Assembly (NCBI RefSeq): GCF_003989795.1
Contig: NZ_RZHG01000021.1
Location: forward strand, 62,001-126,000
Source of the DNA: Vreelandella andesensis
Lineage (GTDB): Bacteria > Pseudomonadota > Gammaproteobacteria > Pseudomonadales > Halomonadaceae
Length of the DNA: 64,000 nt
Reading direction: 5' to 3'
The translations under genes and the position numbers were made by a program. Below, piece by piece: positions 1 through 64,000 of this stretch (position 1 is its first letter; the number at the start of each line of letters is the position of its first letter). Under the pieces are notes generated by a model. That model saw only the letters and a program-made list of their open reading frames with translations. It was not told the DNA's origin and ran no database searches.

Positions 1-669
1 CTACTAACGGGCACAGCCTTTGTACTCTCGTTGGTACTCGGCATTGTCGCAGGCTCAATGGCGGCGGCTCGGGTTAAAAAACCCTCTGGTTCACTGATTA
101 TGGCGCTTGCGCTGGTGTTCTATGCCACGCCCTTGTTTTGGGTAGCGCTGATGTCCGTGTTGGTGTTTTCCGTTTACCTCGGCTGGCTGCCCGCCTACGG
201 CCTTTACACCGTTGGCGCGGGGTACACTGGCTTTGCGCTTGTGTTGGATATCGCCCAGCACTTGATACTGCCTGCCACGACGTTGGCACTGTTTTTTATG
301 GCGATTTACACCCGCATGACGCGCACCTCAATGCTGGATGCGGCGCAGCAGGACTTCGTCAAAACCGCCCGTGCGAAAGGGCTAAAACCTAGCGTTATTC
401 AGCGTCGGCATATTCTGCGCAATGCCTTACTGCCGATTATCACCCTGGCAGGCCTGCAGGCTGGGCAGATGGTCGGTGGCGCTATTTTGACGGAAACCGT
501 GTTTGCCTGGCCAGGTATTGGGCGACTGATGTTTGAAGCGCTTCAACAGCGTGACTACAACCTGCTGCTGGGTATTTTCTTCTTCTCGGCGGCCTTGGTA
601 ATTGTCTTCAATATTTTTACCGACTTGGTTTATCGCTTGGCTGATCCACGTATCAAGGGGGCCTCATGA
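1..669 (+). CDS. Dipeptide/oligopeptide ABC transporter permease, DppB-type (5' partial)
   Basis: Inner-membrane permease half of a peptide importer. The reading frame is open from the first base, so the N-terminus lies outside the window. The visible 222 residues hold several hydrophobic spans and the cytoplasmic EAA-type loop that docks on the ATPase (around DFVKTARAKGL, with the conserved Gly), followed by the family's C-terminal span and the ending LADPRIKG. The stop overlaps the start of the next permease in an ATGA, so the two are translationally coupled. The family is sure; the substrate (di- or oligopeptide, or a related solute) cannot be read from the permease. Confidence 0.9.
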   Translation, partial: LLTGTAFVLSLVLGIVAGSMAAARVKKPSGSLIMALALVFYATPLFWVALMSVLVFSVYLGWLPAYGLYTVGAGYTGFALVLDIAQHLILPATTLALFFMAIYTRMTRTSMLDAAQQDFVKTARAKGLKPSVIQRRHILRNALLPIITLAGLQAGQMVGGAILTETVFAWPGIGRLMFEALQQRDYNLLLGIFFFSAALVIVFNIFTDLVYRLADPRIKGAS

Positions 670-1499
670 GCTTTTTCGCACGCTTCGCGCAAAACCGTGG
701 TGCCCTGATAGGGCTGATTATTCTACTGCTGATTATTGTGATGGCGATTCTTGCGCCGTTGCTATTTCCTGAGTCCCCCTGGCGCATGGTCCAGCGGCCT
801 TTTTTGCCGCCGCTTTCTCAGGAAGGCTTCCTGCTCGGCACCGACACCATGGGACGCAACGTGGCCGCAGGGTTAATGCATGGCGCCTGGGTATCGCTGC
901 TGATTGGCTTGGTATCCACCAGCGTCGCCCTATTAATTGGTGTGCCGCTGGGGGCGATTGCCGGGTACTACGGAGGGCTGGTTGACGACTTCTTGATGCG
1001 CTTTACCGAGTTTTTTCAAACCATTCCTAACTTTGCCCTGGCGATTGTGCTGGTGGCAATTATGCAACCTAGCATCACGTCGATTGTGCTAGCGATTGCG
1101 CTGGTCAGTTGGCCGCCCGTAGCGCGTTTGGTCCGGGCAGAGTTTATGTCACTGCGCCACCGTGAATACGTTGAAGCGGCTCGCTTAGTCGGCCAAACCA
1201 ACAGCACCATTATCTTGCGTCAAATTTTGCCTAACACGCTGTCGCCAATTATTGTGCTGGCCTCGCTGATGGTGGCTACCGCTATTTTGCTGGAATCGGC
1301 GCTATCGTTTTTAGGCTTAGGCGACCCCAACGTAATGTCCTGGGGCTATATGATTGGCGCAGCGCGTACGGTTATTCGCCAAGCGTGGTGGCTGAGCTTC
1401 TTTCCTGGTGTGGCGATTCTGCTAACCGTCCTCGCGCTTAATCTCGTGGGCGAAGGGCTAGACGACGCATTGAATCCCAAACTGTCCCGCGAGCGCTAG
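666..1499 (+). CDS. Dipeptide/oligopeptide ABC transporter permease, DppC-type
   Basis: Second permease subunit (277 aa) of the same importer, pairing with the DppB-type protein to form the membrane channel. The N-terminus carries the short OppC-type transmembrane segment (residues about 13-32), followed by the GTDTMGRN motif typical of DppC/OppC and the EAA loop YVEAARLVGQ near residue 160. It starts within the ATGA overlap with the upstream gene and ends 9 bases before the ATPase gene, so the three genes form one operon. Full length for the family. Confidence 0.92.
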   Translation: MSFFARFAQNRGALIGLIILLLIIVMAILAPLLFPESPWRMVQRPFLPPLSQEGFLLGTDTMGRNVAAGLMHGAWVSLLIGLVSTSVALLIGVPLGAIAGYYGGLVDDFLMRFTEFFQTIPNFALAIVLVAIMQPSITSIVLAIALVSWPPVARLVRAEFMSLRHREYVEAARLVGQTNSTIILRQILPNTLSPIIVLASLMVATAILLESALSFLGLGDPNVMSWGYMIGAARTVIRQAWWLSFFPGVAILLTVLALNLVGEGLDDALNPKLSRER

Positions 1500-1508
1500 G
1501 AGCCCCTT

Positions 1509-3164
1509 ATGCCTGTCACTACCGATTCTGCAACAGAGCATTCATCTGCTGAAACAGTCCTTAGTATACGCGACTTGAGCGTGGCGCTGCCCAAGGGGGC
1601 CGACCGTGCCCTGGCGGTGGAAGACGTTAGCTACGACGTTAATCGCGGCGAAATCATGTGCGTGGTCGGGGAATCCGGCTCGGGCAAATCGATGGCCGCC
1701 AATACCGTGATGGGCCTGCTACCCAAAGGGGTACATCCCGTTCAAGGTGAGGTTAACTTTCTAGGGCAAAACGTCATCACGTTACCCGAGAAGCAGCATC
1801 GCGCCCTGCGCGGTCTTAAAATCGGCATGATCTTCCAAGAACCCATGACCGCGCTAAACCCGTTAATGCGAGTGGGGGCACAAATCGCGGAGGTGTTTGA
1901 GGCGCATGGCCAGTTAACTCCAAAACAACGTCAAGAACGTGCCTTGGAGCTATTGATTGAAGTCGGTATCCCTCAGCCAGAAAAGGCCATCAGCGCTTAC
2001 CCTTTTGAGCTGTCCGGCGGCCAGCGTCAGCGGGTGATGATCGCCATGGCATTGGCCCTGGAGCCCGTGCTGCTAATTGCCGACGAGCCCACCACGGCGC
2101 TAGATGTGACTACCCAGGCGCAGATCCTCGAGCTTATTCGCGACCTGCAGCGCCGTCGTGGTATGGCCGTGATGTTTATCACCCATGATTTTGGCGTTGT
2201 CGCTGAAGTTGCCAACCGTGTTTGTGTCATGCGCCATGGCAAGATTGTCGAAATCGGCGAAGCAAAAGACGTGTTGGAAAATCCACAAAACCCTTACACA
2301 AAAGCGCTGATTGCTGCCATTCCCAGCAATGCCGTGCCGCCCCACCGCGAGACAAGCCAAGTCGCGCCGCTGCTAGAGATCAAACAGCTTAATAAAGTTT
2401 TTCGTTCACGCGGGGGCTGGTTTAAGTCGGCTCGGGAAGTCCGCGCGCTGGATGATATTTCGCTGACATTGGCGCGTGGCGAAACCATGGGCATTGTTGG
2501 CGAGTCAGGGTCAGGAAAATCTACCCTTGGTCGTTGTGTAGTGCGCCTTGAGCACCCGGACAGCGGCGAGCTATTGCTGGATGGTGTTAATCTTTCACAG
2601 CTTAAAGGCGATGCTTTGCGACGCGAACGCCATCGCGTTCAGATGATTTTTCAGGACCCCTACGCCTCGCTCAACCCGCGGACTCGGGTGGGCATGGCTA
2701 TTGCTCAAGGGCCTATGGCCAATGGCACACCCAAAGCCGCTGCACTGAAACAGGCGGGAGAACTGCTTGATCTAGTCGGCCTTGGCGCAAGCGCCGTGGA
2801 ACGCTTCCCCCATGAATTTTCCGGCGGACAACGTCAGCGAATTGGTATTGCCCGTGCATTGGCGCTAAACCCTGAACTGATTGTGGCGGATGAAGCGGTC
2901 TCAGCCCTGGATGTGTCTATTCAAGCCCAGGTACTAGAGCTGCTTGAAGAACTGAAACAGCGGCTTTCGCTGTCACTGCTATTTATTACCCACGATCTGC
3001 GGGTAGCGGCGCAAATTTGCGACCGAATTGTGGTGATGCAGCATGGACGTATTGTTGAGCAAGGCAGCGCTGAGCAAATATTCCTTCACCCGAAAGAGGC
3101 CTATACCCAGTCGCTTCTTGATGCGATTCCCGGCCGTCAAGCGCCGGTGGCCGCTACCGCCTAA
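1509..3164 (+). CDS. Fused dipeptide ABC transporter ATPase (DppD-DppF type)
   Basis: A single 551-residue polypeptide carrying two complete nucleotide-binding domains, which are separate proteins (DppD and DppF) in many bacteria. The first domain has Walker A GESGSGKS near residue 54, signature LSGGQRQR near 167 and Walker B ending ADEPTTALD near 190. The second has GESGSGKS near 330, FSGGQRQR near 436 and ADEAVSALD near 460. Each domain carries the OppD/F C-terminal extension (the NPYTKAL-type segment after the first). The start has an AGGAG ribosome site 7 bases upstream. It powers the two permeases upstream; the periplasmic binding protein is presumably before the window. Confidence 0.93.
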
Positions 3165-3198
3165 TGACAAGCGTTAACCTCTTTATTAAGGAACACAC

Positions 3199-4581
3199 AT
3201 GCAGATAACCCTGGAGGCGCTGCGCGCACTTGTTGGTTCAGCCCACGTGCTGACGGGCGATGATGTTACAAGCCGCCGCGTTGACTGGATGACCGGAGCG
3301 CCCTGCCAAGCGGGAGCGATTGTGCGCCCGGCAGACACCGAACAATTAGCGGCTGTTATGCAGGCATGCCACGCGGTTAAGCAGCCAGTGGTTACCCACG
3401 GTGGCTTAACCGGGTTAGTCCATGGCGCTGACGCTAGTCCAGAAGAGCTAGTGATTTCTCTAGAGCGCATGACCGCTATCGAAGAGATTGACCATGTGGG
3501 CGGCACGATAACGGTACAAGCAGGCGTGCCACTTCAGCGAGTGCAGGAAGCCGCTAATGAGGTAGGAATGCAGTTTCCGTTGGATCTTGGTGCCCGTGGA
3601 AGCTGTACGATTGGCGGTAATATCGCGACCAATGCTGGCGGTGTCCGAGTCATTCGCTACGGCATGATGCGCCAGCAAGTACTCGGGCTTGAAGCAGTGA
3701 TGGCCGACGGGCGTGTTGTCAGTTCCATGAACCGGATGCTGAAAAACAATGCAGGGTTTGATTTAAAGCAGCTATTTATTGGCAGTGAAGGCACCCTGGG
3801 GATTGTTACCCGCGCCGTTCTGCGGCTTCAACCGCCGACACCCAGCGAGCAAACGGCGCTGGTTGCTTGCCACTCGTTTGATGCGCTAACCGGGCTGTTG
3901 AGCTACATGGGTAAAGCGCTCGGGGGTGGCCTGGGTGCTTTTGAAGTGATGTGGCAAAACCACTACCGCCTGCTCACCGAAACACTGGCTAGGCACACGC
4001 CTCCTATTCCACCAGAACACCCTTTTTATGTGATTATCGAGTCGCTGGGCAGTGATGAAACTCACCATGCAGTTCAGTTCCGAGAAGCGCTTGAAAAGGC
4101 ATTGGAACAAGAATTGATTGTCGATGCGGTGATTGCCCAGTCAAGCGCTCAACGCGAGGGTCTCTGGGCGATACGTGAAGATATTGAAGGACTCATCAAA
4201 GGGCTTGCGCCCATCTTTACCTTTGATGTCAGCCTGCCCATTGCCGATATGCAGCGCTATACCGATGCGTTAGAAAAGCAGCTGATTCAGCGCTGGCCAG
4301 ACGGGCGCCTGGTGGTATTTGGCCATCTTGGCGACGGCAACCTGCATATTTCCGTTAGCGTAGGCAGCAGCGCGCCTGAAGAGCGCCACGCGGTAGAAGC
4401 GCTGGTTTACGCGCCCCTTACAGCGCTAGGCGGCTCTGTTTCAGCAGAGCATGGCATTGGTTTGGAAAAGCGTCCCTGGCTAAGCACCTGCCGCTCTGAG
4501 GCGGAAATCGAATTAATGCACACACTGAAGCAGGCGTTTGACCCGCACCAGCTGCTTAACCGCGGTAAAATTTTGAGCTAA
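3199..4581 (+). CDS. FAD-linked 2-hydroxyacid dehydrogenase (GlcD / D-2-hydroxyglutarate dehydrogenase family)
   Basis: FAD-dependent oxidase/dehydrogenase of the VAO/GlcD family (460 aa) that oxidises a D-2-hydroxyacid to a 2-oxoacid. The N-terminal FAD_binding_4 domain shows the nucleotide-binding strings GGLTGLVHGA (residues about 74-83), GGNIATNAGG and IGSEGTLGIVT. The C-terminal FAD-oxidase domain carries GHLGDGNLH and SAEHGIGLEKR, the conserved metal/substrate segment of the D-lactate and D-2-hydroxyglutarate subfamily. The start is preceded by AAGGA. It lies 34 bases after the peptide ATPase and 41 before an aminotransferase, which suggests breakdown of imported amino-acid-like compounds. 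The exact substrate is not known. Confidence 0.85.
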   Translation: MQITLEALRALVGSAHVLTGDDVTSRRVDWMTGAPCQAGAIVRPADTEQLAAVMQACHAVKQPVVTHGGLTGLVHGADASPEELVISLERMTAIEEIDHVGGTITVQAGVPLQRVQEAANEVGMQFPLDLGARGSCTIGGNIATNAGGVRVIRYGMMRQQVLGLEAVMADGRVVSSMNRMLKNNAGFDLKQLFIGSEGTLGIVTRAVLRLQPPTPSEQTALVACHSFDALTGLLSYMGKALGGGLGAFEVMWQNHYRLLTETLARHTPPIPPEHPFYVIIESLGSDETHHAVQFREALEKALEQELIVDAVIAQSSAQREGLWAIREDIEGLIKGLAPIFTFDVSLPIADMQRYTDALEKQLIQRWPDGRLVVFGHLGDGNLHISVSVGSSAPEERHAVEALVYAPLTALGGSVSAEHGIGLEKRPWLSTCRSEAEIELMHTLKQAFDPHQLLNRGKILS

Positions 4582-4622
4582 CAAACTTTTCACTATTTTA
4601 TTTGATTTTCTAGGACACCAAT

Positions 4623-5732
4623 ATGCCCTCCTATCCCGATCATCTTAACGGTGAAGGCCCCCTTAATCCGTTTCCTGGAATTAAAGTATTGGAGCGCCGC
4701 ATTGGCCGCGAGATCCCTCATCGATTGGGCTCTAATGAAGGGTTGGACATGCCCCACCGTGCGCTGCGCGAGCATTTTGGCGACGCCGTTGCCGAACATG
4801 TTTATTGCTACGGTGATGCGGAGGCCCTCGGCGTGCGCCAGCGGCTAAGCGCTCAGCAGGGTATTCCGCTTGATCACATACTGGTCGATGCCGGTGCCGA
4901 CAGCCTGATTGCCTTAGCACTGCGCACCACCTGCACAGCGGGCGACACAGTTGTTAGCACAGCAGGCACTTACCCCACCTTTGGTTACTTTGCGAAAGGC
5001 CAGGGTTGCCACTTAGTGGAACCTAGCTACGTTGAAGCCCCAGGCTTGCTTGCCCCTGACCTAGAAGCGTTAGCAGCGGCCGCGCACCAGGAAAATGCCC
5101 AGCTGGTTTATTTAGCCAATCCGGATAACCCCAGCGGCCATCTGCATAGCGACAGTGACATTCTCAAGCTACGTGATGCACTGCCAGACACCTGCTGGCT
5201 ACTGCTGGATGAGGCCTATGGCGATTTTCGTGATGACGCCAACAGTGAGTTCGCCGCCAAAGCACTGCCTGGTGTTATTCGCCTGCGCACGCTGTCAAAA
5301 GCCCACGGTTTAGCAGGCTTGCGCATTGGCTATGCAATTGCTGACCCTGACGTGCTCGCATTAATGATGAAGGTACGTATTCACTACGCGGTCTCTACTT
5401 TCACCCAGGCTGCTGCAGAAGTGGTGCTCGATCACCCAGACGAAGTACACCAACACATTGCGCAAGTGAAAGCGCGACGGGAACAGTTAGCCGCTCATTT
5501 CCAAGCACTGGGCGCCGACGTACTGCCTAGCGCTACCAACTTTATCGGTATTCGCTTACCCAGTGCCGAACTGGCCGAGCGCGTGAACCGCGAACTCTTG
5601 GAAGCCGGCAGATTAATCGCTCGCCCCGCACACCCGGCGCTTGGCCATGTATTACGCATTACCGCCGTCGCGGACGCCCTGGAACCAGGGCAGCTGGCGA
5701 TTCTTGAGCAGGCCATTAAAGAGAATGCCTGA
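4623..5732 (+). CDS. Histidinol-phosphate-aminotransferase-like PLP enzyme
   Basis: Class I/II aminotransferase of the HisC-like family, 369 aa. The PLP-binding lysine is in RTLSKAHGLAGLRIGY (about residues 222-237), the Asp that contacts the pyridine nitrogen is in LLLDEAYGDF, and NPDNPSG is the usual substrate/cofactor loop. The position after a peptide importer and an FAD dehydrogenase, away from other his genes, argues for a catabolic or side role rather than histidine synthesis, although activity on histidinol phosphate cannot be excluded. It ends in a hairpin terminator. Confidence 0.8.
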   Translation: MPSYPDHLNGEGPLNPFPGIKVLERRIGREIPHRLGSNEGLDMPHRALREHFGDAVAEHVYCYGDAEALGVRQRLSAQQGIPLDHILVDAGADSLIALALRTTCTAGDTVVSTAGTYPTFGYFAKGQGCHLVEPSYVEAPGLLAPDLEALAAAAHQENAQLVYLANPDNPSGHLHSDSDILKLRDALPDTCWLLLDEAYGDFRDDANSEFAAKALPGVIRLRTLSKAHGLAGLRIGYAIADPDVLALMMKVRIHYAVSTFTQAAAEVVLDHPDEVHQHIAQVKARREQLAAHFQALGADVLPSATNFIGIRLPSAELAERVNRELLEAGRLIARPAHPALGHVLRITAVADALEPGQLAILEQAIKENA

Positions 5733-5760
5733 CAGCCAGTAGAGGCAGTCAGGCATTATT
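5724..5760 (+). terminator. Rho-independent terminator between convergent genes
   Basis: An inverted repeat AATGCCTGAC / GTCAGGCATT separated by 14 bases and followed by a short T-rich run. It overlaps the last codons of the HisC-like gene. The convergent - strand aminotransferase ends 30 bases further on, so the hairpin may stop both transcripts. Confidence 0.6.
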
Positions 5761-5789
5761 CAAGCACTGGCTAATAGCGAACAAAGAAC

Positions 5790-6746
5790 CTAGACGGGCG
5801 TTAACCAGTGTTTGAACGCAGCCAGCTCGCCTCGCACTGCTTGGCGATACAAGCGCTGCAAACGCGCCGTCACGCTGTCATCAGGAATCGGCGCATCAAC
5901 AGCTGGCGCGCCCGCTCTTACCCCAATGCGGCGGCCATCCAGCTCACGCAGAGGCAGGATTTCTGCCGCAGTACCGGTTAAGAACGCTTCATCGGCGGTA
6001 TATAACTCATCGCGAGTGATGCGTCGCTCGCGCACTTCAATGCCTAGGGCCTCGCGGGCCAACTGAATCACGCTGTCGCGGGTGATACCCTGCAGGCAGG
6101 AAGTCACTTCTGGGGTGTGCAGCACGCCGTCTCGCAATAAGAAAACATTGGCAGCGGATGCTTCAGCCACATAACCTTCCGGATCAAGCATGATGGTTTC
6201 ATCAAACCCTGCTTTCACAGCGGTATTCAGCGCCAGCATCGAGTTCACATAATGGCCGCTGGTCTTGGCACGGCACAGGCTGATATTAACATGATGGCGC
6301 GCCCAAGAAGACGTTAGCGCACGTAACCCACAGCGGGTTGCCTGCGGCGACAAATACGGCCCAAGATCCCAGGCAGCAATCATCACATGGGTGCTTAGCC
6401 CCTTGGCTCGTAGGCCAAGACCTTCCGCACCAAGAAAAACCGTTGGCTTGAGATAGGCGTTAGTCAGCTGATTTTTAAGCAGGCACGCCTGCTGTGCCTC
6501 GATGAGCGCCTCTTCACTGAAATCAATCGGAATATCTAAGGAGTGAGCGCTCTCGGCTAAGCGGCGGGTATGCTCAGCAACTCGAAACAGCGCCGTCCCC
6601 TGCTCCCCTTCATAGGCGCGTACACCTTCAAAGCAGCCCATTCCGTAGTGCAGCGTATGGGTAAATACATGAACCTTGGCCTCACGCCAGACTAACCATT
6701 CGCCATCCTGCCAAATCCAACCATCACGATCATAAAGCGGTGTCAT
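5790..6746 (-). CDS. Branched-chain-type (class IV) aminotransferase
   Basis: Fold-type IV PLP aminotransferase of the IlvE group, 318 aa. It opens with the family's WxxG...WxDG-like start, places the catalytic Lys in CRAKTSGHYVNS, and has the EASAANVF segment that corresponds to the EG/ENLF cofactor loop. The chosen ATG overlaps the TGA of the upstream deacetylase gene (ATGA); a GTG 18 bases earlier is in frame but less likely. It is last in the - strand run TRAP transporter - two amidohydrolases - aminotransferase, so it probably transaminates the amine or amino acid released by those enzymes. A role in Ile/Leu/Val synthesis is the other possibility. Confidence 0.82.
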   Translation of the reverse strand: MTPLYDRDGWIWQDGEWLVWREAKVHVFTHTLHYGMGCFEGVRAYEGEQGTALFRVAEHTRRLAESAHSLDIPIDFSEEALIEAQQACLLKNQLTNAYLKPTVFLGAEGLGLRAKGLSTHVMIAAWDLGPYLSPQATRCGLRALTSSWARHHVNISLCRAKTSGHYVNSMLALNTAVKAGFDETIMLDPEGYVAEASAANVFLLRDGVLHTPEVTSCLQGITRDSVIQLAREALGIEVRERRITRDELYTADEAFLTGTAAEILPLRELDGRRIGVRAGAPAVDAPIPDDSVTARLQRLYRQAVRGELAAFKHWLTPV

Positions 6747-7849
6747 TGCGTGCGTTGCTCCCACTGTTGGCGCCAGCCGTCGATAAGCGCTTGCTGGTGC
6801 GGTTGTAAGGCTTGGTATCCCCAGGAAGCAATTTCTTCGTTTTGCGGGTCGGGAACCCGAATGGTGCTATCCGCCAAGGTCTGAATAACGCCATGCCCGC
6901 ATAACGGCACATAGCCTTCTGAGTAGCCGCCTTCATGCACAAAGACCAGTTTTCCCTGGCAGCAACGTGTAGCAAGTGCTTTTAGCTGTGCGGTCATGTC
7001 AGCAAACGCAGCACTGTTGAGCAGCATCTTGCCCAGCGGATCTTTTGCACAGGCATCATAGCCACAGGCCACTACAATTACGTCTGGGTTAAAGGCTTCC
7101 AGCGCTGGTAACACCAGCGACTCCATCGCATAGCGATAAGCGCCCAGGCCACAGCCCGGCGGCAATGGTAGGTTGAGATTCGCGCCAAGCCCTTCGCCTT
7201 CTCCCTGTTCTTCAAAACTACCGGTGTCGAGGGGATAGTTAGCAGCTTGGTGAACTGAGATGGTGAATACCTCAGACTCGGCATAGAACGCCGACTGTTG
7301 GCTATTACCGTGATGCACATCCCAATCAAGAATCGCCACCCGCTTCACTTGCCCCAACGCCCGGGCACGCATCACAGCAACCGGGATATTAGCCAGCAAA
7401 CAGAAACCGCGGCCCTGATCCGCCTCGGCGTGATGCCCCGGCGGGCGACAAAGCGCATAAGCGTTATTTACATGCCCTAACACCACGTCCTCAACCGCAG
7501 CGACAGCAAGCCCTGCTGAGTGTCGTGCGGCAGCCCAACTGCCAGGGGTGAAGGGCGCACAGTCACCGCCATTGCCGCCGCCACGCGCATCGGCTTCCGC
7601 AAGCATTTGCAAGTAACGAGGGGTGTGAAAGCGCAGCAGATCTTCTTGAGTAACGGCGGGCGGTTTAACCACCCTCAGTTCATCTATCAGGCCACTGACC
7701 TCAAGAAGGTTTTTCAACCGCCGTTTACTTTCTGGGCTTTCCGACGCTGGCTGCGGCTGCAGAAATTCACCAGGCGCGGAGAAAACACCAATCGCCCCCT
7801 GGTCGTGCCAAAAGCAGCGTTCGTGCCAGTAAAATCCTGTGTTGCTCAT
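6743..7849 (-). CDS. Histone-deacetylase-family zinc amidohydrolase (class II HDAC-like)
   Basis: 368-aa arginase/deacetylase-fold enzyme expected to cleave an N-acetyl or N-acyl amide using one zinc ion. Visible signatures are CRPPGHHAEAD (the catalytic tandem histidines), LDWDVHHGN (zinc Asp and His) and CGYDACAKDPLGK (second zinc Asp). It starts immediately after the stop of a second deacetylase-fold gene (TGA-ATG) and overlaps the aminotransferase gene downstream. The bacterial family includes acetylpolyamine, acetoin-utilisation-like and acylamide hydrolases; the sequence alone does not settle the substrate. Confidence 0.85.
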   Translation of the reverse strand: MSNTGFYWHERCFWHDQGAIGVFSAPGEFLQPQPASESPESKRRLKNLLEVSGLIDELRVVKPPAVTQEDLLRFHTPRYLQMLAEADARGGGNGGDCAPFTPGSWAAARHSAGLAVAAVEDVVLGHVNNAYALCRPPGHHAEADQGRGFCLLANIPVAVMRARALGQVKRVAILDWDVHHGNSQQSAFYAESEVFTISVHQAANYPLDTGSFEEQGEGEGLGANLNLPLPPGCGLGAYRYAMESLVLPALEAFNPDVIVVACGYDACAKDPLGKMLLNSAAFADMTAQLKALATRCCQGKLVFVHEGGYSEGYVPLCGHGVIQTLADSTIRVPDPQNEEIASWGYQALQPHQQALIDGWRQQWEQRTQ

Positions 7850-8884
7850 TCAGCCTCTCTGATAGCCGCGCATAAAGGCAGCAAGGTTGGCGCTTAGATG
7901 CTCGGTCGGATAACCGCCTTCCTGAATTACCACGGTGGGCTGCGATAACGCACTTAGCTGCTCGCCCAGCGCCACAAAGGTTTCCGTTTCCACACTGAAC
8001 CCAGCCAGCGGATCATCCTTGTGAACATCCAGCCCCAAAGACACCACGACCGCCTCGGGCTGATAACGGTTGAGCTGCTCAATCAGCGCGGCCACGGCAG
8101 CAAGATAGGCGTCTCCATCACTACCCAGTGGCAGCGGCAGATTGACGTTGGCGCCTTCGCCCTCTTCGCTACCCGTTTCGTCATCGCCACCCCAGAAGAA
8201 GGGGTAAAAAACACTCGGGTCAACGTGTACCGAACCGGTCCATACATCACCCCGGGAGTAGAAAATATCCTGAGTGCCGTTACCGTGATGAAGGTCCACG
8301 TCAATGATCGCTACGTTGGCAAATTTTTCGCGCAGCACGCTGGCAGCCAAGGCAGCGTTATTCAGCAAACAGAACCCGCCCGCGTTATCCGGCCCCGCGT
8401 GATGCCCAGGTGGTCGACACAGGGCATAAGCCCGTGACGCCCCGCTCATTACTTCCTCAGTCGCGGCCACGGCGCTAGACGCCGAGGCCAGCGCCCCCTG
8501 AAAGCTAGTGCCACTTATCGGGCAAGCCATATCGTGCAAGTGCCACCCCGCTTGACCAATCGGGTGCTCCGGATAGTGGCGCGCACCGCCGCAAGGGTGA
8601 ACGTTAGGCGCCACCAGTGCCGCTGCGTTAGGCAGCGTCTGCCAACGCTCATAAATCGTTTCCAAAAAACGTAAATAGCGCGGCGTATGAATCTGTTCAA
8701 GACGTTTACGCAGCATCGGCGAGTCGGTTTCACTAGGCGCGGTCAGGCTCAAACCAGCCGCCGTCAGCCCCTTGCTAAGCAGCTCGGCACGTACCGGCCC
8801 TTCTGGTGAAGGAGCCGGCTGGCCGCGCAGCAGAAAGGTGGGGGGCGCATGGTAATCCTGGTCAGGATGGTAAAAGCACTTCAT
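7850..8884 (-). CDS. Acetylpolyamine-amidohydrolase-like deacetylase
   Basis: 344-aa deacetylase-fold enzyme resembling acetylpolyamine amidohydrolases: it begins MKCFYHPDQDYH, the start style of that subgroup, and carries CRPPGHHAGPDNAGG, DVDLHHGNGTQD and SLGLDVHKDDPLAGF. The HKDDP segment is characteristic of the polyamine-specific branch. A TTG 9 bases upstream extends the frame, but the ATG fits the family start. It follows the TRAP permease by 18 bases and precedes a divergent paralogue directly, which points to joint processing of an imported acetylated amine. Exact specificity is inferred. Confidence 0.82.
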   Translation of the reverse strand: MKCFYHPDQDYHAPPTFLLRGQPAPSPEGPVRAELLSKGLTAAGLSLTAPSETDSPMLRKRLEQIHTPRYLRFLETIYERWQTLPNAAALVAPNVHPCGGARHYPEHPIGQAGWHLHDMACPISGTSFQGALASASSAVAATEEVMSGASRAYALCRPPGHHAGPDNAGGFCLLNNAALAASVLREKFANVAIIDVDLHHGNGTQDIFYSRGDVWTGSVHVDPSVFYPFFWGGDDETGSEEGEGANVNLPLPLGSDGDAYLAAVAALIEQLNRYQPEAVVVSLGLDVHKDDPLAGFSVETETFVALGEQLSALSQPTVVIQEGGYPTEHLSANLAAFMRGYQRG

Positions 8885-8902
8885 GTGTCGCAATCTGCCT
8901 TT

Positions 8903-10177
8903 TTAAAGTAGTGAAGGAACCCAGGTAGAGAGCGCTGGAAACGCCGCTAACAGCACAATAACGCCAATAAACGCCACATAAAATGGCAGTGATGCCACAA
9001 TTGCCCGTTCATAGGGCACTTCGGCTATTCGGGCGGCGGTCATCAGCGTCATCCCCACAGGGGGCGTCACATTAGAGACGTTAAGCACGACAATCATCAA
9101 AATGGCGAAGTGCAACGGGTCAAAACCAAGCTGAATCATGGCGGGCACAAGCACAGGCGCTACCACTACTAGCGCAGGTAGCACATCCATTACGGTACCA
9201 ATCACCAGCAGTAGCAAGCACACCATCATTAGCTGCAAAAAAGCGGCATCGCTGAACGTGGTAATCAGCCCAGCGGCGTCTCTGGCAATCCCTGAGCGCG
9301 TTACAAACCAACCCAATACCGCCGAGGTGGCAAGTAAGAAAAACACGACGCCTGAAAAACGCACTGTCACCACCAGCGCATCCCAAATTTTTCGCCACGT
9401 CAGATTCCGGTAAAACACCACGCCAATCACGATGGCATACACTGCCGCAAACCCAGAGGCTTCGGTAATGGTGGTTAAGCCCGACAAAATACCGCCCAAG
9501 ATAATCAGCGGCACCACCATGGCAGGCAGCGCAACAACAAACGACATCAGCGCTACTTTAAGCGGTGTTGGCGCTTGTTTGGGATAGCCCCGCTTCCAGG
9601 CTAGGAAAAAACTCACGCAGAGCAGCGCCAGCGCCATGAGCAACCCAGGAATAATGCCGCCTGCGAATAAATCAATGACCGAGATATCGCGCAGCAGCGT
9701 TGCATAGACCACCATCACCACACTGGGGGGAATAATTGGCCCAATAATCGATGAACACGCGGTTACCGCTGCCGCATATTCAGCGTCGTAGCCCTGCTTT
9801 TTCATTTCGGGAATCATGATTTTGCCGATCGCCACGGTGTCGGTAACCGCCGCGCCGGTTAACCCGGCAAAAAACACCGATACCGAAATATTGACGTGGG
9901 AAAGAGCACCCCGAACACGACCAAACAACGAATTATTAAACGCAATCAGCTTGTGCGTTAGCCCGCCCTGGTTCATCAGCTCGGCGGTAAAAATAAAGTA
10001 GGGCACGGCAATCAGCAAAAAGCCTGAAACCCCTGAAAACATTCGGTCGGCAATAATGCCCAGCATGCGTTCGCCGCCTAAGGCAAAACCGCCTGCCAAC
10101 CCGGACATTGCCATGACGATGGCCACCGGCGCACCAATAAATAGTAACAGCACAAATACCACAATTGCCGGTGTCAT
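8903..10177 (-). CDS. TRAP transporter large permease (DctM-type)
   Basis: 424-residue polytopic inner-membrane protein forming the transport channel of a tripartite ATP-independent periplasmic (TRAP) importer driven by an ion gradient, commonly Na+ in halophiles. The family strings GLTGAAVTDTVAIG and the IGPIIPPSVVMVVYA loop are visible, with about twelve hydrophobic spans and a second TPPVGMTLM re-entrant-type segment near the C-terminus. The start overlaps the stop of the small permease gene (ATGA). Confidence 0.93.
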   Translation of the reverse strand: MTPAIVVFVLLLFIGAPVAIVMAMSGLAGGFALGGERMLGIIADRMFSGVSGFLLIAVPYFIFTAELMNQGGLTHKLIAFNNSLFGRVRGALSHVNISVSVFFAGLTGAAVTDTVAIGKIMIPEMKKQGYDAEYAAAVTACSSIIGPIIPPSVVMVVYATLLRDISVIDLFAGGIIPGLLMALALLCVSFFLAWKRGYPKQAPTPLKVALMSFVVALPAMVVPLIILGGILSGLTTITEASGFAAVYAIVIGVVFYRNLTWRKIWDALVVTVRFSGVVFFLLATSAVLGWFVTRSGIARDAAGLITTFSDAAFLQLMMVCLLLLVIGTVMDVLPALVVVAPVLVPAMIQLGFDPLHFAILMIVVLNVSNVTPPVGMTLMTAARIAEVPYERAIVASLPFYVAFIGVIVLLAAFPALSTWVPSLL

Positions 10178-10719
10178 GAGCGGGTCTCCCCTTCCGTGGT
10201 TTCAAGAAGCTCATCGATCACCTCATGCCCGCTAATGAAGTGCTCAAGCAGTGCAAATCCATGAACCAAGTGCAGCAACATAATCAGGCCGCTAATGGGA
10301 ACCACAATGGCGGTCACTTTGCTAGGAATACGGATCTGGTCTGACACCATGTAGACTTGCGTCGCGTTGGTGAAATAGCCCCAGCCGTACCAAGTAAGCA
10401 TCAGCGCAAACAGCCCCATGATTGCTAGACACATCACCGCTGCTGCTTTTACTAATATTTTCGGCAGACTGCGCACTAGCAGCGTCATCGCCACATGCTC
10501 GCCATAGCGCAGTGAAATGGTCATCGAAAGAAAGCCTATCCATGGCAAAAAAAGCCGGGCCAGCGAATAGGTCCAGCTTAACGTGCTGCCGGTAACCAGT
10601 TTGTAGAGAAACGCGGTAAAAGAAATACCCAGCATCGATAAGATACAGCCAACGCAGAGCACAATCGCCACCTGATTGATCTGATCGCTTAGGCGGCGTA
10701 ACGAGTGTAAAACGCTCAT
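10174..10719 (-). CDS. TRAP transporter small permease (DctQ-type)
   Basis: 181-aa membrane protein with four predicted hydrophobic spans, the usual size and topology of DctQ, which joins the binding protein and the large permease. It contains the WTYSLARLFLPWIGFLS segment, similar to the conserved E/R-W-x-G region of the family. It lies between dctP and dctM and overlaps dctM by four bases. The divergent sequence gives no information on substrate. Confidence 0.88.
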   Translation of the reverse strand: MSVLHSLRRLSDQINQVAIVLCVGCILSMLGISFTAFLYKLVTGSTLSWTYSLARLFLPWIGFLSMTISLRYGEHVAMTLLVRSLPKILVKAAAVMCLAIMGLFALMLTWYGWGYFTNATQVYMVSDQIRIPSKVTAIVVPISGLIMLLHLVHGFALLEHFISGHEVIDELLETTEGETRS

Positions 10720-10776
10720 CGTGATTCCTCGCGCTGGGGCAACATTGCTACCCCAGCGTTTGTCCGTCGCTAAGTC

Positions 10777-11850
10777 TTACTGGCCGTAAATGCGCATATC
10801 GTCATCTGCCAGTTGCTGGCCTACCTGCTCAACTTCGTCAAGCAGCCCCTGCACACGGGCTTCATCCATACCGAAGTCATCAACAATCCACTCTTTCCAT
10901 GCAGGACGGGCAACTTCGGCCATGCGTTCCCGCTCGGCGTCTGGCATCAGGTAGCACGCCTCAAAGCGTTCGCAGGACTCAACCCAGCTGGCAGTGGCAA
11001 GCGCGCCAGACATACCGTGGCTTAGCTGGATCGCTTCTCGGGCAGAGCTGATTAACGCCTGCTGATGCTCTTCCGGCAGCGATTGATACCAGGACTCACT
11101 GACCACCCAGGGAGCGCTGTTATACACATGCCCGGTCATAGTGGTGTAGTCCGTCACCGCATCAAAATTGAACGTAGTATTCAGTACGGGCGCGTTAAAC
11201 TGGCCATCCGCTAGCCCCGTTTCAAGGGCAGTAATCAGCTCACCCCAAGGCAAGGGCGTGGCAGAGGCACCTAGTGAGCGCATAATAGCGACGTGAGCGG
11301 GGTTCTCCTCGGTACGAATATTGAGCCCTTCTAGATCTTCCATGGTCTCAATTAAGCGCACGTTGTTGGTGAAGGCCACAAAGCCGCCGCCATCATCGAA
11401 CGTACCCAAGTAGCGCATATTGGCGTCTTCAACGGTGCCCGACATAAAGCCAGCAAACCATTCGCTGTCAAAGAAGCTCCACGCTTGGCGCCAACTGGTA
11501 AACAAAAATGGCGCTGTTACTGCTTGATAGTCGCCATAGAACGACGACATCGCACCCGCTGACATAATGGTCGACTGAAGCGTACGGCCACCCTGCACTT
11601 CTGAGCCGTTTTCTACTTCTGAACCTAGCTGCCCACCGCCAAAGATAGAGACTTCAAGGTCTCCATCGGTGCGCGCTTCCACAAGGTTCTTGAAATGCAC
11701 CAGGGCAGGATAGATTTCGTTATTTTTCATATCCTCTGGTAGCTGGGTAGCGATAACCATTTCATAGGACTGCGCCTGGGCGGTGGCACTGGCAATAGCC
11801 AGTGGCAGCGCGGCCATAGCGGCCATTAAAAAAGTGTGCTTAGTTTTCAT
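10777..11850 (-). CDS. TRAP transporter substrate-binding protein (DctP-type)
   Basis: 357-aa periplasmic solute receptor. A Sec signal peptide is plain (MKTKH start, hydrophobic core, cleavage near ATAQA-QS at residue 26). The mature part follows the DctP family, including LNIRTEENPAHVAIMRSLGASATPL with the conserved Arg that usually salt-bridges the carboxylate of the ligand. A good Shine-Dalgarno (GAGGTAAG) sits before the ATG. It is first in a - strand run dctP-dctQ-dctM-two deacetylases-aminotransferase with gaps of 57 bases or less, so the ligand is probably a carboxylate-bearing N-acylated amine; that is inference. Confidence 0.92.
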   Translation of the reverse strand: MKTKHTFLMAAMAALPLAIASATAQAQSYEMVIATQLPEDMKNNEIYPALVHFKNLVEARTDGDLEVSIFGGGQLGSEVENGSEVQGGRTLQSTIMSAGAMSSFYGDYQAVTAPFLFTSWRQAWSFFDSEWFAGFMSGTVEDANMRYLGTFDDGGGFVAFTNNVRLIETMEDLEGLNIRTEENPAHVAIMRSLGASATPLPWGELITALETGLADGQFNAPVLNTTFNFDAVTDYTTMTGHVYNSAPWVVSESWYQSLPEEHQQALISSAREAIQLSHGMSGALATASWVESCERFEACYLMPDAERERMAEVARPAWKEWIVDDFGMDEARVQGLLDEVEQVGQQLADDDMRIYGQ

Positions 11851-11984
11851 AACTTACCTCGTTTTGGTTATTAGCTGGTTTGCGTTATGACTGGCGTTTC
11901 CACTCACGATGTCATCGTTTCATTATTGTTGTCGCCGTCGATGGCGAACGTTACTGCGCTCTACAAGTTACTGCTCCCTGCTGG

Positions 11985-12920
11985 TTACTCGTTAATGGCT
12001 TCCCATACTTCAATGGCCGCCGCTAAGTCTTCCAGCGATGCACCGACTGATTTAAACAGCGTGATGGCCTCTTCAGAGCGCCGACCTGGCTTAGTTCCCG
12101 CCAGCACCTCGGCAAGCTCTGCCTTGATATCCTCAAAACGAAACGCGCCTTCGTCGATTGCTTGAAGAATATCGCCTGCTTCGCCCTTAGCCCCTGCATA
12201 AGTGTCTACAAACACGTCAGCTCGACGCAGACACTCGGCATCGGTTTCACGCATCTGCGGGCGAAACGCGCCGATAAGGTCAACATGCGTGCCTGGTGTT
12301 AACCACTCGCCTTTAATTAACGATGTCGTGGAGAGCGTGACGCAGCTGACGATATCAGCCTGCACAACAGCATCCTGTAGATCGCTTACAACCTCGGTGT
12401 CAAAACGATCGGCATAGGCCTCGGCAATAGCAGAGGCTTTCTCAGGGTTTCTGCCCCATACCAGCACACGCTTGATTGGCCGAATGCTGGCATGCGCTTC
12501 AATGACCATAGGGGCCAGCTTGCCAGTACCCACAACCAGTAACGTTTCAGCGGTCTCGTTGGCCAATGCTTGTGCCGCCAAGGCAGAAGCAGCTGCAGTG
12601 CGGCGGCGCGTTAGCTCGCTGCCATCAATGCAGGCCAGCGGCTGGCCGTGCTGACCTTCACTCAGCAAATAAAGCCCTGAAATAGCTGGAATATTGTGCT
12701 GGGCATTTTGGGGAAACACATTGACCATTTTGACGCCAATATAGCCTGCTGGCTCCCAGGCAGGCATTAGCAGCATGGTGGCTTCACCGTCAGGGCGATG
12801 CATTGCATGATGATGGCGGGGCGGAGACTCAACGCCGTTCACAAAGGTGGTATGTAGCCGCTTGATCAACCCTTTCCAGGAAAGATAGCGTTCCACTTCC
12901 GCCGCAGACACAACCCGCAT
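11985..12920 (-). CDS. Ornithine cyclodeaminase / mu-crystallin family protein
   Basis: 311-aa Rossmann-fold enzyme of the OCD/mu-crystallin family, which contains ornithine cyclodeaminases, alanine dehydrogenases and cyclic-imine reductases. It shows the substrate-lid Lys in IGVKMVNVFPQN, the helix signature LTRRRTAAASALAA and the NAD(P) loop VVGTGKLAP. The ATG at 12920 begins one base after the ridA stop, so the two are co-translated; an upstream in-frame TTG at 12944 is rejected. Pairing with RidA, which hydrolyses reactive imines, suggests amino-acid or opine catabolism through an imine intermediate. Confidence 0.83.
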   Translation of the reverse strand: MRVVSAAEVERYLSWKGLIKRLHTTFVNGVESPPRHHHAMHRPDGEATMLLMPAWEPAGYIGVKMVNVFPQNAQHNIPAISGLYLLSEGQHGQPLACIDGSELTRRRTAAASALAAQALANETAETLLVVGTGKLAPMVIEAHASIRPIKRVLVWGRNPEKASAIAEAYADRFDTEVVSDLQDAVVQADIVSCVTLSTTSLIKGEWLTPGTHVDLIGAFRPQMRETDAECLRRADVFVDTYAGAKGEAGDILQAIDEGAFRFEDIKAELAEVLAGTKPGRRSEEAITLFKSVGASLEDLAAAIEVWEAINE

Positions 12921-12921
12921 A

Positions 12922-13278
12922 TCAAGCCTCCGGCAGCGCAGCAACGACCATGATTTCTACTTTCCATTCCGGCTTAGCAAGCTTGGCTTCAACCGCTGCG
13001 CGTACCGGCGGACGGCCAGGCACCACCCAGGCGTCCCAAGCAGCATTCATTTGATCAAACTCAGCCATGCTGGTGACCCAAATCTGTGCAGAAACAAGTT
13101 GCTCTTTAGAGGTGCCTGCCTGAGCTAACAGTTGATCAATGCGGGCGAGCACTTGCTCCGTCTGACCACGCATATCGGCCGTTGCATCCGTTGGCACTTG
13201 GCCAGCGAGAAAAACGGTGCCGTTGTGAATCGCTACTTGGCTCATGCGGACATTGCTGTCTTGATAGGTAACGCTCAT
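12922..13278 (-). CDS. RidA family reactive-imine deaminase
   Basis: 118-aa RidA/YjgF/UK114 protein. The family hydrolyses enamine/imine intermediates produced by PLP or amine-oxidising enzymes. Visible hallmarks are NGTVFLAGQVPTD near the N-terminus, GQTEQVLARIDQLLAQAG, and PGRPPVRAAVEAKLAKPEWKVEIMVVA, which includes the conserved Arg that binds substrate carboxylate. It is adjacent to the ornithine-cyclodeaminase-like gene with one base between them. Confidence 0.9.
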   Translation of the reverse strand: MSVTYQDSNVRMSQVAIHNGTVFLAGQVPTDATADMRGQTEQVLARIDQLLAQAGTSKEQLVSAQIWVTSMAEFDQMNAAWDAWVVPGRPPVRAAVEAKLAKPEWKVEIMVVAALPEA

Positions 13279-13408
13279 GGTGTCTCTCCAAGAAAGGTGG
13301 GGTTCCTCTTGAGACTACGACGATGATGAGCGGCATGCTTGCCCGAAACTCAGGTAAATTTGCCCGTAAGTGTTAAAACTTATCGAGTGAGGATGATGGC
13401 TGACCCGG

Positions 13409-14176
13409 TTAGCGGTCTGAGGAGGGGGCAATCTCAAAGTAGCGCCGATACGCACGTGAAAAGCTACCTTGGTCGCGGAAGCCGACCAGCATAGCGATAT
13501 GGCCCAGGCTTAGCGCGCTGTGCCGAACCAATGTGCGGGCGTGTTCAAGCCGCCTGCGCTGAACATACGCTAAGGGTGTCACACCGGTTAGCTCTCGAAA
13601 GCAGGCATGAAAATGCCCAGGGCTTAGCGCGCATAATGCGGCTAGTTGCTCAACCCGAATATCATCTGCTAAGTGCTGATCTAGCCAAGCATCCAACCTT
13701 TCTAGATCAAGCCGTTCACTGATACAGCGAGCGCCAATCTGATCAACAATGTGCTTGGGCTCATCTTGCAGGTACATATACAACGCCCGAAGCAGCAGCA
13801 CGGCAATTTCATTTTGCAGCGCGGGACACTGCTCCAATTGATGCGTTAGGGCGTGGGTAAGCTGATTAAGCGCTGGAGGCACGGTAAAAAAACGCGGCTT
13901 GTCGAACAGTCGTTCGATTTCACTGCCTTTTTCCAACACAGCCAAGTGCTTGACAGGAATATCCAGCACGAGTGTACGGTTGCTGCCATCGCCTTGGTAC
14001 TCATGGTGCCTAGACGACGGAATCAAGCAGCCACGGCGAGCCGTAACGCGTTCGCTCTGCCCTTCCATAGCAAGCTCCGTCACACCACATGTCGCCAGAA
14101 TTAACTGGTGAAAATCGTGTGAATGGGACACCTGTTCTGGGGCTAAATTACGGTTATGAAGCTCAAACTGGTCCAT
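13409..14176 (-). CDS. AraC-family transcriptional regulator
   Basis: 255-aa regulator with an N-terminal cupin-like sensor domain (HSHDFHQLILATCG, residues about 19-32) and a C-terminal pair of helix-turn-helix motifs (VEQLAALCALSPGHFHACFRELTGVTPLAYVQRRRL followed by the SLGHIAMLVGFRDQGSFSRAYRRYF block, together about residues 155-250). It sits upstream of ridA and the OCD-like gene on the same strand and probably controls them, and perhaps the TRAP operon, in response to an amine or amino acid. Confidence 0.88.
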   Translation of the reverse strand: MDQFELHNRNLAPEQVSHSHDFHQLILATCGVTELAMEGQSERVTARRGCLIPSSRHHEYQGDGSNRTLVLDIPVKHLAVLEKGSEIERLFDKPRFFTVPPALNQLTHALTHQLEQCPALQNEIAVLLLRALYMYLQDEPKHIVDQIGARCISERLDLERLDAWLDQHLADDIRVEQLAALCALSPGHFHACFRELTGVTPLAYVQRRRLEHARTLVRHSALSLGHIAMLVGFRDQGSFSRAYRRYFEIAPSSDR

Positions 14177-14237
14177 GGACGTACCGCTTGGTTCTACGTT
14201 GACGATTGCACTATAAAACGGCTGACCATAGAAAAGC

Positions 14238-14273
14238 GAGAAAGCGCCAACGCTTGGCTAACGCTTTCTTTTT
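14238..14273. terminator. Hairpin terminator between the giant gene and araC
   Basis: GAGAAAGCG ... CGCTTTCT arms enclose a second palindrome (GCCAA-CGC-TTGGC), followed by five T on the + strand. On the - strand the run after the hairpin is poorer. It lies downstream of the giant gene and upstream of araC, so it most likely isolates these two - strand units. Confidence 0.5.
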
Positions 14274-14365
14274 ACTTAAAACAATTTAATAAATGCCCAA
14301 TTAACAAATAGCTAAGTTCACTTGTGAAAAGCGGCAGGCTGGTCAGTACCGCCTTCACATTACCG

Positions 14366-17300
14366 CTAAACAAGTGTGTTGTAATTGGTATTCCAGTTAA
14401 CGTTGTCAAAGTCGCCAAGATTGATCGACTCGAATGAGGCTAGCGTATCAGTCTCAAACCCGCTGTTTGAGAGTGCTTCGACACGCTGCAGCAGCGCGTC
14501 ATCGGCAATGTCTTTTGTATTGCCATCTCCTGCTAGCAAATACACCACGTCACCGGCTTCCAGGCCAAGCTGACCGAGCCAATCAGCGCCACTTTCAAAT
14601 TCAGCGGTCGTGAACACAGCGAAGGCCTCATTATCGTCTAGCGCCTGTGCCTCCTCGCTGATCACAAGCCCACTGCCCTCGCCGCGCAGTGCTGCGAACT
14701 CCTCGGCGGTCAGGTCAACGCGTAACTCGTCGGCGCCTGGCACATCGCCGACACGGAAGTCAATGATGCTCATCACCTCGCCACCAGGCTGACCATCCAC
14801 CGTGAAGGTCTGGGCTAGTTGGGCAACGCTGCCACCCGCTTCAGCACCCGGCTGATGCTCGTAGCCATTACCATTAAATTTGAAGGCAATATCTAGCTCC
14901 TGTTCGGCGTCTTCTTCCAGCGGGTCATCGATAATCACAATACTTGCCGCATCATCGACCAGAAACTCAGCAGGCACATCCCCATTACCCGCCACATTAA
15001 GGGTGTAAATATTGTGGTAGGTATCCTGGACTACCCACGAAGTGAGCGAAGAGAGCGGCACATCGCTATTGACCGCGCCCTCTAGCAGCATGCTGGCGGT
15101 GTCGAACAGCTCCTCAGCCGCGTGAACATCCAACAATCCCGCATCAAAGAATGCCGCTTGATCGGTTTCCAGCGCGTAGTTTGCAGGAAGGCTTCCTCCA
15201 CTGATAAAACGCTGCACCAACTCGGCCAGGGGGTAAGACACCGTTAGCCCTGTTTGGTCAAAGTTAGCTAGTTCACTAAGCGCTTCAAAATCTTGAGAGC
15301 CGATTTCATCCGTATTAACGCGCACACTGCTCGCCGCTAAGAGCACGTCACTATCGATAGCGTCGATAAGCTGTTGAGCGTCATCTTCTACCATCCAATT
15401 CAACAGCGCGTCGCGGTCCAGCTCAGCGGCATTGTTGGCGTCTGCCAGTATAGAGGCGACGGTAGCCAGCAGCTGCTCACCTTCCGCGACGGTTAACGAG
15501 GAAGCATCGAAAGGTTGATCAGCCAAAATTTGATAGCTACCTGGACGCTCCTCGGTACTGGCAGGCAGTACCTCTCCAGCATTGATGACGGCAACTGCTT
15601 CTTGCAGTGCGTAGCCCACGTCGACGCTATCCAACGTCACGTTGCCTAGCGCAACAAACGCCACGTACTGCTCGGCGGTCAGCAGTTCACCGGCTCCCAA
15701 CTCCAAGCTGATGCTAGTTGCGCCTGTTACCCACGCTTCTTCACTTGCCACCAACAGGTTAGTCGCCTGAGCATTAGTGATGCTCCAGGTCTGAAGTGTT
15801 TCTACACTGACACTGCGGCTGTTTAGCGCGCCGTCGACAATTGCTTGAACCGACTGGTATCGGGCTTGTGCATCGGCAACTGTGGCAAATGCGAAGTTTG
15901 GCAGCCCGCCACTGTTTGGGATAATTTCATAGCTATTGGCAATACTTTCAATCTGATTGAGTGTTAGTTTGGCGGTTAAGATAAACCGCACCGGCGTATC
16001 GCCAAGCTCAAAATTATCTAGATCTAATAAATCATTTAAATCGGCAAGTGTTAGAATATCGTTATTCACCGATACCTGCTGCGCGCCGGTAATATGCAGC
16101 GGAAATTGATTGTCAGCCTGGGCCTCTAGCAAGACTGCTGACGTATCAACAATCGTCCACTTCAGCAATGCGTTTACCGCTGGCGTGGGCGCATTGGCAT
16201 TGGCCAGCGCGGAGAGCGCTTTATCTACCAGCGGTTTAACGTCGGCAGCAGTGAAAGTACCAACAGATAACTCTTCATCGGCAATGCGATAACCCACGCT
16301 GTTATCACTTGGGTCTTTATTGAGACTTTCGACACCCTCTGCGTCAATGACTTCGAATGCTTCCTCAAGGGAGTACAACACCTCAATAGGATCATCGGTG
16401 TACTGATAGTTGCCAAGGGTCATCAGCGACTGATATTGCGTATAGCTGATTTGGTCATCCGTAATCACGACATTGCTAGCCAGCGTTACATGGCCCTGAT
16501 TGATCGCTCGAATAACGTTGTCGGCCGTGTCGTTTACCGTCCAGTCAAATAATCGTTGAACTGTTTCATTATTATTTTCGAGGCCATTAGCCGCTTCCAG
16601 CACTGTGCGGATGTTTGCCAAGGTCTCGGCAGATTCTGCGACCGTTAAGGTGTCCACCAGGGCGGTTGTGTCATCAAGCAGGCTAAAACGTCCTTCTGGC
16701 GCGAGCAGATCGGCTTCTTCGGCACGCAACGCATCGCTAATATCGGCATAGGAGACAGCGGTCGTCTCACCTAAACTGAAATTATTTAGCGCCTCATCTA
16801 AACGCTCATAATGCGCAGCGGTTAAGGTGGGGTTAGTGACTTGAACGGTATCCGCAAGCTGCAACCCGTCTGGAAGATTAGCCCGTAACTGCGCCTGGAT
16901 AGTGGTGTAGCTATCAAGCACGCTCCAGGTATAAACATTGTTAAGGCTAGGCGCGTTTTCAGCGTTATCTAGCAGCTGGCGCGCATCGGCTAGGTCATCA
17001 ATAGCAAATTGAACGGTCAGGGGTTGCGGCGCAAACAGCGCGCCAGCACTGATGATGTAATTCTCTACTACCCCCCCAGTAAATGCCTGCGCTAGCGTGT
17101 ACTCCACCTGCTCGTCACCCCGCTGATAGCCATCATTATCGCTTTCAATCGCTAACAACGCCGTGTAATCGTCAATCGTAATCGTTTGATCAGTGACACG
17201 AACCTCATCGGCGCGGGCGATATGCGGTGCGCCTTGTGCAGCGGCTAAAACCGCTTCAGCGGTATCGTTAATCACCCAACTATACAGCGCGTCAACGTCT

Positions 17301-20300
17301 AGCCCACCGGCGTTATTGGCACCGCTGATAATATTTTCTACACGGGCGAGTTCTACGTTTGCTTCAGCAACGCTGCGCTCGCCAGGGTTATAAACATCTG
17401 GCGCAAGTTGATAATTGCTCGCCAGCTCAATGTCTGTACCAACCGCACCTTCTAAGATATAGCGAACAACGGTGTCGGCCAGCTCAAAGTTCTCTAACAT
17501 CGCCAAACGTTCATACTGGGCTTGATTAATCCCTGCATTAGCAACACGCACCTGATCCGCCAGCGTCACGTGGTCTTCAGCAATATCGCCAATGATGGTG
17601 TTGGCGTTATCGATCACCTCCCAGCTAAATGGCAAGTTTTCGCGCAGTGCTTCGCTGTTTTCAGCGTTTTCTACTAACGTATCGATCTGCGCATATTGAT
17701 CCCGTGCGTCTGCCACGGAGAGTTCGCCAGCCTCACGAATAGCCTCTGGATTGATTGCGTAGTTACTGAGCAGCGACTCATTATTATCAGCGGTAATGGC
17801 GCTTGAAAGCGTGTACTCAACGGTTTCGCCGGTGCGTACGTAGTTGCTCTGAAGCGATATTAAGGCTTCAAACTGCGCCAAAGTAATCGCGCCATCGCTG
17901 ACGTTAACGGCATTGGCACGCAGTAAATGGGCAACGTCACCCACACCAAGAATGGCATCAGCGCTATCAAGCACTTTCCAGTTGAAGAGCTGATCGGCAT
18001 TGAGCGATTCTGAATTAACCGCGTTAGCCAGAATGTTCTCTACGTTTGAAAGTTTTTCTTCTGCATCCAACACGCTAACACTGGGCGGATTAAAGGGCGG
18101 TTGCTGGGCAATCTCGTAGTTATCGGCAAGCATATCAGCACTGATTGCTTGCGTTAAGGTGTAGCCTACAACCGTATCGCCTAACTGGAAGTTTTTCAGC
18201 GTATTCAACTGGTCGAACTCACCAACGGTTATCGCACCATCACTAATCGTGATGGTGTTAGCACCCGTGACATGACCATCGTTGATATCCGCAATAATGG
18301 CACTGGCACTGTCACTGATGGCCCACTGAAATAGCGTCAGCGGTGGTTGATTGTTGGCACCTTCCAATACACGCGATACATCGGCAAAGTCTGACGCTGC
18401 TCGTGCGACGGTCACGGTGCCTACATTAAGCGGAACATCGAGATCAATAAGGTAGTTGCTGGCCAGCGGCGCTGCATCAAGGGCTTGCGCAAGCGTGTAG
18501 CCGACTTCTGTAGCGCCTAGCTCGAAATTGTCTATTGCGTCGAGCTGCTTAAATTGCGCAGGGGTAATCACTGCTTCTGTGACGCCAACACGGCGGGCTT
18601 CATTAAGCTGCGGGTCAGCGCTGGAAGCACTCATCACGTTGTCAAAGCTATCGAAAATGGTCCAATTCAACAACATTTCACGTGTTAGGCCATCATCGCC
18701 AGTATTCAGTGCGCGATCCGTTAGCAGTCGTGTTTCGTCAATAAGTTCTGCGGCTTCACGTAGGCTTAAGGCATTTTTATTCAGCGGCACCGCAGGATCT
18801 AACGTGTAGTTGGCAGGCATCTCTGCCGTTTTCAGCGCTTCTTCAAGCGTGTAAGGCACCACGGTGCTGCCAAGTACAAAGTTATCCAGCGTATTCAGGT
18901 CTGCAAACTGATCCGGCCGAATCGTCTCATCTGTCAAAGTGACCTGTTCAGCCCCTAAAACAGCGGGGCGCTCCAAGCCGCCAGTCACCAACACATCTTC
19001 GACGCTGGCGCGAATCGACCATGTATAAATGTCGGACAATTCGATAGGCGCTGTTCCGACATCGTAATCACCCGCCAAGATTTTCTCTACCAGCGCTAAA
19101 CGGTCGGCAGCGACCGTCAACCCTAACGTGCCTGCAGGGAAAGCCTGGCCTGGGTTGATTAAATATTGAGAGGGCAGGTCTCCGTTTTGGGCAAGATTAA
19201 CCGCCGTTTGCAACGTGAGATAAGGCAGATCGGCGCGAACATCGATCGTATTAGAAAGATCACTATTAGGGTTTTGGGCCGCCTGCTGGGCATCGCGGAG
19301 CGGGTTGCTGTCGCCGTCTCGATAGGCATCAAGGCTGACATCTGCGCCCGCTTTATCAATAGCGTCCAGTGCCTCCTTCACCTGGCCTGCAATAGATGGC
19401 AGCCCTAGCGCATCGGCCATTTGCTGATTGGTCAGCTCACGCCCCGCTTCATTAGCTTGGTTGAGCGCGTTAGCCAGAAGCGACAAGGCGTCGCTGTTGC
19501 TAATGCCTGCGTTGTCGGCCATCGCCAACAGGCCTGCCACTTTGACACCCGCGACAAGCAACTCAACGCTAGAAGACGCTTCCGCCAAGGGGTCGGTGGT
19601 CAGTAAATTAAGTCGCTCATCCAGCCCTAACGCTGTTTTAACAATGCTCTGGGCGTTAGCATCATTGACATTAAACTGCGCCGATAGCTGAACCATCATG
19701 GTGGTCAGCGGGGTGATCACCGTGGCACTCTCTGGCGCGCGCAATATCCCATTGAAGGGCAGCCCCGTGGCAATATCCACACCACCCGTAGCCGTCAAGA
19801 TACCGCTGCCCTGCAGACCAGTGAAAAAACCGCTGTTGTCGGTTTCCACTTGGTTGGCATTAACGGCACGGGTAACGGTTGCGCCAGCAATATAGCCATC
19901 AATCACATAGCCGCTAATCGTTGACGGCACAGATGGTGGCGTAGAACCACCGCCTCCCCCACCGCCACCGGCGGCGGCTGCCCCTATCGCCAGCGCCCCG
20001 CCGCCGATATAAAGCCAAGGCGGAATATCGCCAAAAGAGCTAACCGGGGCACTGCTGGCGTTTGCTCCACCTGTCGAGGTTTCGCTGAAGCTGCCGTTAG
20101 CGCTGGGTGAAAATGACGCGCTAGGCACAAACAGCAGCGTGGCAAAGTCAGTGCTTTCTGCCACGCCTTGCTGCAACGCACTGCTCGGACTGATCATCAA
20201 CAGATCGCCCTGTTGAACAACAGCGCCCCGCTCTACCAGTAACAGCGAGCCATCAGCGCGGGTAATCATCACATTGCCATCGGGCAGCAGCTCCCAGGTC

Positions 20301-20803
20301 TGCACATTAGGCAACTGGCTTAACGGGACAAGCAGGCCGCTGTCGGCATCTAATTTTTCCATCAGCGCCGTGATATCAACCACCACGCGCCCGCCTTCAA
20401 GCGCAACATCCGCTCCCGCCAGATAAATACGCTGGCCGTTATCCATCACCAGCGTCAGGCTGCCATTTGGCTGGCGAATGACCTCATCAACGCCCTGTAG
20501 GTCATTAACAGCGACCATGTCATCTGCCATCGCCTGCTGAGCCATCAGCGGTAACACCAGCGTTGCCGCCATTCCACCGCGCTTTAATACCTTTTGATTT
20601 TTTGCCATCCAACGGCGAACGAAAGCAAGACGTGCCTGGGGATCAGCCGGTATTTCTATGCGTGCCACACCATCTTGGGCATCCGCGAACGCTTGCCAGT
20701 CGCCCTGGGAGTCAACTGGACCCACCCTGACACCATTGAGCAAGTGACCGTTCATTACACCGGGCTGGGTCGACTTAAGAATATCGGCTGATGATATCGC
20801 CAT
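14366..20803 (-). CDS. Giant repeat-containing surface protein with BapA-like N-terminus (2145 aa)
   Basis: Function not recognised in detail. The N-terminal 230 residues resemble the prefix domain of BapA/LapA-type biofilm adhesins, including a hydrophobic stretch (MAATLVLPLMAQQAMA, near residue 78) and beta-rich repeats about DG/NG turns. A WLYIGGGALAIGAAAAGGGG linker follows (about 272-295), then a Thr/Ile-rich beta domain with ITPLTTMMVQL (about 300-460). Residues about 525-1960 are twelve degenerate repeats (separate entry). The C-terminal part (about 1960-2145) has DxxxG-type loops but no clear RTX nonapeptides. The protein is very acidic, as expected of a halophile surface protein. It could be a type I-secreted adhesin, but no secretion genes are present here. 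The ATG is preceded by GGAG. Confidence 0.8.
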   Translation of the reverse strand: MAISSADILKSTQPGVMNGHLLNGVRVGPVDSQGDWQAFADAQDGVARIEIPADPQARLAFVRRWMAKNQKVLKRGGMAATLVLPLMAQQAMADDMVAVNDLQGVDEVIRQPNGSLTLVMDNGQRIYLAGADVALEGGRVVVDITALMEKLDADSGLLVPLSQLPNVQTWELLPDGNVMITRADGSLLLVERGAVVQQGDLLMISPSSALQQGVAESTDFATLLFVPSASFSPSANGSFSETSTGGANASSAPVSSFGDIPPWLYIGGGALAIGAAAAGGGGGGGGSTPPSVPSTISGYVIDGYIAGATVTRAVNANQVETDNSGFFTGLQGSGILTATGGVDIATGLPFNGILRAPESATVITPLTTMMVQLSAQFNVNDANAQSIVKTALGLDERLNLLTTDPLAEASSSVELLVAGVKVAGLLAMADNAGISNSDALSLLANALNQANEAGRELTNQQMADALGLPSIAGQVKEALDAIDKAGADVSLDAYRDGDSNPLRDAQQAAQNPNSDLSNTIDVRADLPYLTLQTAVNLAQNGDLPSQYLINPGQAFPAGTLGLTVAADRLALVEKILAGDYDVGTAPIELSDIYTWSIRASVEDVLVTGGLERPAVLGAEQVTLTDETIRPDQFADLNTLDNFVLGSTVVPYTLEEALKTAEMPANYTLDPAVPLNKNALSLREAAELIDETRLLTDRALNTGDDGLTREMLLNWTIFDSFDNVMSASSADPQLNEARRVGVTEAVITPAQFKQLDAIDNFELGATEVGYTLAQALDAAPLASNYLIDLDVPLNVGTVTVARAASDFADVSRVLEGANNQPPLTLFQWAISDSASAIIADINDGHVTGANTITISDGAITVGEFDQLNTLKNFQLGDTVVGYTLTQAISADMLADNYEIAQQPPFNPPSVSVLDAEEKLSNVENILANAVNSESLNADQLFNWKVLDSADAILGVGDVAHLLRANAVNVSDGAITLAQFEALISLQSNYVRTGETVEYTLSSAITADNNESLLSNYAINPEAIREAGELSVADARDQYAQIDTLVENAENSEALRENLPFSWEVIDNANTIIGDIAEDHVTLADQVRVANAGINQAQYERLAMLENFELADTVVRYILEGAVGTDIELASNYQLAPDVYNPGERSVAEANVELARVENIISGANNAGGLDVDALYSWVINDTAEAVLAAAQGAPHIARADEVRVTDQTITIDDYTALLAIESDNDGYQRGDEQVEYTLAQAFTGGVVENYIISAGALFAPQPLTVQFAIDDLADARQLLDNAENAPSLNNVYTWSVLDSYTTIQAQLRANLPDGLQLADTVQVTNPTLTAAHYERLDEALNNFSLGETTAVSYADISDALRAEEADLLAPEGRFSLLDDTTALVDTLTVAESAETLANIRTVLEAANGLENNNETVQRLFDWTVNDTADNVIRAINQGHVTLASNVVITDDQISYTQYQSLMTLGNYQYTDDPIEVLYSLEEAFEVIDAEGVESLNKDPSDNSVGYRIADEELSVGTFTAADVKPLVDKALSALANANAPTPAVNALLKWTIVDTSAVLLEAQADNQFPLHITGAQQVSVNNDILTLADLNDLLDLDNFELGDTPVRFILTAKLTLNQIESIANSYEIIPNSGGLPNFAFATVADAQARYQSVQAIVDGALNSRSVSVETLQTWSITNAQATNLLVASEEAWVTGATSISLELGAGELLTAEQYVAFVALGNVTLDSVDVGYALQEAVAVINAGEVLPASTEERPGSYQILADQPFDASSLTVAEGEQLLATVASILADANNAAELDRDALLNWMVEDDAQQLIDAIDSDVLLAASSVRVNTDEIGSQDFEALSELANFDQTGLTVSYPLAELVQRFISGGSLPANYALETDQAAFFDAGLLDVHAAEELFDTASMLLEGAVNSDVPLSSLTSWVVQDTYHNIYTLNVAGNGDVPAEFLVDDAASIVIIDDPLEEDAEQELDIAFKFNGNGYEHQPGAEAGGSVAQLAQTFTVDGQPGGEVMSIIDFRVGDVPGADELRVDLTAEEFAALRGEGSGLVISEEAQALDDNEAFAVFTTAEFESGADWLGQLGLEAGDVVYLLAGDGNTKDIADDALLQRVEALSNSGFETDTLASFESINLGDFDNVNWNTNYNTLV
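14920..19228 (-). repeat. About twelve degenerate 105-130-residue protein repeats within the giant gene
   Basis: Each unit runs: a short L..NY.L/I start, a VxxA-rich helix ending ILxxAxN, a conserved W in an L-x-x-W-x-(V/I)-x-D-(S/T) motif, an A-x-x-V-x-(V/I) strand, an I-T-x-x-Q-(F/Y) helix, L-x-N-F-x-L-G and finally V-x-Y-(T/S)-L-x-x-A. Eleven units are complete and the last is partial. Units are far diverged at DNA level (no long identical tracts), so they are old duplications rather than recent expansions. The domain family is not one I recognise. Confidence 0.75.
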
Positions 20804-21090
20804 TGGGCACTTCTCCGCTGAAAGTTCGCAGGCGCTTGGCGCCTAATCGTTTTTATATCTGGTTGGCGTTCATCGCCCACACGCCTGCACACACCGTGCT
20901 TATCAGGCGCATTAGAAAAATAAGCGTAAGTATTCCACAAAGAAGTATTAGCCAAACCCTGAAAAAGGCTGGTTATAGTGCGGTAACAGAGCATTAGACG
21001 CGTCGTTACTACCGAAACGCGGTAGCGTACAAGCATGGGAGTCAGCCGAAAAGCACGGCGAAATGAAGAGCGATTGTAAAAATCAGCCAC
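20804..21090. other. Upstream region of the giant gene, no gene seen
   Basis: 287 bases between the giant gene's ATG and the tRNA-Leu terminator relic. It should contain the giant gene's promoter on the - strand. I see no convincing -35/-10 pair and no conserved reading frame; open frames here have no family-like sequence. Confidence 0.5.
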
Positions 21091-21122
21091 AAAAAAAGGC
21101 CTAGCGATAAATCGCTAAGCCC
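21091..21122 (-). terminator. Displaced original tRNA-Leu terminator
   Basis: On the - strand a hairpin (GGGCTTAGCGAT, two-base loop, ATCGCTAGGCC) is followed by seven T. It sits directly downstream of the duplicated tRNA 3' end at 21130, so before island insertion it was probably the tRNA-Leu terminator. The intact tRNA now uses a different hairpin provided by the island. Confidence 0.7.
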
Positions 21123-21129
21123 TTGAATT

Positions 21130-21189
21130 TGGTGCCGGTGGCCAGACTCGAACTGGCACACCCGTAAAGGCGGCGGATTTTGAATCCGC
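21130..21189 (-). repeat. Distal attachment site (3' fragment of tRNA-Leu)
   Basis: 60 bases equal to the anticodon-loop-to-CCA part of the tRNA-Leu at 47398-47484, with a single difference (21166 versus 47434). Identity starts exactly at the encoded CCA and stops after the anticodon stem, so this is the att duplication and not a functional tRNA. Confidence 0.92.
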
Positions 21190-21290
21190 ACAGCTACACT
21201 TTTAAGGCTGCGCTTGCACAAGGCTTTATATAAAAATCAGCAGTTTACCGATTTACTATATTTGCACTCAGCACATTGGTCACACCCAAT

Positions 21291-21310
21291 CTGCGACCAA
21301 AATGCGACCA
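21291..21310 (+). promoter_or_regulatory. Candidate arm-type integrase/excisionase binding sites, left end
   Basis: Two TGCGACCA octamers (21292-21299 and 21303-21310) spaced 11 bp apart, one helical turn, lie about 100 bp inside the left att repeat. The same pair with the same spacing occurs near the right end (47307-47325). This symmetric placement is the arrangement expected of arm-type sites. Confidence 0.55.
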
Positions 21311-21511
21311 AATGGCATTGAAGTCTTCAGTCGACGATTGATAGCTGTGTAGGCGGTAACTCTCTATCGAGGGCTTTTTCAACATAAGAACTGCCTGGCA
21401 TACCCCCGACACGAGGACGTCATATTAAGCTGCACAAAACGACTGAGAAAATTATTTTAGGTGCAACGTAATAAGTAAATTACACACGGTAGGTATTTAG
21501 AAAAGTAGACG
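21311..21511. other. Gene-free stretch at the island's left end
   Basis: No reading frame with family-like sequence and no tRNA. Together with 21190-21290 it makes about 320 bases between the att repeat and the first gene, containing only the octamer pair listed separately. Confidence 0.5.
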
Positions 21512-21865
21512 TTAGCTCTCAGCACTACCGTCTGGCAGCAGCTGTTGGGCCAATTTGACCACAGTCTGTAAGGCTTCACCCCAGGTAGCAGGCTCATCAT
21601 GATAGACCAACGGCCCAATAAAACGCTCGTAGCGATCCTGATGGATCACTAGCTTGATATCAATATCCTCGGACATACGGAAAAGCTTGTGGTGGGCTTT
21701 GGCTAGGCTGGTTCCCCCTGCGAATACCAGCTCAAACGTCTCAGAACGCAGCTTTGAAAGCAGACATAACAACTGAACAGCATAGACATCTTTTTCCACA
21801 ATCGCGGGGCTGTCGACACCCAGTGCATCCGCCACATCGGGAAACATTCCCGGATCAATGTTCAT
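21512..21865 (-). pseudogene. AbiEii/AbiGii-like nucleotidyltransferase toxin with an internal in-frame deletion
   Basis: 117 aa where the family usually has some 250-300. The first 75 residues match the start of this nucleotidyltransferase family, with the active-site motifs FAGGTSLAKAH and SEDIDIKL. The text then jumps from IKLVIHQ directly to a segment that resembles the family's C-terminal end (RYERFIGPLVYH, then the EALQTV helix), without a frame change. The helical middle domain is therefore missing. It overlaps the DUF6088 gene by four bases (ATGA), the usual arrangement of AbiE-like type IV toxin-antitoxin pairs. Probably inactive as a toxin, or a shortened variant. Confidence 0.75.
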
Positions 21866-22278
21866 GCAGAAGCTCGCTCGATACCTAAGCGATAGTTGCC
21901 ATAAGCAATCTGCCGATTAAATGGGCCTTTTACTTTGACTACCACTCGCGCCGGAACTTGTGTACGGCCCGCCTGATAAGCCTTTTCTGCACTGGCTGGC
22001 TCCCACTGCACTCCTAGGCGGTTCAATGCCTCTTTGGCAGCCTGGTCAAAGCCACCAGGCGCTGCAATCATGGGTTTACCCGTAATACGGTTTTGGCGCG
22101 CTTTGGCGTATAAGCCCTTTCCAATACGTACTAATCGTCCCTGCGCTTCTAGTTGATGAAGCACACGGCCAACTTGGTCATAACCGCCCAGAGCAGCGAA
22201 ATCATCACGTAGAAAAACCATTCGCCGACTTTTGCGAATTTTGTCACGAATGCGTGACTCAAGCGTTTGAGTAGTCAT
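21862..22278 (-). CDS. DUF6088-type antitoxin (AbiEi-like winged-helix protein)
   Basis: 138-aa protein of the DUF6088 type, which precedes AbiEii-like nucleotidyltransferases. An N-terminal winged-helix region (VFLRDDFAALGGYDQVGRVLHQLEAQGRLVRIGKGLYAKA, residues about 21-60) would bind the promoter for autorepression, followed by a basic C-terminal domain (VPARVVVKVKGPFNRQIAYG). It appears complete, unlike its partner toxin. A GGAGG-type site lies upstream of the ATG. Confidence 0.78.
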   Translation of the reverse strand: MTTQTLESRIRDKIRKSRRMVFLRDDFAALGGYDQVGRVLHQLEAQGRLVRIGKGLYAKARQNRITGKPMIAAPGGFDQAAKEALNRLGVQWEPASAEKAYQAGRTQVPARVVVKVKGPFNRQIAYGNYRLGIERASA

Positions 22279-22612
22279 GTAACACCTCCAGCAGCTGGAT
22301 TATGACAGAATTTTACTCTATACCTTCAAGCTTAAAAATACAAAAACACGACACCAAAAATTCAAAATTGTTATTACTAATTTATAAAAATCAAAAATTT
22401 AAGATAAAAATAAAAAAATAAAGCGCCGCAAAAACTCTGAAGACACTTCCTACTGGTAAGCCGACCAAAAGCAAACTCGGAATGTAACTATCCACGTCGC
22501 AGACCTCTCGCGCCGCGTAGCAAGCCACGTGTTCGATTAAGCTGAACATTCTCTCAGTTTTACAATACTCGTAGGTCACCAATATGCTGATAGGGAGCCT
22601 GAGAAAATCCGC
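22279..22612. other. AT-rich spacer with no supported gene
   Basis: Contains an A/T-rich tract (about 22320-22425) and then roughly 180 bases of ordinary composition leading into the RelE-like fragment. A 79-codon - strand frame (22391-22630) has no family-like features and overlaps the toxin fragment. This looks like a deletion/insertion junction. Confidence 0.45.
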
Positions 22613-22792
22613 ATGGCGTTGGGTAACCAAGGCACGAGCGGCGGTGCCAGAGTTATCTACTTTTTGGCAACGGCAGAAAAAATCTACCGGATACTGGCCT
22701 ACCCCAAGAGCATGAAGGACAGCTTAACGCCCGCTGAAAAGGCCGCACCGAAAACACTGACCCACCAACTGAAGGCGGAGGTTTCTGAATGA
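22613..22792 (+). pseudogene. RelE/HigB-like toxin, N-terminally truncated
   Basis: A 59-codon frame ending with an ATGA overlap with the NadS-like antitoxin. Its GGARVIYFLA and KIYRILAYPKSMKDSLTPAE segments match the C-terminal half of RelE/ParE-type toxins that pair with NadS-like antitoxins (typical size about 100-120 aa). The N-terminal half (helices and first strand) is not recognisable upstream even though the frame stays open for some codons before the ATG. Most likely a decayed toxin gene. Confidence 0.6.
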
Positions 22793-23142
22793 GCTTTTTT
22801 GACAAACTCCAAACATCGCTGCAGGAAGCCGTTGAGATTAAACAGGGCAAAGCTGAGGCTAGCCGCATCACACGGCACGAAGTGGCTGATGTAAGAGCCA
22901 TTCGCGACAAGCTACATGTCTCTCAGGCGGAATTTGCTAGTGCCATGGGAACCAGTGTGGATACCATCAAAAGCTGGGAAACCAAACGTCGCAACCCTAC
23001 TGGCCTTAGCGCGAAAGCTAACGACTTTCCCTATTTACACCTTCGCTTTGCCGTCGATTACCGACTGAAAGCCAATGGGGGTAACTGGCTGGTTGCTAGC
23101 ATCCACTACTTTGCCGCCAATCCGCGCGAGCTCTTTCGCTAG
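22789..23142 (+). pseudogene. NadS-like XRE antitoxin, C-terminally truncated
   Basis: The first 78 or so residues are a typical NadS-family antitoxin (MSFFDKLQTSLQEAVEIKQG, then the helix-turn-helix LHVSQAEFASAMGTSVDTIKSWE and RRNPTGLSAK). After GLSAK the sequence stops resembling the family and reads through the antisense of the convergent ZipA-like gene. The homologous part therefore ends at about 23025, which marks a recombination junction. The DNA-binding helix is intact, so repression of the local promoter could persist. Confidence 0.65.
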
Positions 23143-23643
23143 CTTCACTAAACGCACCAGCTGAAGTTTGTTAGGTGTAGCACTGCGCGACTTCTTGATC
23201 ATTTTCACCGTCACGCCCTTTACAGGAAATTGGCCGTTATCTTGGTTGAAGGAAGGCAGTGTGGCAGGTGGGTAGGCGTTAGCGATATAGATGGGGTTGC
23301 GGGGCGAGTCTCCCACGAGGGTGAAAGATTTACTGCTGCTTTCATACACCGCGCCGGACGAAGAAAGCGCAATGCTTAGGCGCTCGTTGCTTGCCATTGT
23401 CGGCTCATCAAACATTACAAATAGCCCCCATGCACCGGCATTTTCATCTACTAGCACAGGGGCATCGTCTGGTGTTGCAGGAATGGATGGGGTTACGGGC
23501 AAAGGTTTAGCACGCTTAGTAGAACGGAACCTTAATCTCTGTACTCCTCCGTTCAACAGCAAATATAAAACCACCAAACCACAGGTAATGCTAAACCAGA
23601 TCGACAAAATTGCGATCATGAGTACCAATTGTGTTGAATCCAC
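23035..23643 (-). CDS. Membrane protein with ZipA-like C-terminal domain
   Basis: 202 aa: one N-terminal transmembrane segment (residues about 5-31), a short basic then Pro-rich linker (FRSTKRAKPLPVTPSIPATP), and a C-terminal domain of about 130 residues. That domain follows the order of ZipA's FtsZ-binding domain: an initial FVMFDEP strand, a central PIYIANAYPPATLPSF, then GVTVKMIKK, a helix LQLVRLVKLAKELARIGGKV and VDASNQPVTP, comparable to ZipA's SLANMVKPGTF, PGVTIFMQVP, helix and LDDQRRMMTP. This is a by-eye match. The housekeeping zipA is expected elsewhere, so this would be a second, island-borne copy that might modulate division. Alone between decayed toxin loci and the HIT gene. Confidence 0.6.
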   Translation of the reverse strand: MDSTQLVLMIAILSIWFSITCGLVVLYLLLNGGVQRLRFRSTKRAKPLPVTPSIPATPDDAPVLVDENAGAWGLFVMFDEPTMASNERLSIALSSSGAVYESSSKSFTLVGDSPRNPIYIANAYPPATLPSFNQDNGQFPVKGVTVKMIKKSRSATPNKLQLVRLVKLAKELARIGGKVVDASNQPVTPIGFQSVIDGKAKV

Positions 23644-23760
23644 CGCCGATTCCCTTCTAATTGTGTGATAAGCACTACCTTGGCGGCCAACTACGAGCTG
23701 AGCACGCGATTAATTTTGAATAACACTTAACAAGCACAGTCACATTCATGCTCGTCATCT

Positions 23761-24198
23761 TTAACTTGATATGTAATTGCGTAGGTCGTTAGCAACAGTT
23801 TCAGGAGAGGGCATACTCTGATTCTGTTTTAATAGATCCACTGGCTTTGGCCAAAATGAATCATGATAACTGACACTACTAATATCCACTGATTTAGAAT
23901 AACGAGGTATGACATGAAAGTGTACTATTGGATCAATCATCATCAATGCAAGATAATTTATTTTATCCGGAGAGTATACTATCGACAGAATTCTCTCGAT
24001 CTCTTTTATTGCAATGGACATATCAATAGCTTCTTGTTTAACCAGGTCACCAAGAGAAAATACTTCACGCTGCAATGATAGAACCATTGAACCTGGCGTC
24101 AATTGCACAGGACGAACAGATACCTTCCAACTCCCCACTGCAAATAGTCCAAGCGCTTGCGTTATAAATTTTTTGTTAAATTTATCAATCTCCTTCAT
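23761..24198 (-). CDS. HIT-like nucleotide hydrolase/transferase
   Basis: 145-aa protein resembling the HIT superfamily: a GSMVLSLQREVFSLGDL strand-helix like the typical HIT N-terminal region, an ALMMIDPIVHFHVIPRYS segment at the active site, and a C-terminal tail. The canonical H-x-H-x-H has Ile in place of its first His, while the two central His are retained. The ATG overlaps the stop of the cytidylyltransferase gene (ATGA), so it is the last gene of the four-gene decoration operon; it may hydrolyse or transfer a nucleotide-linked intermediate. AT-rich codon use compared with the flanks suggests transfer. Confidence 0.65.
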   Translation of the reverse strand: MKEIDKFNKKFITQALGLFAVGSWKVSVRPVQLTPGSMVLSLQREVFSLGDLVKQEAIDMSIAIKEIERILSIVYSPDKINYLALMMIDPIVHFHVIPRYSKSVDISSVSYHDSFWPKPVDLLKQNQSMPSPETVANDLRNYISS

Positions 24199-24623
24199 AG
24201 CAACTTCCCCCTCCCTCGCTTTTCTAACACATTTCGAATCATAGACGATGAAACACTAGGCGTATAAGGCAAATAAACCACCTTCACACCCTGCCTATCT
24301 AATTTTTCTTGATATTCATTAAAGTCAGGCTTTCCAAACCAATCATCTCCGACAACAAGCACATCATATCTAAGCCGCTCCCATGCCTTATATTTGTTAC
24401 GATCAGTCTGCGCCACACAAACATCCACATATTTTATAGATGAAACTATTTGGAGTCTTTGCTCATAAGGCACTACCAATGAGCCTGGCTTATACTCCTC
24501 TACAACCTCATCTGTAGATACACCTACGATAAGCTTATCTCCCAGCCCCTTAGCTGCTTTCAGCATATTCAAATGCCCAACGTGAAACATATCAAACGTT
24601 CCACAAGTGTAAACTGTTGTCAT
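24195..24623 (-). CDS. TagD-like nucleotidyltransferase (glycerol-3-phosphate cytidylyltransferase family)
   Basis: 142-aa cytidylyltransferase-fold enzyme activating a phospho-compound with CTP. Diagnostic motifs are TCGTFDMFHVGHLNML (HxGH, residues about 7-22), VGVSTDE, the QRLQIVSSIKYVD block, VVGDDWFGK and the closing TPSVSSSMIR (the ISTT/S-type motif). The ATG at 24623 overlaps the stop of the LicD-like gene; an in-frame start 27 bases earlier is unlikely. It probably makes CDP-glycerol or a related CDP-alcohol used by the LicD-like transferase encoded next to it. Confidence 0.8.
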   Translation of the reverse strand: MTTVYTCGTFDMFHVGHLNMLKAAKGLGDKLIVGVSTDEVVEEYKPGSLVVPYEQRLQIVSSIKYVDVCVAQTDRNKYKAWERLRYDVLVVGDDWFGKPDFNEYQEKLDRQGVKVVYLPYTPSVSSSMIRNVLEKRGRGKLL

Positions 24624-25807
24624 GCTACTTTCTCCAGCTTTTGCAGCCACAGCTGTGCAAGGTCATCATTCGGATAATGCTTCAAAAGAACTTTAAATTT
24701 CTTTTTTGCTTTCTCAAAATCATTTTTATCAAGCGCAGAAACAATACTGCTATAAGCATAGCATTCAGTCAGAAGAGAAAAATCACGCAACCCATTTGAA
24801 TCAATCAACGCATCATAATCAGGATCCGGCGTTTCCCAGTTACCATAAAGTGATTTAAGAAAATCTGCTGGTTTTTTAGGAAACCAGTAACTGTAACCAT
24901 TGCTCTCCTTCCTCTGCAGATCAACAGCAGACAGTTCCAATATCCTATTCCAATTTTTAGGGATACTAGGCATCCAGAAGCCATAAAGAGTCTTTCCTGT
25001 GGTTTTCTCAACTACAAACCCGCACAAATCTAGCGAGACCTTATTTTCTTTATGCACAAAGGAAATAGGATTAATCAGGCCAAAATTATTCCTATGTTGT
25101 ATCCAGCCATTTTCTTTCAATACTCTAGCAGCCTTTTCCGCTTCTGAAAAAGGTATTCCAATATCCAAGTCTTTGTCGTGGTCTAAAAGACCACCTTCTC
25201 GGACAATACCCAACAGAGTACCATGAGATGGAAATGCATGAACTCCTGCTTCTGCAAGTTGCGCAAGGGTATTCCATAGCAGAACTTCAGTTTCCGGCTT
25301 ATTAAAACCCTCTTTTCTTTTATTACCATCAATATTCTTAGAAATATTTTTTTTCGATAGTTCAAAAAGACATTTTCTATAGTTTTTTATAGCTTCATGG
25401 AGTTGCTTATTTCGCTGACAGGCGTTTGCAAACGCAACTAGCACCTTATAATTATCAGGATCTTTATCTATTGCTTTAGCCAGCAACTGAAAAGATTTTC
25501 TTCCACTGCCATATTTTGCATGCAGCTGCCCCATCTCTACAATGAGTTCTACATTATCAGGCCACTTCTCCAGTGCTTCCTCTAGCTCTTTAATACTAGA
25601 TTCAAGATCACCCTGCTTTATTTTTATCTTAGATACTAAGATAGAAAGCATAGGATGTGGACCTTTCGCGGCTCTCTTAGCCTTATTAACAATCTCACTT
25701 GACTTATCTATTTCCCCATTTGAAATTGCATTATTTGCCTTAGAAAGTAATAAAGAGAAATCATTTTTTCCATAAGTAATCGAAGATGCTTTTCGCCTTT
25801 TAACCAT
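24620..25807 (-). CDS. TPR protein fused to a LicD/fukutin-like phosphotransferase domain
   Basis: 395 aa. Residues about 15-150 are tetratricopeptide-like helical repeats (KIKQGDLESSIKELEEALEKWPDN, then KAIDKDPDNYKVLVAFANAC). Residues about 180-350 hold a LicD/fukutin nucleotidyltransferase-fold domain with GTLLGIVREGGLLDHDKDLDIGI, where the DxD pair (DLDIG) binds metal, and the FPKKPADFLKSLYG segment. A last TPR-like helix pair closes the protein. LicD enzymes move phosphocholine or similar phosphoalcohols from a CDP donor to surface glycans. Gap of 10 bases after the FkbM-like gene. AT-rich. Confidence 0.75.
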   Translation of the reverse strand: MVKRRKASSITYGKNDFSLLLSKANNAISNGEIDKSSEIVNKAKRAAKGPHPMLSILVSKIKIKQGDLESSIKELEEALEKWPDNVELIVEMGQLHAKYGSGRKSFQLLAKAIDKDPDNYKVLVAFANACQRNKQLHEAIKNYRKCLFELSKKNISKNIDGNKRKEGFNKPETEVLLWNTLAQLAEAGVHAFPSHGTLLGIVREGGLLDHDKDLDIGIPFSEAEKAARVLKENGWIQHRNNFGLINPISFVHKENKVSLDLCGFVVEKTTGKTLYGFWMPSIPKNWNRILELSAVDLQRKESNGYSYWFPKKPADFLKSLYGNWETPDPDYDALIDSNGLRDFSLLTECYAYSSIVSALDKNDFEKAKKKFKVLLKHYPNDDLAQLWLQKLEKVA

Positions 25808-25817
25808 TATCTTTCTT

Positions 25818-26732
25818 TCACCCCCAAATATCTGGACTGTAATCGCATGTCATCTTAAATTCATGGCTTTCATCTACGGGCCACACATAGCCTTGTGCTA
25901 CTAAATAGCTTTCTGATTTTTTAGCGTCTATATAAGTAAATATCTCATAACATAAATCATAAAATTTATACACACTATGTAAAATAAATGCGAGCTTGGT
26001 AAGCTGATTTACGTCCATGGCAGCTAGCCGCTCGTCCGTCGGCACAAACAGGGCATCTGCACTTAATAGTTCAGTTGCCTGAACTTTTTCCAGGGTGCGC
26101 TCCGTGGGCAAATGCGAATGAAATGCGGAGTTTTGAAAGCAGTAAAAACGGAAGCCATGGCGTGCCATCCAGTGGCTAATTTGAGCAATATCCCCTTGAC
26201 CGTGATGAGTAGGGCGGAAGGGGATACGTACTTGCACCAGCAACGTGTTAGCTAACGCTCGGTTGCCATGCTCTAAAATAGCAACATTGTCGTGCCGATC
26301 ATCCAGCAGCAGCCATTCAATATTGGGTAAACCTTCAATGTGATCAAGCGCCACAGAACTTACTGGGGTCTTGGCAATTACTTGGCGGGTACTCTTTTGT
26401 TTTTGCCAGGCGTTCTCCATGGGTAGCAGTGTAGTGCTGTAATTGGCATCCAAGCAGTGGTATAGCGTACCTGCTTGGCCGCTACCCAAGGTTGCTTGTG
26501 GAAACAACTGAAATTCATCTAACCCTTTTAAGGATTCATCTTCTACATAGACATTACCGGGGTCAAAAGCAATCACGGCAAAGCTATTCCATCCCATATA
26601 GGTAGTGAATAATTTCCGGCCGACTAAGTTACAGCCGTTATCCATTATCACTATACGACCACGCATATCCCACTGAAAACCTTCTACCTCCTGGGCTTCT
26701 TTATCTTCAGCGTTTGTTAGCACTTGGCTCAT
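25818..26732 (-). CDS. FkbM-like protein linked to flagellin
   Basis: 304 aa. The central part SSVALDHIEGLPNIEWLLLDDRHDNVAILEHG and the following LLVQVRIPFRPTHHGQGD align in order with the D-x-x-(G/D)-x-E-x-x-x-L-x-G and E-V-x-F segments of FkbM-type methyltransferases, but the usual Gly/Glu of the motif are altered. The C-terminal SADALFVPTDERLAAM and LTKLAFILHSVYKFYDL segments resemble proteins often placed next to flagellin genes. It follows the flagellin terminator and starts the decoration operon. Expected role: modification of flagellin or its glycan. It could also be catalytically inactive. Confidence 0.6.
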   Translation of the reverse strand: MSQVLTNAEDKEAQEVEGFQWDMRGRIVIMDNGCNLVGRKLFTTYMGWNSFAVIAFDPGNVYVEDESLKGLDEFQLFPQATLGSGQAGTLYHCLDANYSTTLLPMENAWQKQKSTRQVIAKTPVSSVALDHIEGLPNIEWLLLDDRHDNVAILEHGNRALANTLLVQVRIPFRPTHHGQGDIAQISHWMARHGFRFYCFQNSAFHSHLPTERTLEKVQATELLSADALFVPTDERLAAMDVNQLTKLAFILHSVYKFYDLCYEIFTYIDAKKSESYLVAQGYVWPVDESHEFKMTCDYSPDIWG

Positions 26733-26795
26733 ATAAAATCACTCTCTTACCGTGGAACATGGCAAGCAGTATGCCAGCCCACTCCACATTGCCCA

Positions 26796-26825
26796 ATAAA
26801 AAACCGGCCCACATGGGAGCCGGTT
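26796..26825 (-). terminator. Flagellin terminator
   Basis: On the - strand AACCGGC, a 10-base loop and GCCGGTT are followed by TTTTATT. It lies 49 bases past the flagellin stop and 64 bases before the FkbM-like start, so flagellin and the decoration operon are mostly separate transcripts. Confidence 0.8.
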
Positions 26826-26873
26826 CATTATGCTGCTCAGTGATCAAGCATAAGCTCTATCTTGGCAGTCAGA

Positions 26874-27986
26874 TTAGCCCAGCAGAGACAGCACATTCTG
26901 TGGAATCTGATTAGCCTGAGCCAGTACTGAAGTACCAGCCTGCTGCAGAATCTGTGAGCGTGTCATGTTGGCTACTTCCACTGCATAGTCGGCATCTTCA
27001 ATGCGCGAACGTGCGGCGGAGAGGTTAGTTTCATTGGTGTTCAAGTTGGTGATCGCAGACTCGAAGCGGTTTTGCACAGCACCAAGGTCTGAACGTAAGC
27101 TATCTACTGTATTTAGTGCAGCATCAATATTTGCGAGTGGATCTTCAGAACGTTGACCCGCCACTTGCGAACCAACATTTACCTTGATTCCATCTGCTGC
27201 AATTTTTCCATCGTCATTTCGAGTAATAGAAGTAGAGGCCGTAAAGTAAACAGTTGCTGAAGTAGCATCATCTGTTGCGGAGACAAAGAGATTACCTTCA
27301 CTGTCAGAAGTTAGAGCACCACTTGAGAAACCGCTTGGCAACGTAATATCAGCAACCGTAGCACTGAATGTCTGCGTACTTCCCGCAAAATCAGCACTTG
27401 ATGAAATATTTAAGTCCCCGGCGGAGGCTGCAGTCGGAGCCGTCCCAACATACCCATTGACATTAAAGTCAGTAGTATTAGTAAATAATGTATCTGCGTT
27501 AATTTCTTTCAGGTTGACTGAAATAGTTTCCCCATCGTTTGCACCAACCTGGATTTTAACTTCCTGTTCTTCAGAAAGAACTTTAACACCGTTAAAGTTG
27601 GTCTCACCTGAGATACGGTCAATTTCCGAAAGACGCTGATTGATTTCATCCTGAATAGATGTCAAGTCATCGGATGAGTTGGTACCGTTTTGTGCTTGGA
27701 CAGTCAGTTCACGCACACGCTGAAGGTTGTCGTTGACCTGATTAAGGGCGCCTTCAGCGGTTTGCGCGACAGAAATACCATCATTGGCGTTACGCTGAGC
27801 TTGGGACAGACCAGTGATCTGGGCGCTCATGCGGTTGGCAATGGCCTGACCAGCGGCGTCATCTTTAGCGCTGTTGATGCGAAGGCCAGAAGAAAGTCTT
27901 TCCATGCTGGTCTGAAGATCGCTTTGGCTCTTGTTCAGGTTAGACTGGCCAATCATTGATGTGATGTTGGTATTGATCACTGACAT
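26874..27986 (-). CDS. fliC: Flagellin
   Basis: 370-aa flagellar filament subunit. The N-terminal D0/D1 region (MSVINTNITSM, then LNKSQSDLQTSMERLSSGLR, and the TLR5-type stretch LQRVRELTVQAQNG) and the C-terminal D1/D0 region (from about DSLRSDLGAVQNRFES to LAQANQIPQNVLSLLG) are complete. The variable middle (about residues 175-285) is short and Ser/Thr/Asp-rich, suitable for O-linked decoration. The ATG at 27986 has an AAGGAG site upstream; the frame extends 8 codons further but these are not flagellin-like. A sigma-28 promoter lies 71-97 bases upstream. It sits inside the tRNA island, not in a flagellar operon. Confidence 0.96.
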   Translation of the reverse strand: MSVINTNITSMIGQSNLNKSQSDLQTSMERLSSGLRINSAKDDAAGQAIANRMSAQITGLSQAQRNANDGISVAQTAEGALNQVNDNLQRVRELTVQAQNGTNSSDDLTSIQDEINQRLSEIDRISGETNFNGVKVLSEEQEVKIQVGANDGETISVNLKEINADTLFTNTTDFNVNGYVGTAPTAASAGDLNISSSADFAGSTQTFSATVADITLPSGFSSGALTSDSEGNLFVSATDDATSATVYFTASTSITRNDDGKIAADGIKVNVGSQVAGQRSEDPLANIDAALNTVDSLRSDLGAVQNRFESAITNLNTNETNLSAARSRIEDADYAVEVANMTRSQILQQAGTSVLAQANQIPQNVLSLLG

Positions 27987-28056
27987 GGTGATTCTCCTTG
28001 CTTTGGACACTGGCCCTGAGGCCTGCTTTCGGCCACTGTTTGTGCCGTTATATTAG

Positions 28057-28083
28057 TTAACGGCTCAGCTAGGGAAAGCTTTA
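28057..28083 (-). promoter_or_regulatory. Sigma-28 (FliA) promoter of flagellin
   Basis: On the - strand TAAAGCTT, 11 bases, GCCGTTAA: a near-perfect match to the FliA consensus TAAAGTTT-N11-GCCGATAA, about 70 bases upstream of the flagellin ATG. Late flagellar control by the host's FliA is therefore expected. Confidence 0.88.
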
Positions 28084-28172
28084 GGGCAAGTGGTAAAAAA
28101 AAATGTAAAAGTTGGTAACTGAAATAGCAGCTTTTTCATTCTGGTGATGGGAGGGCCGCTGTTTTGAGTGCA

Positions 28173-30191
28173 TTACAAAAGCGCGGTTAAAGGCGTTGTT
28201 GTTGCCGTAGTGCTTGCTGGCTTTCCGCCGGGTTCCAGCGCATTTTGGTAAGCCAGCATAAAACGCGCTGGAATAGCGCCCAACAGCGTGCGCCTTGGGT
28301 AAACACCTGCCAGCGCCGGATAGCCGGAAGGGCGTGGAATACGCGGCTCTAATAGGGTCACTAATACGTCGTCATCTGGGTGGCGAAGAGCTCTACCTAA
28401 CCCTTGGCGTAGTTTGTGCAGCGTACGTACCGTGTTTTTACGCTGCAGCATGCCTTTGGCTATCTGGGCGGCTTCTACCGCGCCGACATTACGACGTTGT
28501 AGTGATTGCTCTATTAAATGTTGCTCTACTTGGCTGAGTATTGGGCGCGGGTTACGCACAATCACCAAGTGCTGCCAATACGCCTGGTTGGCTTCGCGTT
28601 GCGGTGAAAGCCCTTCCCACCCAGCGGGCGTTAGCAAAATGGCATCTTTGGCTAGCCGTGCCACTACATCACTCAGCCCCGTACCAGGATGATGCGCCAC
28701 GAGCCGGTGCGCGTGTTCAAACGGCCAAGCCGCTTCCAATGCGGCAACATCCGAGTAGCTTGCGCATAGCACCAGGGTACGGCCTGGGCAATCCAACAAA
28801 TAAGGCAGCGCTTGCTGGCAAAAGTCGCTAGCAAGCCGATAATCGCCGTTTGCTTGCTGCATTAGGGGGTGCGGTAATTGGCGGGGTAGACGGAAGCGCA
28901 AGGTGCCAAAGCGCTGTGCTTGAAAGCTCCGCTGTAGGCCACTGCGTTTATGCGTTATCGGCAGCTGTAGCTGACTGCGCATATAGCGAAAGTTAGGCGT
29001 TTCACCGGGTTCATGGTTTAAATCAGAAAGCGTTGCAGAGGTTAAAAACGTGACCCGCTCGCTGGCACCTGCTTTTAGGCTTGATGCCGCGCTGGGCGCG
29101 TGGGCCACCACACCCGGTAACCCGCGAACGGGGGAGTAATCAATCGCTAAGTAACGGCTTTCCTCACGCAGCCGAGCGGCCATTTTTTCTGCGTTTTGGC
29201 GTAGGTGCTGCCACTCGCGCCAACGGGAGAGTTCGTGGCTGCTTTCACGTAGGCGCAACGCCAGTAGCCCAGTGATGCTGCTTTGCAGTGCTTCACGTTG
29301 GTAGGGCGTTAAGCTGTGAGCACTGCCAGCGCGCTGGCGGTCGGTCATATTTTCCAACAACGTTTGCCACTGCTTGGCCACGCGATGTTGTTTTAACTGT
29401 TGAAGCAGGTGCGTGGCTGACTGCAGTGATACGCGATTGCTAAGTAGCTGTTCAGCAATGGCTGGATAGTGTTCGGCTTCATCCAATAGCAGCACATAGG
29501 GTGACTGCGCCTGGGTAATTTGCCCTTGGGTAACGAGGTCTACCGCTAGCAGCGCGTGGTTAATGACTAATACATCACTCTGCTGGGCAACCCGTTGCTG
29601 TGCTTCCAGGGCTTCTGGGATTGGGTCGTTGGCGCGCAGCGCTATATCCGCTAATAGGCAGTCTTCAGGCAACCAAGCGGGGTCAAGGTCGAGCAGGCAG
29701 CCATCACTCTCAAGTGCCCAGCCTGCCAGGCGACGCTGCGTAGTGCTCAAGTGGTCAGCGGTAGAGGCTTTTTCTAGGCTGGGTACGCCCAACGTTAGCG
29801 CTAAGCGTTCAGGGCTTAGGTAGTTTTCACGCCCCATACGTAAAGCAAAGCTGAGTAGCGGCAGTTGGGCATGGCGCAAATAGTCACTCACGATGGCGAG
29901 GTTATCCGGCTGCAGCAGTTGACGTTGCAGTATGCGGGAGTGGGTCGAAATTAACGCACGGCGGGCAGCCTGCTTACCGCCCATGAGTTTGCCTTTGGCA
30001 ACCCAGTCGGCCAATACCAATTGGTAGGCTAGCGACTTGCCGATCCCCGCATCACCTTCCACAAAATGCAGTTTGCCTTGTTGTAATAACCCGTCAATCA
30101 ACGCTTCAGCGTAGGCAATTTGCACCGGGCTGCGTTGAAAGCCGGGCCGCTGAGGGAGTACCTCGCTTAAGTAGTGAATAACCGGGTGCAT
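28173..30191 (-). CDS. csf4: Type IV-A CRISPR-associated DinG-like helicase (Csf4)
   Basis: 672-aa superfamily 2 helicase of the DinG type. Motif I is FVEGDAGIGKS (about residues 43-53), motif II LLLDEAEHYP (DEAE rather than DEAH), a TSATLS motif III/IV segment, and motif VI QGLGRALRHPDDD. Chromosomal DinG/XPD proteins carry four cysteines for an iron-sulphur cluster between motifs I and II; only a pair (CLLDLDPAWLPEDC) is present here, as expected for CRISPR-linked DinG lacking the cluster. In known type IV-A systems this helicase is needed for interference after the crRNP finds its target. Last gene of the - strand csf operon. Confidence 0.85.
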   Translation of the reverse strand: MHPVIHYLSEVLPQRPGFQRSPVQIAYAEALIDGLLQQGKLHFVEGDAGIGKSLAYQLVLADWVAKGKLMGGKQAARRALISTHSRILQRQLLQPDNLAIVSDYLRHAQLPLLSFALRMGRENYLSPERLALTLGVPSLEKASTADHLSTTQRRLAGWALESDGCLLDLDPAWLPEDCLLADIALRANDPIPEALEAQQRVAQQSDVLVINHALLAVDLVTQGQITQAQSPYVLLLDEAEHYPAIAEQLLSNRVSLQSATHLLQQLKQHRVAKQWQTLLENMTDRQRAGSAHSLTPYQREALQSSITGLLALRLRESSHELSRWREWQHLRQNAEKMAARLREESRYLAIDYSPVRGLPGVVAHAPSAASSLKAGASERVTFLTSATLSDLNHEPGETPNFRYMRSQLQLPITHKRSGLQRSFQAQRFGTLRFRLPRQLPHPLMQQANGDYRLASDFCQQALPYLLDCPGRTLVLCASYSDVAALEAAWPFEHAHRLVAHHPGTGLSDVVARLAKDAILLTPAGWEGLSPQREANQAYWQHLVIVRNPRPILSQVEQHLIEQSLQRRNVGAVEAAQIAKGMLQRKNTVRTLHKLRQGLGRALRHPDDDVLVTLLEPRIPRPSGYPALAGVYPRRTLLGAIPARFMLAYQNALEPGGKPASTTATTTPLTALL

Positions 30192-30222
30192 AGGCCATAG
30201 TATCTAGGTGGGAAGAGCGAAT

Positions 30223-30240
30223 GCCCCAGCGGGCTGGGGC
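30223..30240. other. Strong hairpin between cas6-like gene and dinG
   Basis: GCCCCAGC / GCTGGGGC, a perfect 8-bp stem with a 2-base loop, with CTGTTTT on its + strand side. It could be a transcript-processing or attenuation hairpin in the csf operon, or a relic of an array; see the adjoining repeat pair. Confidence 0.5.
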
Positions 30241-30278
30241 ACTGTTTTAGCGAAGATGATTTCGCAAAGACAGTTTAA

Positions 30279-30362
30279 GCAAAAGGATTCCCGCAAAGGC
30301 GAGAGGTTCAAACGTTCCATCGAAGTCTGCAATTCGTTGCAAACACTTCCGCTAAGGCGAAA
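30279..30362 (-). CRISPR. Possible degenerate two-repeat CRISPR unit
   Basis: Two related segments, 30279-30304 and 30339-30362, share roughly three quarters of their bases (GCAAA..., then TTCC(C)GC.AAGGCGA) and each can form a small CGC-4-base-loop-GCG hairpin. Start-to-start distance is 60 bases, leaving a 34-base spacer-like interval. That geometry fits type I-E/IV-A arrays, and the location directly after the Cas6-like gene is apt. The copies are imperfect, and no third clear copy is seen, so chance similarity is possible. Confidence 0.3.
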
Positions 30363-30395
30363 CGCCACCATAATAACCATAAAGTATGCGTCTTA

Positions 30396-30989
30396 CTAAC
30401 GTTGGCAAAGCATTCCCATGCCGTAGGCGCGTAGGCGTGAAACACCCTGCAACCAAGCATTGGCAGCATGCGCTTCATCAATCACCGTTACTTCAGCGTT
30501 AACCAGCACTACCGATTGATGAGAGGGGTGGTGCGGCTTGTGCTGCCAACTCCCCAGTGGGCTGAAAGAGAGCGTATCTGCCTTAATGTTAAACCCTTGG
30601 TGGAGCATGCGCTGTGTGACCACATTTTCCCAGCGCTCGCGCGGCGCGGGAATATGCTGGCTGCGGGAGAGCTTTTCACCGCTAGGCGATAACCGTGTGG
30701 CTATCGTGGGTACCCAGCACCACTCCAATCGCAACGTGTCTCCCTGGCAAAGCGCTAACCCCCGCTTAGTCGCGTGTGGAAATTCATGGGCTGAACGCAC
30801 GCTAAAAAGATGGCGCTCTTGCGTTAGCCAATCGAAACGAAAAATAAAGGGCCGTTGACGGGCTGGCGTGTGTGCACCACCAGAAAACAGCTGCCATGCG
30901 GTGCGATGGTAGTTTTCCAGCGTGACTGTCTGATCAGGCGCATGGCCTGGGTGGCACAGCGCCGTGGCTTCGTAGTAATGCACCTGCAT
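30396..30989 (-). CDS. csf5: Cas6-like crRNA endonuclease (Csf5 type)
   Basis: 197-aa RAMP protein expected to cut pre-crRNA at repeat hairpins. The C-terminal glycine-rich loop is visible as GVSRLRAYGMGML (residues about 182-194), the hallmark of Cas6/Csf5. A central FSPLGSWQHKPHHPSHQ and VTVIDEAHAANAWL precede it. Several histidines are candidates for catalysis but cannot be assigned by eye. It lies between the csf1- and dinG-like genes on the same strand, as in type IV-A loci. Its presence without an ordinary array suggests processing of arrays elsewhere in the cell or of the degenerate repeats next to it. Confidence 0.75.
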   Translation of the reverse strand: MQVHYYEATALCHPGHAPDQTVTLENYHRTAWQLFSGGAHTPARQRPFIFRFDWLTQERHLFSVRSAHEFPHATKRGLALCQGDTLRLEWCWVPTIATRLSPSGEKLSRSQHIPAPRERWENVVTQRMLHQGFNIKADTLSFSPLGSWQHKPHHPSHQSVVLVNAEVTVIDEAHAANAWLQGVSRLRAYGMGMLCQR

Positions 30990-31018
30990 TTCTTCATTAC
31001 TCTTTAAGGAGGCTTCTA

Positions 31019-31093
31019 ATGGTTCTTCTTACACGACTTCTTACGGTACGTCTCAAAAGTAGAAAGCACTACTTAGAGTTAGTAAACCGCTGA
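31019..31093 (+). CDS. Antisense small ORF (24 aa) between csf1- and cas6-like genes
   Basis: A short frame on the strand opposite the csf operon with a perfect AAGGAGG Shine-Dalgarno 6 bases before its ATG. The predicted peptide is basic and leucine-rich (MVLLTRLLTVRLKSRKHY and six more residues). The spacer it occupies (31,0-31,1 kb) has no other function I can see. It may be a real micropeptide, a regulatory leader or coincidence. Confidence 0.3.
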   Translation: MVLLTRLLTVRLKSRKHYLELVNR

Positions 31094-31108
31094 TTAAGAA
31101 ACCCTTGG

Positions 31109-32080
31109 TTAGAACAACGTGCCCTGGCGTTGGGTATCCGGCGTAGCATCGCGCTGAGGCGCGGGGTTCGTTTCAACCGCTAAGGGACGGCAGTAAGGTA
31201 ACAAGGCTTGCAAATGGGGCATGATCGCACCTAATACCGCAGGCAGTTTTAGGCGATCAAAAGGGTCTGCCGGTAGCGTTTGCAGCAGTGATTCCGGCTT
31301 GGGCACCTTTTCCAGCCATTCGGCGAAGGCTTTGTCATCCCGTTGGCCTTGGGCCGCGTCTAAAATTGGCTTCCAAAAGGTGATACGGTCTGCTTGAACG
31401 GTTAGGCCCTGCTCACTTAGCTGCTTGGCAGTCATGATCATGGCGTGTAAATCCAATGCGCTAACACCGCTTTCGCTGTTACACCAAAGCTCATGCAGCG
31501 AGGTGGTGGGCGTTAAGTGGCGCATTAAACCATCGACCTTTCGCCCCCAATTCTCAATATAAACAAATCCTTCGCTGATTGGGTCAAGCTCGCCTTGTGC
31601 TAGCAGCGCCAATAGCCTCGTGAGCGGTTTTTCGGTGCTTAACCGGCTTTGCTGCCCCCATTCACCTTGGCGATATTTTTCAAACAGCTTGGGGGGCAAC
31701 GTGAGGTATAGCTCTGCTTTTGGCGTAATGATGCCACCCGACCCCACCAGCATACCGAGCTTGCCATAAATCGGCGTGCGCGTATTGCCCGTGACGTTCA
31801 AGCGCTCTAGTCCCAACATCTCTTGGCTGGCAATGCGCGGAGTATAACAAGAGAGGCAAACGTACTCTGTTTCGCCGTTTTTACCATAACGATACTCAAT
31901 AGCTTGAAAAGGTGCTTCTACGTCTGCCCAGCGCCGGTCGCAGCAGGCACAACTGGGAGTATTAGGCGTTAGTGTGCTAATAAAAGCGCTGCGCCTTAAA
32001 GGATGCGTGGCATGGTAAAGCAGTTGATAGGCACGGTGGCGCGGGTTAAAGCTGCTGTGCAGTGGTGCCTCTTCTTTCAC
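31109..32080 (-). CDS. csf1: Csf1-like (Cas8-type) subunit of type IV CRISPR complex
   Basis: 323-aa protein with a four-cysteine zinc-finger near the N-terminus (CACC about residues 43-46, then VCLSC about 73-77), the signature of Csf1. It is longer than the roughly 230-260 aa usual for this subunit; the added part is C-terminal (helix-rich, ending in a QRQGTLF tail). In type IV-A complexes Csf1 occupies the large-subunit position near the crRNA 5' handle. The start overlaps the csf3 stop by four bases (ATGA). Assignment rests on the zinc motif, gene order and neighbours. Confidence 0.72.
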   Translation of the reverse strand: MKEEAPLHSSFNPRHRAYQLLYHATHPLRRSAFISTLTPNTPSCACCDRRWADVEAPFQAIEYRYGKNGETEYVCLSCYTPRIASQEMLGLERLNVTGNTRTPIYGKLGMLVGSGGIITPKAELYLTLPPKLFEKYRQGEWGQQSRLSTEKPLTRLLALLAQGELDPISEGFVYIENWGRKVDGLMRHLTPTTSLHELWCNSESGVSALDLHAMIMTAKQLSEQGLTVQADRITFWKPILDAAQGQRDDKAFAEWLEKVPKPESLLQTLPADPFDRLKLPAVLGAIMPHLQALLPYCRPLAVETNPAPQRDATPDTQRQGTLF

Positions 32081-32751
32081 GCAAGCACCTCACGCAGTAT
32101 TCGTGGTGGCCGATAGACAGGCTCATCTTTTCCTTTAGGGGTCAGGCGCAAGTAATCAGCCTGCGGTGTATAAGGCATGCCCGCGTGCATCGCTTGGTCG
32201 CGCCAACTACGCTGACACCAGCGGCGTTGCGTATCTGGCTCAAACGTTGTTGCCGTAACAGCCCCTTGGCCACGGCTATAGCCAATGCCGATATGGGGGA
32301 TTTCACCCAGTAGATCCAGGCACGCCTGCGCGTCCCCTTCCGCATAAAATATCAGGTAGGGGCATAACCGCCCTTTGTGTTGCGTTAGCTTTGGTGCCCA
32401 GTCACCGCCATCAATACGTAAGGGCGCGCGGACATTACGCGCTGCTAGCAACGGCAACTTATAAAGGTGGGACACTAAGCCAACTCCGTGGGCTTCCAGA
32501 CCAAACCGTGGCGTAACACCAAAGATCATTTGTGATGCACGAAACGCGCCCTGTTGCTGATCAAATACCAGCGGCAGCGGGTGCGCGACTGACCAATCCA
32601 GCGCTCGGCGGCTAGCGGCTTCCTGTAATAGCGTATCTAATCGCGGCACTATCCTTGGCAATACCAATGGCGTGTGCAATTGAAGCAACAATTTAAAGGC
32701 ATGTGCCTGGTGAGGATCGATGCCTTGATACGCAGGGTGTTCTTCTACCAT
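32077..32751 (-). CDS. csf3: Csf3-like (Cas5-type) subunit of type IV CRISPR complex
   Basis: 224-aa RAMP-type protein placed between csf2 and csf1. It has an N-terminal beta-alpha-beta pattern (HAFKLLLQLHTPLVLPRIVPRLDTLL), a LPLVFDQQQGAFRASQMIFG strand region, and a glycine-rich loop HIGIGYSRGQGAVTA near residue 155 as in Cas5/Csf3. The ATG at 32751 shares a base with the csf2 stop (TAATG), giving translational coupling; an in-frame TTG 15 bases upstream is less likely. It would cap the crRNA 5' end. Confidence 0.72.
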   Translation of the reverse strand: MVEEHPAYQGIDPHQAHAFKLLLQLHTPLVLPRIVPRLDTLLQEAASRRALDWSVAHPLPLVFDQQQGAFRASQMIFGVTPRFGLEAHGVGLVSHLYKLPLLAARNVRAPLRIDGGDWAPKLTQHKGRLCPYLIFYAEGDAQACLDLLGEIPHIGIGYSRGQGAVTATTFEPDTQRRWCQRSWRDQAMHAGMPYTPQADYLRLTPKGKDEPVYRPPRILREVLA

Positions 32752-33830
32752 TAGCCCTGCTTCCAACGCTTGCGGGCTTCTTGGCGGTTAAACAAGGTAA
32801 AGTCGTAATGGGGTAGCGCCGTTATAAATGATTGCCATGCTGCTTCGAGGACATCGCCTTCAAGCTGAATGCCAATATCGTCGAGTTTTACCGTACCAAT
32901 GGGCAACGCACGGCGCTCCCCTGGGGCACGCTGCAAGACTTCCCACTCGGCGCTAATGGCCCCAAAACCGTTGGCCAAGTGCCCGCCAAGACGTGGACGG
33001 TGTGAGAACTCCGCTAGGCAGTGCAGCAGCAGTCCAAGAATTTCTGGCGACCCTTCGATAAGCCGCAGTCGGCTCTGCAGTTCACTACCCGGCGCAATCG
33101 CTTCGTAGCCTGTTAGCGGATGCTTTATAGATTCGTCTGAACCTTCACGCTGTTTACGAACCTCTTTTTCCTGTGCTTCCAGTTCACGGACTTGTTTTGC
33201 AAATGCCTGCTTAGCCTCGCGGTCATCAGTTTGGCGAGACGCGACTCTAATCTCGCGAATTTTCACCCTGATGGCTTCGATTTCTACCATGCTTTCCCGT
33301 GCGCTACGCATTTCGCTCATTAGCGCCGTTTGCTCATCTTCACTCAGGTAAGTGACCAGCCGTGGGTCGTGCTCGAACTGATCATGGCGAGCCCCTTGGC
33401 CTGCAGTCATCAGGTTATCTACGCTGGTTAGCAGCGGCCCTACCTCAAGATAACCGGCCAACTTCCAACGGCCAAACAGGCTCATAAAAGGGTTTGCCTG
33501 GCGTAGAAAACCTTCCGCACGGGGGTCATGACTGGTGCCGGTAGCTTCGTTATTCACCTGGCGGGAAACATCAATACCTTCGCCCAACATATACATCTGC
33601 GCACGGTCGAAAACACGGTCTTCAGGTTTATCGTGCGCCTTCGCCAGCTCGCGAATCAGCATATTCAGGCCCGCTTTGCGTAACGGCCCCCGTAGCGTGC
33701 CACCGTTAAGAAACACCTGGCCGTGCGGAGTACGGGGCAGCCGTTCATCCATCCCGAAGTAGCTCACAGTGATGGGTGCTTCGGCAGTGATATGGCCGGA
33801 GAGCTGATAGGCAAGCGGGGTGGTGTTCAT
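32751..33830 (-). CDS. csf2: Csf2-like (Cas7-type) backbone subunit of type IV CRISPR complex
   Basis: 359-aa Cas7-family RAMP protein, expected to polymerise along the crRNA. The N-terminal strand GHITAEAPITVSYFG and the GGTLRGPLRKAGLNMLIRE segment (residues about 43-61) are the typical RNA-binding start of Csf2/Cas7 proteins. A long charged coiled-coil-like insertion (about residues 165-225) may be the thumb. RLGGHLANGFGAISAEW near residue 285 is a second glycine-rich conserved stretch. It is the first gene of the csf operon; its upstream 147 bases should hold the operon promoter. Confidence 0.78.
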   Translation of the reverse strand: MNTTPLAYQLSGHITAEAPITVSYFGMDERLPRTPHGQVFLNGGTLRGPLRKAGLNMLIRELAKAHDKPEDRVFDRAQMYMLGEGIDVSRQVNNEATGTSHDPRAEGFLRQANPFMSLFGRWKLAGYLEVGPLLTSVDNLMTAGQGARHDQFEHDPRLVTYLSEDEQTALMSEMRSARESMVEIEAIRVKIREIRVASRQTDDREAKQAFAKQVRELEAQEKEVRKQREGSDESIKHPLTGYEAIAPGSELQSRLRLIEGSPEILGLLLHCLAEFSHRPRLGGHLANGFGAISAEWEVLQRAPGERRALPIGTVKLDDIGIQLEGDVLEAAWQSFITALPHYDFTLFNRQEARKRWKQG

Positions 33831-33977
33831 AGTAACTGGGCGTTCCTGTCATCAGCGAAACCAAAGAAGACTATGATGGCATATCGGTCAGGAGAGTAAT
33901 AATGCGTTGTGCGTACAAAAAATAATACGTTTCGGCGTTTTGAAGCCGTCCCAGCAAGGGACAGCTTCATCGAATAC

Positions 33978-34475
33978 TTACAAATAACCCATCTCCGCAA
34001 ATGACTGACACCCATCGCTCGCCACCACTACGTGATCAATCACCCTTATATCCATCAAGCCAAGCGCCTCTTTCAGTCGCTCAGTAATGCGTCGATCCGC
34101 ATCGCTAGGCTCAGGATCGCCGCTGGGGTGGTTGTGAACCAGGATGACAGCAGCAGCGTTATAGGCCAGCGCTGCTTTCAGCACTTCACGTGGATAAACG
34201 CTGGCTGCATCGATGGTGCCGCGAAACATTTCCTCGAAGCAGATCACGCGGTGCTGGCTGTCCAGGAATAGGACGCTGAACACTTCGTACTCATAATCCT
34301 GAAGCAGTAGCTGTAGATGCTCAAACGCTTGCGAAGGCTGGGATATCTTGCGGCCTTTGGCGAGCTTACGCCGCGCAAAGCGCTTGGCCATGGTGATGAT
34401 GTCGGTTTCGGTGACCGGCGCTGTCACGTGATAAGTGCCTGCCACTTCACCGGCTTTGAGTTTGGAATGAGTCAT
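33978..34475 (-). CDS. RadC-like JAB-domain protein
   Basis: 165-aa protein with a JAMM/JAB metalloprotease-type core: the zinc motif HNHPSGDPEPSDAD (residues about 113-126) is intact, with the preceding VFSVLFLDSQHRVI strand. Short RadC-like proteins of this size are common on plasmids, phages and islands, and their biochemical role is unsettled. The ATG has a GGGAGG site upstream. It lies upstream of the csf operon on the same strand. Confidence 0.85.
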   Translation of the reverse strand: MTHSKLKAGEVAGTYHVTAPVTETDIITMAKRFARRKLAKGRKISQPSQAFEHLQLLLQDYEYEVFSVLFLDSQHRVICFEEMFRGTIDAASVYPREVLKAALAYNAAAVILVHNHPSGDPEPSDADRRITERLKEALGLMDIRVIDHVVVASDGCQSFAEMGYL

Positions 34476-34491
34476 TGTTGCCTCCCAAAAA

Positions 34492-34522
34492 TAAAAAAAT
34501 GCCGGGGTGGTGGCCCCGGCAT
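34492..34522 (-). terminator. Terminator downstream of the YqaJ/ERF transcript
   Basis: On the - strand ATGCCGGGG, a short loop and CCCCGGCAT are followed by seven T. It separates the YqaJ gene from the RadC-like gene. Confidence 0.85.
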
Positions 34523-34566
34523 CTATGTCATTAATGATGGATGGATATTGTTGAATAGTGGGTCGG

Positions 34567-35178
34567 TCACGCCGCCATCACTTGGCTGATGCGCCGCTCC
34601 ATCTCTTCGTGGAAAGCTTCGACCCGCTCGGCAATGGTGCGGATCATAATGTCGTCGCGGTAGGCGCGTTTGATAAACAGCGGCATGCCGGGCCAGTAAC
34701 TCACGAAGTCGATCCACTCTCGTTCACTGACCCACAGCCCGCCTTGGCACTGCGCCACGTGTTCCGCTGGGATTTCCCCGCTGAGCAACACCTCAATCTG
34801 GAACTTGGGCAACTTGGTCTTGATCTCCAGCAGGCCATTAGCCCCCACTAGACTGTCAGGCGAATAGCCCACGTGGTGGTTAAGGATAATGCCCACTTCC
34901 TGTGGCGCTGGCTCACCGGTAGCATCGCAGTAAAGCTCTCGGGCCACGGCTTCCAGCTCGTGGCCCCTTCGGGTATGAGCATTGCCTTGAAACGGCTCGG
35001 CCAATTCACCGGTGATGCGTTCGCCAATCAGTTGGTGCATATACGAAAAGGCCCCAGTGCCAAATCCACCGGGGCCTTTGCCGTTGACCAGCAAGGTCTT
35101 GAGTTCCGACATGGTGACGCGCCCTAAGCGCGCCGCCAGCCATTCGGGGGAGCCTTGCTCCATGTGAAGCACGTCCAT
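34567..35178 (-). CDS. YqaJ-type (lambda exonuclease-like) recombination nuclease
   Basis: 203-aa PD-(D/E)XK nuclease of the YqaJ viral recombinase family. Visible are the start QGSPEWLAARLGRVT, the metal-binding YSPDSLVG and LLEIKTKLPK (ExK, about residues 117-126) and the VAQCQGGLWV segment (typical Q of the family). It degrades one strand of a duplex end for annealing by the ERF-type partner encoded 50 bases upstream. A strong AAAGGAGG precedes the ATG. The pair is a phage- or plasmid-type recombination system. Confidence 0.85.
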   Translation of the reverse strand: MDVLHMEQGSPEWLAARLGRVTMSELKTLLVNGKGPGGFGTGAFSYMHQLIGERITGELAEPFQGNAHTRRGHELEAVARELYCDATGEPAPQEVGIILNHHVGYSPDSLVGANGLLEIKTKLPKFQIEVLLSGEIPAEHVAQCQGGLWVSEREWIDFVSYWPGMPLFIKRAYRDDIMIRTIAERVEAFHEEMERRISQVMAA

Positions 35179-35228
35179 AACGACCTCCTTTGGATGAGGG
35201 TTAAGGTGAATAAAGGTAATAACACCGG

Positions 35229-36014
35229 TTATTGGACGGCGCGCTTGGCTAACGAGGCCCGCAGCTTATCGAAGTCACTTTGGGGCACTTGCACCGCCGA
35301 ACCATATTTGCCGCTGAACCACTCTTGCGTGGTCGCTGGGCATTGGCTGATCAGGCGCTGAATCTGCCCCGCCTGGAAGGGCGTTACTAGCCTGACGCCA
35401 CCGGCAGCACTCCCGTTATCATCTTGGCCGCGTGTAGTGATGTTAAGCAGCGCAGACAGCACATAGCGTTTGCCATAGCTGGTAGAAGATCCAAACGCCT
35501 GTACCGCGTTTTTGTTACCACTCATATCCGCAGGCAATAGCATGCTGGTCTCTTCGCGGTGACCGTCTTTGTGCATCAGTACACCCGTTACCTGAATACC
35601 GCGTTCCTGGGTCTGAATACGAAAGCTCACCGCAAAGCCGTGCTTCTGCATAATGGGGCGCACGGTATCGACGATATCTTCCAGCGTGGCGTAGAAGCCG
35701 TTGTTGGTTTTACCCCGCTCTTCAATGCTAGGCAGTTCGGTCTGCATCGCGGCCATGGCGGTGCTGTAGGCCATCATGGCCTGGCGATCCATGACCCGTT
35801 CCTGCATTTGCAGCAAACGCTCCATCTTGTCGATATCGACGTCCGGGTTGAGTGCGGCACGCTCAATCACCTGAATGATCGCGGTGCTATCAGCCGTGGG
35901 ATGCGCCTCTAGCGCGGCAGTGGTAGGGGTATTTGTCGCATTAGCGTCTGCTTGAAGGGCGGACGGTGGGACTTTGCGATTAGCCGCATTTACTACATGA
36001 GTACGCTGTGCCAT
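35229..36014 (-). CDS. ERF-family single-strand annealing protein
   Basis: 261-aa protein of the ERF (essential recombination function) superfamily. The core runs from MAYSTAMAAMQTELPSIEERGKTNNGFYATLEDIVDTVRPIMQKHG (residues about 80-127), a clear ERF signature, through SSTSYGKRYVLSALLNI near residue 175. The Ala/Thr-rich N-terminal tail is variable. It works with the YqaJ exonuclease directly downstream in homologous recombination of phage or plasmid DNA. Confidence 0.86.
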   Translation of the reverse strand: MAQRTHVVNAANRKVPPSALQADANATNTPTTAALEAHPTADSTAIIQVIERAALNPDVDIDKMERLLQMQERVMDRQAMMAYSTAMAAMQTELPSIEERGKTNNGFYATLEDIVDTVRPIMQKHGFAVSFRIQTQERGIQVTGVLMHKDGHREETSMLLPADMSGNKNAVQAFGSSTSYGKRYVLSALLNITTRGQDDNGSAAGGVRLVTPFQAGQIQRLISQCPATTQEWFSGKYGSAVQVPQSDFDKLRASLAKRAVQ

Positions 36015-36077
36015 GGGGCACCTCCTGTAACGTTAAGAGAAAAACACTGGGCGAATAACGCCCATGCATGGGTGAGC

Positions 36078-36272
36078 TCACTGAGCGTGAACGGTCTCGT
36101 CGGGTAAGTGATGGGCAATGTCAGCAGGGTCAATTCGCTCCAGGCGTACCTCCGCTCGGTAAAACTCGCCCTGGGCACAGACCAGCGACGTCGCGCTATG
36201 GGCGTTGTGATCTAACAGCTGTTTGGTGAGCCGTGTGAGTGCCATTTCAATAGCATCAGAGATAAAGCGCAT
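36078..36272 (-). CDS. Small hypothetical protein (64 aa)
   Basis: No family recognised. The ATG at 36272 has a GAGG ribosome site; the frame extends upstream but without a good start. It is mixed-charge, with an N-terminal amphipathic helix (FISDAIEMALTRLTKQLLD). It lies between the DUF932 gene (after a terminator) and the ERF gene, in the same direction, as is usual for small plasmid genes. Confidence 0.55.
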   Translation of the reverse strand: MRFISDAIEMALTRLTKQLLDHNAHSATSLVCAQGEFYRAEVRLERIDPADIAHHLPDETVHAQ

Positions 36273-36302
36273 GGTTGTACCTCGCAGCATAAGCCCCACA
36301 GC

Positions 36303-36334
36303 AAAACGCCCAGCCTTTGAGGGGCTGGGCGTTT
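36303..36334 (-). terminator. Terminator after the DUF932 gene
   Basis: On the - strand AAACGCCCAGCC and GGCTGGGCGTTT arms around a short loop, then a T-run. It separates the DUF932 gene from the ERF/YqaJ unit. Confidence 0.85.
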
Positions 36335-36406
36335 ATGCCGTGGAGGGAGTGGTTATCATTGGGTGAATCGCGTTTTGGAGTAGAAGGAACGTGGCTTCAA
36401 GGTTGG

Positions 36407-37375
36407 CTAGGAGACCAGTGCCAAGGCCGCATCCAGTGCTTCTTGCTTGAGCTGAGCGCCTTGGCCGAACCACGCTGAATCCATTCGCGTGTCGTTACTG
36501 CGTGCCCGCTTGTCGTGATCGACGTATTCGGTCACCGCATTGAGCAAGCCCCAGGCCGTGTCTTTGGCCGTCACCAAGTGAGACCCTCGGCCTTCGCCGT
36601 GGTAAAGCTTCTGCACCTTATTGAGTGCCCGGTAGTTAGGCAGCTTGGAAGGATCGTCTAGCGGCGTCTCGGCCCCGCAAATCACCGACTGGAAATACTG
36701 CTGGGCTTCGTGTCGAGTGATCTTACGCTCTGCTAGGTTTTTCATTCGGTACATAAAGTCATTCCACTGAGACACCGAAATACCCAGCTGACGCTTCACT
36801 GCACGCGGGTCAAACTCTGAACGGTGTGGCACCTTCACCGCTTGCGAGGTGCCATCGACGGCAATTTGTAGCGTGTTATTGCACACCACCCTGACGGTGG
36901 TTGGCGTGGCCATCGTCGCCAAGGTGCCGTCACAGGACGTAGCCAATAGCAGGTAGTCGTTGACTTCATCTTGGCCCTTAAGCGAGGTGCTTAGGCCACT
37001 GCGGGCCAAGGCCCAGAACTTACGCCCGCCTTTGAGCACGCCAGCGGTTTCTAGCTCATACCCCGCGTACTCGGTCAGATCGCGGTAGAACTCCAGAATT
37101 TCTTCGGGCTGTACTACCTTATAGCGCTGCGACACCACCGACAGCGGAGCCTTGGTATCGGAGCGGTAAAGCACCTTCTGCTCAGGGAACGAGTGAATAC
37201 TGCCCAGGTGGCTGGCCCCTTCGGCAATAAAGCGCACCGGTGCTTCCTCGATATGCCAGTTCATACCGGCCTGTTGCTGCCAGACCTCTAATGGTTGATG
37301 ACGAGACAACTGCTGCCCCAGGCCATGCCACGGGGTAGCGCCCACGTAAGCCATTTGTTCAACAAGATGAGCCAT
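36407..37375 (-). CDS. DUF932 (phage/plasmid-like) protein
   Basis: 322-aa member of the DUF932 family, common on conjugative plasmids and phages and of unknown biochemical role. Typical strings are the AYVGATPWHGLGQ start, QRYKVVQPEEILEFYRDL near residue 100, and WALARSGLS. The ATG at 37375 has GAGGAAA upstream; eight further in-frame codons before it are not family-like. Its presence supports a plasmid origin of this part of the island. Confidence 0.85.
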   Translation of the reverse strand: MAHLVEQMAYVGATPWHGLGQQLSRHQPLEVWQQQAGMNWHIEEAPVRFIAEGASHLGSIHSFPEQKVLYRSDTKAPLSVVSQRYKVVQPEEILEFYRDLTEYAGYELETAGVLKGGRKFWALARSGLSTSLKGQDEVNDYLLLATSCDGTLATMATPTTVRVVCNNTLQIAVDGTSQAVKVPHRSEFDPRAVKRQLGISVSQWNDFMYRMKNLAERKITRHEAQQYFQSVICGAETPLDDPSKLPNYRALNKVQKLYHGEGRGSHLVTAKDTAWGLLNAVTEYVDHDKRARSNDTRMDSAWFGQGAQLKQEALDAALALVS

Positions 37376-37493
37376 TATAATTTCCTCATAGAATTTCAAT
37401 AGGTATCAACACGAACGGCTTAACAGCCCGCCTTAACAGGAAGCGGGCTAAGCCGTGATAGCGTCATGGAAGATAGGGATGGGTGAGCTGCGA

Positions 37494-37850
37494 TTAGCGA
37501 GACGGATAGCTAGGATATTCCGCTAGCGGCAACCGAAAGGTGTGACCACACGCGCGGCACTCGATGTTATCAAGCACCTTTGTATCTAACTCTTCTCCAA
37601 GCCGGGCACCGGCCACACCGCCTGCGGTGCCGCCCACTAAGGCACCAAACAATGCGCCTGCCAGCGTGCCAATCGATACTCCCACCGGGCCTGCCACAGC
37701 ACCGACAGCCGCACCGGCTTTGGCACCGCTAAGCGCGCCCATAGCACCGGTCGTACCGCCGGAGACAACACCGGTGGTCGCACCAATATGACGACCTAAT
37801 TGACGAGGGATAAGCTGCGTGGACGTGCAGCGGGGACAGTGAGCTGTCAT
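37494..37850 (-). CDS. Small zinc-ribbon protein with glycine-zipper core
   Basis: 118 aa starting MTAHCPRC. An N-terminal CPRC and a C-terminal CRAC pair (about residues 5-8 and 97-100) could form a zinc ribbon across a central Gly/Ala-rich glycine-zipper-like region (about 23-80) that may insert in membrane. The upstream 18 in-frame codons lack a ribosome site. The role is unknown; similar proteins are found on plasmids. A long hairpin (37420-37458) follows it and may terminate transcription. Confidence 0.65.
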   Translation of the reverse strand: MTAHCPRCTSTQLIPRQLGRHIGATTGVVSGGTTGAMGALSGAKAGAAVGAVAGPVGVSIGTLAGALFGALVGGTAGGVAGARLGEELDTKVLDNIECRACGHTFRLPLAEYPSYPSR

Positions 37851-38468
37851 CAGCAATTTCCTTGAGTGTAGTGAATAGAAAGAGCCCAAGCAGTAGGGCT
37901 TCACTCAAGTAATACGGGGCTGAAAATTAGTTATTTGAATGAGCCACTACACTCAGGTATAGAGGTTGAGAAGAGCGTCACTAAAACGCTGTTTCGGTGA
38001 TACTTTGCTTCTCAAAAAGTCTGCCTGACACACAGGAATGGCGAGGGCTTTCCCCTCAAAAGATCTTTACTTCGTCGGTAACTAATAGGTCGTGCCGTTC
38101 TAAGCTTTTGGGGTCCTTTTTTATTACGGATTGCTTACGTGCGTTAACTGTGTCAACGACACACCTACTAAACCTATTCATAACAGCGTCATAGTGCTGT
38201 AAAGATAAGCCTACGTAGCGCAGTAGAGGGTATCCTTAAGATACCCGACTAGACGATGCAGAGACGTGAGCAAACGTACATGAGGAAGAAGTAGCGGTAT
38301 CCATTAACGCACGCATTAAGCGTGCGATTGAACAAACTCAGCACCGCTCTTCGCTGTTTTGATACCCCAATGGGGGCCATGGGGCTGCGTGGTAATTTTG
38401 TAATGCTGAGCGGTATCTGGTGAGCGTCGTGCAATACGCGCTGCGCCATGACTGCCAAGGAGATGACC
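37851..38468. other. 618-base non-coding region with inverted repeats, possible origin
   Basis: No supported gene. The right half holds two perfect hairpins of the same shape (7-bp stem, 5-base loop) and five copies of GGTATC in either orientation; see the next entry. Open frames here have no family-like sequence. Confidence 0.6.
38228..38417. repeat. Hairpin and GGTATC repeat cluster upstream of YfjJ-like gene
   Basis: GGTATC/GATACC occurs at 38229, 38240, 38296, 38361 and 38412, five times in 189 bases. Hairpins at 38228-38246 (GGGTATC-CTTAA-GATACCC) and 38308-38326 (CGCACGC-ATTAA-GCGTGCG) have equal stem and loop sizes, and a CCCC-AAT-GGGG palindrome lies at 38364. This is the kind of pattern found at replication origins or initiator-binding operators, and it sits 50-240 bases before the gene for a replication-like protein. 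Confidence 0.45.
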
Positions 38469-39614
38469 ATGCAGACCATAACCGCTCACTCAGATGACCT
38501 ACCCACACACGACGATGTGCGGGCTATTTTGGATGATTGGGAATATGACAGCGACGAGATAGCGACGGACGCGTATGGAACGGTAAGGGAGCAAAAAAAA
38601 GAGACGCTGCCTTGGCTATCGGATCTGGTTGGAGCAGAGAAGGATCTTGAATGGCTGCTACAGCCGTCTTGCTCGATAGACGCCTTAATGCCTTGCCCCG
38701 TGGTGGAGCAGCCAGGGTGTGCCACCTTGCATCATTCGCCATTGATCACAACGCTCCTCTCGATCTATACGGTACTGGTGGGGTGGTTTGAAGACAGAGC
38801 ATTAAAACACCACTTTCGTCCAAGCGCCTATGCCGAGTGTTTCTTATGGGCTTTTAAGGACTGCGACTATCTTCATGAAATAATGACAGAAGGATTACAG
38901 CCACTCACAATGACAGAGTTGCCTTTCCTGCTTAGGGACCTAAAGCAGCGGTTAGCGACGTTTCACCAAGCGACACAGTCCAGCGCTTGCCGGGAACGGC
39001 GGCGCTATCTCGCACGTAAGCGTGACCATAATCGACGTGCAGCAAATCAGTTAATGGAAGGGCTCTTTGAACGCAATGCCAAGCTGCTCGTCATTCGGGT
39101 GGACCTGGGCTACACCGAGTATGCCGCGCCGTATATGGATGCCAGCATGGCGCGTCAGCATCGACAACGTTTATGTAAAGCCTTCCAACAGCATCCTTTA
39201 TTTACTCGCCTGCTGGGCTACATCTGGAAGCTAGAGTACGGCGAGTATAAAGGTTTTCACTACCACTTGTTGTTGTTCTTCAATGGCGCCGAGGTAAGGC
39301 AGGATATTCGCTATGCCCAGCGTATCGGGGAGTATTGGAACATTACCGTCACCAAGGGTGATGGTGTGTATTTCAACTGTAACTATCTCGCTGAGGAGCG
39401 CTATCATGACAACGCGATGGGGCTAGTGACCTATCACGATGCCAAAAAGCGCAAAGGGCTGACGCATATTGTCAATTACTTAACGAAAATAGACGAGTAC
39501 GCAACGCTAACGGTTCGTGGTGATAACCTTGGTCACAGCCAGTCTCCCAAACCACATCGTGGCCTTGACGCTAAGCGCCTTGGACGGCCTCGACGCCATG
39601 CGTCACCGGCCTAG
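38469..39614 (+). CDS. YagK/YfjJ-type (inovirus Gp2 family) protein
   Basis: 381-aa protein whose C-terminal half matches the inovirus-Gp2/YfjJ family: VIRVDLGYTEYAAPYM, then LGYIWKLEYGEYKGFHYHLLLFFNG (HxH of HUH type) and a Tyr-rich ending. The fold is related to rolling-circle initiators. Members occur in CP4-57-like satellites and filamentous phages. The start at 38469 has AAGGAG 6 bases upstream; two earlier in-frame ATGs overlap that site. Likely involved in element replication, acting on the hairpin region upstream. Confidence 0.75.
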   Translation: MQTITAHSDDLPTHDDVRAILDDWEYDSDEIATDAYGTVREQKKETLPWLSDLVGAEKDLEWLLQPSCSIDALMPCPVVEQPGCATLHHSPLITTLLSIYTVLVGWFEDRALKHHFRPSAYAECFLWAFKDCDYLHEIMTEGLQPLTMTELPFLLRDLKQRLATFHQATQSSACRERRRYLARKRDHNRRAANQLMEGLFERNAKLLVIRVDLGYTEYAAPYMDASMARQHRQRLCKAFQQHPLFTRLLGYIWKLEYGEYKGFHYHLLLFFNGAEVRQDIRYAQRIGEYWNITVTKGDGVYFNCNYLAEERYHDNAMGLVTYHDAKKRKGLTHIVNYLTKIDEYATLTVRGDNLGHSQSPKPHRGLDAKRLGRPRRHASPA

Positions 39615-39790
39615 CCCCACTAAGTGAAGCGGCACGGCCTTGACGTATCACTTTGCTCATCATTCCCCGTAAAACCCGTCATTTAAGCCTTCGAAGACGC
39701 CTGCCGTAGCCACCACTACGGCAGCGACATGCTATGGACACATCCATGACGCCGCAATGGCGGGCGTCTTCATTGATACGAGGTTACCCA

Positions 39791-40252
39791 ATGGATCATT
39801 CACTCTTCTTCTCCCTTCAACTAGAGAAGTACCCTGGTCATGCCGATGTGATGCGGCAGTTTGCTGAAACGAATGGCATCCCGTTTGATCTTGAACGCAT
39901 TCACCAATTGATCGACGCTCGGCAGCGCGACGACATGCAGCACATCGATTCGACATCTTCTGAAACGGAGCCAGCTGACGCTCTGGGTAAGTGGCGGCAG
40001 TACATCACCGCCAAGCACACAACATTCCCCCTGAACCCAGCGTTTGAAGCGACAGTTAGCTGCAGCGATGCGTCGCTACAGGGGCCTGAGTTAATGGCAG
40101 CAATCAACGCACGTCGCCACGACCTTGGCCTCACGCAGGCTGAATTTGCCCAACGCTTAGGAATCAGCATAAGGACGTACCAAGACTGGGAGCAGGGTCG
40201 ACGACGGCCTTCTGGGCGAGCGACCTCAATGTTAAATCAGCAGATATTGTAG
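39791..40252 (+). CDS. XRE-family helix-turn-helix regulator
   Basis: 153-aa protein with an unassigned N-terminal half (MDHSLFFSLQLEKYPGHADV start) and a C-terminal helix-turn-helix (AAINARRHDLGLTQAEFAQRLGISIRTYQDWEQGRRRPSG, residues about 107-146), similar to antitoxin/regulator XRE proteins. The ATG at 39791 is preceded by GAGG; an in-frame upstream start is weaker. A clear terminator follows at 40404. It may be the antitoxin of a missing toxin, or a regulator of the YfjJ-like gene. Confidence 0.7.
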   Translation: MDHSLFFSLQLEKYPGHADVMRQFAETNGIPFDLERIHQLIDARQRDDMQHIDSTSSETEPADALGKWRQYITAKHTTFPLNPAFEATVSCSDASLQGPELMAAINARRHDLGLTQAEFAQRLGISIRTYQDWEQGRRRPSGRATSMLNQQIL

Positions 40253-40403
40253 TGCTGGGTTCATGCTGAGGGTGCGTTATATTTCATATCCAACAACACA
40301 CGCCTACGACCAAAGAATGAAATAAAGGATAAGGAGTTGAGCCAAACGAATAGGCGAAGGGAAGTAGACATATGCGAGCTGGGTATTTAGACCACTCAAA
40401 AAC

Positions 40404-40444
40404 CCTGCAATTATGCGAATATTTGCACTATTGCAGGTTTTTTA
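40404..40444 (+). terminator. Terminator after the XRE gene
   Basis: CCTGCAAT ... ATTGCAGG arms followed by TTTTTT. It lies 150 bases after the XRE stop. A 68-codon frame that spans it (40372-40578) is therefore not supported. Confidence 0.75.
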
Positions 40445-40635
40445 TAGTTGCCTACTTTTACGGAAATGAAGAAAACAGTAATAAAGAAACTTTTGACAAG
40501 ACCAGGCGTTGTAAAGAAATGATATTAATCAGCCTACACTGGGCGTGCCCGCTTCTCTCATTACTGTTACTTCATTGACTGCTGACACCCACCAGGCCCA
40601 TTATTCAACATGGTAATTTTGAATAGAGATTGGCA

Positions 40636-41436
40636 ATGACCATGGTTCCTCTCAGCACTCTAGGTAAACGTCTCAAGCAGTTAATGAATGAACACAGCAT
40701 CAGTGATAGCGAGCTATCGAAGCGTTCAGGTGTTCCACAACCAAGCATTCACCGCCTTGTGCATGACAAAACCAAATCACCTAAATATGACAACGTCTCA
40801 AAAATAGCGCGCACGTTAGGTGTATCTGCTGATTTCCTGATGCACGGTATAGTAGATGACTCCGGCGCAAAGAATACCAACACGCAAGGTGCTTGTACTG
40901 CCGACACAGCCACAGGGATAGCGTCAGTATCGCTAGGGGTTGCCTCTTTTTTTCCTGTTGCCTCAGTGGTCGGCGGCACTGTCATCAGCGCTCTGAAAGC
41001 ACTTAAAAAACCTAGATCGGTTAGCCCTCCTCCCGTCTATCTCTATCCACAACTCTCATGGCGAGAAACAAACCGCCTAGATGCTTTAAATGACCCTGAG
41101 TTTGTAAGCAAAAAAAACTGCGCTTATTCTGGTTACGAAGCTGCCGGGCGTGGTTTCTGGCTTACGATGAAAGGTGATGCCATGGCCGCTCCGATGGGCC
41201 AAATGCCGACACTCCCAGAAGGTATTAAGGTACTGTTTGATACCGGTAAACGCGTCACATCAGACACCCTCGTGCTCGTGATGCTCCCCTCCAGCAACAC
41301 ACTAACCTGTCGGTTACTCATTGAAGAAGCGGGCGAGCGACTGCTTAAGCCCCTCAACCCAGCCTACCCCATGACTCTAGTGAAGAGCGACACGTTAATT
41401 TTGGCGAGCGCACTAGAGGCACGAACAGCTCTCTAG
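40636..41436 (+). CDS. CI/LexA-like repressor with S24-type domain lacking the catalytic Ser
   Basis: 266 aa: N-terminal helix-turn-helix (SDSELSKRSGVPQPSIHRLVH, residues about 23-43), a hydrophobic stretch about residues 92-120 followed by KALKKPR, which could be a membrane span, and a C-terminal S24-like domain. The usual G-D-S-M of the S24 active site reads G-D-A-M (Ala near 182), and the following K-x-L region reads T-C-R-L-L, so self-cleavage seems impossible. It probably represses element genes constitutively. The ATG at 40636 is preferred over an in-frame TTG 6 bases upstream. Confidence 0.72.
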   Translation: MTMVPLSTLGKRLKQLMNEHSISDSELSKRSGVPQPSIHRLVHDKTKSPKYDNVSKIARTLGVSADFLMHGIVDDSGAKNTNTQGACTADTATGIASVSLGVASFFPVASVVGGTVISALKALKKPRSVSPPPVYLYPQLSWRETNRLDALNDPEFVSKKNCAYSGYEAAGRGFWLTMKGDAMAAPMGQMPTLPEGIKVLFDTGKRVTSDTLVLVMLPSSNTLTCRLLIEEAGERLLKPLNPAYPMTLVKSDTLILASALEARTAL

Positions 41437-41468
41437 AGCAAAGAAAAGAAGTAAGGAAAAGACACTGA

Positions 41469-41506
41469 TATAATTTTATTCATAATGAATATTGAAAAAA
41501 ATATTC
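41469..41506 (+). promoter_or_regulatory. Candidate promoter and operator palindromes before the DUF3987 gene
   Basis: A TATAAT (41469-41474) is followed by two overlapping palindromes, ATTCATAATGAAT (41478-41490) and GAATATT-gaaaaa-AATATTC (41487-41506). Their position just past the -10 box suggests repression by one of the adjacent helix-turn-helix proteins. No clear -35 is visible. Confidence 0.4.
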
Positions 41507-41565
41507 AGTCGTTGTACTTTTCTGCCATGGGCTACCTAGCCCCACTTCAGCAAAGGAGCGATTGA

Positions 41566-43245
41566 ATGCAATACTCAAACATAAAGTCTCAAAATTTAAT
41601 GGTGGGCTCAGACTACCCTTTACCTTCAGACCTACGCCCGCCTGCTTTACCGCACCCTAGAAACACTTGGGAACTAACTGGCTCGAACAAGGGACTGTTC
41701 GCCAATATTATTCAGGCTGTTACTGAAGAAAACCTAGTACCCCCACTACTTTGCGTTCAGGCAGCGCTGGCCGTGGGAGCTTTGGTTCTACAAAACCAAT
41801 TTACTGTTGAACGACCAAACGATGGAAAAGCGTTACCCCTTTCCCAGCTCGTGATAGGCATTGCTGAGTCAGGAGAGCGCAAATCCAAAATCATGGATGA
41901 TTTCATGGCGCCAGTGACGGCTTATCTAGCCGCACAAGAGGACAAGCATACCCAAGCATGGCAACACTATGCTGAAGAGCAGATTGTGTGGGAAGGAACC
42001 TATAAGCGTTTAATGAGTAGGCGTACTAATGCCTTTGCAGACCGACTTGCGAAGGGAGGCAACGCGAGGATGTCTAAAGCAGCTAACTCCCTTTCTCTTG
42101 AACAAATAGAGCAAGCACTGGAACGGCTAAAAAAAGCTAAGCCCATACTGCCTAAGCGGGCAAGCATCGGTATCCTCAGCGATGCCACTCCTCAGGCAAT
42201 ACCTAAGTATATCAAGGAGCGGCGTATCAGCAGTTTAGGGATCATTACGCCCGAGGGAGAAGAAATACTCACCAACGGTATCAAGCATAAAAGCTCGATT
42301 CTCAACAAAGGCTACAGTGGCGAGGCAACTCAACGCTTTCGCGTCGGCGAAGGTGATCAAAGCTACAACGTACCGATTACCACATGTATTTTTGTGCAAC
42401 CTGACGTTGCTGTGAAGGCCTTTGGCTCTCCTGGCGCTAAAATGCGTGGCACAGGGACACTGGCACGCGCTCTAATTGCCTTCCCACAAACCACGCAGGG
42501 CAACCGCCCACTGCAACCCCCTGAGGGTCATCAGCCAGTGCCCATAGGGACATCACGTTTTGCATTTCGGACACTCCCAGTATCACTATTAAATATCAAG
42601 GCGACGAAAAAGCGCTATCGGCGCTGGATATCTAAAAAGTTGTATCAGGCCGACCACCATTTGGGGGAAAAGCGCATCACACTGAAGCTTTCCAGAGAAG
42701 CAAAGGCACTCTGGCATCAGGCCTTCAACGAATGTGAATCCAATCTTCGGCCAGGCGGTCGCTATGCAGAATTCAAAGATCATGCGAGTAAATTACCAGA
42801 TCAGTGGCTCCGCGTGGCAGCGATAATTCACAGTTACGATCAAGAACCGAGTGACGAAATATCCGTCAATACCCTGACGTCTGCCATCGAGCTGGTCAAC
42901 GTATTCTCGACCGAATTTCAACGACTCTTCCCCATAATGAGCGAAGAGAGAAAGCACCACCTTGCTATGCAAAAATATATTGGTGACAAACGTCAACAGT
43001 GCCGCTATTTACCGAAAAAGGTAGTGACTTCCAACGGCCCTATTCGCCCCGTCAGCCGAGCCAACGTGGTCTTGGATCTGATGTGCCAGCAGCAGGAAAT
43101 CAGGTTGGTGCCTTATCCGCGCCATACCCAGCAAGGCCGACCGACGAAGCCCATTGTGGTCATCGATTTATTCCCACTACAGCCCCACAGTCAGTGGGAA
43201 TTTGATCAAGCCGTCCAACAAGAGTACCGCCTCGGTCAGCTCTGA
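41566..43245 (+). CDS. DUF3987 (YfjI-like) protein
   Basis: 559-aa protein of the DUF3987 family, found in CP4-57-like satellites and other mobile elements and presumed to act in replication. The N-terminal half carries the P-loop-like IAESGERKSKIMDDF (about residue 103) within the conserved block following LVIGIAES, and PDVAVKAFGSPGAKMRGTGTLARALIAFP is a typical later motif. It may be an ATPase/primase accessory. An AAAGGAGCG ribosome site precedes the ATG. It follows the S24-like repressor. Confidence 0.78.
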   Translation: MQYSNIKSQNLMVGSDYPLPSDLRPPALPHPRNTWELTGSNKGLFANIIQAVTEENLVPPLLCVQAALAVGALVLQNQFTVERPNDGKALPLSQLVIGIAESGERKSKIMDDFMAPVTAYLAAQEDKHTQAWQHYAEEQIVWEGTYKRLMSRRTNAFADRLAKGGNARMSKAANSLSLEQIEQALERLKKAKPILPKRASIGILSDATPQAIPKYIKERRISSLGIITPEGEEILTNGIKHKSSILNKGYSGEATQRFRVGEGDQSYNVPITTCIFVQPDVAVKAFGSPGAKMRGTGTLARALIAFPQTTQGNRPLQPPEGHQPVPIGTSRFAFRTLPVSLLNIKATKKRYRRWISKKLYQADHHLGEKRITLKLSREAKALWHQAFNECESNLRPGGRYAEFKDHASKLPDQWLRVAAIIHSYDQEPSDEISVNTLTSAIELVNVFSTEFQRLFPIMSEERKHHLAMQKYIGDKRQQCRYLPKKVVTSNGPIRPVSRANVVLDLMCQQQEIRLVPYPRHTQQGRPTKPIVVIDLFPLQPHSQWEFDQAVQQEYRLGQL

Positions 43246-43357
43246 ACAGACTGGTCTCATATAGTCAGCCAACTAGCGCATTAAGCCCCGTGACAACAAC
43301 TTTTTTGTCGTTCGGGAGCCGTAGGCAGCTCTTTAAAAAAAGGATTTAAATCGCCAT

Positions 43358-43458
43358 TGTGTAAACGGCTTAACTATTCTCTTGTTAGCACTCCCCGTTT
43401 CGTTTACACATGTTCAGCATGAAATGGGGCTGAATAGTGCTGGGCGCCACGAGCGCCC
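43358..43458. other. Interlocked inverted repeats (possible structured RNA/DNA)
   Basis: TGTGTAAACG (43358-43367) pairs perfectly with CGTTTACACA (43401-43410). A second pair, AGCACTCCCCGTTTC (43387-43401) with GAAATGGGG...AGTGCT (43421-43441), crosses the first, so an RNA could form an H-type pseudoknot. A third hairpin GGGCGC-cacga-GCGCCC follows at 43442-43458. No gene is present here. It could be a non-coding RNA, a terminator complex or part of the neighbouring insertion-sequence scar. Confidence 0.4.
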
Positions 43459-43543
43459 TCACCGGTGGAGTCAAGTTAGGTATCGGCATTATGTGAACTG
43501 CCCCAATTTTAACAGAGTATCCATATCTTGAGAGGGTGGAGTT

Positions 43544-43699
43544 ATGAACCTACCAAAACGATATTCCCTGGAAATTCGGGAGCGGGCTGTTCGTTTAGCC
43601 CCTAAACAGCATCCTTTTAAGTAGACAAAGAACCATTCCATTGCCAGCGAGCTCGGCTATACACCAGAGACTTTGAACGCCTCGTACAAACTAAAATAA
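43544..43699 (+). pseudogene. IS3-family OrfA remnant
   Basis: The translated 43544 frame begins MNLPKRYSLEIRERAVRLA, typical of IS3-type OrfA transposase subunits, then hits a TAG at 43622, and resumes with SIASELGYTPETLNASYK before a second stop at 43697. OrfB is not present. A TGTGAACTGCCCC sequence about 50 bases upstream (43490-) resembles an IS3-type terminal repeat. A relic of an insertion. Confidence 0.75.
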
Positions 43700-43760
43700 A
43701 TCGTCCACCATTGATCGTGCCGCTTTAACAACAGCATTTAATATGCAAACCAAAGAAGCT

Positions 43761-44942
43761 TCATTCTTTCAGATCAGTCAGCAACTCATTGCCAAAAATG
43801 TCGTCCAGACTCAACGCTTCCCAGAGCTTCGAAAAGTAAACGGCGACATCCTCCAACGAGCTGAGCTGGTCGACCTGCTTTTCCAACGTGACAGATAGCT
43901 CACCAAAACGGTCTTCCAGCAAGAAGATTAAAATATCTTTAGCCAGCCTCTCTTCCGCACGCTGAATGCAGCCTAACGTTTCTAATGATAAGCCCTGCCA
44001 ACCTGGAATCTGCGTGCTCGGCTCGGTGCCCCGCCGTCCACCAAAATGCAGTGCGTAGCGCATTCGGCCAATGCGGCTGCTAGGCCCACTCCGCTCATCT
44101 ATTACTTGGAGCTTTTTGAGCTTGTCGTAGAAAACATCTTCAACGGCATCACGAATTTGCTGATCGTTGGCATAGCACGTAAATAACTTGAGCGAGTGGT
44201 TCAGCCAGCAAATATTATCCGCTATTCGCTGCCCATAATCCTTGTGGGCCGTTGGCCAGTGGATCTTCTCTCCAGAGGAGAAATTGAACAGCATTGCCTT
44301 GATAAGCGAGGCCATCACCACCTCTTGATCCTTCTGCGACGGCGGGTTGTTCTTTGCATGCCCTCCCTTTGAGGCTCGCTGCGTTTTAGCACACTCAGGC
44401 GTAGGCACCACCATGGTGAGTGCGGCTAGGTGCCGCTCAGCCTCGACAAGAGAAGATGACATCTGGGAAAACAGTAAAGGCGCATCCCCACCTAGCTGAC
44501 GTTCTGAGACCGCCGCCTGTAGGAGAGCATGTTGGCGGGCGACATAGAGCGCATGACTGAGCACTTGGTCGGCATAGCGCTTGCTCAGGGCCACTGAGGA
44601 CGTTGATGTTGCCAACGGGTTATCAATGGGGATCGGCAAAACGGGAGGTGGCTCTGTCTCGCTCTGTTTGGCAGCAGCACCCTTTATTCTTTCGCGCTTA
44701 CTTTCTTCGTCTTCCCACCCTTCGAGCGCTATGACACGCTCTACAGTCTGTTGAGCACGCATGGCCAAGGCGTCCGCTGGCCCTAGCAGCGCAGAATGAG
44801 GGTTGAAAGGCTGACAGGGGGGACGAACAAAAACACAGTCCCTTCCCCACATCGACGCAGCAGCAACGGGACGAGGCTCTTTAAAAGCGACTGGCTTGTT
44901 AGGCTGGGGTTTAGCTGACACGACATTCCCTAAAATCATCAC
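43761..44942 (-). CDS. Unknown island protein, paralogue of the next gene (393 aa)
   Basis: No family recognised. A central helix SQMSSSLVEAERHLAAL (about residues 160-176), followed about 25 residues later by KGGHAKNNPPSQKDQEVVMASLIKAMLFNFSSGEK (about 193-230) and a WPTAHKDYGQRIADNICWLN stretch, corresponds to similar segments in the protein encoded at 45025-45780. It has an extra proline-rich N-terminal region and a C-terminal region ending in a helical domain. Located between the DUF3987/IS3 block and the AlpA-like gene on the opposite strand. Confidence 0.7.
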   Translation of the reverse strand: MMILGNVVSAKPQPNKPVAFKEPRPVAAASMWGRDCVFVRPPCQPFNPHSALLGPADALAMRAQQTVERVIALEGWEDEESKRERIKGAAAKQSETEPPPVLPIPIDNPLATSTSSVALSKRYADQVLSHALYVARQHALLQAAVSERQLGGDAPLLFSQMSSSLVEAERHLAALTMVVPTPECAKTQRASKGGHAKNNPPSQKDQEVVMASLIKAMLFNFSSGEKIHWPTAHKDYGQRIADNICWLNHSLKLFTCYANDQQIRDAVEDVFYDKLKKLQVIDERSGPSSRIGRMRYALHFGGRRGTEPSTQIPGWQGLSLETLGCIQRAEERLAKDILIFLLEDRFGELSVTLEKQVDQLSSLEDVAVYFSKLWEALSLDDIFGNELLTDLKE

Positions 44943-45024
44943 CTACTGGCTCGGCTGAGAACAGCCATACTAACGATGCAAAAAAACCGACACCTCGCAA
45001 AAGCTATTGCCACCCCGCGGCTTA

Positions 45025-45780
45025 TCACTCAAGAGATTCTGAACGCTTCAATAGAAACGTATGAATATCCACCTGGAGCTGTTCACATGAAATATCAAGA
45101 ATTTGATATTCATTATTGAGTTTAAACAACTTCTGAGCCCACTCTGCGGCCAAGGCGTCGAGGTTGCCTTTGTGGCGATTGATCGCCTCAGGCTCGTTAT
45201 ACAACATGTTTTTAACCATGACGGCTAGCAAGACCTGATGCTCCTGCTCCGACGCGGGCCGGATACGCTTACTCCCACCTTTATGCGCCCGCAGCGAGTA
45301 ATGCTTACCTTCAAGGTTGTTTAAGATATCCAGCGCCGTGAGGTGCCGCTGAGCCTCCAGCAGGCGAGATTGCATCAGCTGAAAGGAGCGCTTCAGGCTA
45401 CTGTCAAATGCTCCCATGCCAGACGCTGTCATGGGTGACAAACCTCTTCGGTATTCGTACTGGACGGAAACGGCCTGACGAAGAGCCTGATCGGCATGAT
45501 GATCGCGCTGCTGCTGCAGAGCAACTTGCCCCTGCCGCAAGGCGATAGGCTCACCTGCTTCATCAGGTCGATAGTTACCACACTCCAAGTCTGCGAACAG
45601 CTCGTCCAGGCGAGCATTTCGCTCTTCAGCATCTGACACACCAAGATGCTCGAACACCCGCTCCGTGACATGCCAGGCATGCCCCGTTAATTCGTCCCCA
45701 GCCCAGCGCATCGCTAACGCAGGCTGGACATGCTCAAACCGTTTCTGCTCATGCAAAGACTGTTCGTGTGTGTGGTTCAC
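45025..45780 (-). CDS. Unknown island protein, paralogue of the previous gene (251 aa)
   Basis: No family recognised. It shares with the 393-aa neighbour the order FQLMQSRLLEAQRHLTAL, then AHKGGSKRIRPASEQEHQVLLAVMVKNMLYN, then LAAEWAQKLFKLN, so the pair arose by duplication or has a common domain. A GTG at 45780 with an AGAGAG-like site upstream is preferred; the frame runs further to a TTG at 45801. Highly charged and Gln/Arg-rich, consistent with a DNA- or RNA-associated role, but this is only an impression. Confidence 0.65.
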   Translation of the reverse strand: MNHTHEQSLHEQKRFEHVQPALAMRWAGDELTGHAWHVTERVFEHLGVSDAEERNARLDELFADLECGNYRPDEAGEPIALRQGQVALQQQRDHHADQALRQAVSVQYEYRRGLSPMTASGMGAFDSSLKRSFQLMQSRLLEAQRHLTALDILNNLEGKHYSLRAHKGGSKRIRPASEQEHQVLLAVMVKNMLYNEPEAINRHKGNLDALAAEWAQKLFKLNNEYQILDISCEQLQVDIHTFLLKRSESLE

Positions 45781-45801
45781 GCTTTGCTCTCTTCTTTTCA
45801 A

Positions 45802-46131
45802 TTAGACAAAACGACTATACCAAGGTCTCGATAACTCAGTCAGCTCTCCTCAACCGGTTTAGATCACTAAGCGCTTTCAACCCCCTAGTGATCACTGCCA
45901 ATGACACACCATCTCTATTCTGCCTACTTGTTGACGCTTATCGCTGAGTTAGCAATGCACATTTCAGCATTGATTGAACACACCCCACCAATTTAAACCA
46001 GGCTCATAAAAAAACAAAAAAATCAAACAGGCTGCTTAATGCAAGAACACTCCTAAGCAACTCGATAGAGCATCTCACCCGAACAAGCGAATATTTGGCC
46101 ATCAAGCTAGCGCCAAAGAAGGAAGCACCCG
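45802..46131. other. Intergenic region between the paralogue and the AlpA-like gene
   Basis: 330 bases with divergent promoters expected for the - strand paralogue and the + strand AlpA-like gene. The one clear element is an 8-bp inverted repeat GATCACTA / TAGTGATC (45862-45893) that could be an operator. No gene or RNA is seen. Confidence 0.5.
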
Positions 46132-46467
46132 ATGACCAATTCATTACTAAGGCCCGAGCAAGTCGCAAAGCGACTAGGCATGAGCGTGAGCTGGGTCTAC
46201 AGCAACAAGCACCGTATAGGTTACGTCCAATTAGGTAATGCTGTTCGCTTTGAACAGTGCGAAGTAGAGAGATATGCTGGGAGCTGCAAGCGCGGCCCTC
46301 AGAACGAGGAACGCAAATGGGAATCACAATCCGATACAGAGAAAGCCGCGACAAATGGATCGTCACGGAAACGCACAACGGTCAGCGACATCAACGCACG
46401 TTTGCTGGCAACCGGGAGGGCGAAAAACAGGCCCGAGAATACACAGCGGCACGCGAAGTTGCAATAA
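46132..46467 (+). CDS. AlpA-like helix-turn-helix regulator/excisionase
   Basis: 111-aa frame whose first 50 residues are a MerR/AlpA-like winged helix (LLRPEQVAKRLGMSVSWVYSNKHRIGYVQLGNAVRFEQCEVERY). After about residue 60 the sequence is low in features and overlaps the integrase gene by about 150 bases in another frame. Proteins of this kind switch on integrase or act as excisionases in CP4-57/P4-type elements. An AAGGA site precedes the ATG. Confidence 0.75.
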   Translation: MTNSLLRPEQVAKRLGMSVSWVYSNKHRIGYVQLGNAVRFEQCEVERYAGSCKRGPQNEERKWESQSDTEKAATNGSSRKRTTVSDINARLLATGRAKNRPENTQRHAKLQ

Positions 46468-47333
46468 ACGACGCAAAGTTTAATGGAGAAACAATGGGGC
46501 GTCAGCCACGGCGTACTTTCCTAGAAGGCGTTGAACGCTGGATAGATGAATATGACGTGGCGAGCCAGGTGAAAGCAATCCGGCCAGTGGTAGCTTACAT
46601 GGGGTCAGACGTAATGCTGGGCATTGAAGCAGTAGACAAAGCCCGGCAAATGGCACGGGATCTGCGAAAGCAAGGACGCAGCCAGAGCACGATCAATAAC
46701 CACGTTCAGGTAGTAAAACGGGTTCTAAATCTTGCTTACCGAGAGTGGGAGTGGATAAGCCAGCCGCTGGGGGACAAGCTCAAAAAGCCCAACCCAAAAA
46801 ACGAGCGGCATGTTTATCTTACGGAGGGAGACTTGCGGCGACTGCTGCAGGCGATACCAGATAGTCGAGGCGATGATAAAAAAGTCATTGCCCTAGCAGC
46901 AGTTACGGGGCTGCGACAAGGCGAACTGTTATCGCTAGAGCCATCGAACGTGCATGGTGGTCGCATCATATTGCGACCAGATCAAACTAAGAACGGAAAG
47001 GTGCGTGTGATACCGGTACCCGCTGACGCACAATCGTGGCTGCATGACCTGCCATTTGCTAGTAAAAAGCACACGATCAGGGTGACGTTTGAAGCAGCAC
47101 GAAAAGCAATTCAACGGGATGACCTAAGGTTTCACGACCTGCGACACAGCTACGCAAGTCTGTTAGCGCAAGCGGGCGAGAGCATGACACGGGTACGGGA
47201 TCTGCTGGGACATTCCAGCCTGCTGGTGACGAGTCGATACAGCCATTTTTTCGATTCAGGCCTGGACGATATTGGGAAAAGACTGCCGCAGCTCAGCTCG
47301 GCGTTCTGCGACCAAACTGCGACCAGACACTAA
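46317..47333 (+). CDS. int: Tyrosine recombinase (island integrase)
   Basis: 338-aa phage-type integrase. The catalytic residues are all seen: Arg in TGLRQGEL (about residue 198), His-x-x-Arg in HDLRHSYASLL (about 272-275), His in LLGHSSLLVTS and the nucleophilic Tyr in SRYSHFF (about 305). N-terminal arm-binding and core-binding (SAM-like) regions precede. The ATG at 46317 has an AGGAA site; the frame extends 20 codons upstream into the AlpA-like gene without a better start. It ends 64 bases from the tRNA-Leu gene, and its last codons contain the TGCGACCA octamers, so its own end includes the candidate arm sites. Confidence 0.92.
   Translation: MGITIRYRESRDKWIVTETHNGQRHQRTFAGNREGEKQAREYTAAREVAINDAKFNGETMGRQPRRTFLEGVERWIDEYDVASQVKAIRPVVAYMGSDVMLGIEAVDKARQMARDLRKQGRSQSTINNHVQVVKRVLNLAYREWEWISQPLGDKLKKPNPKNERHVYLTEGDLRRLLQAIPDSRGDDKKVIALAAVTGLRQGELLSLEPSNVHGGRIILRPDQTKNGKVRVIPVPADAQSWLHDLPFASKKHTIRVTFEAARKAIQRDDLRFHDLRHSYASLLAQAGESMTRVRDLLGHSSLLVTSRYSHFFDSGLDDIGKRLPQLSSAFCDQTATRH
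47307..47325 (+). promoter_or_regulatory. Candidate arm-type sites, right end
   Basis: TGCGACCA at 47307-47314 and 47318-47325, again 11 bp apart, inside the last codons of the integrase gene and 73 bases from the att repeat. A 21-base segment here matches the left-end pair with one difference. Another palindromic copy (TGGTCGCA-N6-TGCGACCA, 46958-46979) lies within the integrase gene. Confidence 0.55.
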
Positions 47334-47362
47334 TCAGAGGCCGCCAAGAGCCATATTTTAGG

Positions 47363-47386
47363 CAAAAAAAAGGGGCCTAAGCCCCT
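47363..47386 (-). terminator. Terminator of tRNA-Leu provided by the island
   Basis: On the - strand the self-complementary AGGGGCTTAGGCCCCT is followed by seven T, 12 bases past the tRNA CCA. It takes the place of the chromosomal hairpin now left at 21091-21122. Confidence 0.8.
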
Positions 47387-47397
47387 GATTTTAAATA

Positions 47398-47457
47398 TGG
47401 TGCCGGTGGCCAGACTCGAACTGGCACACCCGTGAAGGCGGCGGATTTTGAATCCGC
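47398..47457 (-). repeat. Proximal attachment site (within intact tRNA-Leu)
   Basis: The 60 bases from the anticodon-stem 5' region to the CCA end, duplicated at 21130-21189 with one mismatch at 47434. Crossover must have occurred within this tract. Confidence 0.92.
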
Positions 47458-47484
47458 TGCGTCTACCAATTCCGCCACACCGGC
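47398..47484 (-). tRNA. tRNA-Leu (anticodon CAA)
   Basis: 87 bases on the - strand with encoded CCA. The acceptor stem GCCGGTG pairs with CACCGGC, a D-arm GGCGGAATTGGTAGAC and a class II variable arm are present, and the anticodon stem-loop GCGGA-TTCAAAA-TCCGC places CAA at 34-36 (reads UUG codons). The T-arm is TTCGAGT-type. Its 3' 60 bases form the attachment site of the island, and integration kept the gene intact. Confidence 0.95.
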
Positions 47485-47495
47485 AATGGCTGCGT

Positions 47496-47523
47496 ATTAT
47501 ACGGAGATAACCTCGCAGGTCAA
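47496..47523 (-). promoter_or_regulatory. Sigma-70 promoter of tRNA-Leu
   Basis: On the - strand TTGACC, 16 bases, TATAAT, with the -10 ending 11 bases upstream of the tRNA 5' end. The spacing fits a stable-RNA promoter. Confidence 0.8.
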
Positions 47524-47597
47524 TCACATTGACTGACTTTATCCATCTAAAGCGCTATCCTATGCCGCCTGTTTGACCACTGAAAAGAGCCATTTCC

Positions 47598-48629
47598 ATG
47601 CAGCGCGCGGATTTTCATTTCGAGTTACCCGACGAGCTAATTGCTCGCTACCCCTCTGAGCAGCGCAGCGATTGCCGTTTGCTATGCGTGGATGGCCAAA
47701 GCGGCGCGCTTGAACATCGCCGGTTTCCTGATTTGCTTGAGCTACTCGAGCCTGGCGACTTGCTGGTATTCAATGATACGCGCGTCATACCAGCGCGCTT
47801 ACACGGCCACAAGGCTAGCGGCGGAAAAGTAGAAATGCTGCTGGAGCGCCCGCTGGATAGCCACCGTGGCTTAGCCCATATCCGTTCGAGTAAATCGCCA
47901 AAGCCTGGCACCGAACTGATCTTTGAAGGGGATATTCATGCGGTTGTTGAAGGCCGCCGCGATGCGCTGTTTGAGCTTCGCTTTTTAGGCGACACGCCGA
48001 TGATTGCCCTGCTTGAAAAGCACGGCCATATGCCACTGCCGCCCTATATCACTCGTGACGATGAGCTGAGTGATCGGGAACGCTATCAAACTGTGTATGC
48101 CCGCCGCGACGGTGCAGTAGCAGCGCCTACTGCAGGCCTTCACTTTGATCAACCGTTATTGGATGCCCTAGCCGAAAAAGGCATTAACAGTGCATTTGTG
48201 ACGTTGCACGTCGGCGCTGGCACCTTTCAGCCAGTGCGCGTCGATAACATCCTCGAACACCATATGCACAGCGAGTGGATTGAGGTTTCTGAGGCGGCCT
48301 GTCAGAAAGTTCGCGACACTCAGGCCGCCGGAAAACGAGTCATTGCTGTTGGTACTACCAGCGTGCGCTGCCTAGAAAGCGCGTGCCTGAAAAGTAGTGA
48401 CGGCCAGATTGCCCCCTACAGCGGCGACACCGATATTTTTATCTACCCCGGCTACGAATGGCGCTGTGTGGATGCCCTGATTACTAATTTTCACCTGCCC
48501 GAATCAACCCTGCTGATGCTGGTTTCCGCGTTTGCAGGCCATGAACACATGATGCGCGCTTACCACGCGGCAGTTGACGAGCGCTACGCGTTCTTTAGTT
48601 ATGGCGACGCCATGCTACTGATCCGCTAA
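47598..48629 (+). CDS. queA: S-adenosylmethionine:tRNA ribosyltransferase-isomerase
   Basis: 343-aa QueA, which converts preQ1 in tRNA to epoxyqueuosine using the ribosyl part of SAM. Recognisable are [14 protein letters not shown] near the N-terminus, [27 protein letters not shown] (about residue 174), [11 protein letters not shown] and [19 protein letters not shown]. Full length. It is followed by tgt (46 bases), yajC and secDF in the order common in gammaproteobacteria. Confidence 0.97.
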
Positions 48630-48675
48630 ACACGAAGCACCCAGCGCCCTAACCGATTATTGACGAGTTATTTAG

Positions 48676-49812
<1,137 letters not shown>

Positions 49813-49883
49813 TCGCCTCCCGCCGTTGGCGGTTGGTTTAATCGGTTCACCCATTGAGTTTTCTAACCCAGGAGTTCTCTGCA

Positions 49884-50210
49884 ATGCTGGATTTCTTCAT
49901 CTCACCAGCCCATGCCCAAGAAGCCGCAGCCGGCGGTGGCATCGCGCAAATTGTTATGCTGGTTGGTTTTGTACTGATTTTTTACTTCCTGCTGTGGCGC
50001 CCCCAGGCGAAGCGCGCTAAGCAACACAAACAGCTGGTTACCAGCTTGGCCAAAGGCGATGAAGTCGTCATCGGTGGCGGCCTTGTTGGTCGCGTGACCA
50101 AAGTTAATGATGAGTTCCTAACCCTGGAAGTGTCTGAAGGCACCGAAGTTAACGTGCAGAAAAATGCCGTTGCTGCCGTACTTCCTAAAGGTACTATTAA
50201 GTCCATCTAA
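49884..50210 (+). CDS. yajC: Preprotein translocase accessory subunit YajC
   Basis: 108-aa inner-membrane protein of the SecDF-YajC complex. One transmembrane segment (about residues 21-42: IAQIVMLVGFVLIFYFLLWRPQ) is followed by the conserved RPQAKRAKQHKQLVTSLAKGDEVVIGGGLVG block. The ATG at 49884 has GGAG upstream; the frame is open earlier but without a good ribosome site. Confidence 0.95.
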   Translation: MLDFFISPAHAQEAAAGGGIAQIVMLVGFVLIFYFLLWRPQAKRAKQHKQLVTSLAKGDEVVIGGGLVGRVTKVNDEFLTLEVSEGTEVNVQKNAVAAVLPKGTIKSI

Positions 50211-50344
50211 CGCCTGCATCTCCCCCTGCCGATTCAGTGCCAGCCACCCCGGCAGGGGTGACATGGTAGCCACGATGGTGAACTTTGCTGTGCGCGGTTT
50301 GTCCGTGCACAGCAATTCCGTTTGTAATTGAAGGCAGGGCTTGC

Positions 50345-52198
50345 ATGCTCAACCGTTACCCCCTGTGGAAGTATCTGCTGATACTGGTCGTCCTGGTGGT
50401 TGGCCTTATCTATTCGCTTCCCAATTTATTCCCCGCAGATCCCGCCATCCAGGTTAGTGATGCCCAAGGCGACTCGCTGGATGAACGGCAAATATCCCGC
50501 GTTGAAGAAGCACTCCTTGATAGCGATATTGCTATTAAAGCTATTGAAGAAGCGAATGGCCAATGGCTGATTCGCCTGCAGAATGACGATGATCAGCTAG
50601 ATGCTCGTGATATTGCCACCGACGTGCTTGGCAGTGACGCAACTGTCGCACTCAACCTCGCTGACGCTACCCCTGGTTGGCTGCAAGCCTTTTCCGCATC
50701 CCCCATGACGCTGGGCCTCGATTTACGCGGAGGCGTACACTTCTTACTCGAAGTGGATATGGACGCCGCGCTTACCCAGCGCCTGGAAGTGAATGCCAGC
50801 GCCATGCGTGAACTGCTTCGAACAGAGCGCATTCGCTATCGTAATACCACCATCGAAGAGCGCTCACTTTCAATCGACTTTGGAAGCACAGAAGACCGCG
50901 ATACCGCTCGGCGCTTGATTAACCGCGACTTTCCTAACTTTGAATATAGCAGTGAAGGCGATGGCCGCGCCGCTAGCCTCGTGATGACGCTAACCGATCA
51001 AACCGTTAGCGAGATTCAGGACTATGCGATTAATCAAAACTTAACCACGCTACGTAATCGCGTGAACGAACTGGGTGTGGCTGAGCCGATGGTTCAACGC
51101 CAAGGTCCTAGTCAAATCGTCGTTGAGTTGCCCGGCGTTCAAGATACCGTGGCGGCAAAGCGCATTGTAGGCGCGACGGCGAACCTGGAGTTTCGCCTAG
51201 AGGCGCGCAACGATACGCCTGATGCGGAAACCGAGCGCTTCGCATTTCGTAATGAACCAGCCCGTTCAGCAGTGTTAATGCGCGATGTCATTATTACCGG
51301 TGACAGCGTATCCAACGCGAGCAATAGCTTTGATGAAAATGGTCGTCCACAGGTCAACATTAACCTAGACGGCACCGGCGGTACGCTAATGAACCGCGCC
51401 ACGCGCACCAACATCGGGCGCAATATGGCAGTGCTGTTCATTGAGCATAAAAGTGAAGACCGGGTAGAAATAGACCCCGAAACGGGCGAAGAAACGACTG
51501 TACGTGAGCCTTACACCGAACGCGGCTTGATCAGCCTTGCCACCATCCAAAGTGCGCTGGGCAATAGCTTCCGGATCACCGGCTTAGACTCACCAACGGA
51601 AGCGGCAGAGCTTTCACTTCTGCTTCGCTCTGGTTCATTGGCCGCCCCTATCTACTTTGTGCAGGAGCGCACCATTGGCCCAAGTCTGGGTGCCGAAAAC
51701 ATTGAACGTGGCCTGCTGTCAGTTCAAATCGGCTTGCTGCTAGTCGTTCTGTTTATGCTGGTACGCTACAAAGTGTTTGGTGTGTTTGCCAACATCGCTC
51801 TGGCGCTAAACTTAACGCTGCTCGTCGCTGTGATGTCGATGCTAGGTGCCACGTTAACGCTACCGGGCATTGCTGGGATCGTTCTTACGCTAGGCATGGC
51901 AGTGGATGCCAACGTGCTGATATTCGAGCGCATACGCGAAGAATTGCGCAACGGCCTGTCCATTCAGCAGGCGATCCATGCGGGCTACGAGCGCGCCTTC
52001 ACCTCTATCGTGGATGCCAACATCACCACGCTATTGGTAGCCGTGATTCTATTTTCGATCGGTACCGGCCCGGTGAAAGGGTTTGCCGTTACGCTCTCTA
52101 TTGGCATTTTGACCTCCATGTTTACGGCACTGCTGGTGACGCGCGCCATGGTCAACCTGACCTATGGCAGCAAACCCGTCAAAAAGCTGTGGATTTAA
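50345..52198 (+). CDS. secD: Protein translocase subunit SecD
   Basis: 617-aa SecD, which with SecF uses the proton motive force to pull proteins through SecYEG. One N-terminal span (YLLILVVLVVGLIYSLPNLF) is followed by a large periplasmic domain with LGLDLRGGVHFLLEVDM near residue 122, and a five-span C-terminal bundle containing GMAVDANVLIFERIREE (about residue 518). The ATG at 50345 fits the family; 20 in-frame upstream codons are rejected. It is followed within 5 bases by a small ORF and then secF. Confidence 0.96.
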   Translation: MLNRYPLWKYLLILVVLVVGLIYSLPNLFPADPAIQVSDAQGDSLDERQISRVEEALLDSDIAIKAIEEANGQWLIRLQNDDDQLDARDIATDVLGSDATVALNLADATPGWLQAFSASPMTLGLDLRGGVHFLLEVDMDAALTQRLEVNASAMRELLRTERIRYRNTTIEERSLSIDFGSTEDRDTARRLINRDFPNFEYSSEGDGRAASLVMTLTDQTVSEIQDYAINQNLTTLRNRVNELGVAEPMVQRQGPSQIVVELPGVQDTVAAKRIVGATANLEFRLEARNDTPDAETERFAFRNEPARSAVLMRDVIITGDSVSNASNSFDENGRPQVNINLDGTGGTLMNRATRTNIGRNMAVLFIEHKSEDRVEIDPETGEETTVREPYTERGLISLATIQSALGNSFRITGLDSPTEAAELSLLLRSGSLAAPIYFVQERTIGPSLGAENIERGLLSVQIGLLLVVLFMLVRYKVFGVFANIALALNLTLLVAVMSMLGATLTLPGIAGIVLTLGMAVDANVLIFERIREELRNGLSIQQAIHAGYERAFTSIVDANITTLLVAVILFSIGTGPVKGFAVTLSIGILTSMFTALLVTRAMVNLTYGSKPVKKLWI

Positions 52199-52203
52199 TA
52201 AGC

Positions 52204-52278
52204 ATGGATCTGAATGACATAGATCTGAATGACATAGATTTGAAAAGCATGGATTTGAAAAGCATGGATCTGAACCAC
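52204..52278 (+). repeat. Five tandem 15-bp repeats between secD and secF
   Basis: Units of the form ATRGAT(C/T)TGAAxxxx, each 15 bases with a few substitutions. The period is a multiple of three, so it maintains the open frame. Confidence 0.85.
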
Positions 52279-52308
52279 GTGCTTAGCCCAGACTTTAAGA
52301 GGTGGTAA
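52204..52308 (+). CDS. Small ORF of five pentapeptide-like repeats between secD and secF
   Basis: 34 codons from ATG 52204 to the TAA whose last base is the first of the secF ATG (TAATG). The first 25 residues are five tandem units of the form (M/I)-D-L-(N/K)-x, encoded by five 15-bp DNA repeats; the rest ends in SPDFKRW. It begins 5 bases after the secD stop. The secF ribosome site (AAGAGGTGG) lies inside its last codons, so translation of this ORF would be coupled to secF. Whether a stable peptide exists is unknown; it could be just an expanded repeat that kept the frame. Confidence 0.5.
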   Translation: MDLNDIDLNDIDLKSMDLKSMDLNHVLSPDFKRW

Positions 52309-53234
52309 TGAAACCCCTATCACAACTGCAAATCGACTTTATGGGACGACGAAACCTTGCGTTCGTTATCTCTGCCGTGCTGCTAGTAATATCGATTGGC
52401 GCGATTATTTTTCAGCAGCTAAATCTTGGGCTGGACTTTACTGGCGGTACGCTGGTCGAAGTGCGCTACGGCGCAGCGCCTTCCCTAGACGCTATTCGTC
52501 AATTACTCGAAGACAGTGGCTTCCAAGACGTGTCGGTACAAACGTTTGGAGCGTCGACAGAAGTACTTATTCGCCTTCAGCAGGCGTTCGATGCTGATGT
52601 CGGCAACGAAGTCGTCAGTTTGCTACGCGCCAATGGCGATAGCGTTAGCCTCGTGCGGGCCGAGTTTGTTGGCGCACAGGTCGGCGACCAGTTACGTGAC
52701 CAAAGTGGCTTAGGCCTAATGGTGGCTTTGGGCGTGGTAATGCTTTACGTTGCCTTCCGCTTTCAATACAAATTTGCTCTTGGCGCCCTGCTGGCCCTGC
52801 TACACGATGTCATCATCGTTGTCGGTATCTTTGCGTTGTTTCAGCTGGACTTCGATCTAACGGTATTGGCAGCGATCTTGGCTGTTATTGGCTATTCGCT
52901 AAACGATACGATTGTTGTCTATGACCGTATCCGCGAGACTATTCGCACATCGCGCATTGATGATATGCCGCAAATCTTCAACGAAGCGATCAATGCCACG
53001 CTATCCCGCACGCTCGCCACGTCTGGCACTACTATATTGGTGTTACTGGCGTTGCTACTGCTGGGTGGCGATATGATTGAGAATTTTGCCGTTGCACTGC
53101 TGATTGGCGTTGTCGTAGGCACCTTCTCTTCGGTTTATATCTCGGGCGCGCTACTTATCCCGTTGAGGCTTTCACGGGAAGATCTTATCCCCACCAAGAA
53201 AGAGCTGGACGAAGAGGAAGAAGAGCTGCCTTAA
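52308..53234 (+). CDS. secF: Protein translocase subunit SecF
   Basis: 308-aa partner of SecD. N-terminal span, then GLDFTGGTLVEVRYG (about residue 43), a periplasmic part, and a C-terminal five-span bundle with GYSLNDTIVVYDRIRE and the GGDMIENFAVALLIG segment. The ATG at 52308 is chosen over a GTG 6 bases earlier because AAGAGGTGG lies at the right distance and it shares a base with the small ORF's stop. Ends in an acidic tail, common in halophile SecF. Confidence 0.95.
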   Translation: MKPLSQLQIDFMGRRNLAFVISAVLLVISIGAIIFQQLNLGLDFTGGTLVEVRYGAAPSLDAIRQLLEDSGFQDVSVQTFGASTEVLIRLQQAFDADVGNEVVSLLRANGDSVSLVRAEFVGAQVGDQLRDQSGLGLMVALGVVMLYVAFRFQYKFALGALLALLHDVIIVVGIFALFQLDFDLTVLAAILAVIGYSLNDTIVVYDRIRETIRTSRIDDMPQIFNEAINATLSRTLATSGTTILVLLALLLLGGDMIENFAVALLIGVVVGTFSSVYISGALLIPLRLSREDLIPTKKELDEEEEELP

Positions 53235-53275
53235 ACAACAGCTCTGTCGCGCCAACGCCTTAACTGGCGCACAAC

Positions 53276-53314
53276 AAAAAAGCCCTGCTGGTTCTCACCA
53301 GCAGGGCTTTTTAA
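53276..53314. terminator. Bidirectional terminator between secF and suhB-like gene
   Basis: AGCCCTGCTGG-6 bases-CCAGCAGGGCT, an 11-bp stem, flanked by an A-run on the left and a T-run on the right, thus able to end both convergent transcripts. Confidence 0.92.
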
Positions 53315-53333
53315 TTAGATCATTTTTTAACGT

Positions 53334-54128
53334 TTAAAAATGCGGTGCCAATTGCTTAATCAAGGCCTTGTACAGTCGCGGCCCGGCGGCCATTAACTGG
53401 CCTTCAGCATTCACTGATGGCTTGCCATCAGGCGTACCCATCAACGCCCCGGCCTCTTTCAGCAATAACGTACCCACCAGCATATCCTGCTCTTCAAGAC
53501 CTAGGACAAAAACACTGTCTACACGGCCACAGGCAAGCTCGCAAATATCCAGCAGGCCGCTGCCAGAAGCCAACATGGCGTCTACCTGGGGCGCTAGCTG
53601 TTGAGTAACGGTTAAGTAAGTCGGTAAATGATTTGGGCGCAACCAGGTTTCCGGCAGGCTCATTGCTACACGCGTACCGCTAATGGCGGTAGGCTTGCTA
53701 ACGCGCATGCGCTTGTCATTGTACTGGGCGCCACGGCCGCGGCTGGCGATATACTCATCGTCAGCAAAAGGGCAGATAAGCACCGCATGCTCGGGACGAC
53801 CTTTAACGAGACACACCACTGAGAGAGCAAAGCCTTTTCCTGCCACCGCTAAATTGGAATAGCCGTGCATTGGTTCAATTTTCCAGACAACATCAGCACC
53901 TTCGCCTTCGCCCGCTTTATGGGGCGTATAGCGGCCACTGAAGCCGTGCAGGGGGTACCCTCGCTGCAACTGCTGAACAATGGTAGCCTCTGCTTTGCGA
54001 GCTGTGTCTTCTAGCAAGCGGTCGAGGTTAAATTCATCGTGAGCATTTTCAATGCGCTCACGAACACGTAAAAAGTGTTCAACAGCGCCACGCGCAGCGC
54101 GCAGCGTAAATTGGACCATAGGGTTCAT
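53334..54128 (-). CDS. suhB: SuhB/inositol-monophosphatase-family protein with altered active site
   Basis: 264-aa protein of the IMPase fold. The order of segments, including ADVVWKIEPMHGYSN, FALSVVCLVKGRPEHAVL and SRGRGAQYNDKRMRVS, matches SuhB. The metal motif normally D-P-x-D-G-T is E-P-M-H-G-Y here, and the upstream G-E-E motif region reads GRYTPH; the late W-D-x-A-A-G is QDMLVG. Phosphatase activity is therefore doubtful. Known SuhB also joins the Nus antitermination complex, for which catalysis is not required; that role may be what is kept here (inference). Confidence 0.82.
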   Translation of the reverse strand: MNPMVQFTLRAARGAVEHFLRVRERIENAHDEFNLDRLLEDTARKAEATIVQQLQRGYPLHGFSGRYTPHKAGEGEGADVVWKIEPMHGYSNLAVAGKGFALSVVCLVKGRPEHAVLICPFADDEYIASRGRGAQYNDKRMRVSKPTAISGTRVAMSLPETWLRPNHLPTYLTVTQQLAPQVDAMLASGSGLLDICELACGRVDSVFVLGLEEQDMLVGTLLLKEAGALMGTPDGKPSVNAEGQLMAAGPRLYKALIKQLAPHF

Positions 54129-54270
54129 GATCGGGCCTTGTCACAGTGATGTTAAAGAACGGGGGCAGTGGCAGGACTGCTTTGGCGCGCAATTCTAACA
54201 GAGCCCCCTCGGGCATGCCATCGACTCATGCTAAACTGCGCATTTCCCGCACTTGATTACCGAGCCCATT

Positions 54271-55023
54271 ATGCTTGAGCGCATCCGTATTGTTCTTATT
54301 GGCACTAGTCATCCTGGTAACATTGGCGGCGTCGCCCGCGCCATGCACAACATGGGCTTAGCCGATTTGGCCCTGGTGGCACCGCGCTGTGAGGTGATTA
54401 CCCAAGACAGCATTTCCCGCGCTTCGGGGGCCGACCACCTGCTTCATGAGGCAAAGGTTTACCCTACCCTTGAAGACGCTGTTGCTGACTGCACGCTTGC
54501 CGTGGGTGCCAGCGCCCGCTCGCGCACGCTCCCTTGGCCGATGATATCCCCCCGCGAACTGGCCGAACGTCTGCCCGGTGAATGCCAGCCTGAAAACTCA
54601 CATGTCGCTCTGGTATTCGGTCGCGAGGACAGCGGCTTAACGAATGCCGAATTGCAGCGCTGTCATGCCCATGTGCATATCCCTACCAATGCAGATTTCA
54701 GCTCGCTAAACCTAGCCGCCGCCGTTCAGGTCATCGCATACGAGTGCCGTATGGCATGGCTTAGTCAACAAGGCACCGTCAACACCGCACAGGAAGATAA
54801 TGACGCGCTGGCGACTCACATCGAGCTAGAGCGCTACTTTGAGCACCTGGAACGCACACTGATTGCTATTGAATTTCATGACCCAGCGCAGCCGCGACAG
54901 TTGATGGCTAGACTGCGCCGTCTTTACCTACGTGCTCGCCCTGAAAAAATGGAAATGAATATTCTGCGTGGCATTCTTTCAGCAACCGAAAAAGCGGCAG
55001 ACCAACATCGCCCACGATCTTGA
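54271..55023 (+). CDS. trmJ: tRNA (cytidine/uridine-2'-O)-methyltransferase TrmJ
   Basis: 250-aa SPOUT methyltransferase modifying position 32 of tRNAs. The N-terminal TSHPGNIGGVARAMHNMGL, the knot-forming LVFGREDSGLTNAELQRCH (about residue 114) and IPTNADFSSLNLAAAVQVIAYE are typical. The C-terminal helical extension (IELERYFEHLERTLIAIEFHDP) is characteristic of TrmJ. ATG at 54271; an upstream TTG extends the frame by six codons. Confidence 0.93.
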   Translation: MLERIRIVLIGTSHPGNIGGVARAMHNMGLADLALVAPRCEVITQDSISRASGADHLLHEAKVYPTLEDAVADCTLAVGASARSRTLPWPMISPRELAERLPGECQPENSHVALVFGREDSGLTNAELQRCHAHVHIPTNADFSSLNLAAAVQVIAYECRMAWLSQQGTVNTAQEDNDALATHIELERYFEHLERTLIAIEFHDPAQPRQLMARLRRLYLRARPEKMEMNILRGILSATEKAADQHRPRS

Positions 55024-55157
55024 TAATAACAGCAGACTGAGCAACCTAAACTTGAAGTCGCATCAGTGTGCCCCAAGCTATTTTCCTGAACCCTATGTTG
55101 CACTAACCATATTCCAAAAAATGATGATTGCCGCCTTTTAACGCCCAAGGATCACTT

Positions 55158-56087
55158 ATGTTTCAACGCCTACGTGAAGACATTAATAGCGTATTCGACC
55201 GCGACCCCGCGGCACGTAACTTTCTCGAGGTGCTGACCAACTACCCCGGCCTGCACGCCTTGCTGCTTCACCGCTGCAGTCACTGGTTATGGAAGAAAAA
55301 CCTTAAATGGTTGGCGCGAACGCTATCGACGTTTTCACGTTGGTTGACCGGTATTGAGATCCACCCAGGCGCCACCATTGGCCGACGCTTCTTTATTGAT
55401 CACGGCATGGGCGTGGTGATCGGTGAAACGGCGTTGGTTGGCAACAACGTAACTCTCTATCAAGGCGTTACCTTAGGCGGCACCAGTTGGAATAAAGGCA
55501 AGCGACACCCTACATTGGGAGATGGGGTCATTGTTGGCGCTGGCGCTAAAATTCTTGGTCCTTTCACCGTTGGCGCGGGAGCCAAGATTGGCTCTAACGC
55601 CGTGGTTACCAAAGAAGTCCCTTCAGGCGCGACGGTGGTTGGCATTCCGGGCAAAATCGTTAAACGCGCGGACCCCGATGTCGAGGAAGCGTTAGACGTT
55701 GACCCGGCTCGGCGAGAAGCGATTTGCCAAAAATTTGGCTTCGATGCGTATGGTGTTAGCCAAGATATGCCCGACCCCGTGGCACGTTCGATGCAGGCGA
55801 TGCTTGACCATATGCACGCCGTCGATGAGCGCATTGAGCGTATGTGCTCGACACTGCGCAAACTAGATGCCAACTACCGCGACGGCCAATTACCGACCCT
55901 GCGGGATGAAGACTTCGCGGATATTTTGGACGAAAACGACACCGGCTGCCCAGGCGTTGGCAAAAACAGCCACGCCTCTAACGTCAGCGCCGGGGCGAAC
56001 AAGACAGACGCCGTTAGCACCCAACAAACCGCTCACAATTCCACTACTAATCCAGAGACTGACTCAACGACATCGCGCAATAGTTGA
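55158..56087 (+). CDS. cysE: Serine O-acetyltransferase
   Basis: 309-aa CysE/EpsC-type enzyme making O-acetylserine for cysteine synthesis. The left-handed beta-helix hexapeptide region includes the catalytic His stretch [19 protein letters not shown] and [22 protein letters not shown]. It has a longer, Asn/Thr-rich C-terminal tail than E. coli CysE. It lies directly upstream of iscR and iscS, so cysteine supply is linked to Fe-S assembly. ATG at 55158. Confidence 0.94.
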
Positions 56088-56163
56088 CCAAAGCACTCAG
56101 GATTTCCATAATGGCGCTACATTTGCCGTAAGTGCGCTGAGGTTCAGCGTCGAGGTGCCTGTT

Positions 56164-56631
56164 ATGCGCTTGACCACTAAAGGCCGTTACGCCGTTACCG
56201 CCATGCTCGATTTGGCGATAAATACTCCTCAAGGCCCTACTAGCCTTGGGGATATCTCGCAGCGTCAGGAAATTTCGCTCTCCTATCTTGAACAACTATT
56301 TGCACACTTACGCCGTGCAGGCCTCGTTAACAGCGTGCGCGGCCCAGGTGGCGGCTATTTACTGGCTAAGCCGGCCGAAGACATCAGTGTTTCCCAAGTG
56401 ATTGATGCCGTAAATGAGACCGTGGATGCAACACGTTGCCAAGGGCTTTCAGACTGCCAACAAGGCGATACCTGCCTAACCCACCATCTGTGGTGTGAGC
56501 TGTCAGGACAGATTCGTAACTTCCTTGATGACACTAGCCTTGCACAACTCATGCAGCGCCCCGATGTAATACGCATTGCCTCTCGGCAGAAGCAGCGCGT
56601 AGAAGCAGGCATTCTCGCCTCATCCCCTTAA
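56164..56631 (+). CDS. iscR: Fe-S cluster regulator IscR
   Basis: 155-aa Rrf2-family regulator that binds a [2Fe-2S] cluster and controls the isc genes. The helix-turn-helix starts [18 protein letters not shown], and the cluster ligands are three cysteines in the region [13 protein letters not shown] (about residues 92-104) with a His in THHLW. Start fixed by the family; the open frame runs far upstream into cysE. Confidence 0.95.
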
Positions 56632-56656
56632 CGGCCTTCACCGCACGTTGGACTCT

Positions 56657-57829
56657 ATGACGATGACTTCCCCCTCTTCGCTGCCGATTTATTTGGACTA
56701 TGCCGCGACGACACCGGTAGATACCCGCGTGGCTGACGTCATGCAGCGCTACTTAACCGTTGACCAGCTATTCGCCAACCCCGCCTCGCGCAGCCATATG
56801 CTGGGCTGGCAGGCAGAACAGGTGGTAGAGCAGGCCCGTCGCCAAGTAGCAGACACCGTTGGCGCGGACCCACGTGAAATGGTTTGGACCAGTGGTGCCA
56901 CTGAAGCCAACAATCTAGCGCTGATTGGCTATATGCGCGCCAACCGTGAGCGCGGCATGCATTTAGTTACCTCTACCATTGAGCATAAAGCGATTGTCGA
57001 TACTGCCCACGCCTTAGAAAGCGAAGGTTTTGAGGTGACGTGGCTAACGCCAGGACGAGACGGCCGCACTTCCCCTGAACAGTTGCGCGCAGCCATGCGT
57101 GATGACACGGCACTGGTGTCGTTAATGGCAGTCAATAATGAATTGGGCAGCATTAACGATATTGCCGCGCTGGCAGACGTTGCCCATGAGTTTGGTGCCG
57201 TTTTTCACACCGATGCGGCACAAGCCGTGGGGCGCATTCCATTAGATGTGGTGGCGCAACAGATCGATTTAATGTCGCTGTCTGGTCACAAAACTTACGG
57301 CCCTAAAGGGGTTGGGGCGCTCTATGTTAAGCGCCATCCCGATATACGCATAGAAGCACTTATCCATGGCGGCGGCCACGAACGGGGCATGCGTTCCGGA
57401 ACACTTCCGACCCATCAAATTGCGGGCATGGGTGAAGCATTTGCACTTATGCAACACCAACAGCAGGAAGATCAAGCCCATATTGCTCAGCTACGTGAAC
57501 GCTTCCTAAAGGGGCTAGAAGATGTTGATGGCGTCTTTGCCAATTCCCCATTGGAAAATGTCGTTCCCAATATTTTAAATCTGGCGTTTCAAGGGGTAGA
57601 TGGCGAATCCCTATTGATGGCACTGCGCGATGTGGCCGTGTCAACCGGCTCTGCCTGTAACTCTGCTAGCGTCGACCCTTCCTATGTTTTATTGGGAATT
57701 GGTACGCCGCGCGCCCTTGCACTCTCGTCGTTGCGTTTTAGCTTTGGGCGTTTTACCACCGATGCCGACATTGATTACGCGCTGACACTACTGCGCCACG
57801 CGTTATGCGGACTACGCTCAACGCGTTAA
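56657..57829 (+). CDS. iscS: Cysteine desulfurase IscS
   Basis: 390-aa PLP enzyme that removes sulfur from cysteine. Motifs: YLDYAATTPVD at the N-terminus, SGATEANNLAL, EHKAI, the PLP lysine in SGHKTYGPKGVGALY (about residue 212) and the catalytic Cys loop STGSACNSASVDPSYVL (about 330). Follows iscR by 25 bases. The next gene is an IscA-type protein; iscU, hscB, hscA and fdx are not in the expected place. Confidence 0.95.
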   Translation: MTMTSPSSLPIYLDYAATTPVDTRVADVMQRYLTVDQLFANPASRSHMLGWQAEQVVEQARRQVADTVGADPREMVWTSGATEANNLALIGYMRANRERGMHLVTSTIEHKAIVDTAHALESEGFEVTWLTPGRDGRTSPEQLRAAMRDDTALVSLMAVNNELGSINDIAALADVAHEFGAVFHTDAAQAVGRIPLDVVAQQIDLMSLSGHKTYGPKGVGALYVKRHPDIRIEALIHGGGHERGMRSGTLPTHQIAGMGEAFALMQHQQQEDQAHIAQLRERFLKGLEDVDGVFANSPLENVVPNILNLAFQGVDGESLLMALRDVAVSTGSACNSASVDPSYVLLGIGTPRALALSSLRFSFGRFTTDADIDYALTLLRHALCGLRSTR

Positions 57830-57887
57830 ACGGCTGATGCCACCACTAAGCAACCAGCCTACCGACTTCTTTAAGGAGGACGCCCCA

Positions 57888-58214
57888 ATGGCAACTCTCA
57901 ACATTACCCCTTCTGCTGCTCAGCAAATCCGTCACGTTCTCGATGAGCGTGGCCAGGGCCTTGGGCTGCGTGTTTCCGTTAAGCCTAGCGGCTGCTCAGG
58001 CTATAGCTACGTGCTCGATTTTGCCGATGACGTCAACGATGACGAAATCCGCTTTGAGGAGCATGGCGCCAGCGTGTATGTCGCTCCGGACGCGCTAGAA
58101 ATACTCAACGGCAGTGAAGTGGACTATGTAAGCGAAGGACTGAATCGGTTTTTCCGTTTCAACAATCCTAACGTGAAAGATGAGTGCGGCTGTGGCGAAA
58201 GCTTCACGGTCTAA
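57888..58214 (+). CDS. iscA: IscA/HesB-type Fe-S carrier
   Basis: 108-aa A-type carrier with its three conserved cysteines (GCSG near residue 36; ECGCGESF near 98-105). Preceded by a strong AAGGAGG. Directly follows iscS (58 bases). It could be iscA, or a SufA/ErpA-like protein; the compact iscR-iscS-iscA arrangement without iscU favours a general A-type carrier. Confidence 0.88.
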   Translation: MATLNITPSAAQQIRHVLDERGQGLGLRVSVKPSGCSGYSYVLDFADDVNDDEIRFEEHGASVYVAPDALEILNGSEVDYVSEGLNRFFRFNNPNVKDECGCGESFTV

Positions 58215-58380
58215 GTGGTTAGCGCTGCATCACCGGTATTCATCATCCCCTTGAGGCGCTATAATCGCGCCCACTCGGCAACCGGTAATGCAAAAGCAGT
58301 ACTGCCGACTCATTTTTCCTGCGCCGCCTCGGCTTTCCGGGGCGGCACTTCTGGTTTATGCCTCTTAAGGAGATTCCACC

Positions 58381-58806
58381 ATGGCTATTGAACGTACCCT
58401 TTCTATTATCAAGCCTGATGCCGTTGCTAAAAATGCGATTGGCGACATCATTTCTCGCTTTGAAAAAGCAGGCTTGAACGTTATTGCGGCTAAGATGGTT
58501 CATCTTTCTGAAGATAAAGCTGGCGGTTTCTACGCCGAACACAAAGAGCGTCCTTTCTTTAAAGACCTCGTTGGCTTCATGACCTCTGGCCCCGTCGTCG
58601 TTCAAGTATTGGAAGGCGAAGGCGCTATTGCTAAAAACCGCGATTTGATGGGCGCTACTAACCCGAAAGAAGCGGCACCCGGCACTATCCGCGCTGACTT
58701 TGCGGAAACAATTGACGCTAACGCTGTCCATGGTTCTGATTCTCCGGAAAGCGCTGAACGCGAAATTAGCTACTTCTTCGGTAACGATGAAATTTGCCCG
58801 CGCTAA
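58381..58806 (+). CDS. ndk: Nucleoside diphosphate kinase
   Basis: 141-aa enzyme with the phosphate-accepting His in [16 protein letters not shown] (residue about 117) and the N-terminal [12 protein letters not shown]. Full-length. An AAGGAG site precedes the ATG; a TATAAT at 58260 may be its -10 box. A terminator follows. Confidence 0.97.
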
Positions 58807-58849
58807 ACCAAGCGTGCCGCCGATTCAACATCCGTTGCCGGCCATTTTC

Positions 58850-58873
58850 GCGGGGGTTATGCCCCCGCCTTTT
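58850..58873 (+). terminator. Terminator after ndk
   Basis: GCGGGGG-TTAT-GCCCCCGC stem-loop followed by CTTTTC, 44 bases after the ndk stop and just before rlmN. Confidence 0.75.
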
Positions 58874-58891
58874 CTCTGAACGCTGACCGCC

Positions 58892-60076
58892 ATGACCACT
58901 ACCGTAGCTCAACATACGCCTTCCTCTCGCTCCTCGACTGAAAGCGAACCTGCCGCCACTAACGCGCCAGAGCGCCAGAACCTGCTTGGTATGTCTCGTG
59001 AGCAGATGGAGGATTTCTTTTTGTCGATTGGTGAAAAGAAATTCCGCGCTGCCCAGGTAATGAAGTGGATTCACCAGGAAGGTAGCGATGACTTTTCCTT
59101 GATGACCAATCTATCGAAGCCGTTGCGAGAAAAACTTGCAACCGTGGCTGAGATTCGTGGTCCTGGCGTTGTCTATGAAGGGACTTCTACCGACGGCACA
59201 CGCAAGTGGGTCTTGGAAGTAGAAGATGGCAGTTACGTGGAAACGGTGCTGATTCCTGCAGAGAACGGCAAGCGCCGTACACTCTGCGTCTCATCCCAAG
59301 TAGGCTGCTCGTTAGACTGCAGCTTTTGCTCGACAGGCAAACAAGGCTTCCAGCGCAACCTGACCGCCGCCGAAATTATCGGCCAAGTGTGGGTCGCCCA
59401 GCGTAGCGTTGGCCCGCGTCGCGACACCGCCAATCGCCCGGTGACCAACGTAGTCATGATGGGCATGGGCGAGCCGCTGCTCAACTTTGATAACGTTGTG
59501 CCAGCAATGAAGCTGATGCTAGACGATAACGGCTATGGACTTTCTAAACGCCGCGTCACGCTTTCAACCTCAGGCGTTGTGCCGATGATAGATAAGCTTG
59601 GCGATGAAATTGACGTTAGCTTAGCCATTTCGTTGCATGCCTCTACCGATGAGCTACGCAACGAGCTAGTACCGATTAATCGTAAATATAATATCCGCGC
59701 ACTTCTGGACGCTTGTCACCGTTACCTTTCCAAATGCCCGGATAATCGTCAGGTTACCATTGAATACACACTCATTAGAGATGTGAACGACCAGCAGGAG
59801 CATGCCGAGCAAATGGCGGCGCTATTGAAAGAACTGCCCTGTAAAATCAATTTGATACCGTTTAACCCATTCCCTAACTCAGGCTATGAAAAGCCCTCGC
59901 GCAACCAAGTGATGCGCTTTCAGCAATGGCTATATGACCTGGGTTATAACGCTACCGTCCGCATAACACGAGGCGATGATATTGACGCTGCTTGTGGCCA
60001 ATTGGTCGGGCGTGTGAAAGACCGCACTAAGCGAAGTGCACGCTATATTCAGTCCGTGCAGCTTGATGCGGACTAA
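58892..60076 (+). CDS. rlmN: Dual-specificity RNA methyltransferase RlmN
   Basis: 394-aa radical-SAM enzyme methylating A2503 of 23S rRNA and A37 of tRNAs. The cluster motif is [15 protein letters not shown] (about residues 138-152), the methyl-carrying Cys is near the end in AACGQLVG, and [14 protein letters not shown] is a typical SAM-binding part. Preceded by ndk and followed by pilW, as in other gammaproteobacteria. Confidence 0.96.
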
Positions 60077-60182
60077 ACCGCCATTATCTTGACTTACGCT
60101 GTATGCAGCGCTTTGATGGACAGGTTTTCAAACCACCATTATCGCAATGTTGCCGAATAACGACATGTCTGATGGTCACTGC

Positions 60183-60290
60183 AAGATGGCTATTAGAAGA
60201 TGGCTACTAGAAGATGGCTATTAGAAGATGGTTGCTAGAAAATAGTTACTACAACAAATAGTTACTAAAAATAGTTACTGAAATTAGTTA
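60183..60290 (+). repeat. Degenerate 14-bp tandem repeats upstream of pilW
   Basis: Four near-identical 14-bp units (AAGATGGCTATTAG and variants; 60183-60238) grade into degenerate copies with a TAGTTACT core down to about 60290. The array begins 107 bases after rlmN and ends about 17 bases before the pilW ATG, so it spans the leader region of pilW. Confidence 0.8.
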
Positions 60291-60306
60291 CTACAAGAGG
60301 GTGTAC

Positions 60307-61041
60307 ATGACCGGTCACCGCAGGCATTTTTGCCCACTAAGGGCCCCCATGCTGTGCGTGCTAGTAAGCAGCATGTTGTTAGCCGGCTGTGCCACGTCTG
60401 GTAGTGCGCCTTCTCAAGCTGACGATGGCGCTGCGGACGCATACACACAGCTTGGGGTTGCTTACCTAGAACGTGACAACCTACCCCGGGCACTTAGCGC
60501 GCTGGATCGTGCACTTGAAATTAATCCACGCAATGCCGAGGCACTTCAGGCGCTCGCACTGGTCTATCAACAGCAAAGCGAATATGAGCTTGCACGTCGT
60601 TATTTTCAGCAAGCGATTAAATCAGCGCCCTCTTTTACACGTGCGCGTAACAATTACGCGGCGTTTTTATATCAGCAGGGGCAGTTTAACGCCGCCTGCG
60701 AGCAGTTAGAAACCGCATCTCACGATGCCCAGTATGCTAATCGTGCCCAGTTGTTTACTAACCTAGGGCAATGCTATCTGGCAGCCGATAACATTGATGA
60801 AGCGCGCAAACGCCTACTGCGCGCAGTAAGCATTGATCCACGTAGACCGCGTGGATATTTATTATTAGCCGAACTTGAAGTTTCACAGGGCAATTACGGT
60901 CAAGCCTGGGAGCCGCTGCAGAGCTATTTGCAGCTTGCCGGGCAAGATCCGATGGCGTTGGAAATGGCGATCGATATCGCCCACGCCCGTGGTGATCACG
61001 CTGCGGCTGCGAACTACCAGCGCTTATTGAATATTGACTAA
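60307..61041 (+). CDS. pilW: Type IV pilus biogenesis lipoprotein PilW
   Basis: 244-aa TPR lipoprotein required for stability of the PilQ secretin. Lipobox LLAGC (Cys near residue 28) after a signal peptide. At least five TPR-like units follow (AYTQLGVAYLERDNLPRALSALDRALEINP first). ATG at 60307 with an AGAGGG site; an in-frame GTG at 60301 is possible. Operon with rodZ and ispG downstream, the usual arrangement. Confidence 0.9.
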   Translation: MTGHRRHFCPLRAPMLCVLVSSMLLAGCATSGSAPSQADDGAADAYTQLGVAYLERDNLPRALSALDRALEINPRNAEALQALALVYQQQSEYELARRYFQQAIKSAPSFTRARNNYAAFLYQQGQFNAACEQLETASHDAQYANRAQLFTNLGQCYLAADNIDEARKRLLRAVSIDPRRPRGYLLLAELEVSQGNYGQAWEPLQSYLQLAGQDPMALEMAIDIAHARGDHAAAANYQRLLNID

Positions 61042-61080
61042 CGGTGCCCTGACCACCTAATTATTGAAGGATGCTCAGCT

Positions 61081-62079
61081 ATGAGCGATACACAATCACA
61101 CGATAATGTTACAACCTCTAGCCCAACGGCCACACCTGGCGAGCTTCTCTCACGCCAACGCGAAGCACTCGGCATACCGCTTACTGATGCCGCACGAGCG
61201 CTTAATTTACGCCCTGCCGTCGTCGACGGTTTAGAACAAGATAATTACGAAGAAATACCTGTTGCCGCTTATCGCCGTGGCTATTTGCGTGCTTATGCAA
61301 GATACCTCGACATGGATGACCGTTTAGTACTCGAGGCCTATCAGGCTAACCACGGCAATGCAGAGACAGATCGTCGAGTGACCCCCGTTTCCGTCTCTCG
61401 GCCACCGTCACGAATTGGCGCGTGGTTATTTAAGCTAGTCACCCTACTGGTAATTATTGCCTTAATTGCCGTCACCGTTATGTGGTGGCAAAGCCGTGGT
61501 GGCAGTGAGCCACCCAGCATGGGAAGCAACGCCTCTCTAGAAGATGGTAGTGGCTCTACAGGTACGCTGGCCGGCAATACAACACCGACTGAGCAAACGC
61601 TGGCCGCTGCACCTCAGCTGCCGAACAACGCACCTGCACAGCAAGCGGATACCGCTGAGGGCGTTAATGAGGAAGCGGCTAATGCCGCGGCGACAGCCGT
61701 TGAGTCGGCATCAGAGTTGTCTATTTCTTCCGAAGCAACAGAAGAGGCTGAGCTGGCCTCGGCAGATACCGCAGAGCAAGCGGACGCCGTCACCGACAGC
61801 GAAGACAACGCGACCCAAACGCCCCCCGCAACGAACCCCAACTTGCTTGAGCTTACGTTTAACGAGCAGTCGTGGACTGAAATTTTTGATGCCAATAACC
61901 AGCGGGTGTTCGTTGGCCTGCAAACGCCTGGTACCACAGCCAGTGTTGAGGGCGAACCGCCTTTTCGTTTAACTATCGGCAATGCCACCGGTGTAGCACT
62001 GCGCTATGAAGGCAAGGACGTTAATCTTGTCCAGCGCGCCGGTGCTAACAATGTTGCCCGCTTTTCCCTGGGAGAGTGA
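61081..62079 (+). CDS. rodZ: Cytoskeletal protein RodZ
   Basis: 332-aa MreB-linked shape protein. N-terminal helix-turn-helix domain ([24 protein letters not shown]..., residues about 21-85), one transmembrane segment (about 109-130: [20 protein letters not shown]), an Ala/Thr/Glu-rich acidic linker (about 145-258), and a C-terminal DUF4115 domain. Its stop overlaps the in-frame GTG of ispG. Confidence 0.9.
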
Positions 62080-62087
62080 CCCGTCTT

Positions 62088-63203
62088 ATGCACGCCCCTT
62101 CTCCGATTAAACGCCGTTTTTCACGCCAGATACACGTTGGTAACGTTGCTGTGGGTGGTGATGCACCCATTGCCGTTCAAAGTATGACCAACACGAATAC
62201 GCTGGACGTCGACGCCACCGTGGCACAAATTCAGCAGCTGGAAAAAGCGGGTGCCGATATCGTTCGCGTTTCTGTGCCCGATATGGATGCCGCTGAAAGC
62301 TTCGGCAAAATCAAGCAGCGCGTCGATGTACCGCTGGTGGCAGACATTCATTTTGACTACAAAATTGCCCTGCGTGTTGCCGAACTGGGCGTCGACTGCT
62401 TGCGTATTAACCCAGGCAACATTGGCCGAGAAGACCGGGTGCGCGCGGTCGTTAGCGCAGCACGCGATAACGGCATACCAATCCGTATCGGCGTCAATGC
62501 CGGATCACTGGAAAAAGACCTACAGAAAAAGTATGGCGAGCCTACTCCCGCAGCGTTAGTGGAGTCGGCAATGCGTCATATCGATTATCTGGACCGCCTC
62601 GATTTTCAAGAATTTAAAGTCAGTGTAAAAGCCTCAGATGTATTTATGGCGGTAGCAGCTTACCGCGACCTGGCTACTCGTATCGAGCAGCCACTTCACC
62701 TGGGCATTACCGAAGCAGGCGGCCTACGCGCTGGCACGGTAAAATCGTCAATTGGCCTTGGCATGCTGCTTATGGATGGCATTGGCGACACCATTCGCGT
62801 CTCACTCGCCGCCGACCCGGTTGAAGAGATCAAGGTGGGCTTTGACATGTTAAAAAGCCTACGGCTGCGGTCGAAGGGGATTAACTTTATTGCCTGCCCC
62901 AGCTGCTCACGGCAAAACTTTGACGTTATCAGCACGATGAACCAGCTAGAAGAACGGCTTGAAGACGTCATGACCCCGCTGGACGTATCGGTGATTGGCT
63001 GCGTCGTGAATGGCCCAGGTGAAGCGAAAGAAACCGATATCGGTCTCACCGGCGGCTCACCTGCCAACTTGGTTTATATCGATGGCAAACCTGCTAGTAA
63101 GCTGCGTAACGACCACTTGGTAGATGACCTTGAAAAGCTAATCCGCGACAAAGTCCGCCAAAAACAGCAGCAACAAGACGATATGATTGCTCGCAGCGTG
63201 TAA
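62088..63203 (+). CDS. ispG: 4-hydroxy-3-methylbut-2-enyl-diphosphate synthase
   Basis: 371-aa [4Fe-4S] enzyme of the MEP isoprenoid pathway. Cluster cysteines in [11 protein letters not shown] and [16 protein letters not shown] (about residues 268-320), and [19 protein letters not shown] near the N-terminus. ATG 62088 fits the family start; a GTG at 62076 overlapping the rodZ stop is also in frame. Confidence 0.96.
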
Positions 63204-63287
63204 GACCGAGCAAGAGATACCCAGCCTGGAGGCGGACATAACATTGACCTCCCCCTCCAGCGCTGTCTCCCATACAAGGAGTTTTCA

Positions 63288-64000
63288 TTGAGCAAGTCCG
63301 CCGCAAAAAAAATTCAAGCGATTCGTGGTATGAACGACCTGTTGCCTAGCGAGAGTCCTCGCTGGCAATTTTTTGAAGCCAAGGTGCGCCAGCTCATGCA
63401 CCGTTATGGCTTCGATGAAATCCGTACGCCCATTGTTGAACAAACGGCGCTATTTGCTCGCTCCATTGGCGAAGTTACCGATATTGTCGAAAAAGAGATG
63501 TACACGTTCGACGACCGTAACGGCGACAGCCTGACGCTGCGGCCCGAAGGTACCGCCAGCTGTGTGCGGGCAGCGATGGAACATGGCTTGCTACATAACC
63601 AAACGCAACGGTTATGGTATCAAGGCCCCATGTTCCGCCACGAGCGCCCCCAAAAGGGCCGGTATCGCCAATTCCATCAGGTAGGCGTAGAAACGTACGG
63701 CTTTGATGGGCCAGATATTGATGCCGAAGTCATTCTGCTTTCAGCTCGCCTATGGCAAGAGCTGGGCTTACTGGAACACGTGACGCTAGAGCTTAACTCA
63801 CTAGGTTCCACCGACGCGCGGGCAGCCTATCGCGACAAACTCGTTGCTTATTTTGAACAGCATCACGATGTCCTTGATGACGACTCCAAGCGTCGCCTCA
63901 CCACCAACCCGCTGCGCATTTTAGACGCCAAGAACCCAGCAATGGCGGACATGCTAAACCGTGCGCCGCAGCTAATGGATCATTTGGACGATGAGTCGCG
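63288..64000 (+). CDS. hisS: Histidine-tRNA ligase (3' partial)
   Basis: Runs off the right end. The start is TTG (63288) with AAGGAG 7 bases upstream; in-frame reading gives [14 protein letters not shown], class II motif 2 [29 protein letters not shown], all typical of HisRS. 237 codons are visible. Because of the TTG start it is easily missed by ATG-based gene calling. Downstream of ispG, the usual neighbour. Confidence 0.95.

Follow-up and report, generated by a model that had tools for sequence, protein, structure and literature searches.

An island with its own fliC and a nuclease-less CRISPR complex: suggested switching off of host flagellin and substitution by the island's copy

Introduction

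What could a type IV-A CRISPR gene set do in a chromosomal island, next to a flagellin gene and seemingly without an array? Such a set was noticed in a 64,000-nt stretch of DNA (hereafter the window) from Vreelandella andesensis, a salt-loving bacterium. The original prediction treated the flagellin gene as a mere neighbor of the cassette and suspected that the cassette had been repurposed. Here we analyzed the genes, their surroundings and their relatives.

Results

Identity and layout of the cas genes

Five co-directional genes on the minus strand (28173-33830) follow the order csf2-csf3-csf1-cas6-dinG:

32751..33830, minus strand, csf2 (cas7); PADLOC 2.4e-72, PDB sequence match 8rc2_A 1.8e-41
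32077..32766, minus strand, csf3 (cas5); PADLOC 3.8e-40, PDB sequence match 8rc2_F 7.5e-9
31109..32080, minus strand, csf1 (cas8), with CxxC...CxxC and a C-terminal extension; PADLOC 4e-115, profile match 8rc2_G 2.7e-4
30396..30989, minus strand, cas6; PADLOC typeIV_Cas6 2.1e-65, PF08798 1.1e-7
28173..30191, minus strand, casDinG (csf4); PADLOC 2.6e-215, PDB sequence match 8s35_M 1.8e-20

The proposed type IV-A assignment was supported by the best PADLOC matches of all five proteins, and the PDB matches of Csf2, Csf3 and DinG were to IV-A3 entries (8rc2, 8s35). Csf1 matched 8rc2_G only when a 3-sequence profile was used; as a single sequence it had no Csf1 match in the PDB, and its AlphaFold model (pLDDT 37.9) had no usable fold. 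Cas6 had no IV-A match in the PDB, and its profile weakly matched Cse3/Cas6e (0.0012). NCBIfam models for Csf2, Csf3 and Csf4 matched under their own cut-offs, and the Csf1 model did not match at all. The genes of the type IV-A set (csf2, csf3, csf1 and cas6/csf5) were all found, cas6 by PADLOC and Pfam only, together with a CRISPR-associated DinG helicase (PADLOC and PDB sequence match). Together they form a genuine type IV-A effector set and are closest in sequence to IV-A3.

Direction and order were as first described, but the genes are not mostly overlapping: only csf2-csf3 and csf3-csf1 overlap, and gaps of ~120 nt and 204 nt separate csf1 from cas6 and cas6 from dinG, respectively. Csf1, first described as longer than usual, has 323 aa against 263 aa in the matched IV-A3 chain, and a Cas1 search of the own genome gave 0 matches, in agreement with the reported lack of this adaptation gene.

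An integrative element with its own fliC

That the cassette resides in a chromosomal tRNA island was also borne out. A direct repeat of 60 bases with 2 differences (left end 21130-21189, right end 47398-47457), a tRNA-Leu gene and an adjacent integrase delimit the element:

21130..47484, no strand, integrative element of ~26.3 kb in tRNA-Leu
47398..47484, minus strand, tRNA-Leu (caa), putative attachment site
46257..47333, plus strand, tyrosine integrase (PF00589 1.7e-19)
28057..28083, minus strand, sigma-28 type promoter TAAA-N15-GCCGTTAA of the element fliC (pattern match)
26874..27986, minus strand, element-borne fliC, 370 aa from MSVINTN, inside the element ends
27895-27923, minus strand, guide-equivalent site in the element fliC (codons 22-31), recoded
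25818..26732, minus strand, gene with relatives near fliC in 7/20 other Vreelandella stretches
24195..25807, minus strand, cytidylyltransferase-like gene and TPR/LicD gene (PF01467, TPR, PF04991)

The fliC promoter pattern was based on the sigma-28 consensus. The cytidylyltransferase-like and TPR/LicD genes may function in flagellin modification.

A one-spacer unit between cas6 and dinG

In the gap between cas6 and dinG (30289-30367, minus strand), a single spacer of 29 nt is flanked by two degenerate repeats that lie 58 nt apart:

30370..30375, minus strand, TATTAT, possible -10 of a guide gene, from alignment and position
30339..30367, minus strand, degenerate repeat 1: 5 nt, stem-loop TTTCGC-CTTA-GCGGAA (30347-30362) and 8-nt handle GTGTTTGC (30339-30346)
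30310..30338, minus strand, spacer, 29 nt, matching flagellin codons for LQTSMERL
30289..30304, minus strand, degenerate repeat 2, stem-loop TCTCGC-CTTT-GCGGGA

The absence of an array thus holds for ordinary repeats (the one exact I-E/IV-A stem pattern used had 0 matches in the 34 contigs of the own genome), but not for this unit. A search for direct repeats in the window gave 42 families; their 20 largest included no array close to the cassette, but a search of this kind misses the two degenerate repeats. Arrays elsewhere in the cell, which had been considered, did not appear with these patterns in the 34-contig assembly: when 1 mismatch was allowed, the unit's stem pattern occurred at 5 places, two of them this unit and the other three unpaired, and its only exact matches were the unit's two stems. 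An Rfam search returned tRNA only.

Both V. aquamarina and V. azerica have a conserved copy of the unit. Mean pairwise identity among the three species was 0.89 for the stem and handle of repeat 1, 0.75 for the spacer and 0.96 for repeat 2, and 0.37 and 0.29 for the flanks, while 67-86% of cas gene synonymous sites differed between the species. A repeat 2 hairpin was predicted in 3/3 species and a repeat 1 hairpin in 1/3 (window only), with fold z scores of -0.75, -2.03 and -1.82 for the three units. In the window, repeat 2 also scored as terminator-like. TATTAT aligned with TATCAT and TATGAT in the two other species; a sigma-70 promoter scan for the guide gene found none. Another hairpin in the gap (GCGAA..TTCGC), a candidate for a third repeat, was rejected because it lacks conservation.

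The spacer matches flagellin genes

Guides were scored with every sixth base masked, which leaves 25 read positions. The 8-nt handle sets a register in which unread positions fall where flagellin matches are lowest: in each of the three guides, their class mean (1.56, 0.84 and 1.97 of 5) was below those of the other five classes, a support that is partly confounded because unread positions are all third codon positions. Handle lengths of 7 nt and 9 nt were considered on argument alone, and the 8-nt register was kept.

Against their best flagellins, the three guides matched 23, 22 and 24 of 25 read positions, and the window guide ranked top of 62,805 30-mers in the window for flagellin match. 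Ordinary spacer pieces (n=16, from two relatives) scored 14-17. When 275 family genomes were scanned and 3 or fewer mismatches accepted, the window guide gave 13 matches (itself, the V. aquamarina unit and 11 flagellins) and the V. aquamarina guide 37 (itself, the window unit and 35 flagellins); reversed control guides gave 0 in the same scan. Since every sixth base goes unread and differences at the site are mostly synonymous, a single guide would be able to reach many flagellin alleles.

Within the carriers themselves, flagellins other than the linked ones reached 20/25 at best. Scored on own-genome flagellins alone, the window guide tied with 2 other places, and the target concerned is a broken gene both in the window's genome and in V. 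azerica. Guide position 5 is mismatched in most flagellins. According to PMC11519345, a single mismatch in the seed relieves IV-A1 repression when guide levels are native, and the known IV-A PAM is 5'-AAN. The PAM side of the flagellin sites was CAR, not AAN, in 40/41 rows, the search pattern itself having asked for CAR; AAN is not a defining feature of the type IV-A gene set.

Codon usage of linked fliC genes at the guide site

At the guide site of the element fliC, arginine is encoded by AGA, its only AGR among 15. All four linked fliC genes (window, L003, L002:15649 and the relic L025) have AGR at this position, in three of them as the sole AGR of 15, 14 and 15 arginines, whereas typical flagellins elsewhere have CGY in 20/20. 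The latter set comprised one flagellin per stretch L042-L061 and left out second flagellins of another type (L044:5286, L050:838 and L059:12563; one with AGG). fliD was present in 15/20 of these stretches. The serine codon class in linked fliC was opposite to that of its own guide in 3/3 cases, and own guides matched their own linked fliC at 16, 17 and 14 of 25 positions, below 20, 19 and 20 of the 20 typical flagellins.

It should be noted that AGR is not confined to the linked fliC genes: L062:475, a second flagellin in the own genome, has it, as do L069 and L050:838, both of another type. A V. azerica flagellin (L002:14252) which is nearer to dinG than L002:15649 is not recoded. The linked fliC genes do not form one clade in a flagellin tree that is mostly poorly resolved, and the above comparisons ignore kinship.

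Relatives and remnants

The cas genes have intact reading frames in the window and in V. aquamarina. The V. azerica cassette lacks csf2, and its dinG is split over two frames; the ORFs in the place of csf2 (L002) presumably encode an IS3-type transposase. Separately, the ORF adjoining the flagellin on C27 is one we take to be an integrase. Remnants were seen as a relic in G230 and as fragments of csf2 in G024, G217 and G216. Searches found no Csf2 relatives in phages and no DinG relatives in viral contigs, and among 390 genomes drawn from the order, DinG at 1e-40 was detected in 1, the own genome. No tRNA was near any of the 8 loci with other cassettes.

Discussion

Proposed function

From what was read directly (the gene set, the mini-array and its conservation, the flagellin match, the recoding and the element ends), we infer transcription, processing, binding, repression and a benefit to the element. 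The ~26-kb tRNA-Leu element would carry a flagellin-exchange module made of its own fliC, putative modification genes, the IV-A effector and one hard-wired guide. A guide RNA would derive from the two degenerate repeats, be cut by Cas6 and loaded on Csf2-Csf3-Csf1, and could pair with other flagellin genes near their start, where the conserved peptide LQTSMERL is encoded. Target binding together with CasDinG may then repress flagellin without cutting, as IV-A biology would suggest. The element fliC retains this peptide and would escape the guide because it has other serine and arginine codons at the site.

We think it probable that this is a flagellin-exchange island, in which the IV-A complex silences other flagellins, spares its own and works like the TldR-FliC prophages. 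The evidence leans slightly toward a more specific form, a dedicated allelic-exclusion switch in which one synonymous-tolerant guide silences host flagellin and leaves the recoded copy unseen. The suspicion of repurposing was supported. Because the sole guide matches flagellin genes and fliC lies within the same element, the adjacent gene, first regarded as a neighbor only, is probably central.

Alternative explanations

It is possible, though rather unlikely, that the guide is truly directed at flagellin and acts between mobile elements, against incoming elements that bring or replace flagellin and not against the resident gene, the own fliC being recoded for that same purpose. Known IV-A systems act mostly against plasmids (PMC11551745), the guides have 1-3 mismatches to flagellins of other species but 5 to those of their own genomes, and next to the broken fliC in the own genome lies a second flagellin of unusual type. 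However, the part of flagellin at which the guide is aimed is its most general one, no competitor element bearing flagellin was shown, and phages yielded no Csf2 relative.

The imperfect own-genome targets, the degenerate repeats, the loss of csf2 in V. azerica and the remnants listed above might instead point to a fossil, that is, a decaying, once-working array whose last spacer happened to be directed at flagellin. We regard this as improbable, since three species that differ strongly at synonymous sites have retained the unit, two of them with open cas genes, the spacer codons have changed while the flagellin match persists, and the linked fliC is recoded. A small-peptide gene or flagellin gene remnant with no guide at all would account for the open frame that reads LQTSMERL in 3/3 species; yet start and stop are not common to the species, changes outside the 29 nt alter residues, and flagellin similarity ends at the stem-loops, the best conserved part, all of which makes this very hard to sustain.

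If flagellin exchange is correct, a CRISPR-Cas complex would solely control one kind of cellular gene and tell its own copy apart by codon choice, a natural and directly testable escape from a guide by synonymous recoding. It would also account for some seemingly arrayless type IV-A sets and would represent convergence with TldR, evolution having arrived at the same type of swap once more, this time through a class 1 CRISPR effector.

Comparison with known systems

No link between type IV CRISPR and flagellin was found in open-licence papers, preprints excluded, nor in the available portions of PMC10910872 and PMC8175902. By sequence, the same five subunits occur in type IV-A3 of Klebsiella/Raoultella plasmids (8rc2, 8s35); here, in contrast, they are on a chromosomal element, with one spacer and the order csf2-csf3-csf1-cas6-dinG. 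One plasmid examined had the order unnamed gene-cas6-dinG-unnamed gene-csf2, and none of the 459 records with plasmid relatives of DinG reached 60% identity (23-27% among 30 matches listed). The Halomonadaceae relatives G054 and G031 share the gene order (Csf2 50-53%, DinG 48-49%) but have ordinary arrays, in G054 in the same cas6-dinG gap, with repeats like GTGTTCCCCGC....GCGGGG (15 stems in G054, 2 repeats in G031), spacers without flagellin match and no fliC in the stretch.

A functional parallel is type IV-A1 of Pseudomonas oleovorans, where, as described in PMC11551745, a natural guide regulates chromosomal pilN. In both cases the guide would control a chromosomal gene of a surface organelle; however, in that system the self-targeting guide is one of several in an ordinary array, whereas here we find a dedicated single guide, a linked copy of the target gene and recoding. 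In TldR-FliC prophages, as portrayed in PMC13418256, a mobile element brings a flagellin of its own and, next to it, a repressor that RNA guides to host fliC. The present locus is similar in that the element-borne flagellin adjoins an RNA-guided system and the guide of that system matches flagellins elsewhere. It is not a TldR-FliC member, because its five proteins match type IV-A families instead: TldR, according to that source, is one TnpB-related protein targeting the host promoter, whereas the system described here is a multi-subunit class 1 complex with a match in the coding region.

Identity and distribution of the cassette

As originally predicted, a complete type IV-A effector set is present, and all five genes gave strong matches to PADLOC models. 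NCBIfam matches were below the cut-off.

28173-33830, five-gene type IV-A cassette, order csf2-csf3-csf1-cas6-dinG
30289-30367, minus strand, two degenerate repeats around one 29-nt spacer

Csf2, Csf3 and DinG matched solved IV-A3 chains in single-sequence comparison, and for Csf1 a solved IV-A3 chain was matched as a profile; Cas6 matched no solved IV-A chain in sequence and profile searches. DinG relatives on plasmids were below 60% identity in all 459 records. Csf2 matches occurred in 10 of the 275 family genomes, three having N-terminal pieces only and two distant matches only (28-32%). Near relatives of the cassette were found in genomes taken to be V. azerica (DinG 75%) and V. aquamarina 558 (DinG 72%).

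In the V. azerica stretch (L002), csf2 is absent (6445-7650), replaced by ORFs which we take to be transposase-like, and a frame change lies near the end of dinG (11752-11758). A relic cassette adjoins fliC in L025 (G230:C90, 9215-9760), with the csf2 start fused to the dinG end via an internal deletion. Distant type IV-like sets (L023, G230:C1, 4654-4956; L024, G269:C3, 14196-14474; Csf2 28-29%) have repeat arrays with a spacing of 58-60 nt. Scraps of the csf2 N-terminus occur in L020, L021 and L022 (G024, G217 and G216); that of G024 adjoins a piece of the ERF gene that the window, too, has near csf2. G014 has two copies of csf2-csf3 (61%; L016, L017), each cut by a contig end.

One-spacer array between cas6 and dinG

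The original statement that there is no repeat array has to be qualified, as a degenerate one-spacer array lies in the 204-nt cas6-dinG gap, where two stem-loops are 58 nt apart. Exact matches to the 16-nt stem pattern were confined to this gap in both the window's genome and V. aquamarina, and in V. azerica the same place matches once exactly and once with 1 mismatch. Across the three species, pairwise identity averaged 0.89 in the repeat 1 stem and handle, 0.75 in the spacer and 0.96 in repeat 2; outside the unit it was 0.37 and 0.29, and a short block resembling a -10 element reached 0.63. Since synonymous sites of the neighboring cas genes differ at 67-86% while the unit is conserved, this non-coding DNA is under strong constraint. 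In the predicted RNA folds, repeat 2 formed its hairpin in each of the three species but repeat 1 did so in the window only; the missing repeat 1 hairpins are a weak point. Two ordinary arrays occur in the relative G054 (stretch L018): one lies in the corresponding gap (spacing 61), and a longer one follows dinG.

Match of the guide to flagellin genes

Read as codons, each of the three species' spacers gives LQTSMERL, a peptide conserved at the flagellin N-terminus, with synonymous codons differing between them. According to PMC11519345, type IV-A complexes leave every sixth base unpaired; guides were scored with every sixth base masked (25 read positions). Against the best of 32 distinct flagellin sites, the three guides agreed at 23, 22 and 24 positions, and 16 ordinary spacer pieces from two relatives (14 from the 15 stems of L018, two from L019), serving as the control, scored 14-17. 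Compared with 35 flagellin regions, the window guide ranked top of 62,805 window 30-mers and the V. azerica guide top of 18,455 in its own locus; five 30-mers of the V. aquamarina locus outscored its guide, and each of them sits immediately upstream of that locus's own fliC, a member of the target set. Against own-genome flagellins only, the window guide scored 20/25, tied with two other places.

Scanning 275 genomes with up to 3 mismatches yielded 13 matches for the window guide (itself, the V. aquamarina unit and 11 flagellins) and 37 for the V. aquamarina guide (itself, the window unit and 35 flagellins); the reversed control patterns yielded none. Among the 33 places read as loci, 31 were flagellin frames and two were the units, and all seven V. 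aquamarina-guide matches without a locus reading fell within 41 flagellin sites found by a pattern that itself asked for CAR. No carrier has an own-genome flagellin within 3 mismatches of its own guide. Support is good for a guide directed at flagellin within a degenerate array of one spacer.

The integrative element and its recoded fliC

The cassette belongs to an element of ~26 kb, which is delimited by tRNA-Leu, its adjoining integrase, replication-type, repressor and recombination genes and the repeat of the tRNA end listed below, and which also contains fliC and putative flagellin-modification genes.

47398-47484, tRNA-Leu, with adjoining integrase
21130, 60-base repeat of the tRNA end, with 2 differences
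14366-20803, ORF of 2145 aa without Pfam match, immediately beyond the element's left end

This linked fliC, beside dinG, has a candidate sigma-28 type promoter (pattern match). Its guide site still encodes the peptide, but with Ser AGC and Arg AGA where the guide has TCG and CGT. AGA or AGG also encodes this arginine in the linked fliC of V. aquamarina, V. azerica (L002:15649) and the relic; it is the sole AGR among 15, 14 and 15 arginines (window, V. aquamarina, relic) and one of three among 16 in V. azerica. AGR occurred at 5 of the 41 sites (the four linked fliCs plus the window genome's second flagellin), further AGG in 2 of 33 flagellin rows, both of another flagellin type (L069, L050:838), and CGY in 20 of 20 typical flagellins of other Vreelandella genomes (Fisher 9e-5, post hoc and with kinship ignored). 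The serine codon class is opposite between guide and linked fliC in all three species, with the roles swapped in V. azerica, where the guide has AGT and fliC TCC. Guides agreed with their own linked fliC at 16, 17 and 14 of 25 positions; among the 20 typical flagellins, 20, 19 and 20 gave better agreement. Differences common to all three include positions 15-17, 25 and 27; mismatch blocks at such positions abolished IV-A1 interference or weakened IV-A3 binding (PMC11519345). A V. azerica flagellin in two pieces (L002:14252) is nearer dinG than the linked fliC and lacks the recoding. A flagellin tree, itself poorly resolved, did not group the linked fliCs as a single clade.

Resident flagellins of the carriers

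fliC adjoins fliD in 15 of 20 other Vreelandella stretches. This fliD-linked fliC is broken in the window's genome and V. azerica, and V. aquamarina has a flagellin of another type there; the pattern is consistent with a silenced gene having decayed, without proving it. In the window's genome, the gene ends after NSAKDDA (L062, G000:C29:1-8000), followed by a second flagellin with its own ribosome site (start MIAQRNL), and a flagellin resumes at KDDAAGQ on another contig (L063, G000:C27:30000-42463), near a presumably integrase-like ORF. Another element seems to have entered this fliC and brought a flagellin with it.

Proposed mechanism and nearest precedents

Our best reading, of moderate confidence, is flagellin exchange. 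A precursor RNA would be cut by Cas6 after the repeat stem, the Csf complex would bring the guide, in mRNA sense, to about codons 22-31 of the flagellin gene, and CasDinG may help block its transcription, with the element's fliC escaping through its codon choice. Several observations count against this: own-genome targets have mismatches at 5 of 25 positions; guide position 5 is mismatched in most flagellins, and single seed mismatches matter in IV-A1 (PMC11519345); the PAM side of the flagellin sites is CAR; a promoter scan detected no promoter of the guide unit; and the V. azerica cassette is broken. They would also be compatible with a function that is weak or belongs to the past, or with action on incoming flagellin-bearing elements.

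For such a mechanism, the two nearest precedents are the P. oleovorans IV-A1 system with a pilN guide (PMC11551745) and the TldR-FliC prophages (PMC13418256).
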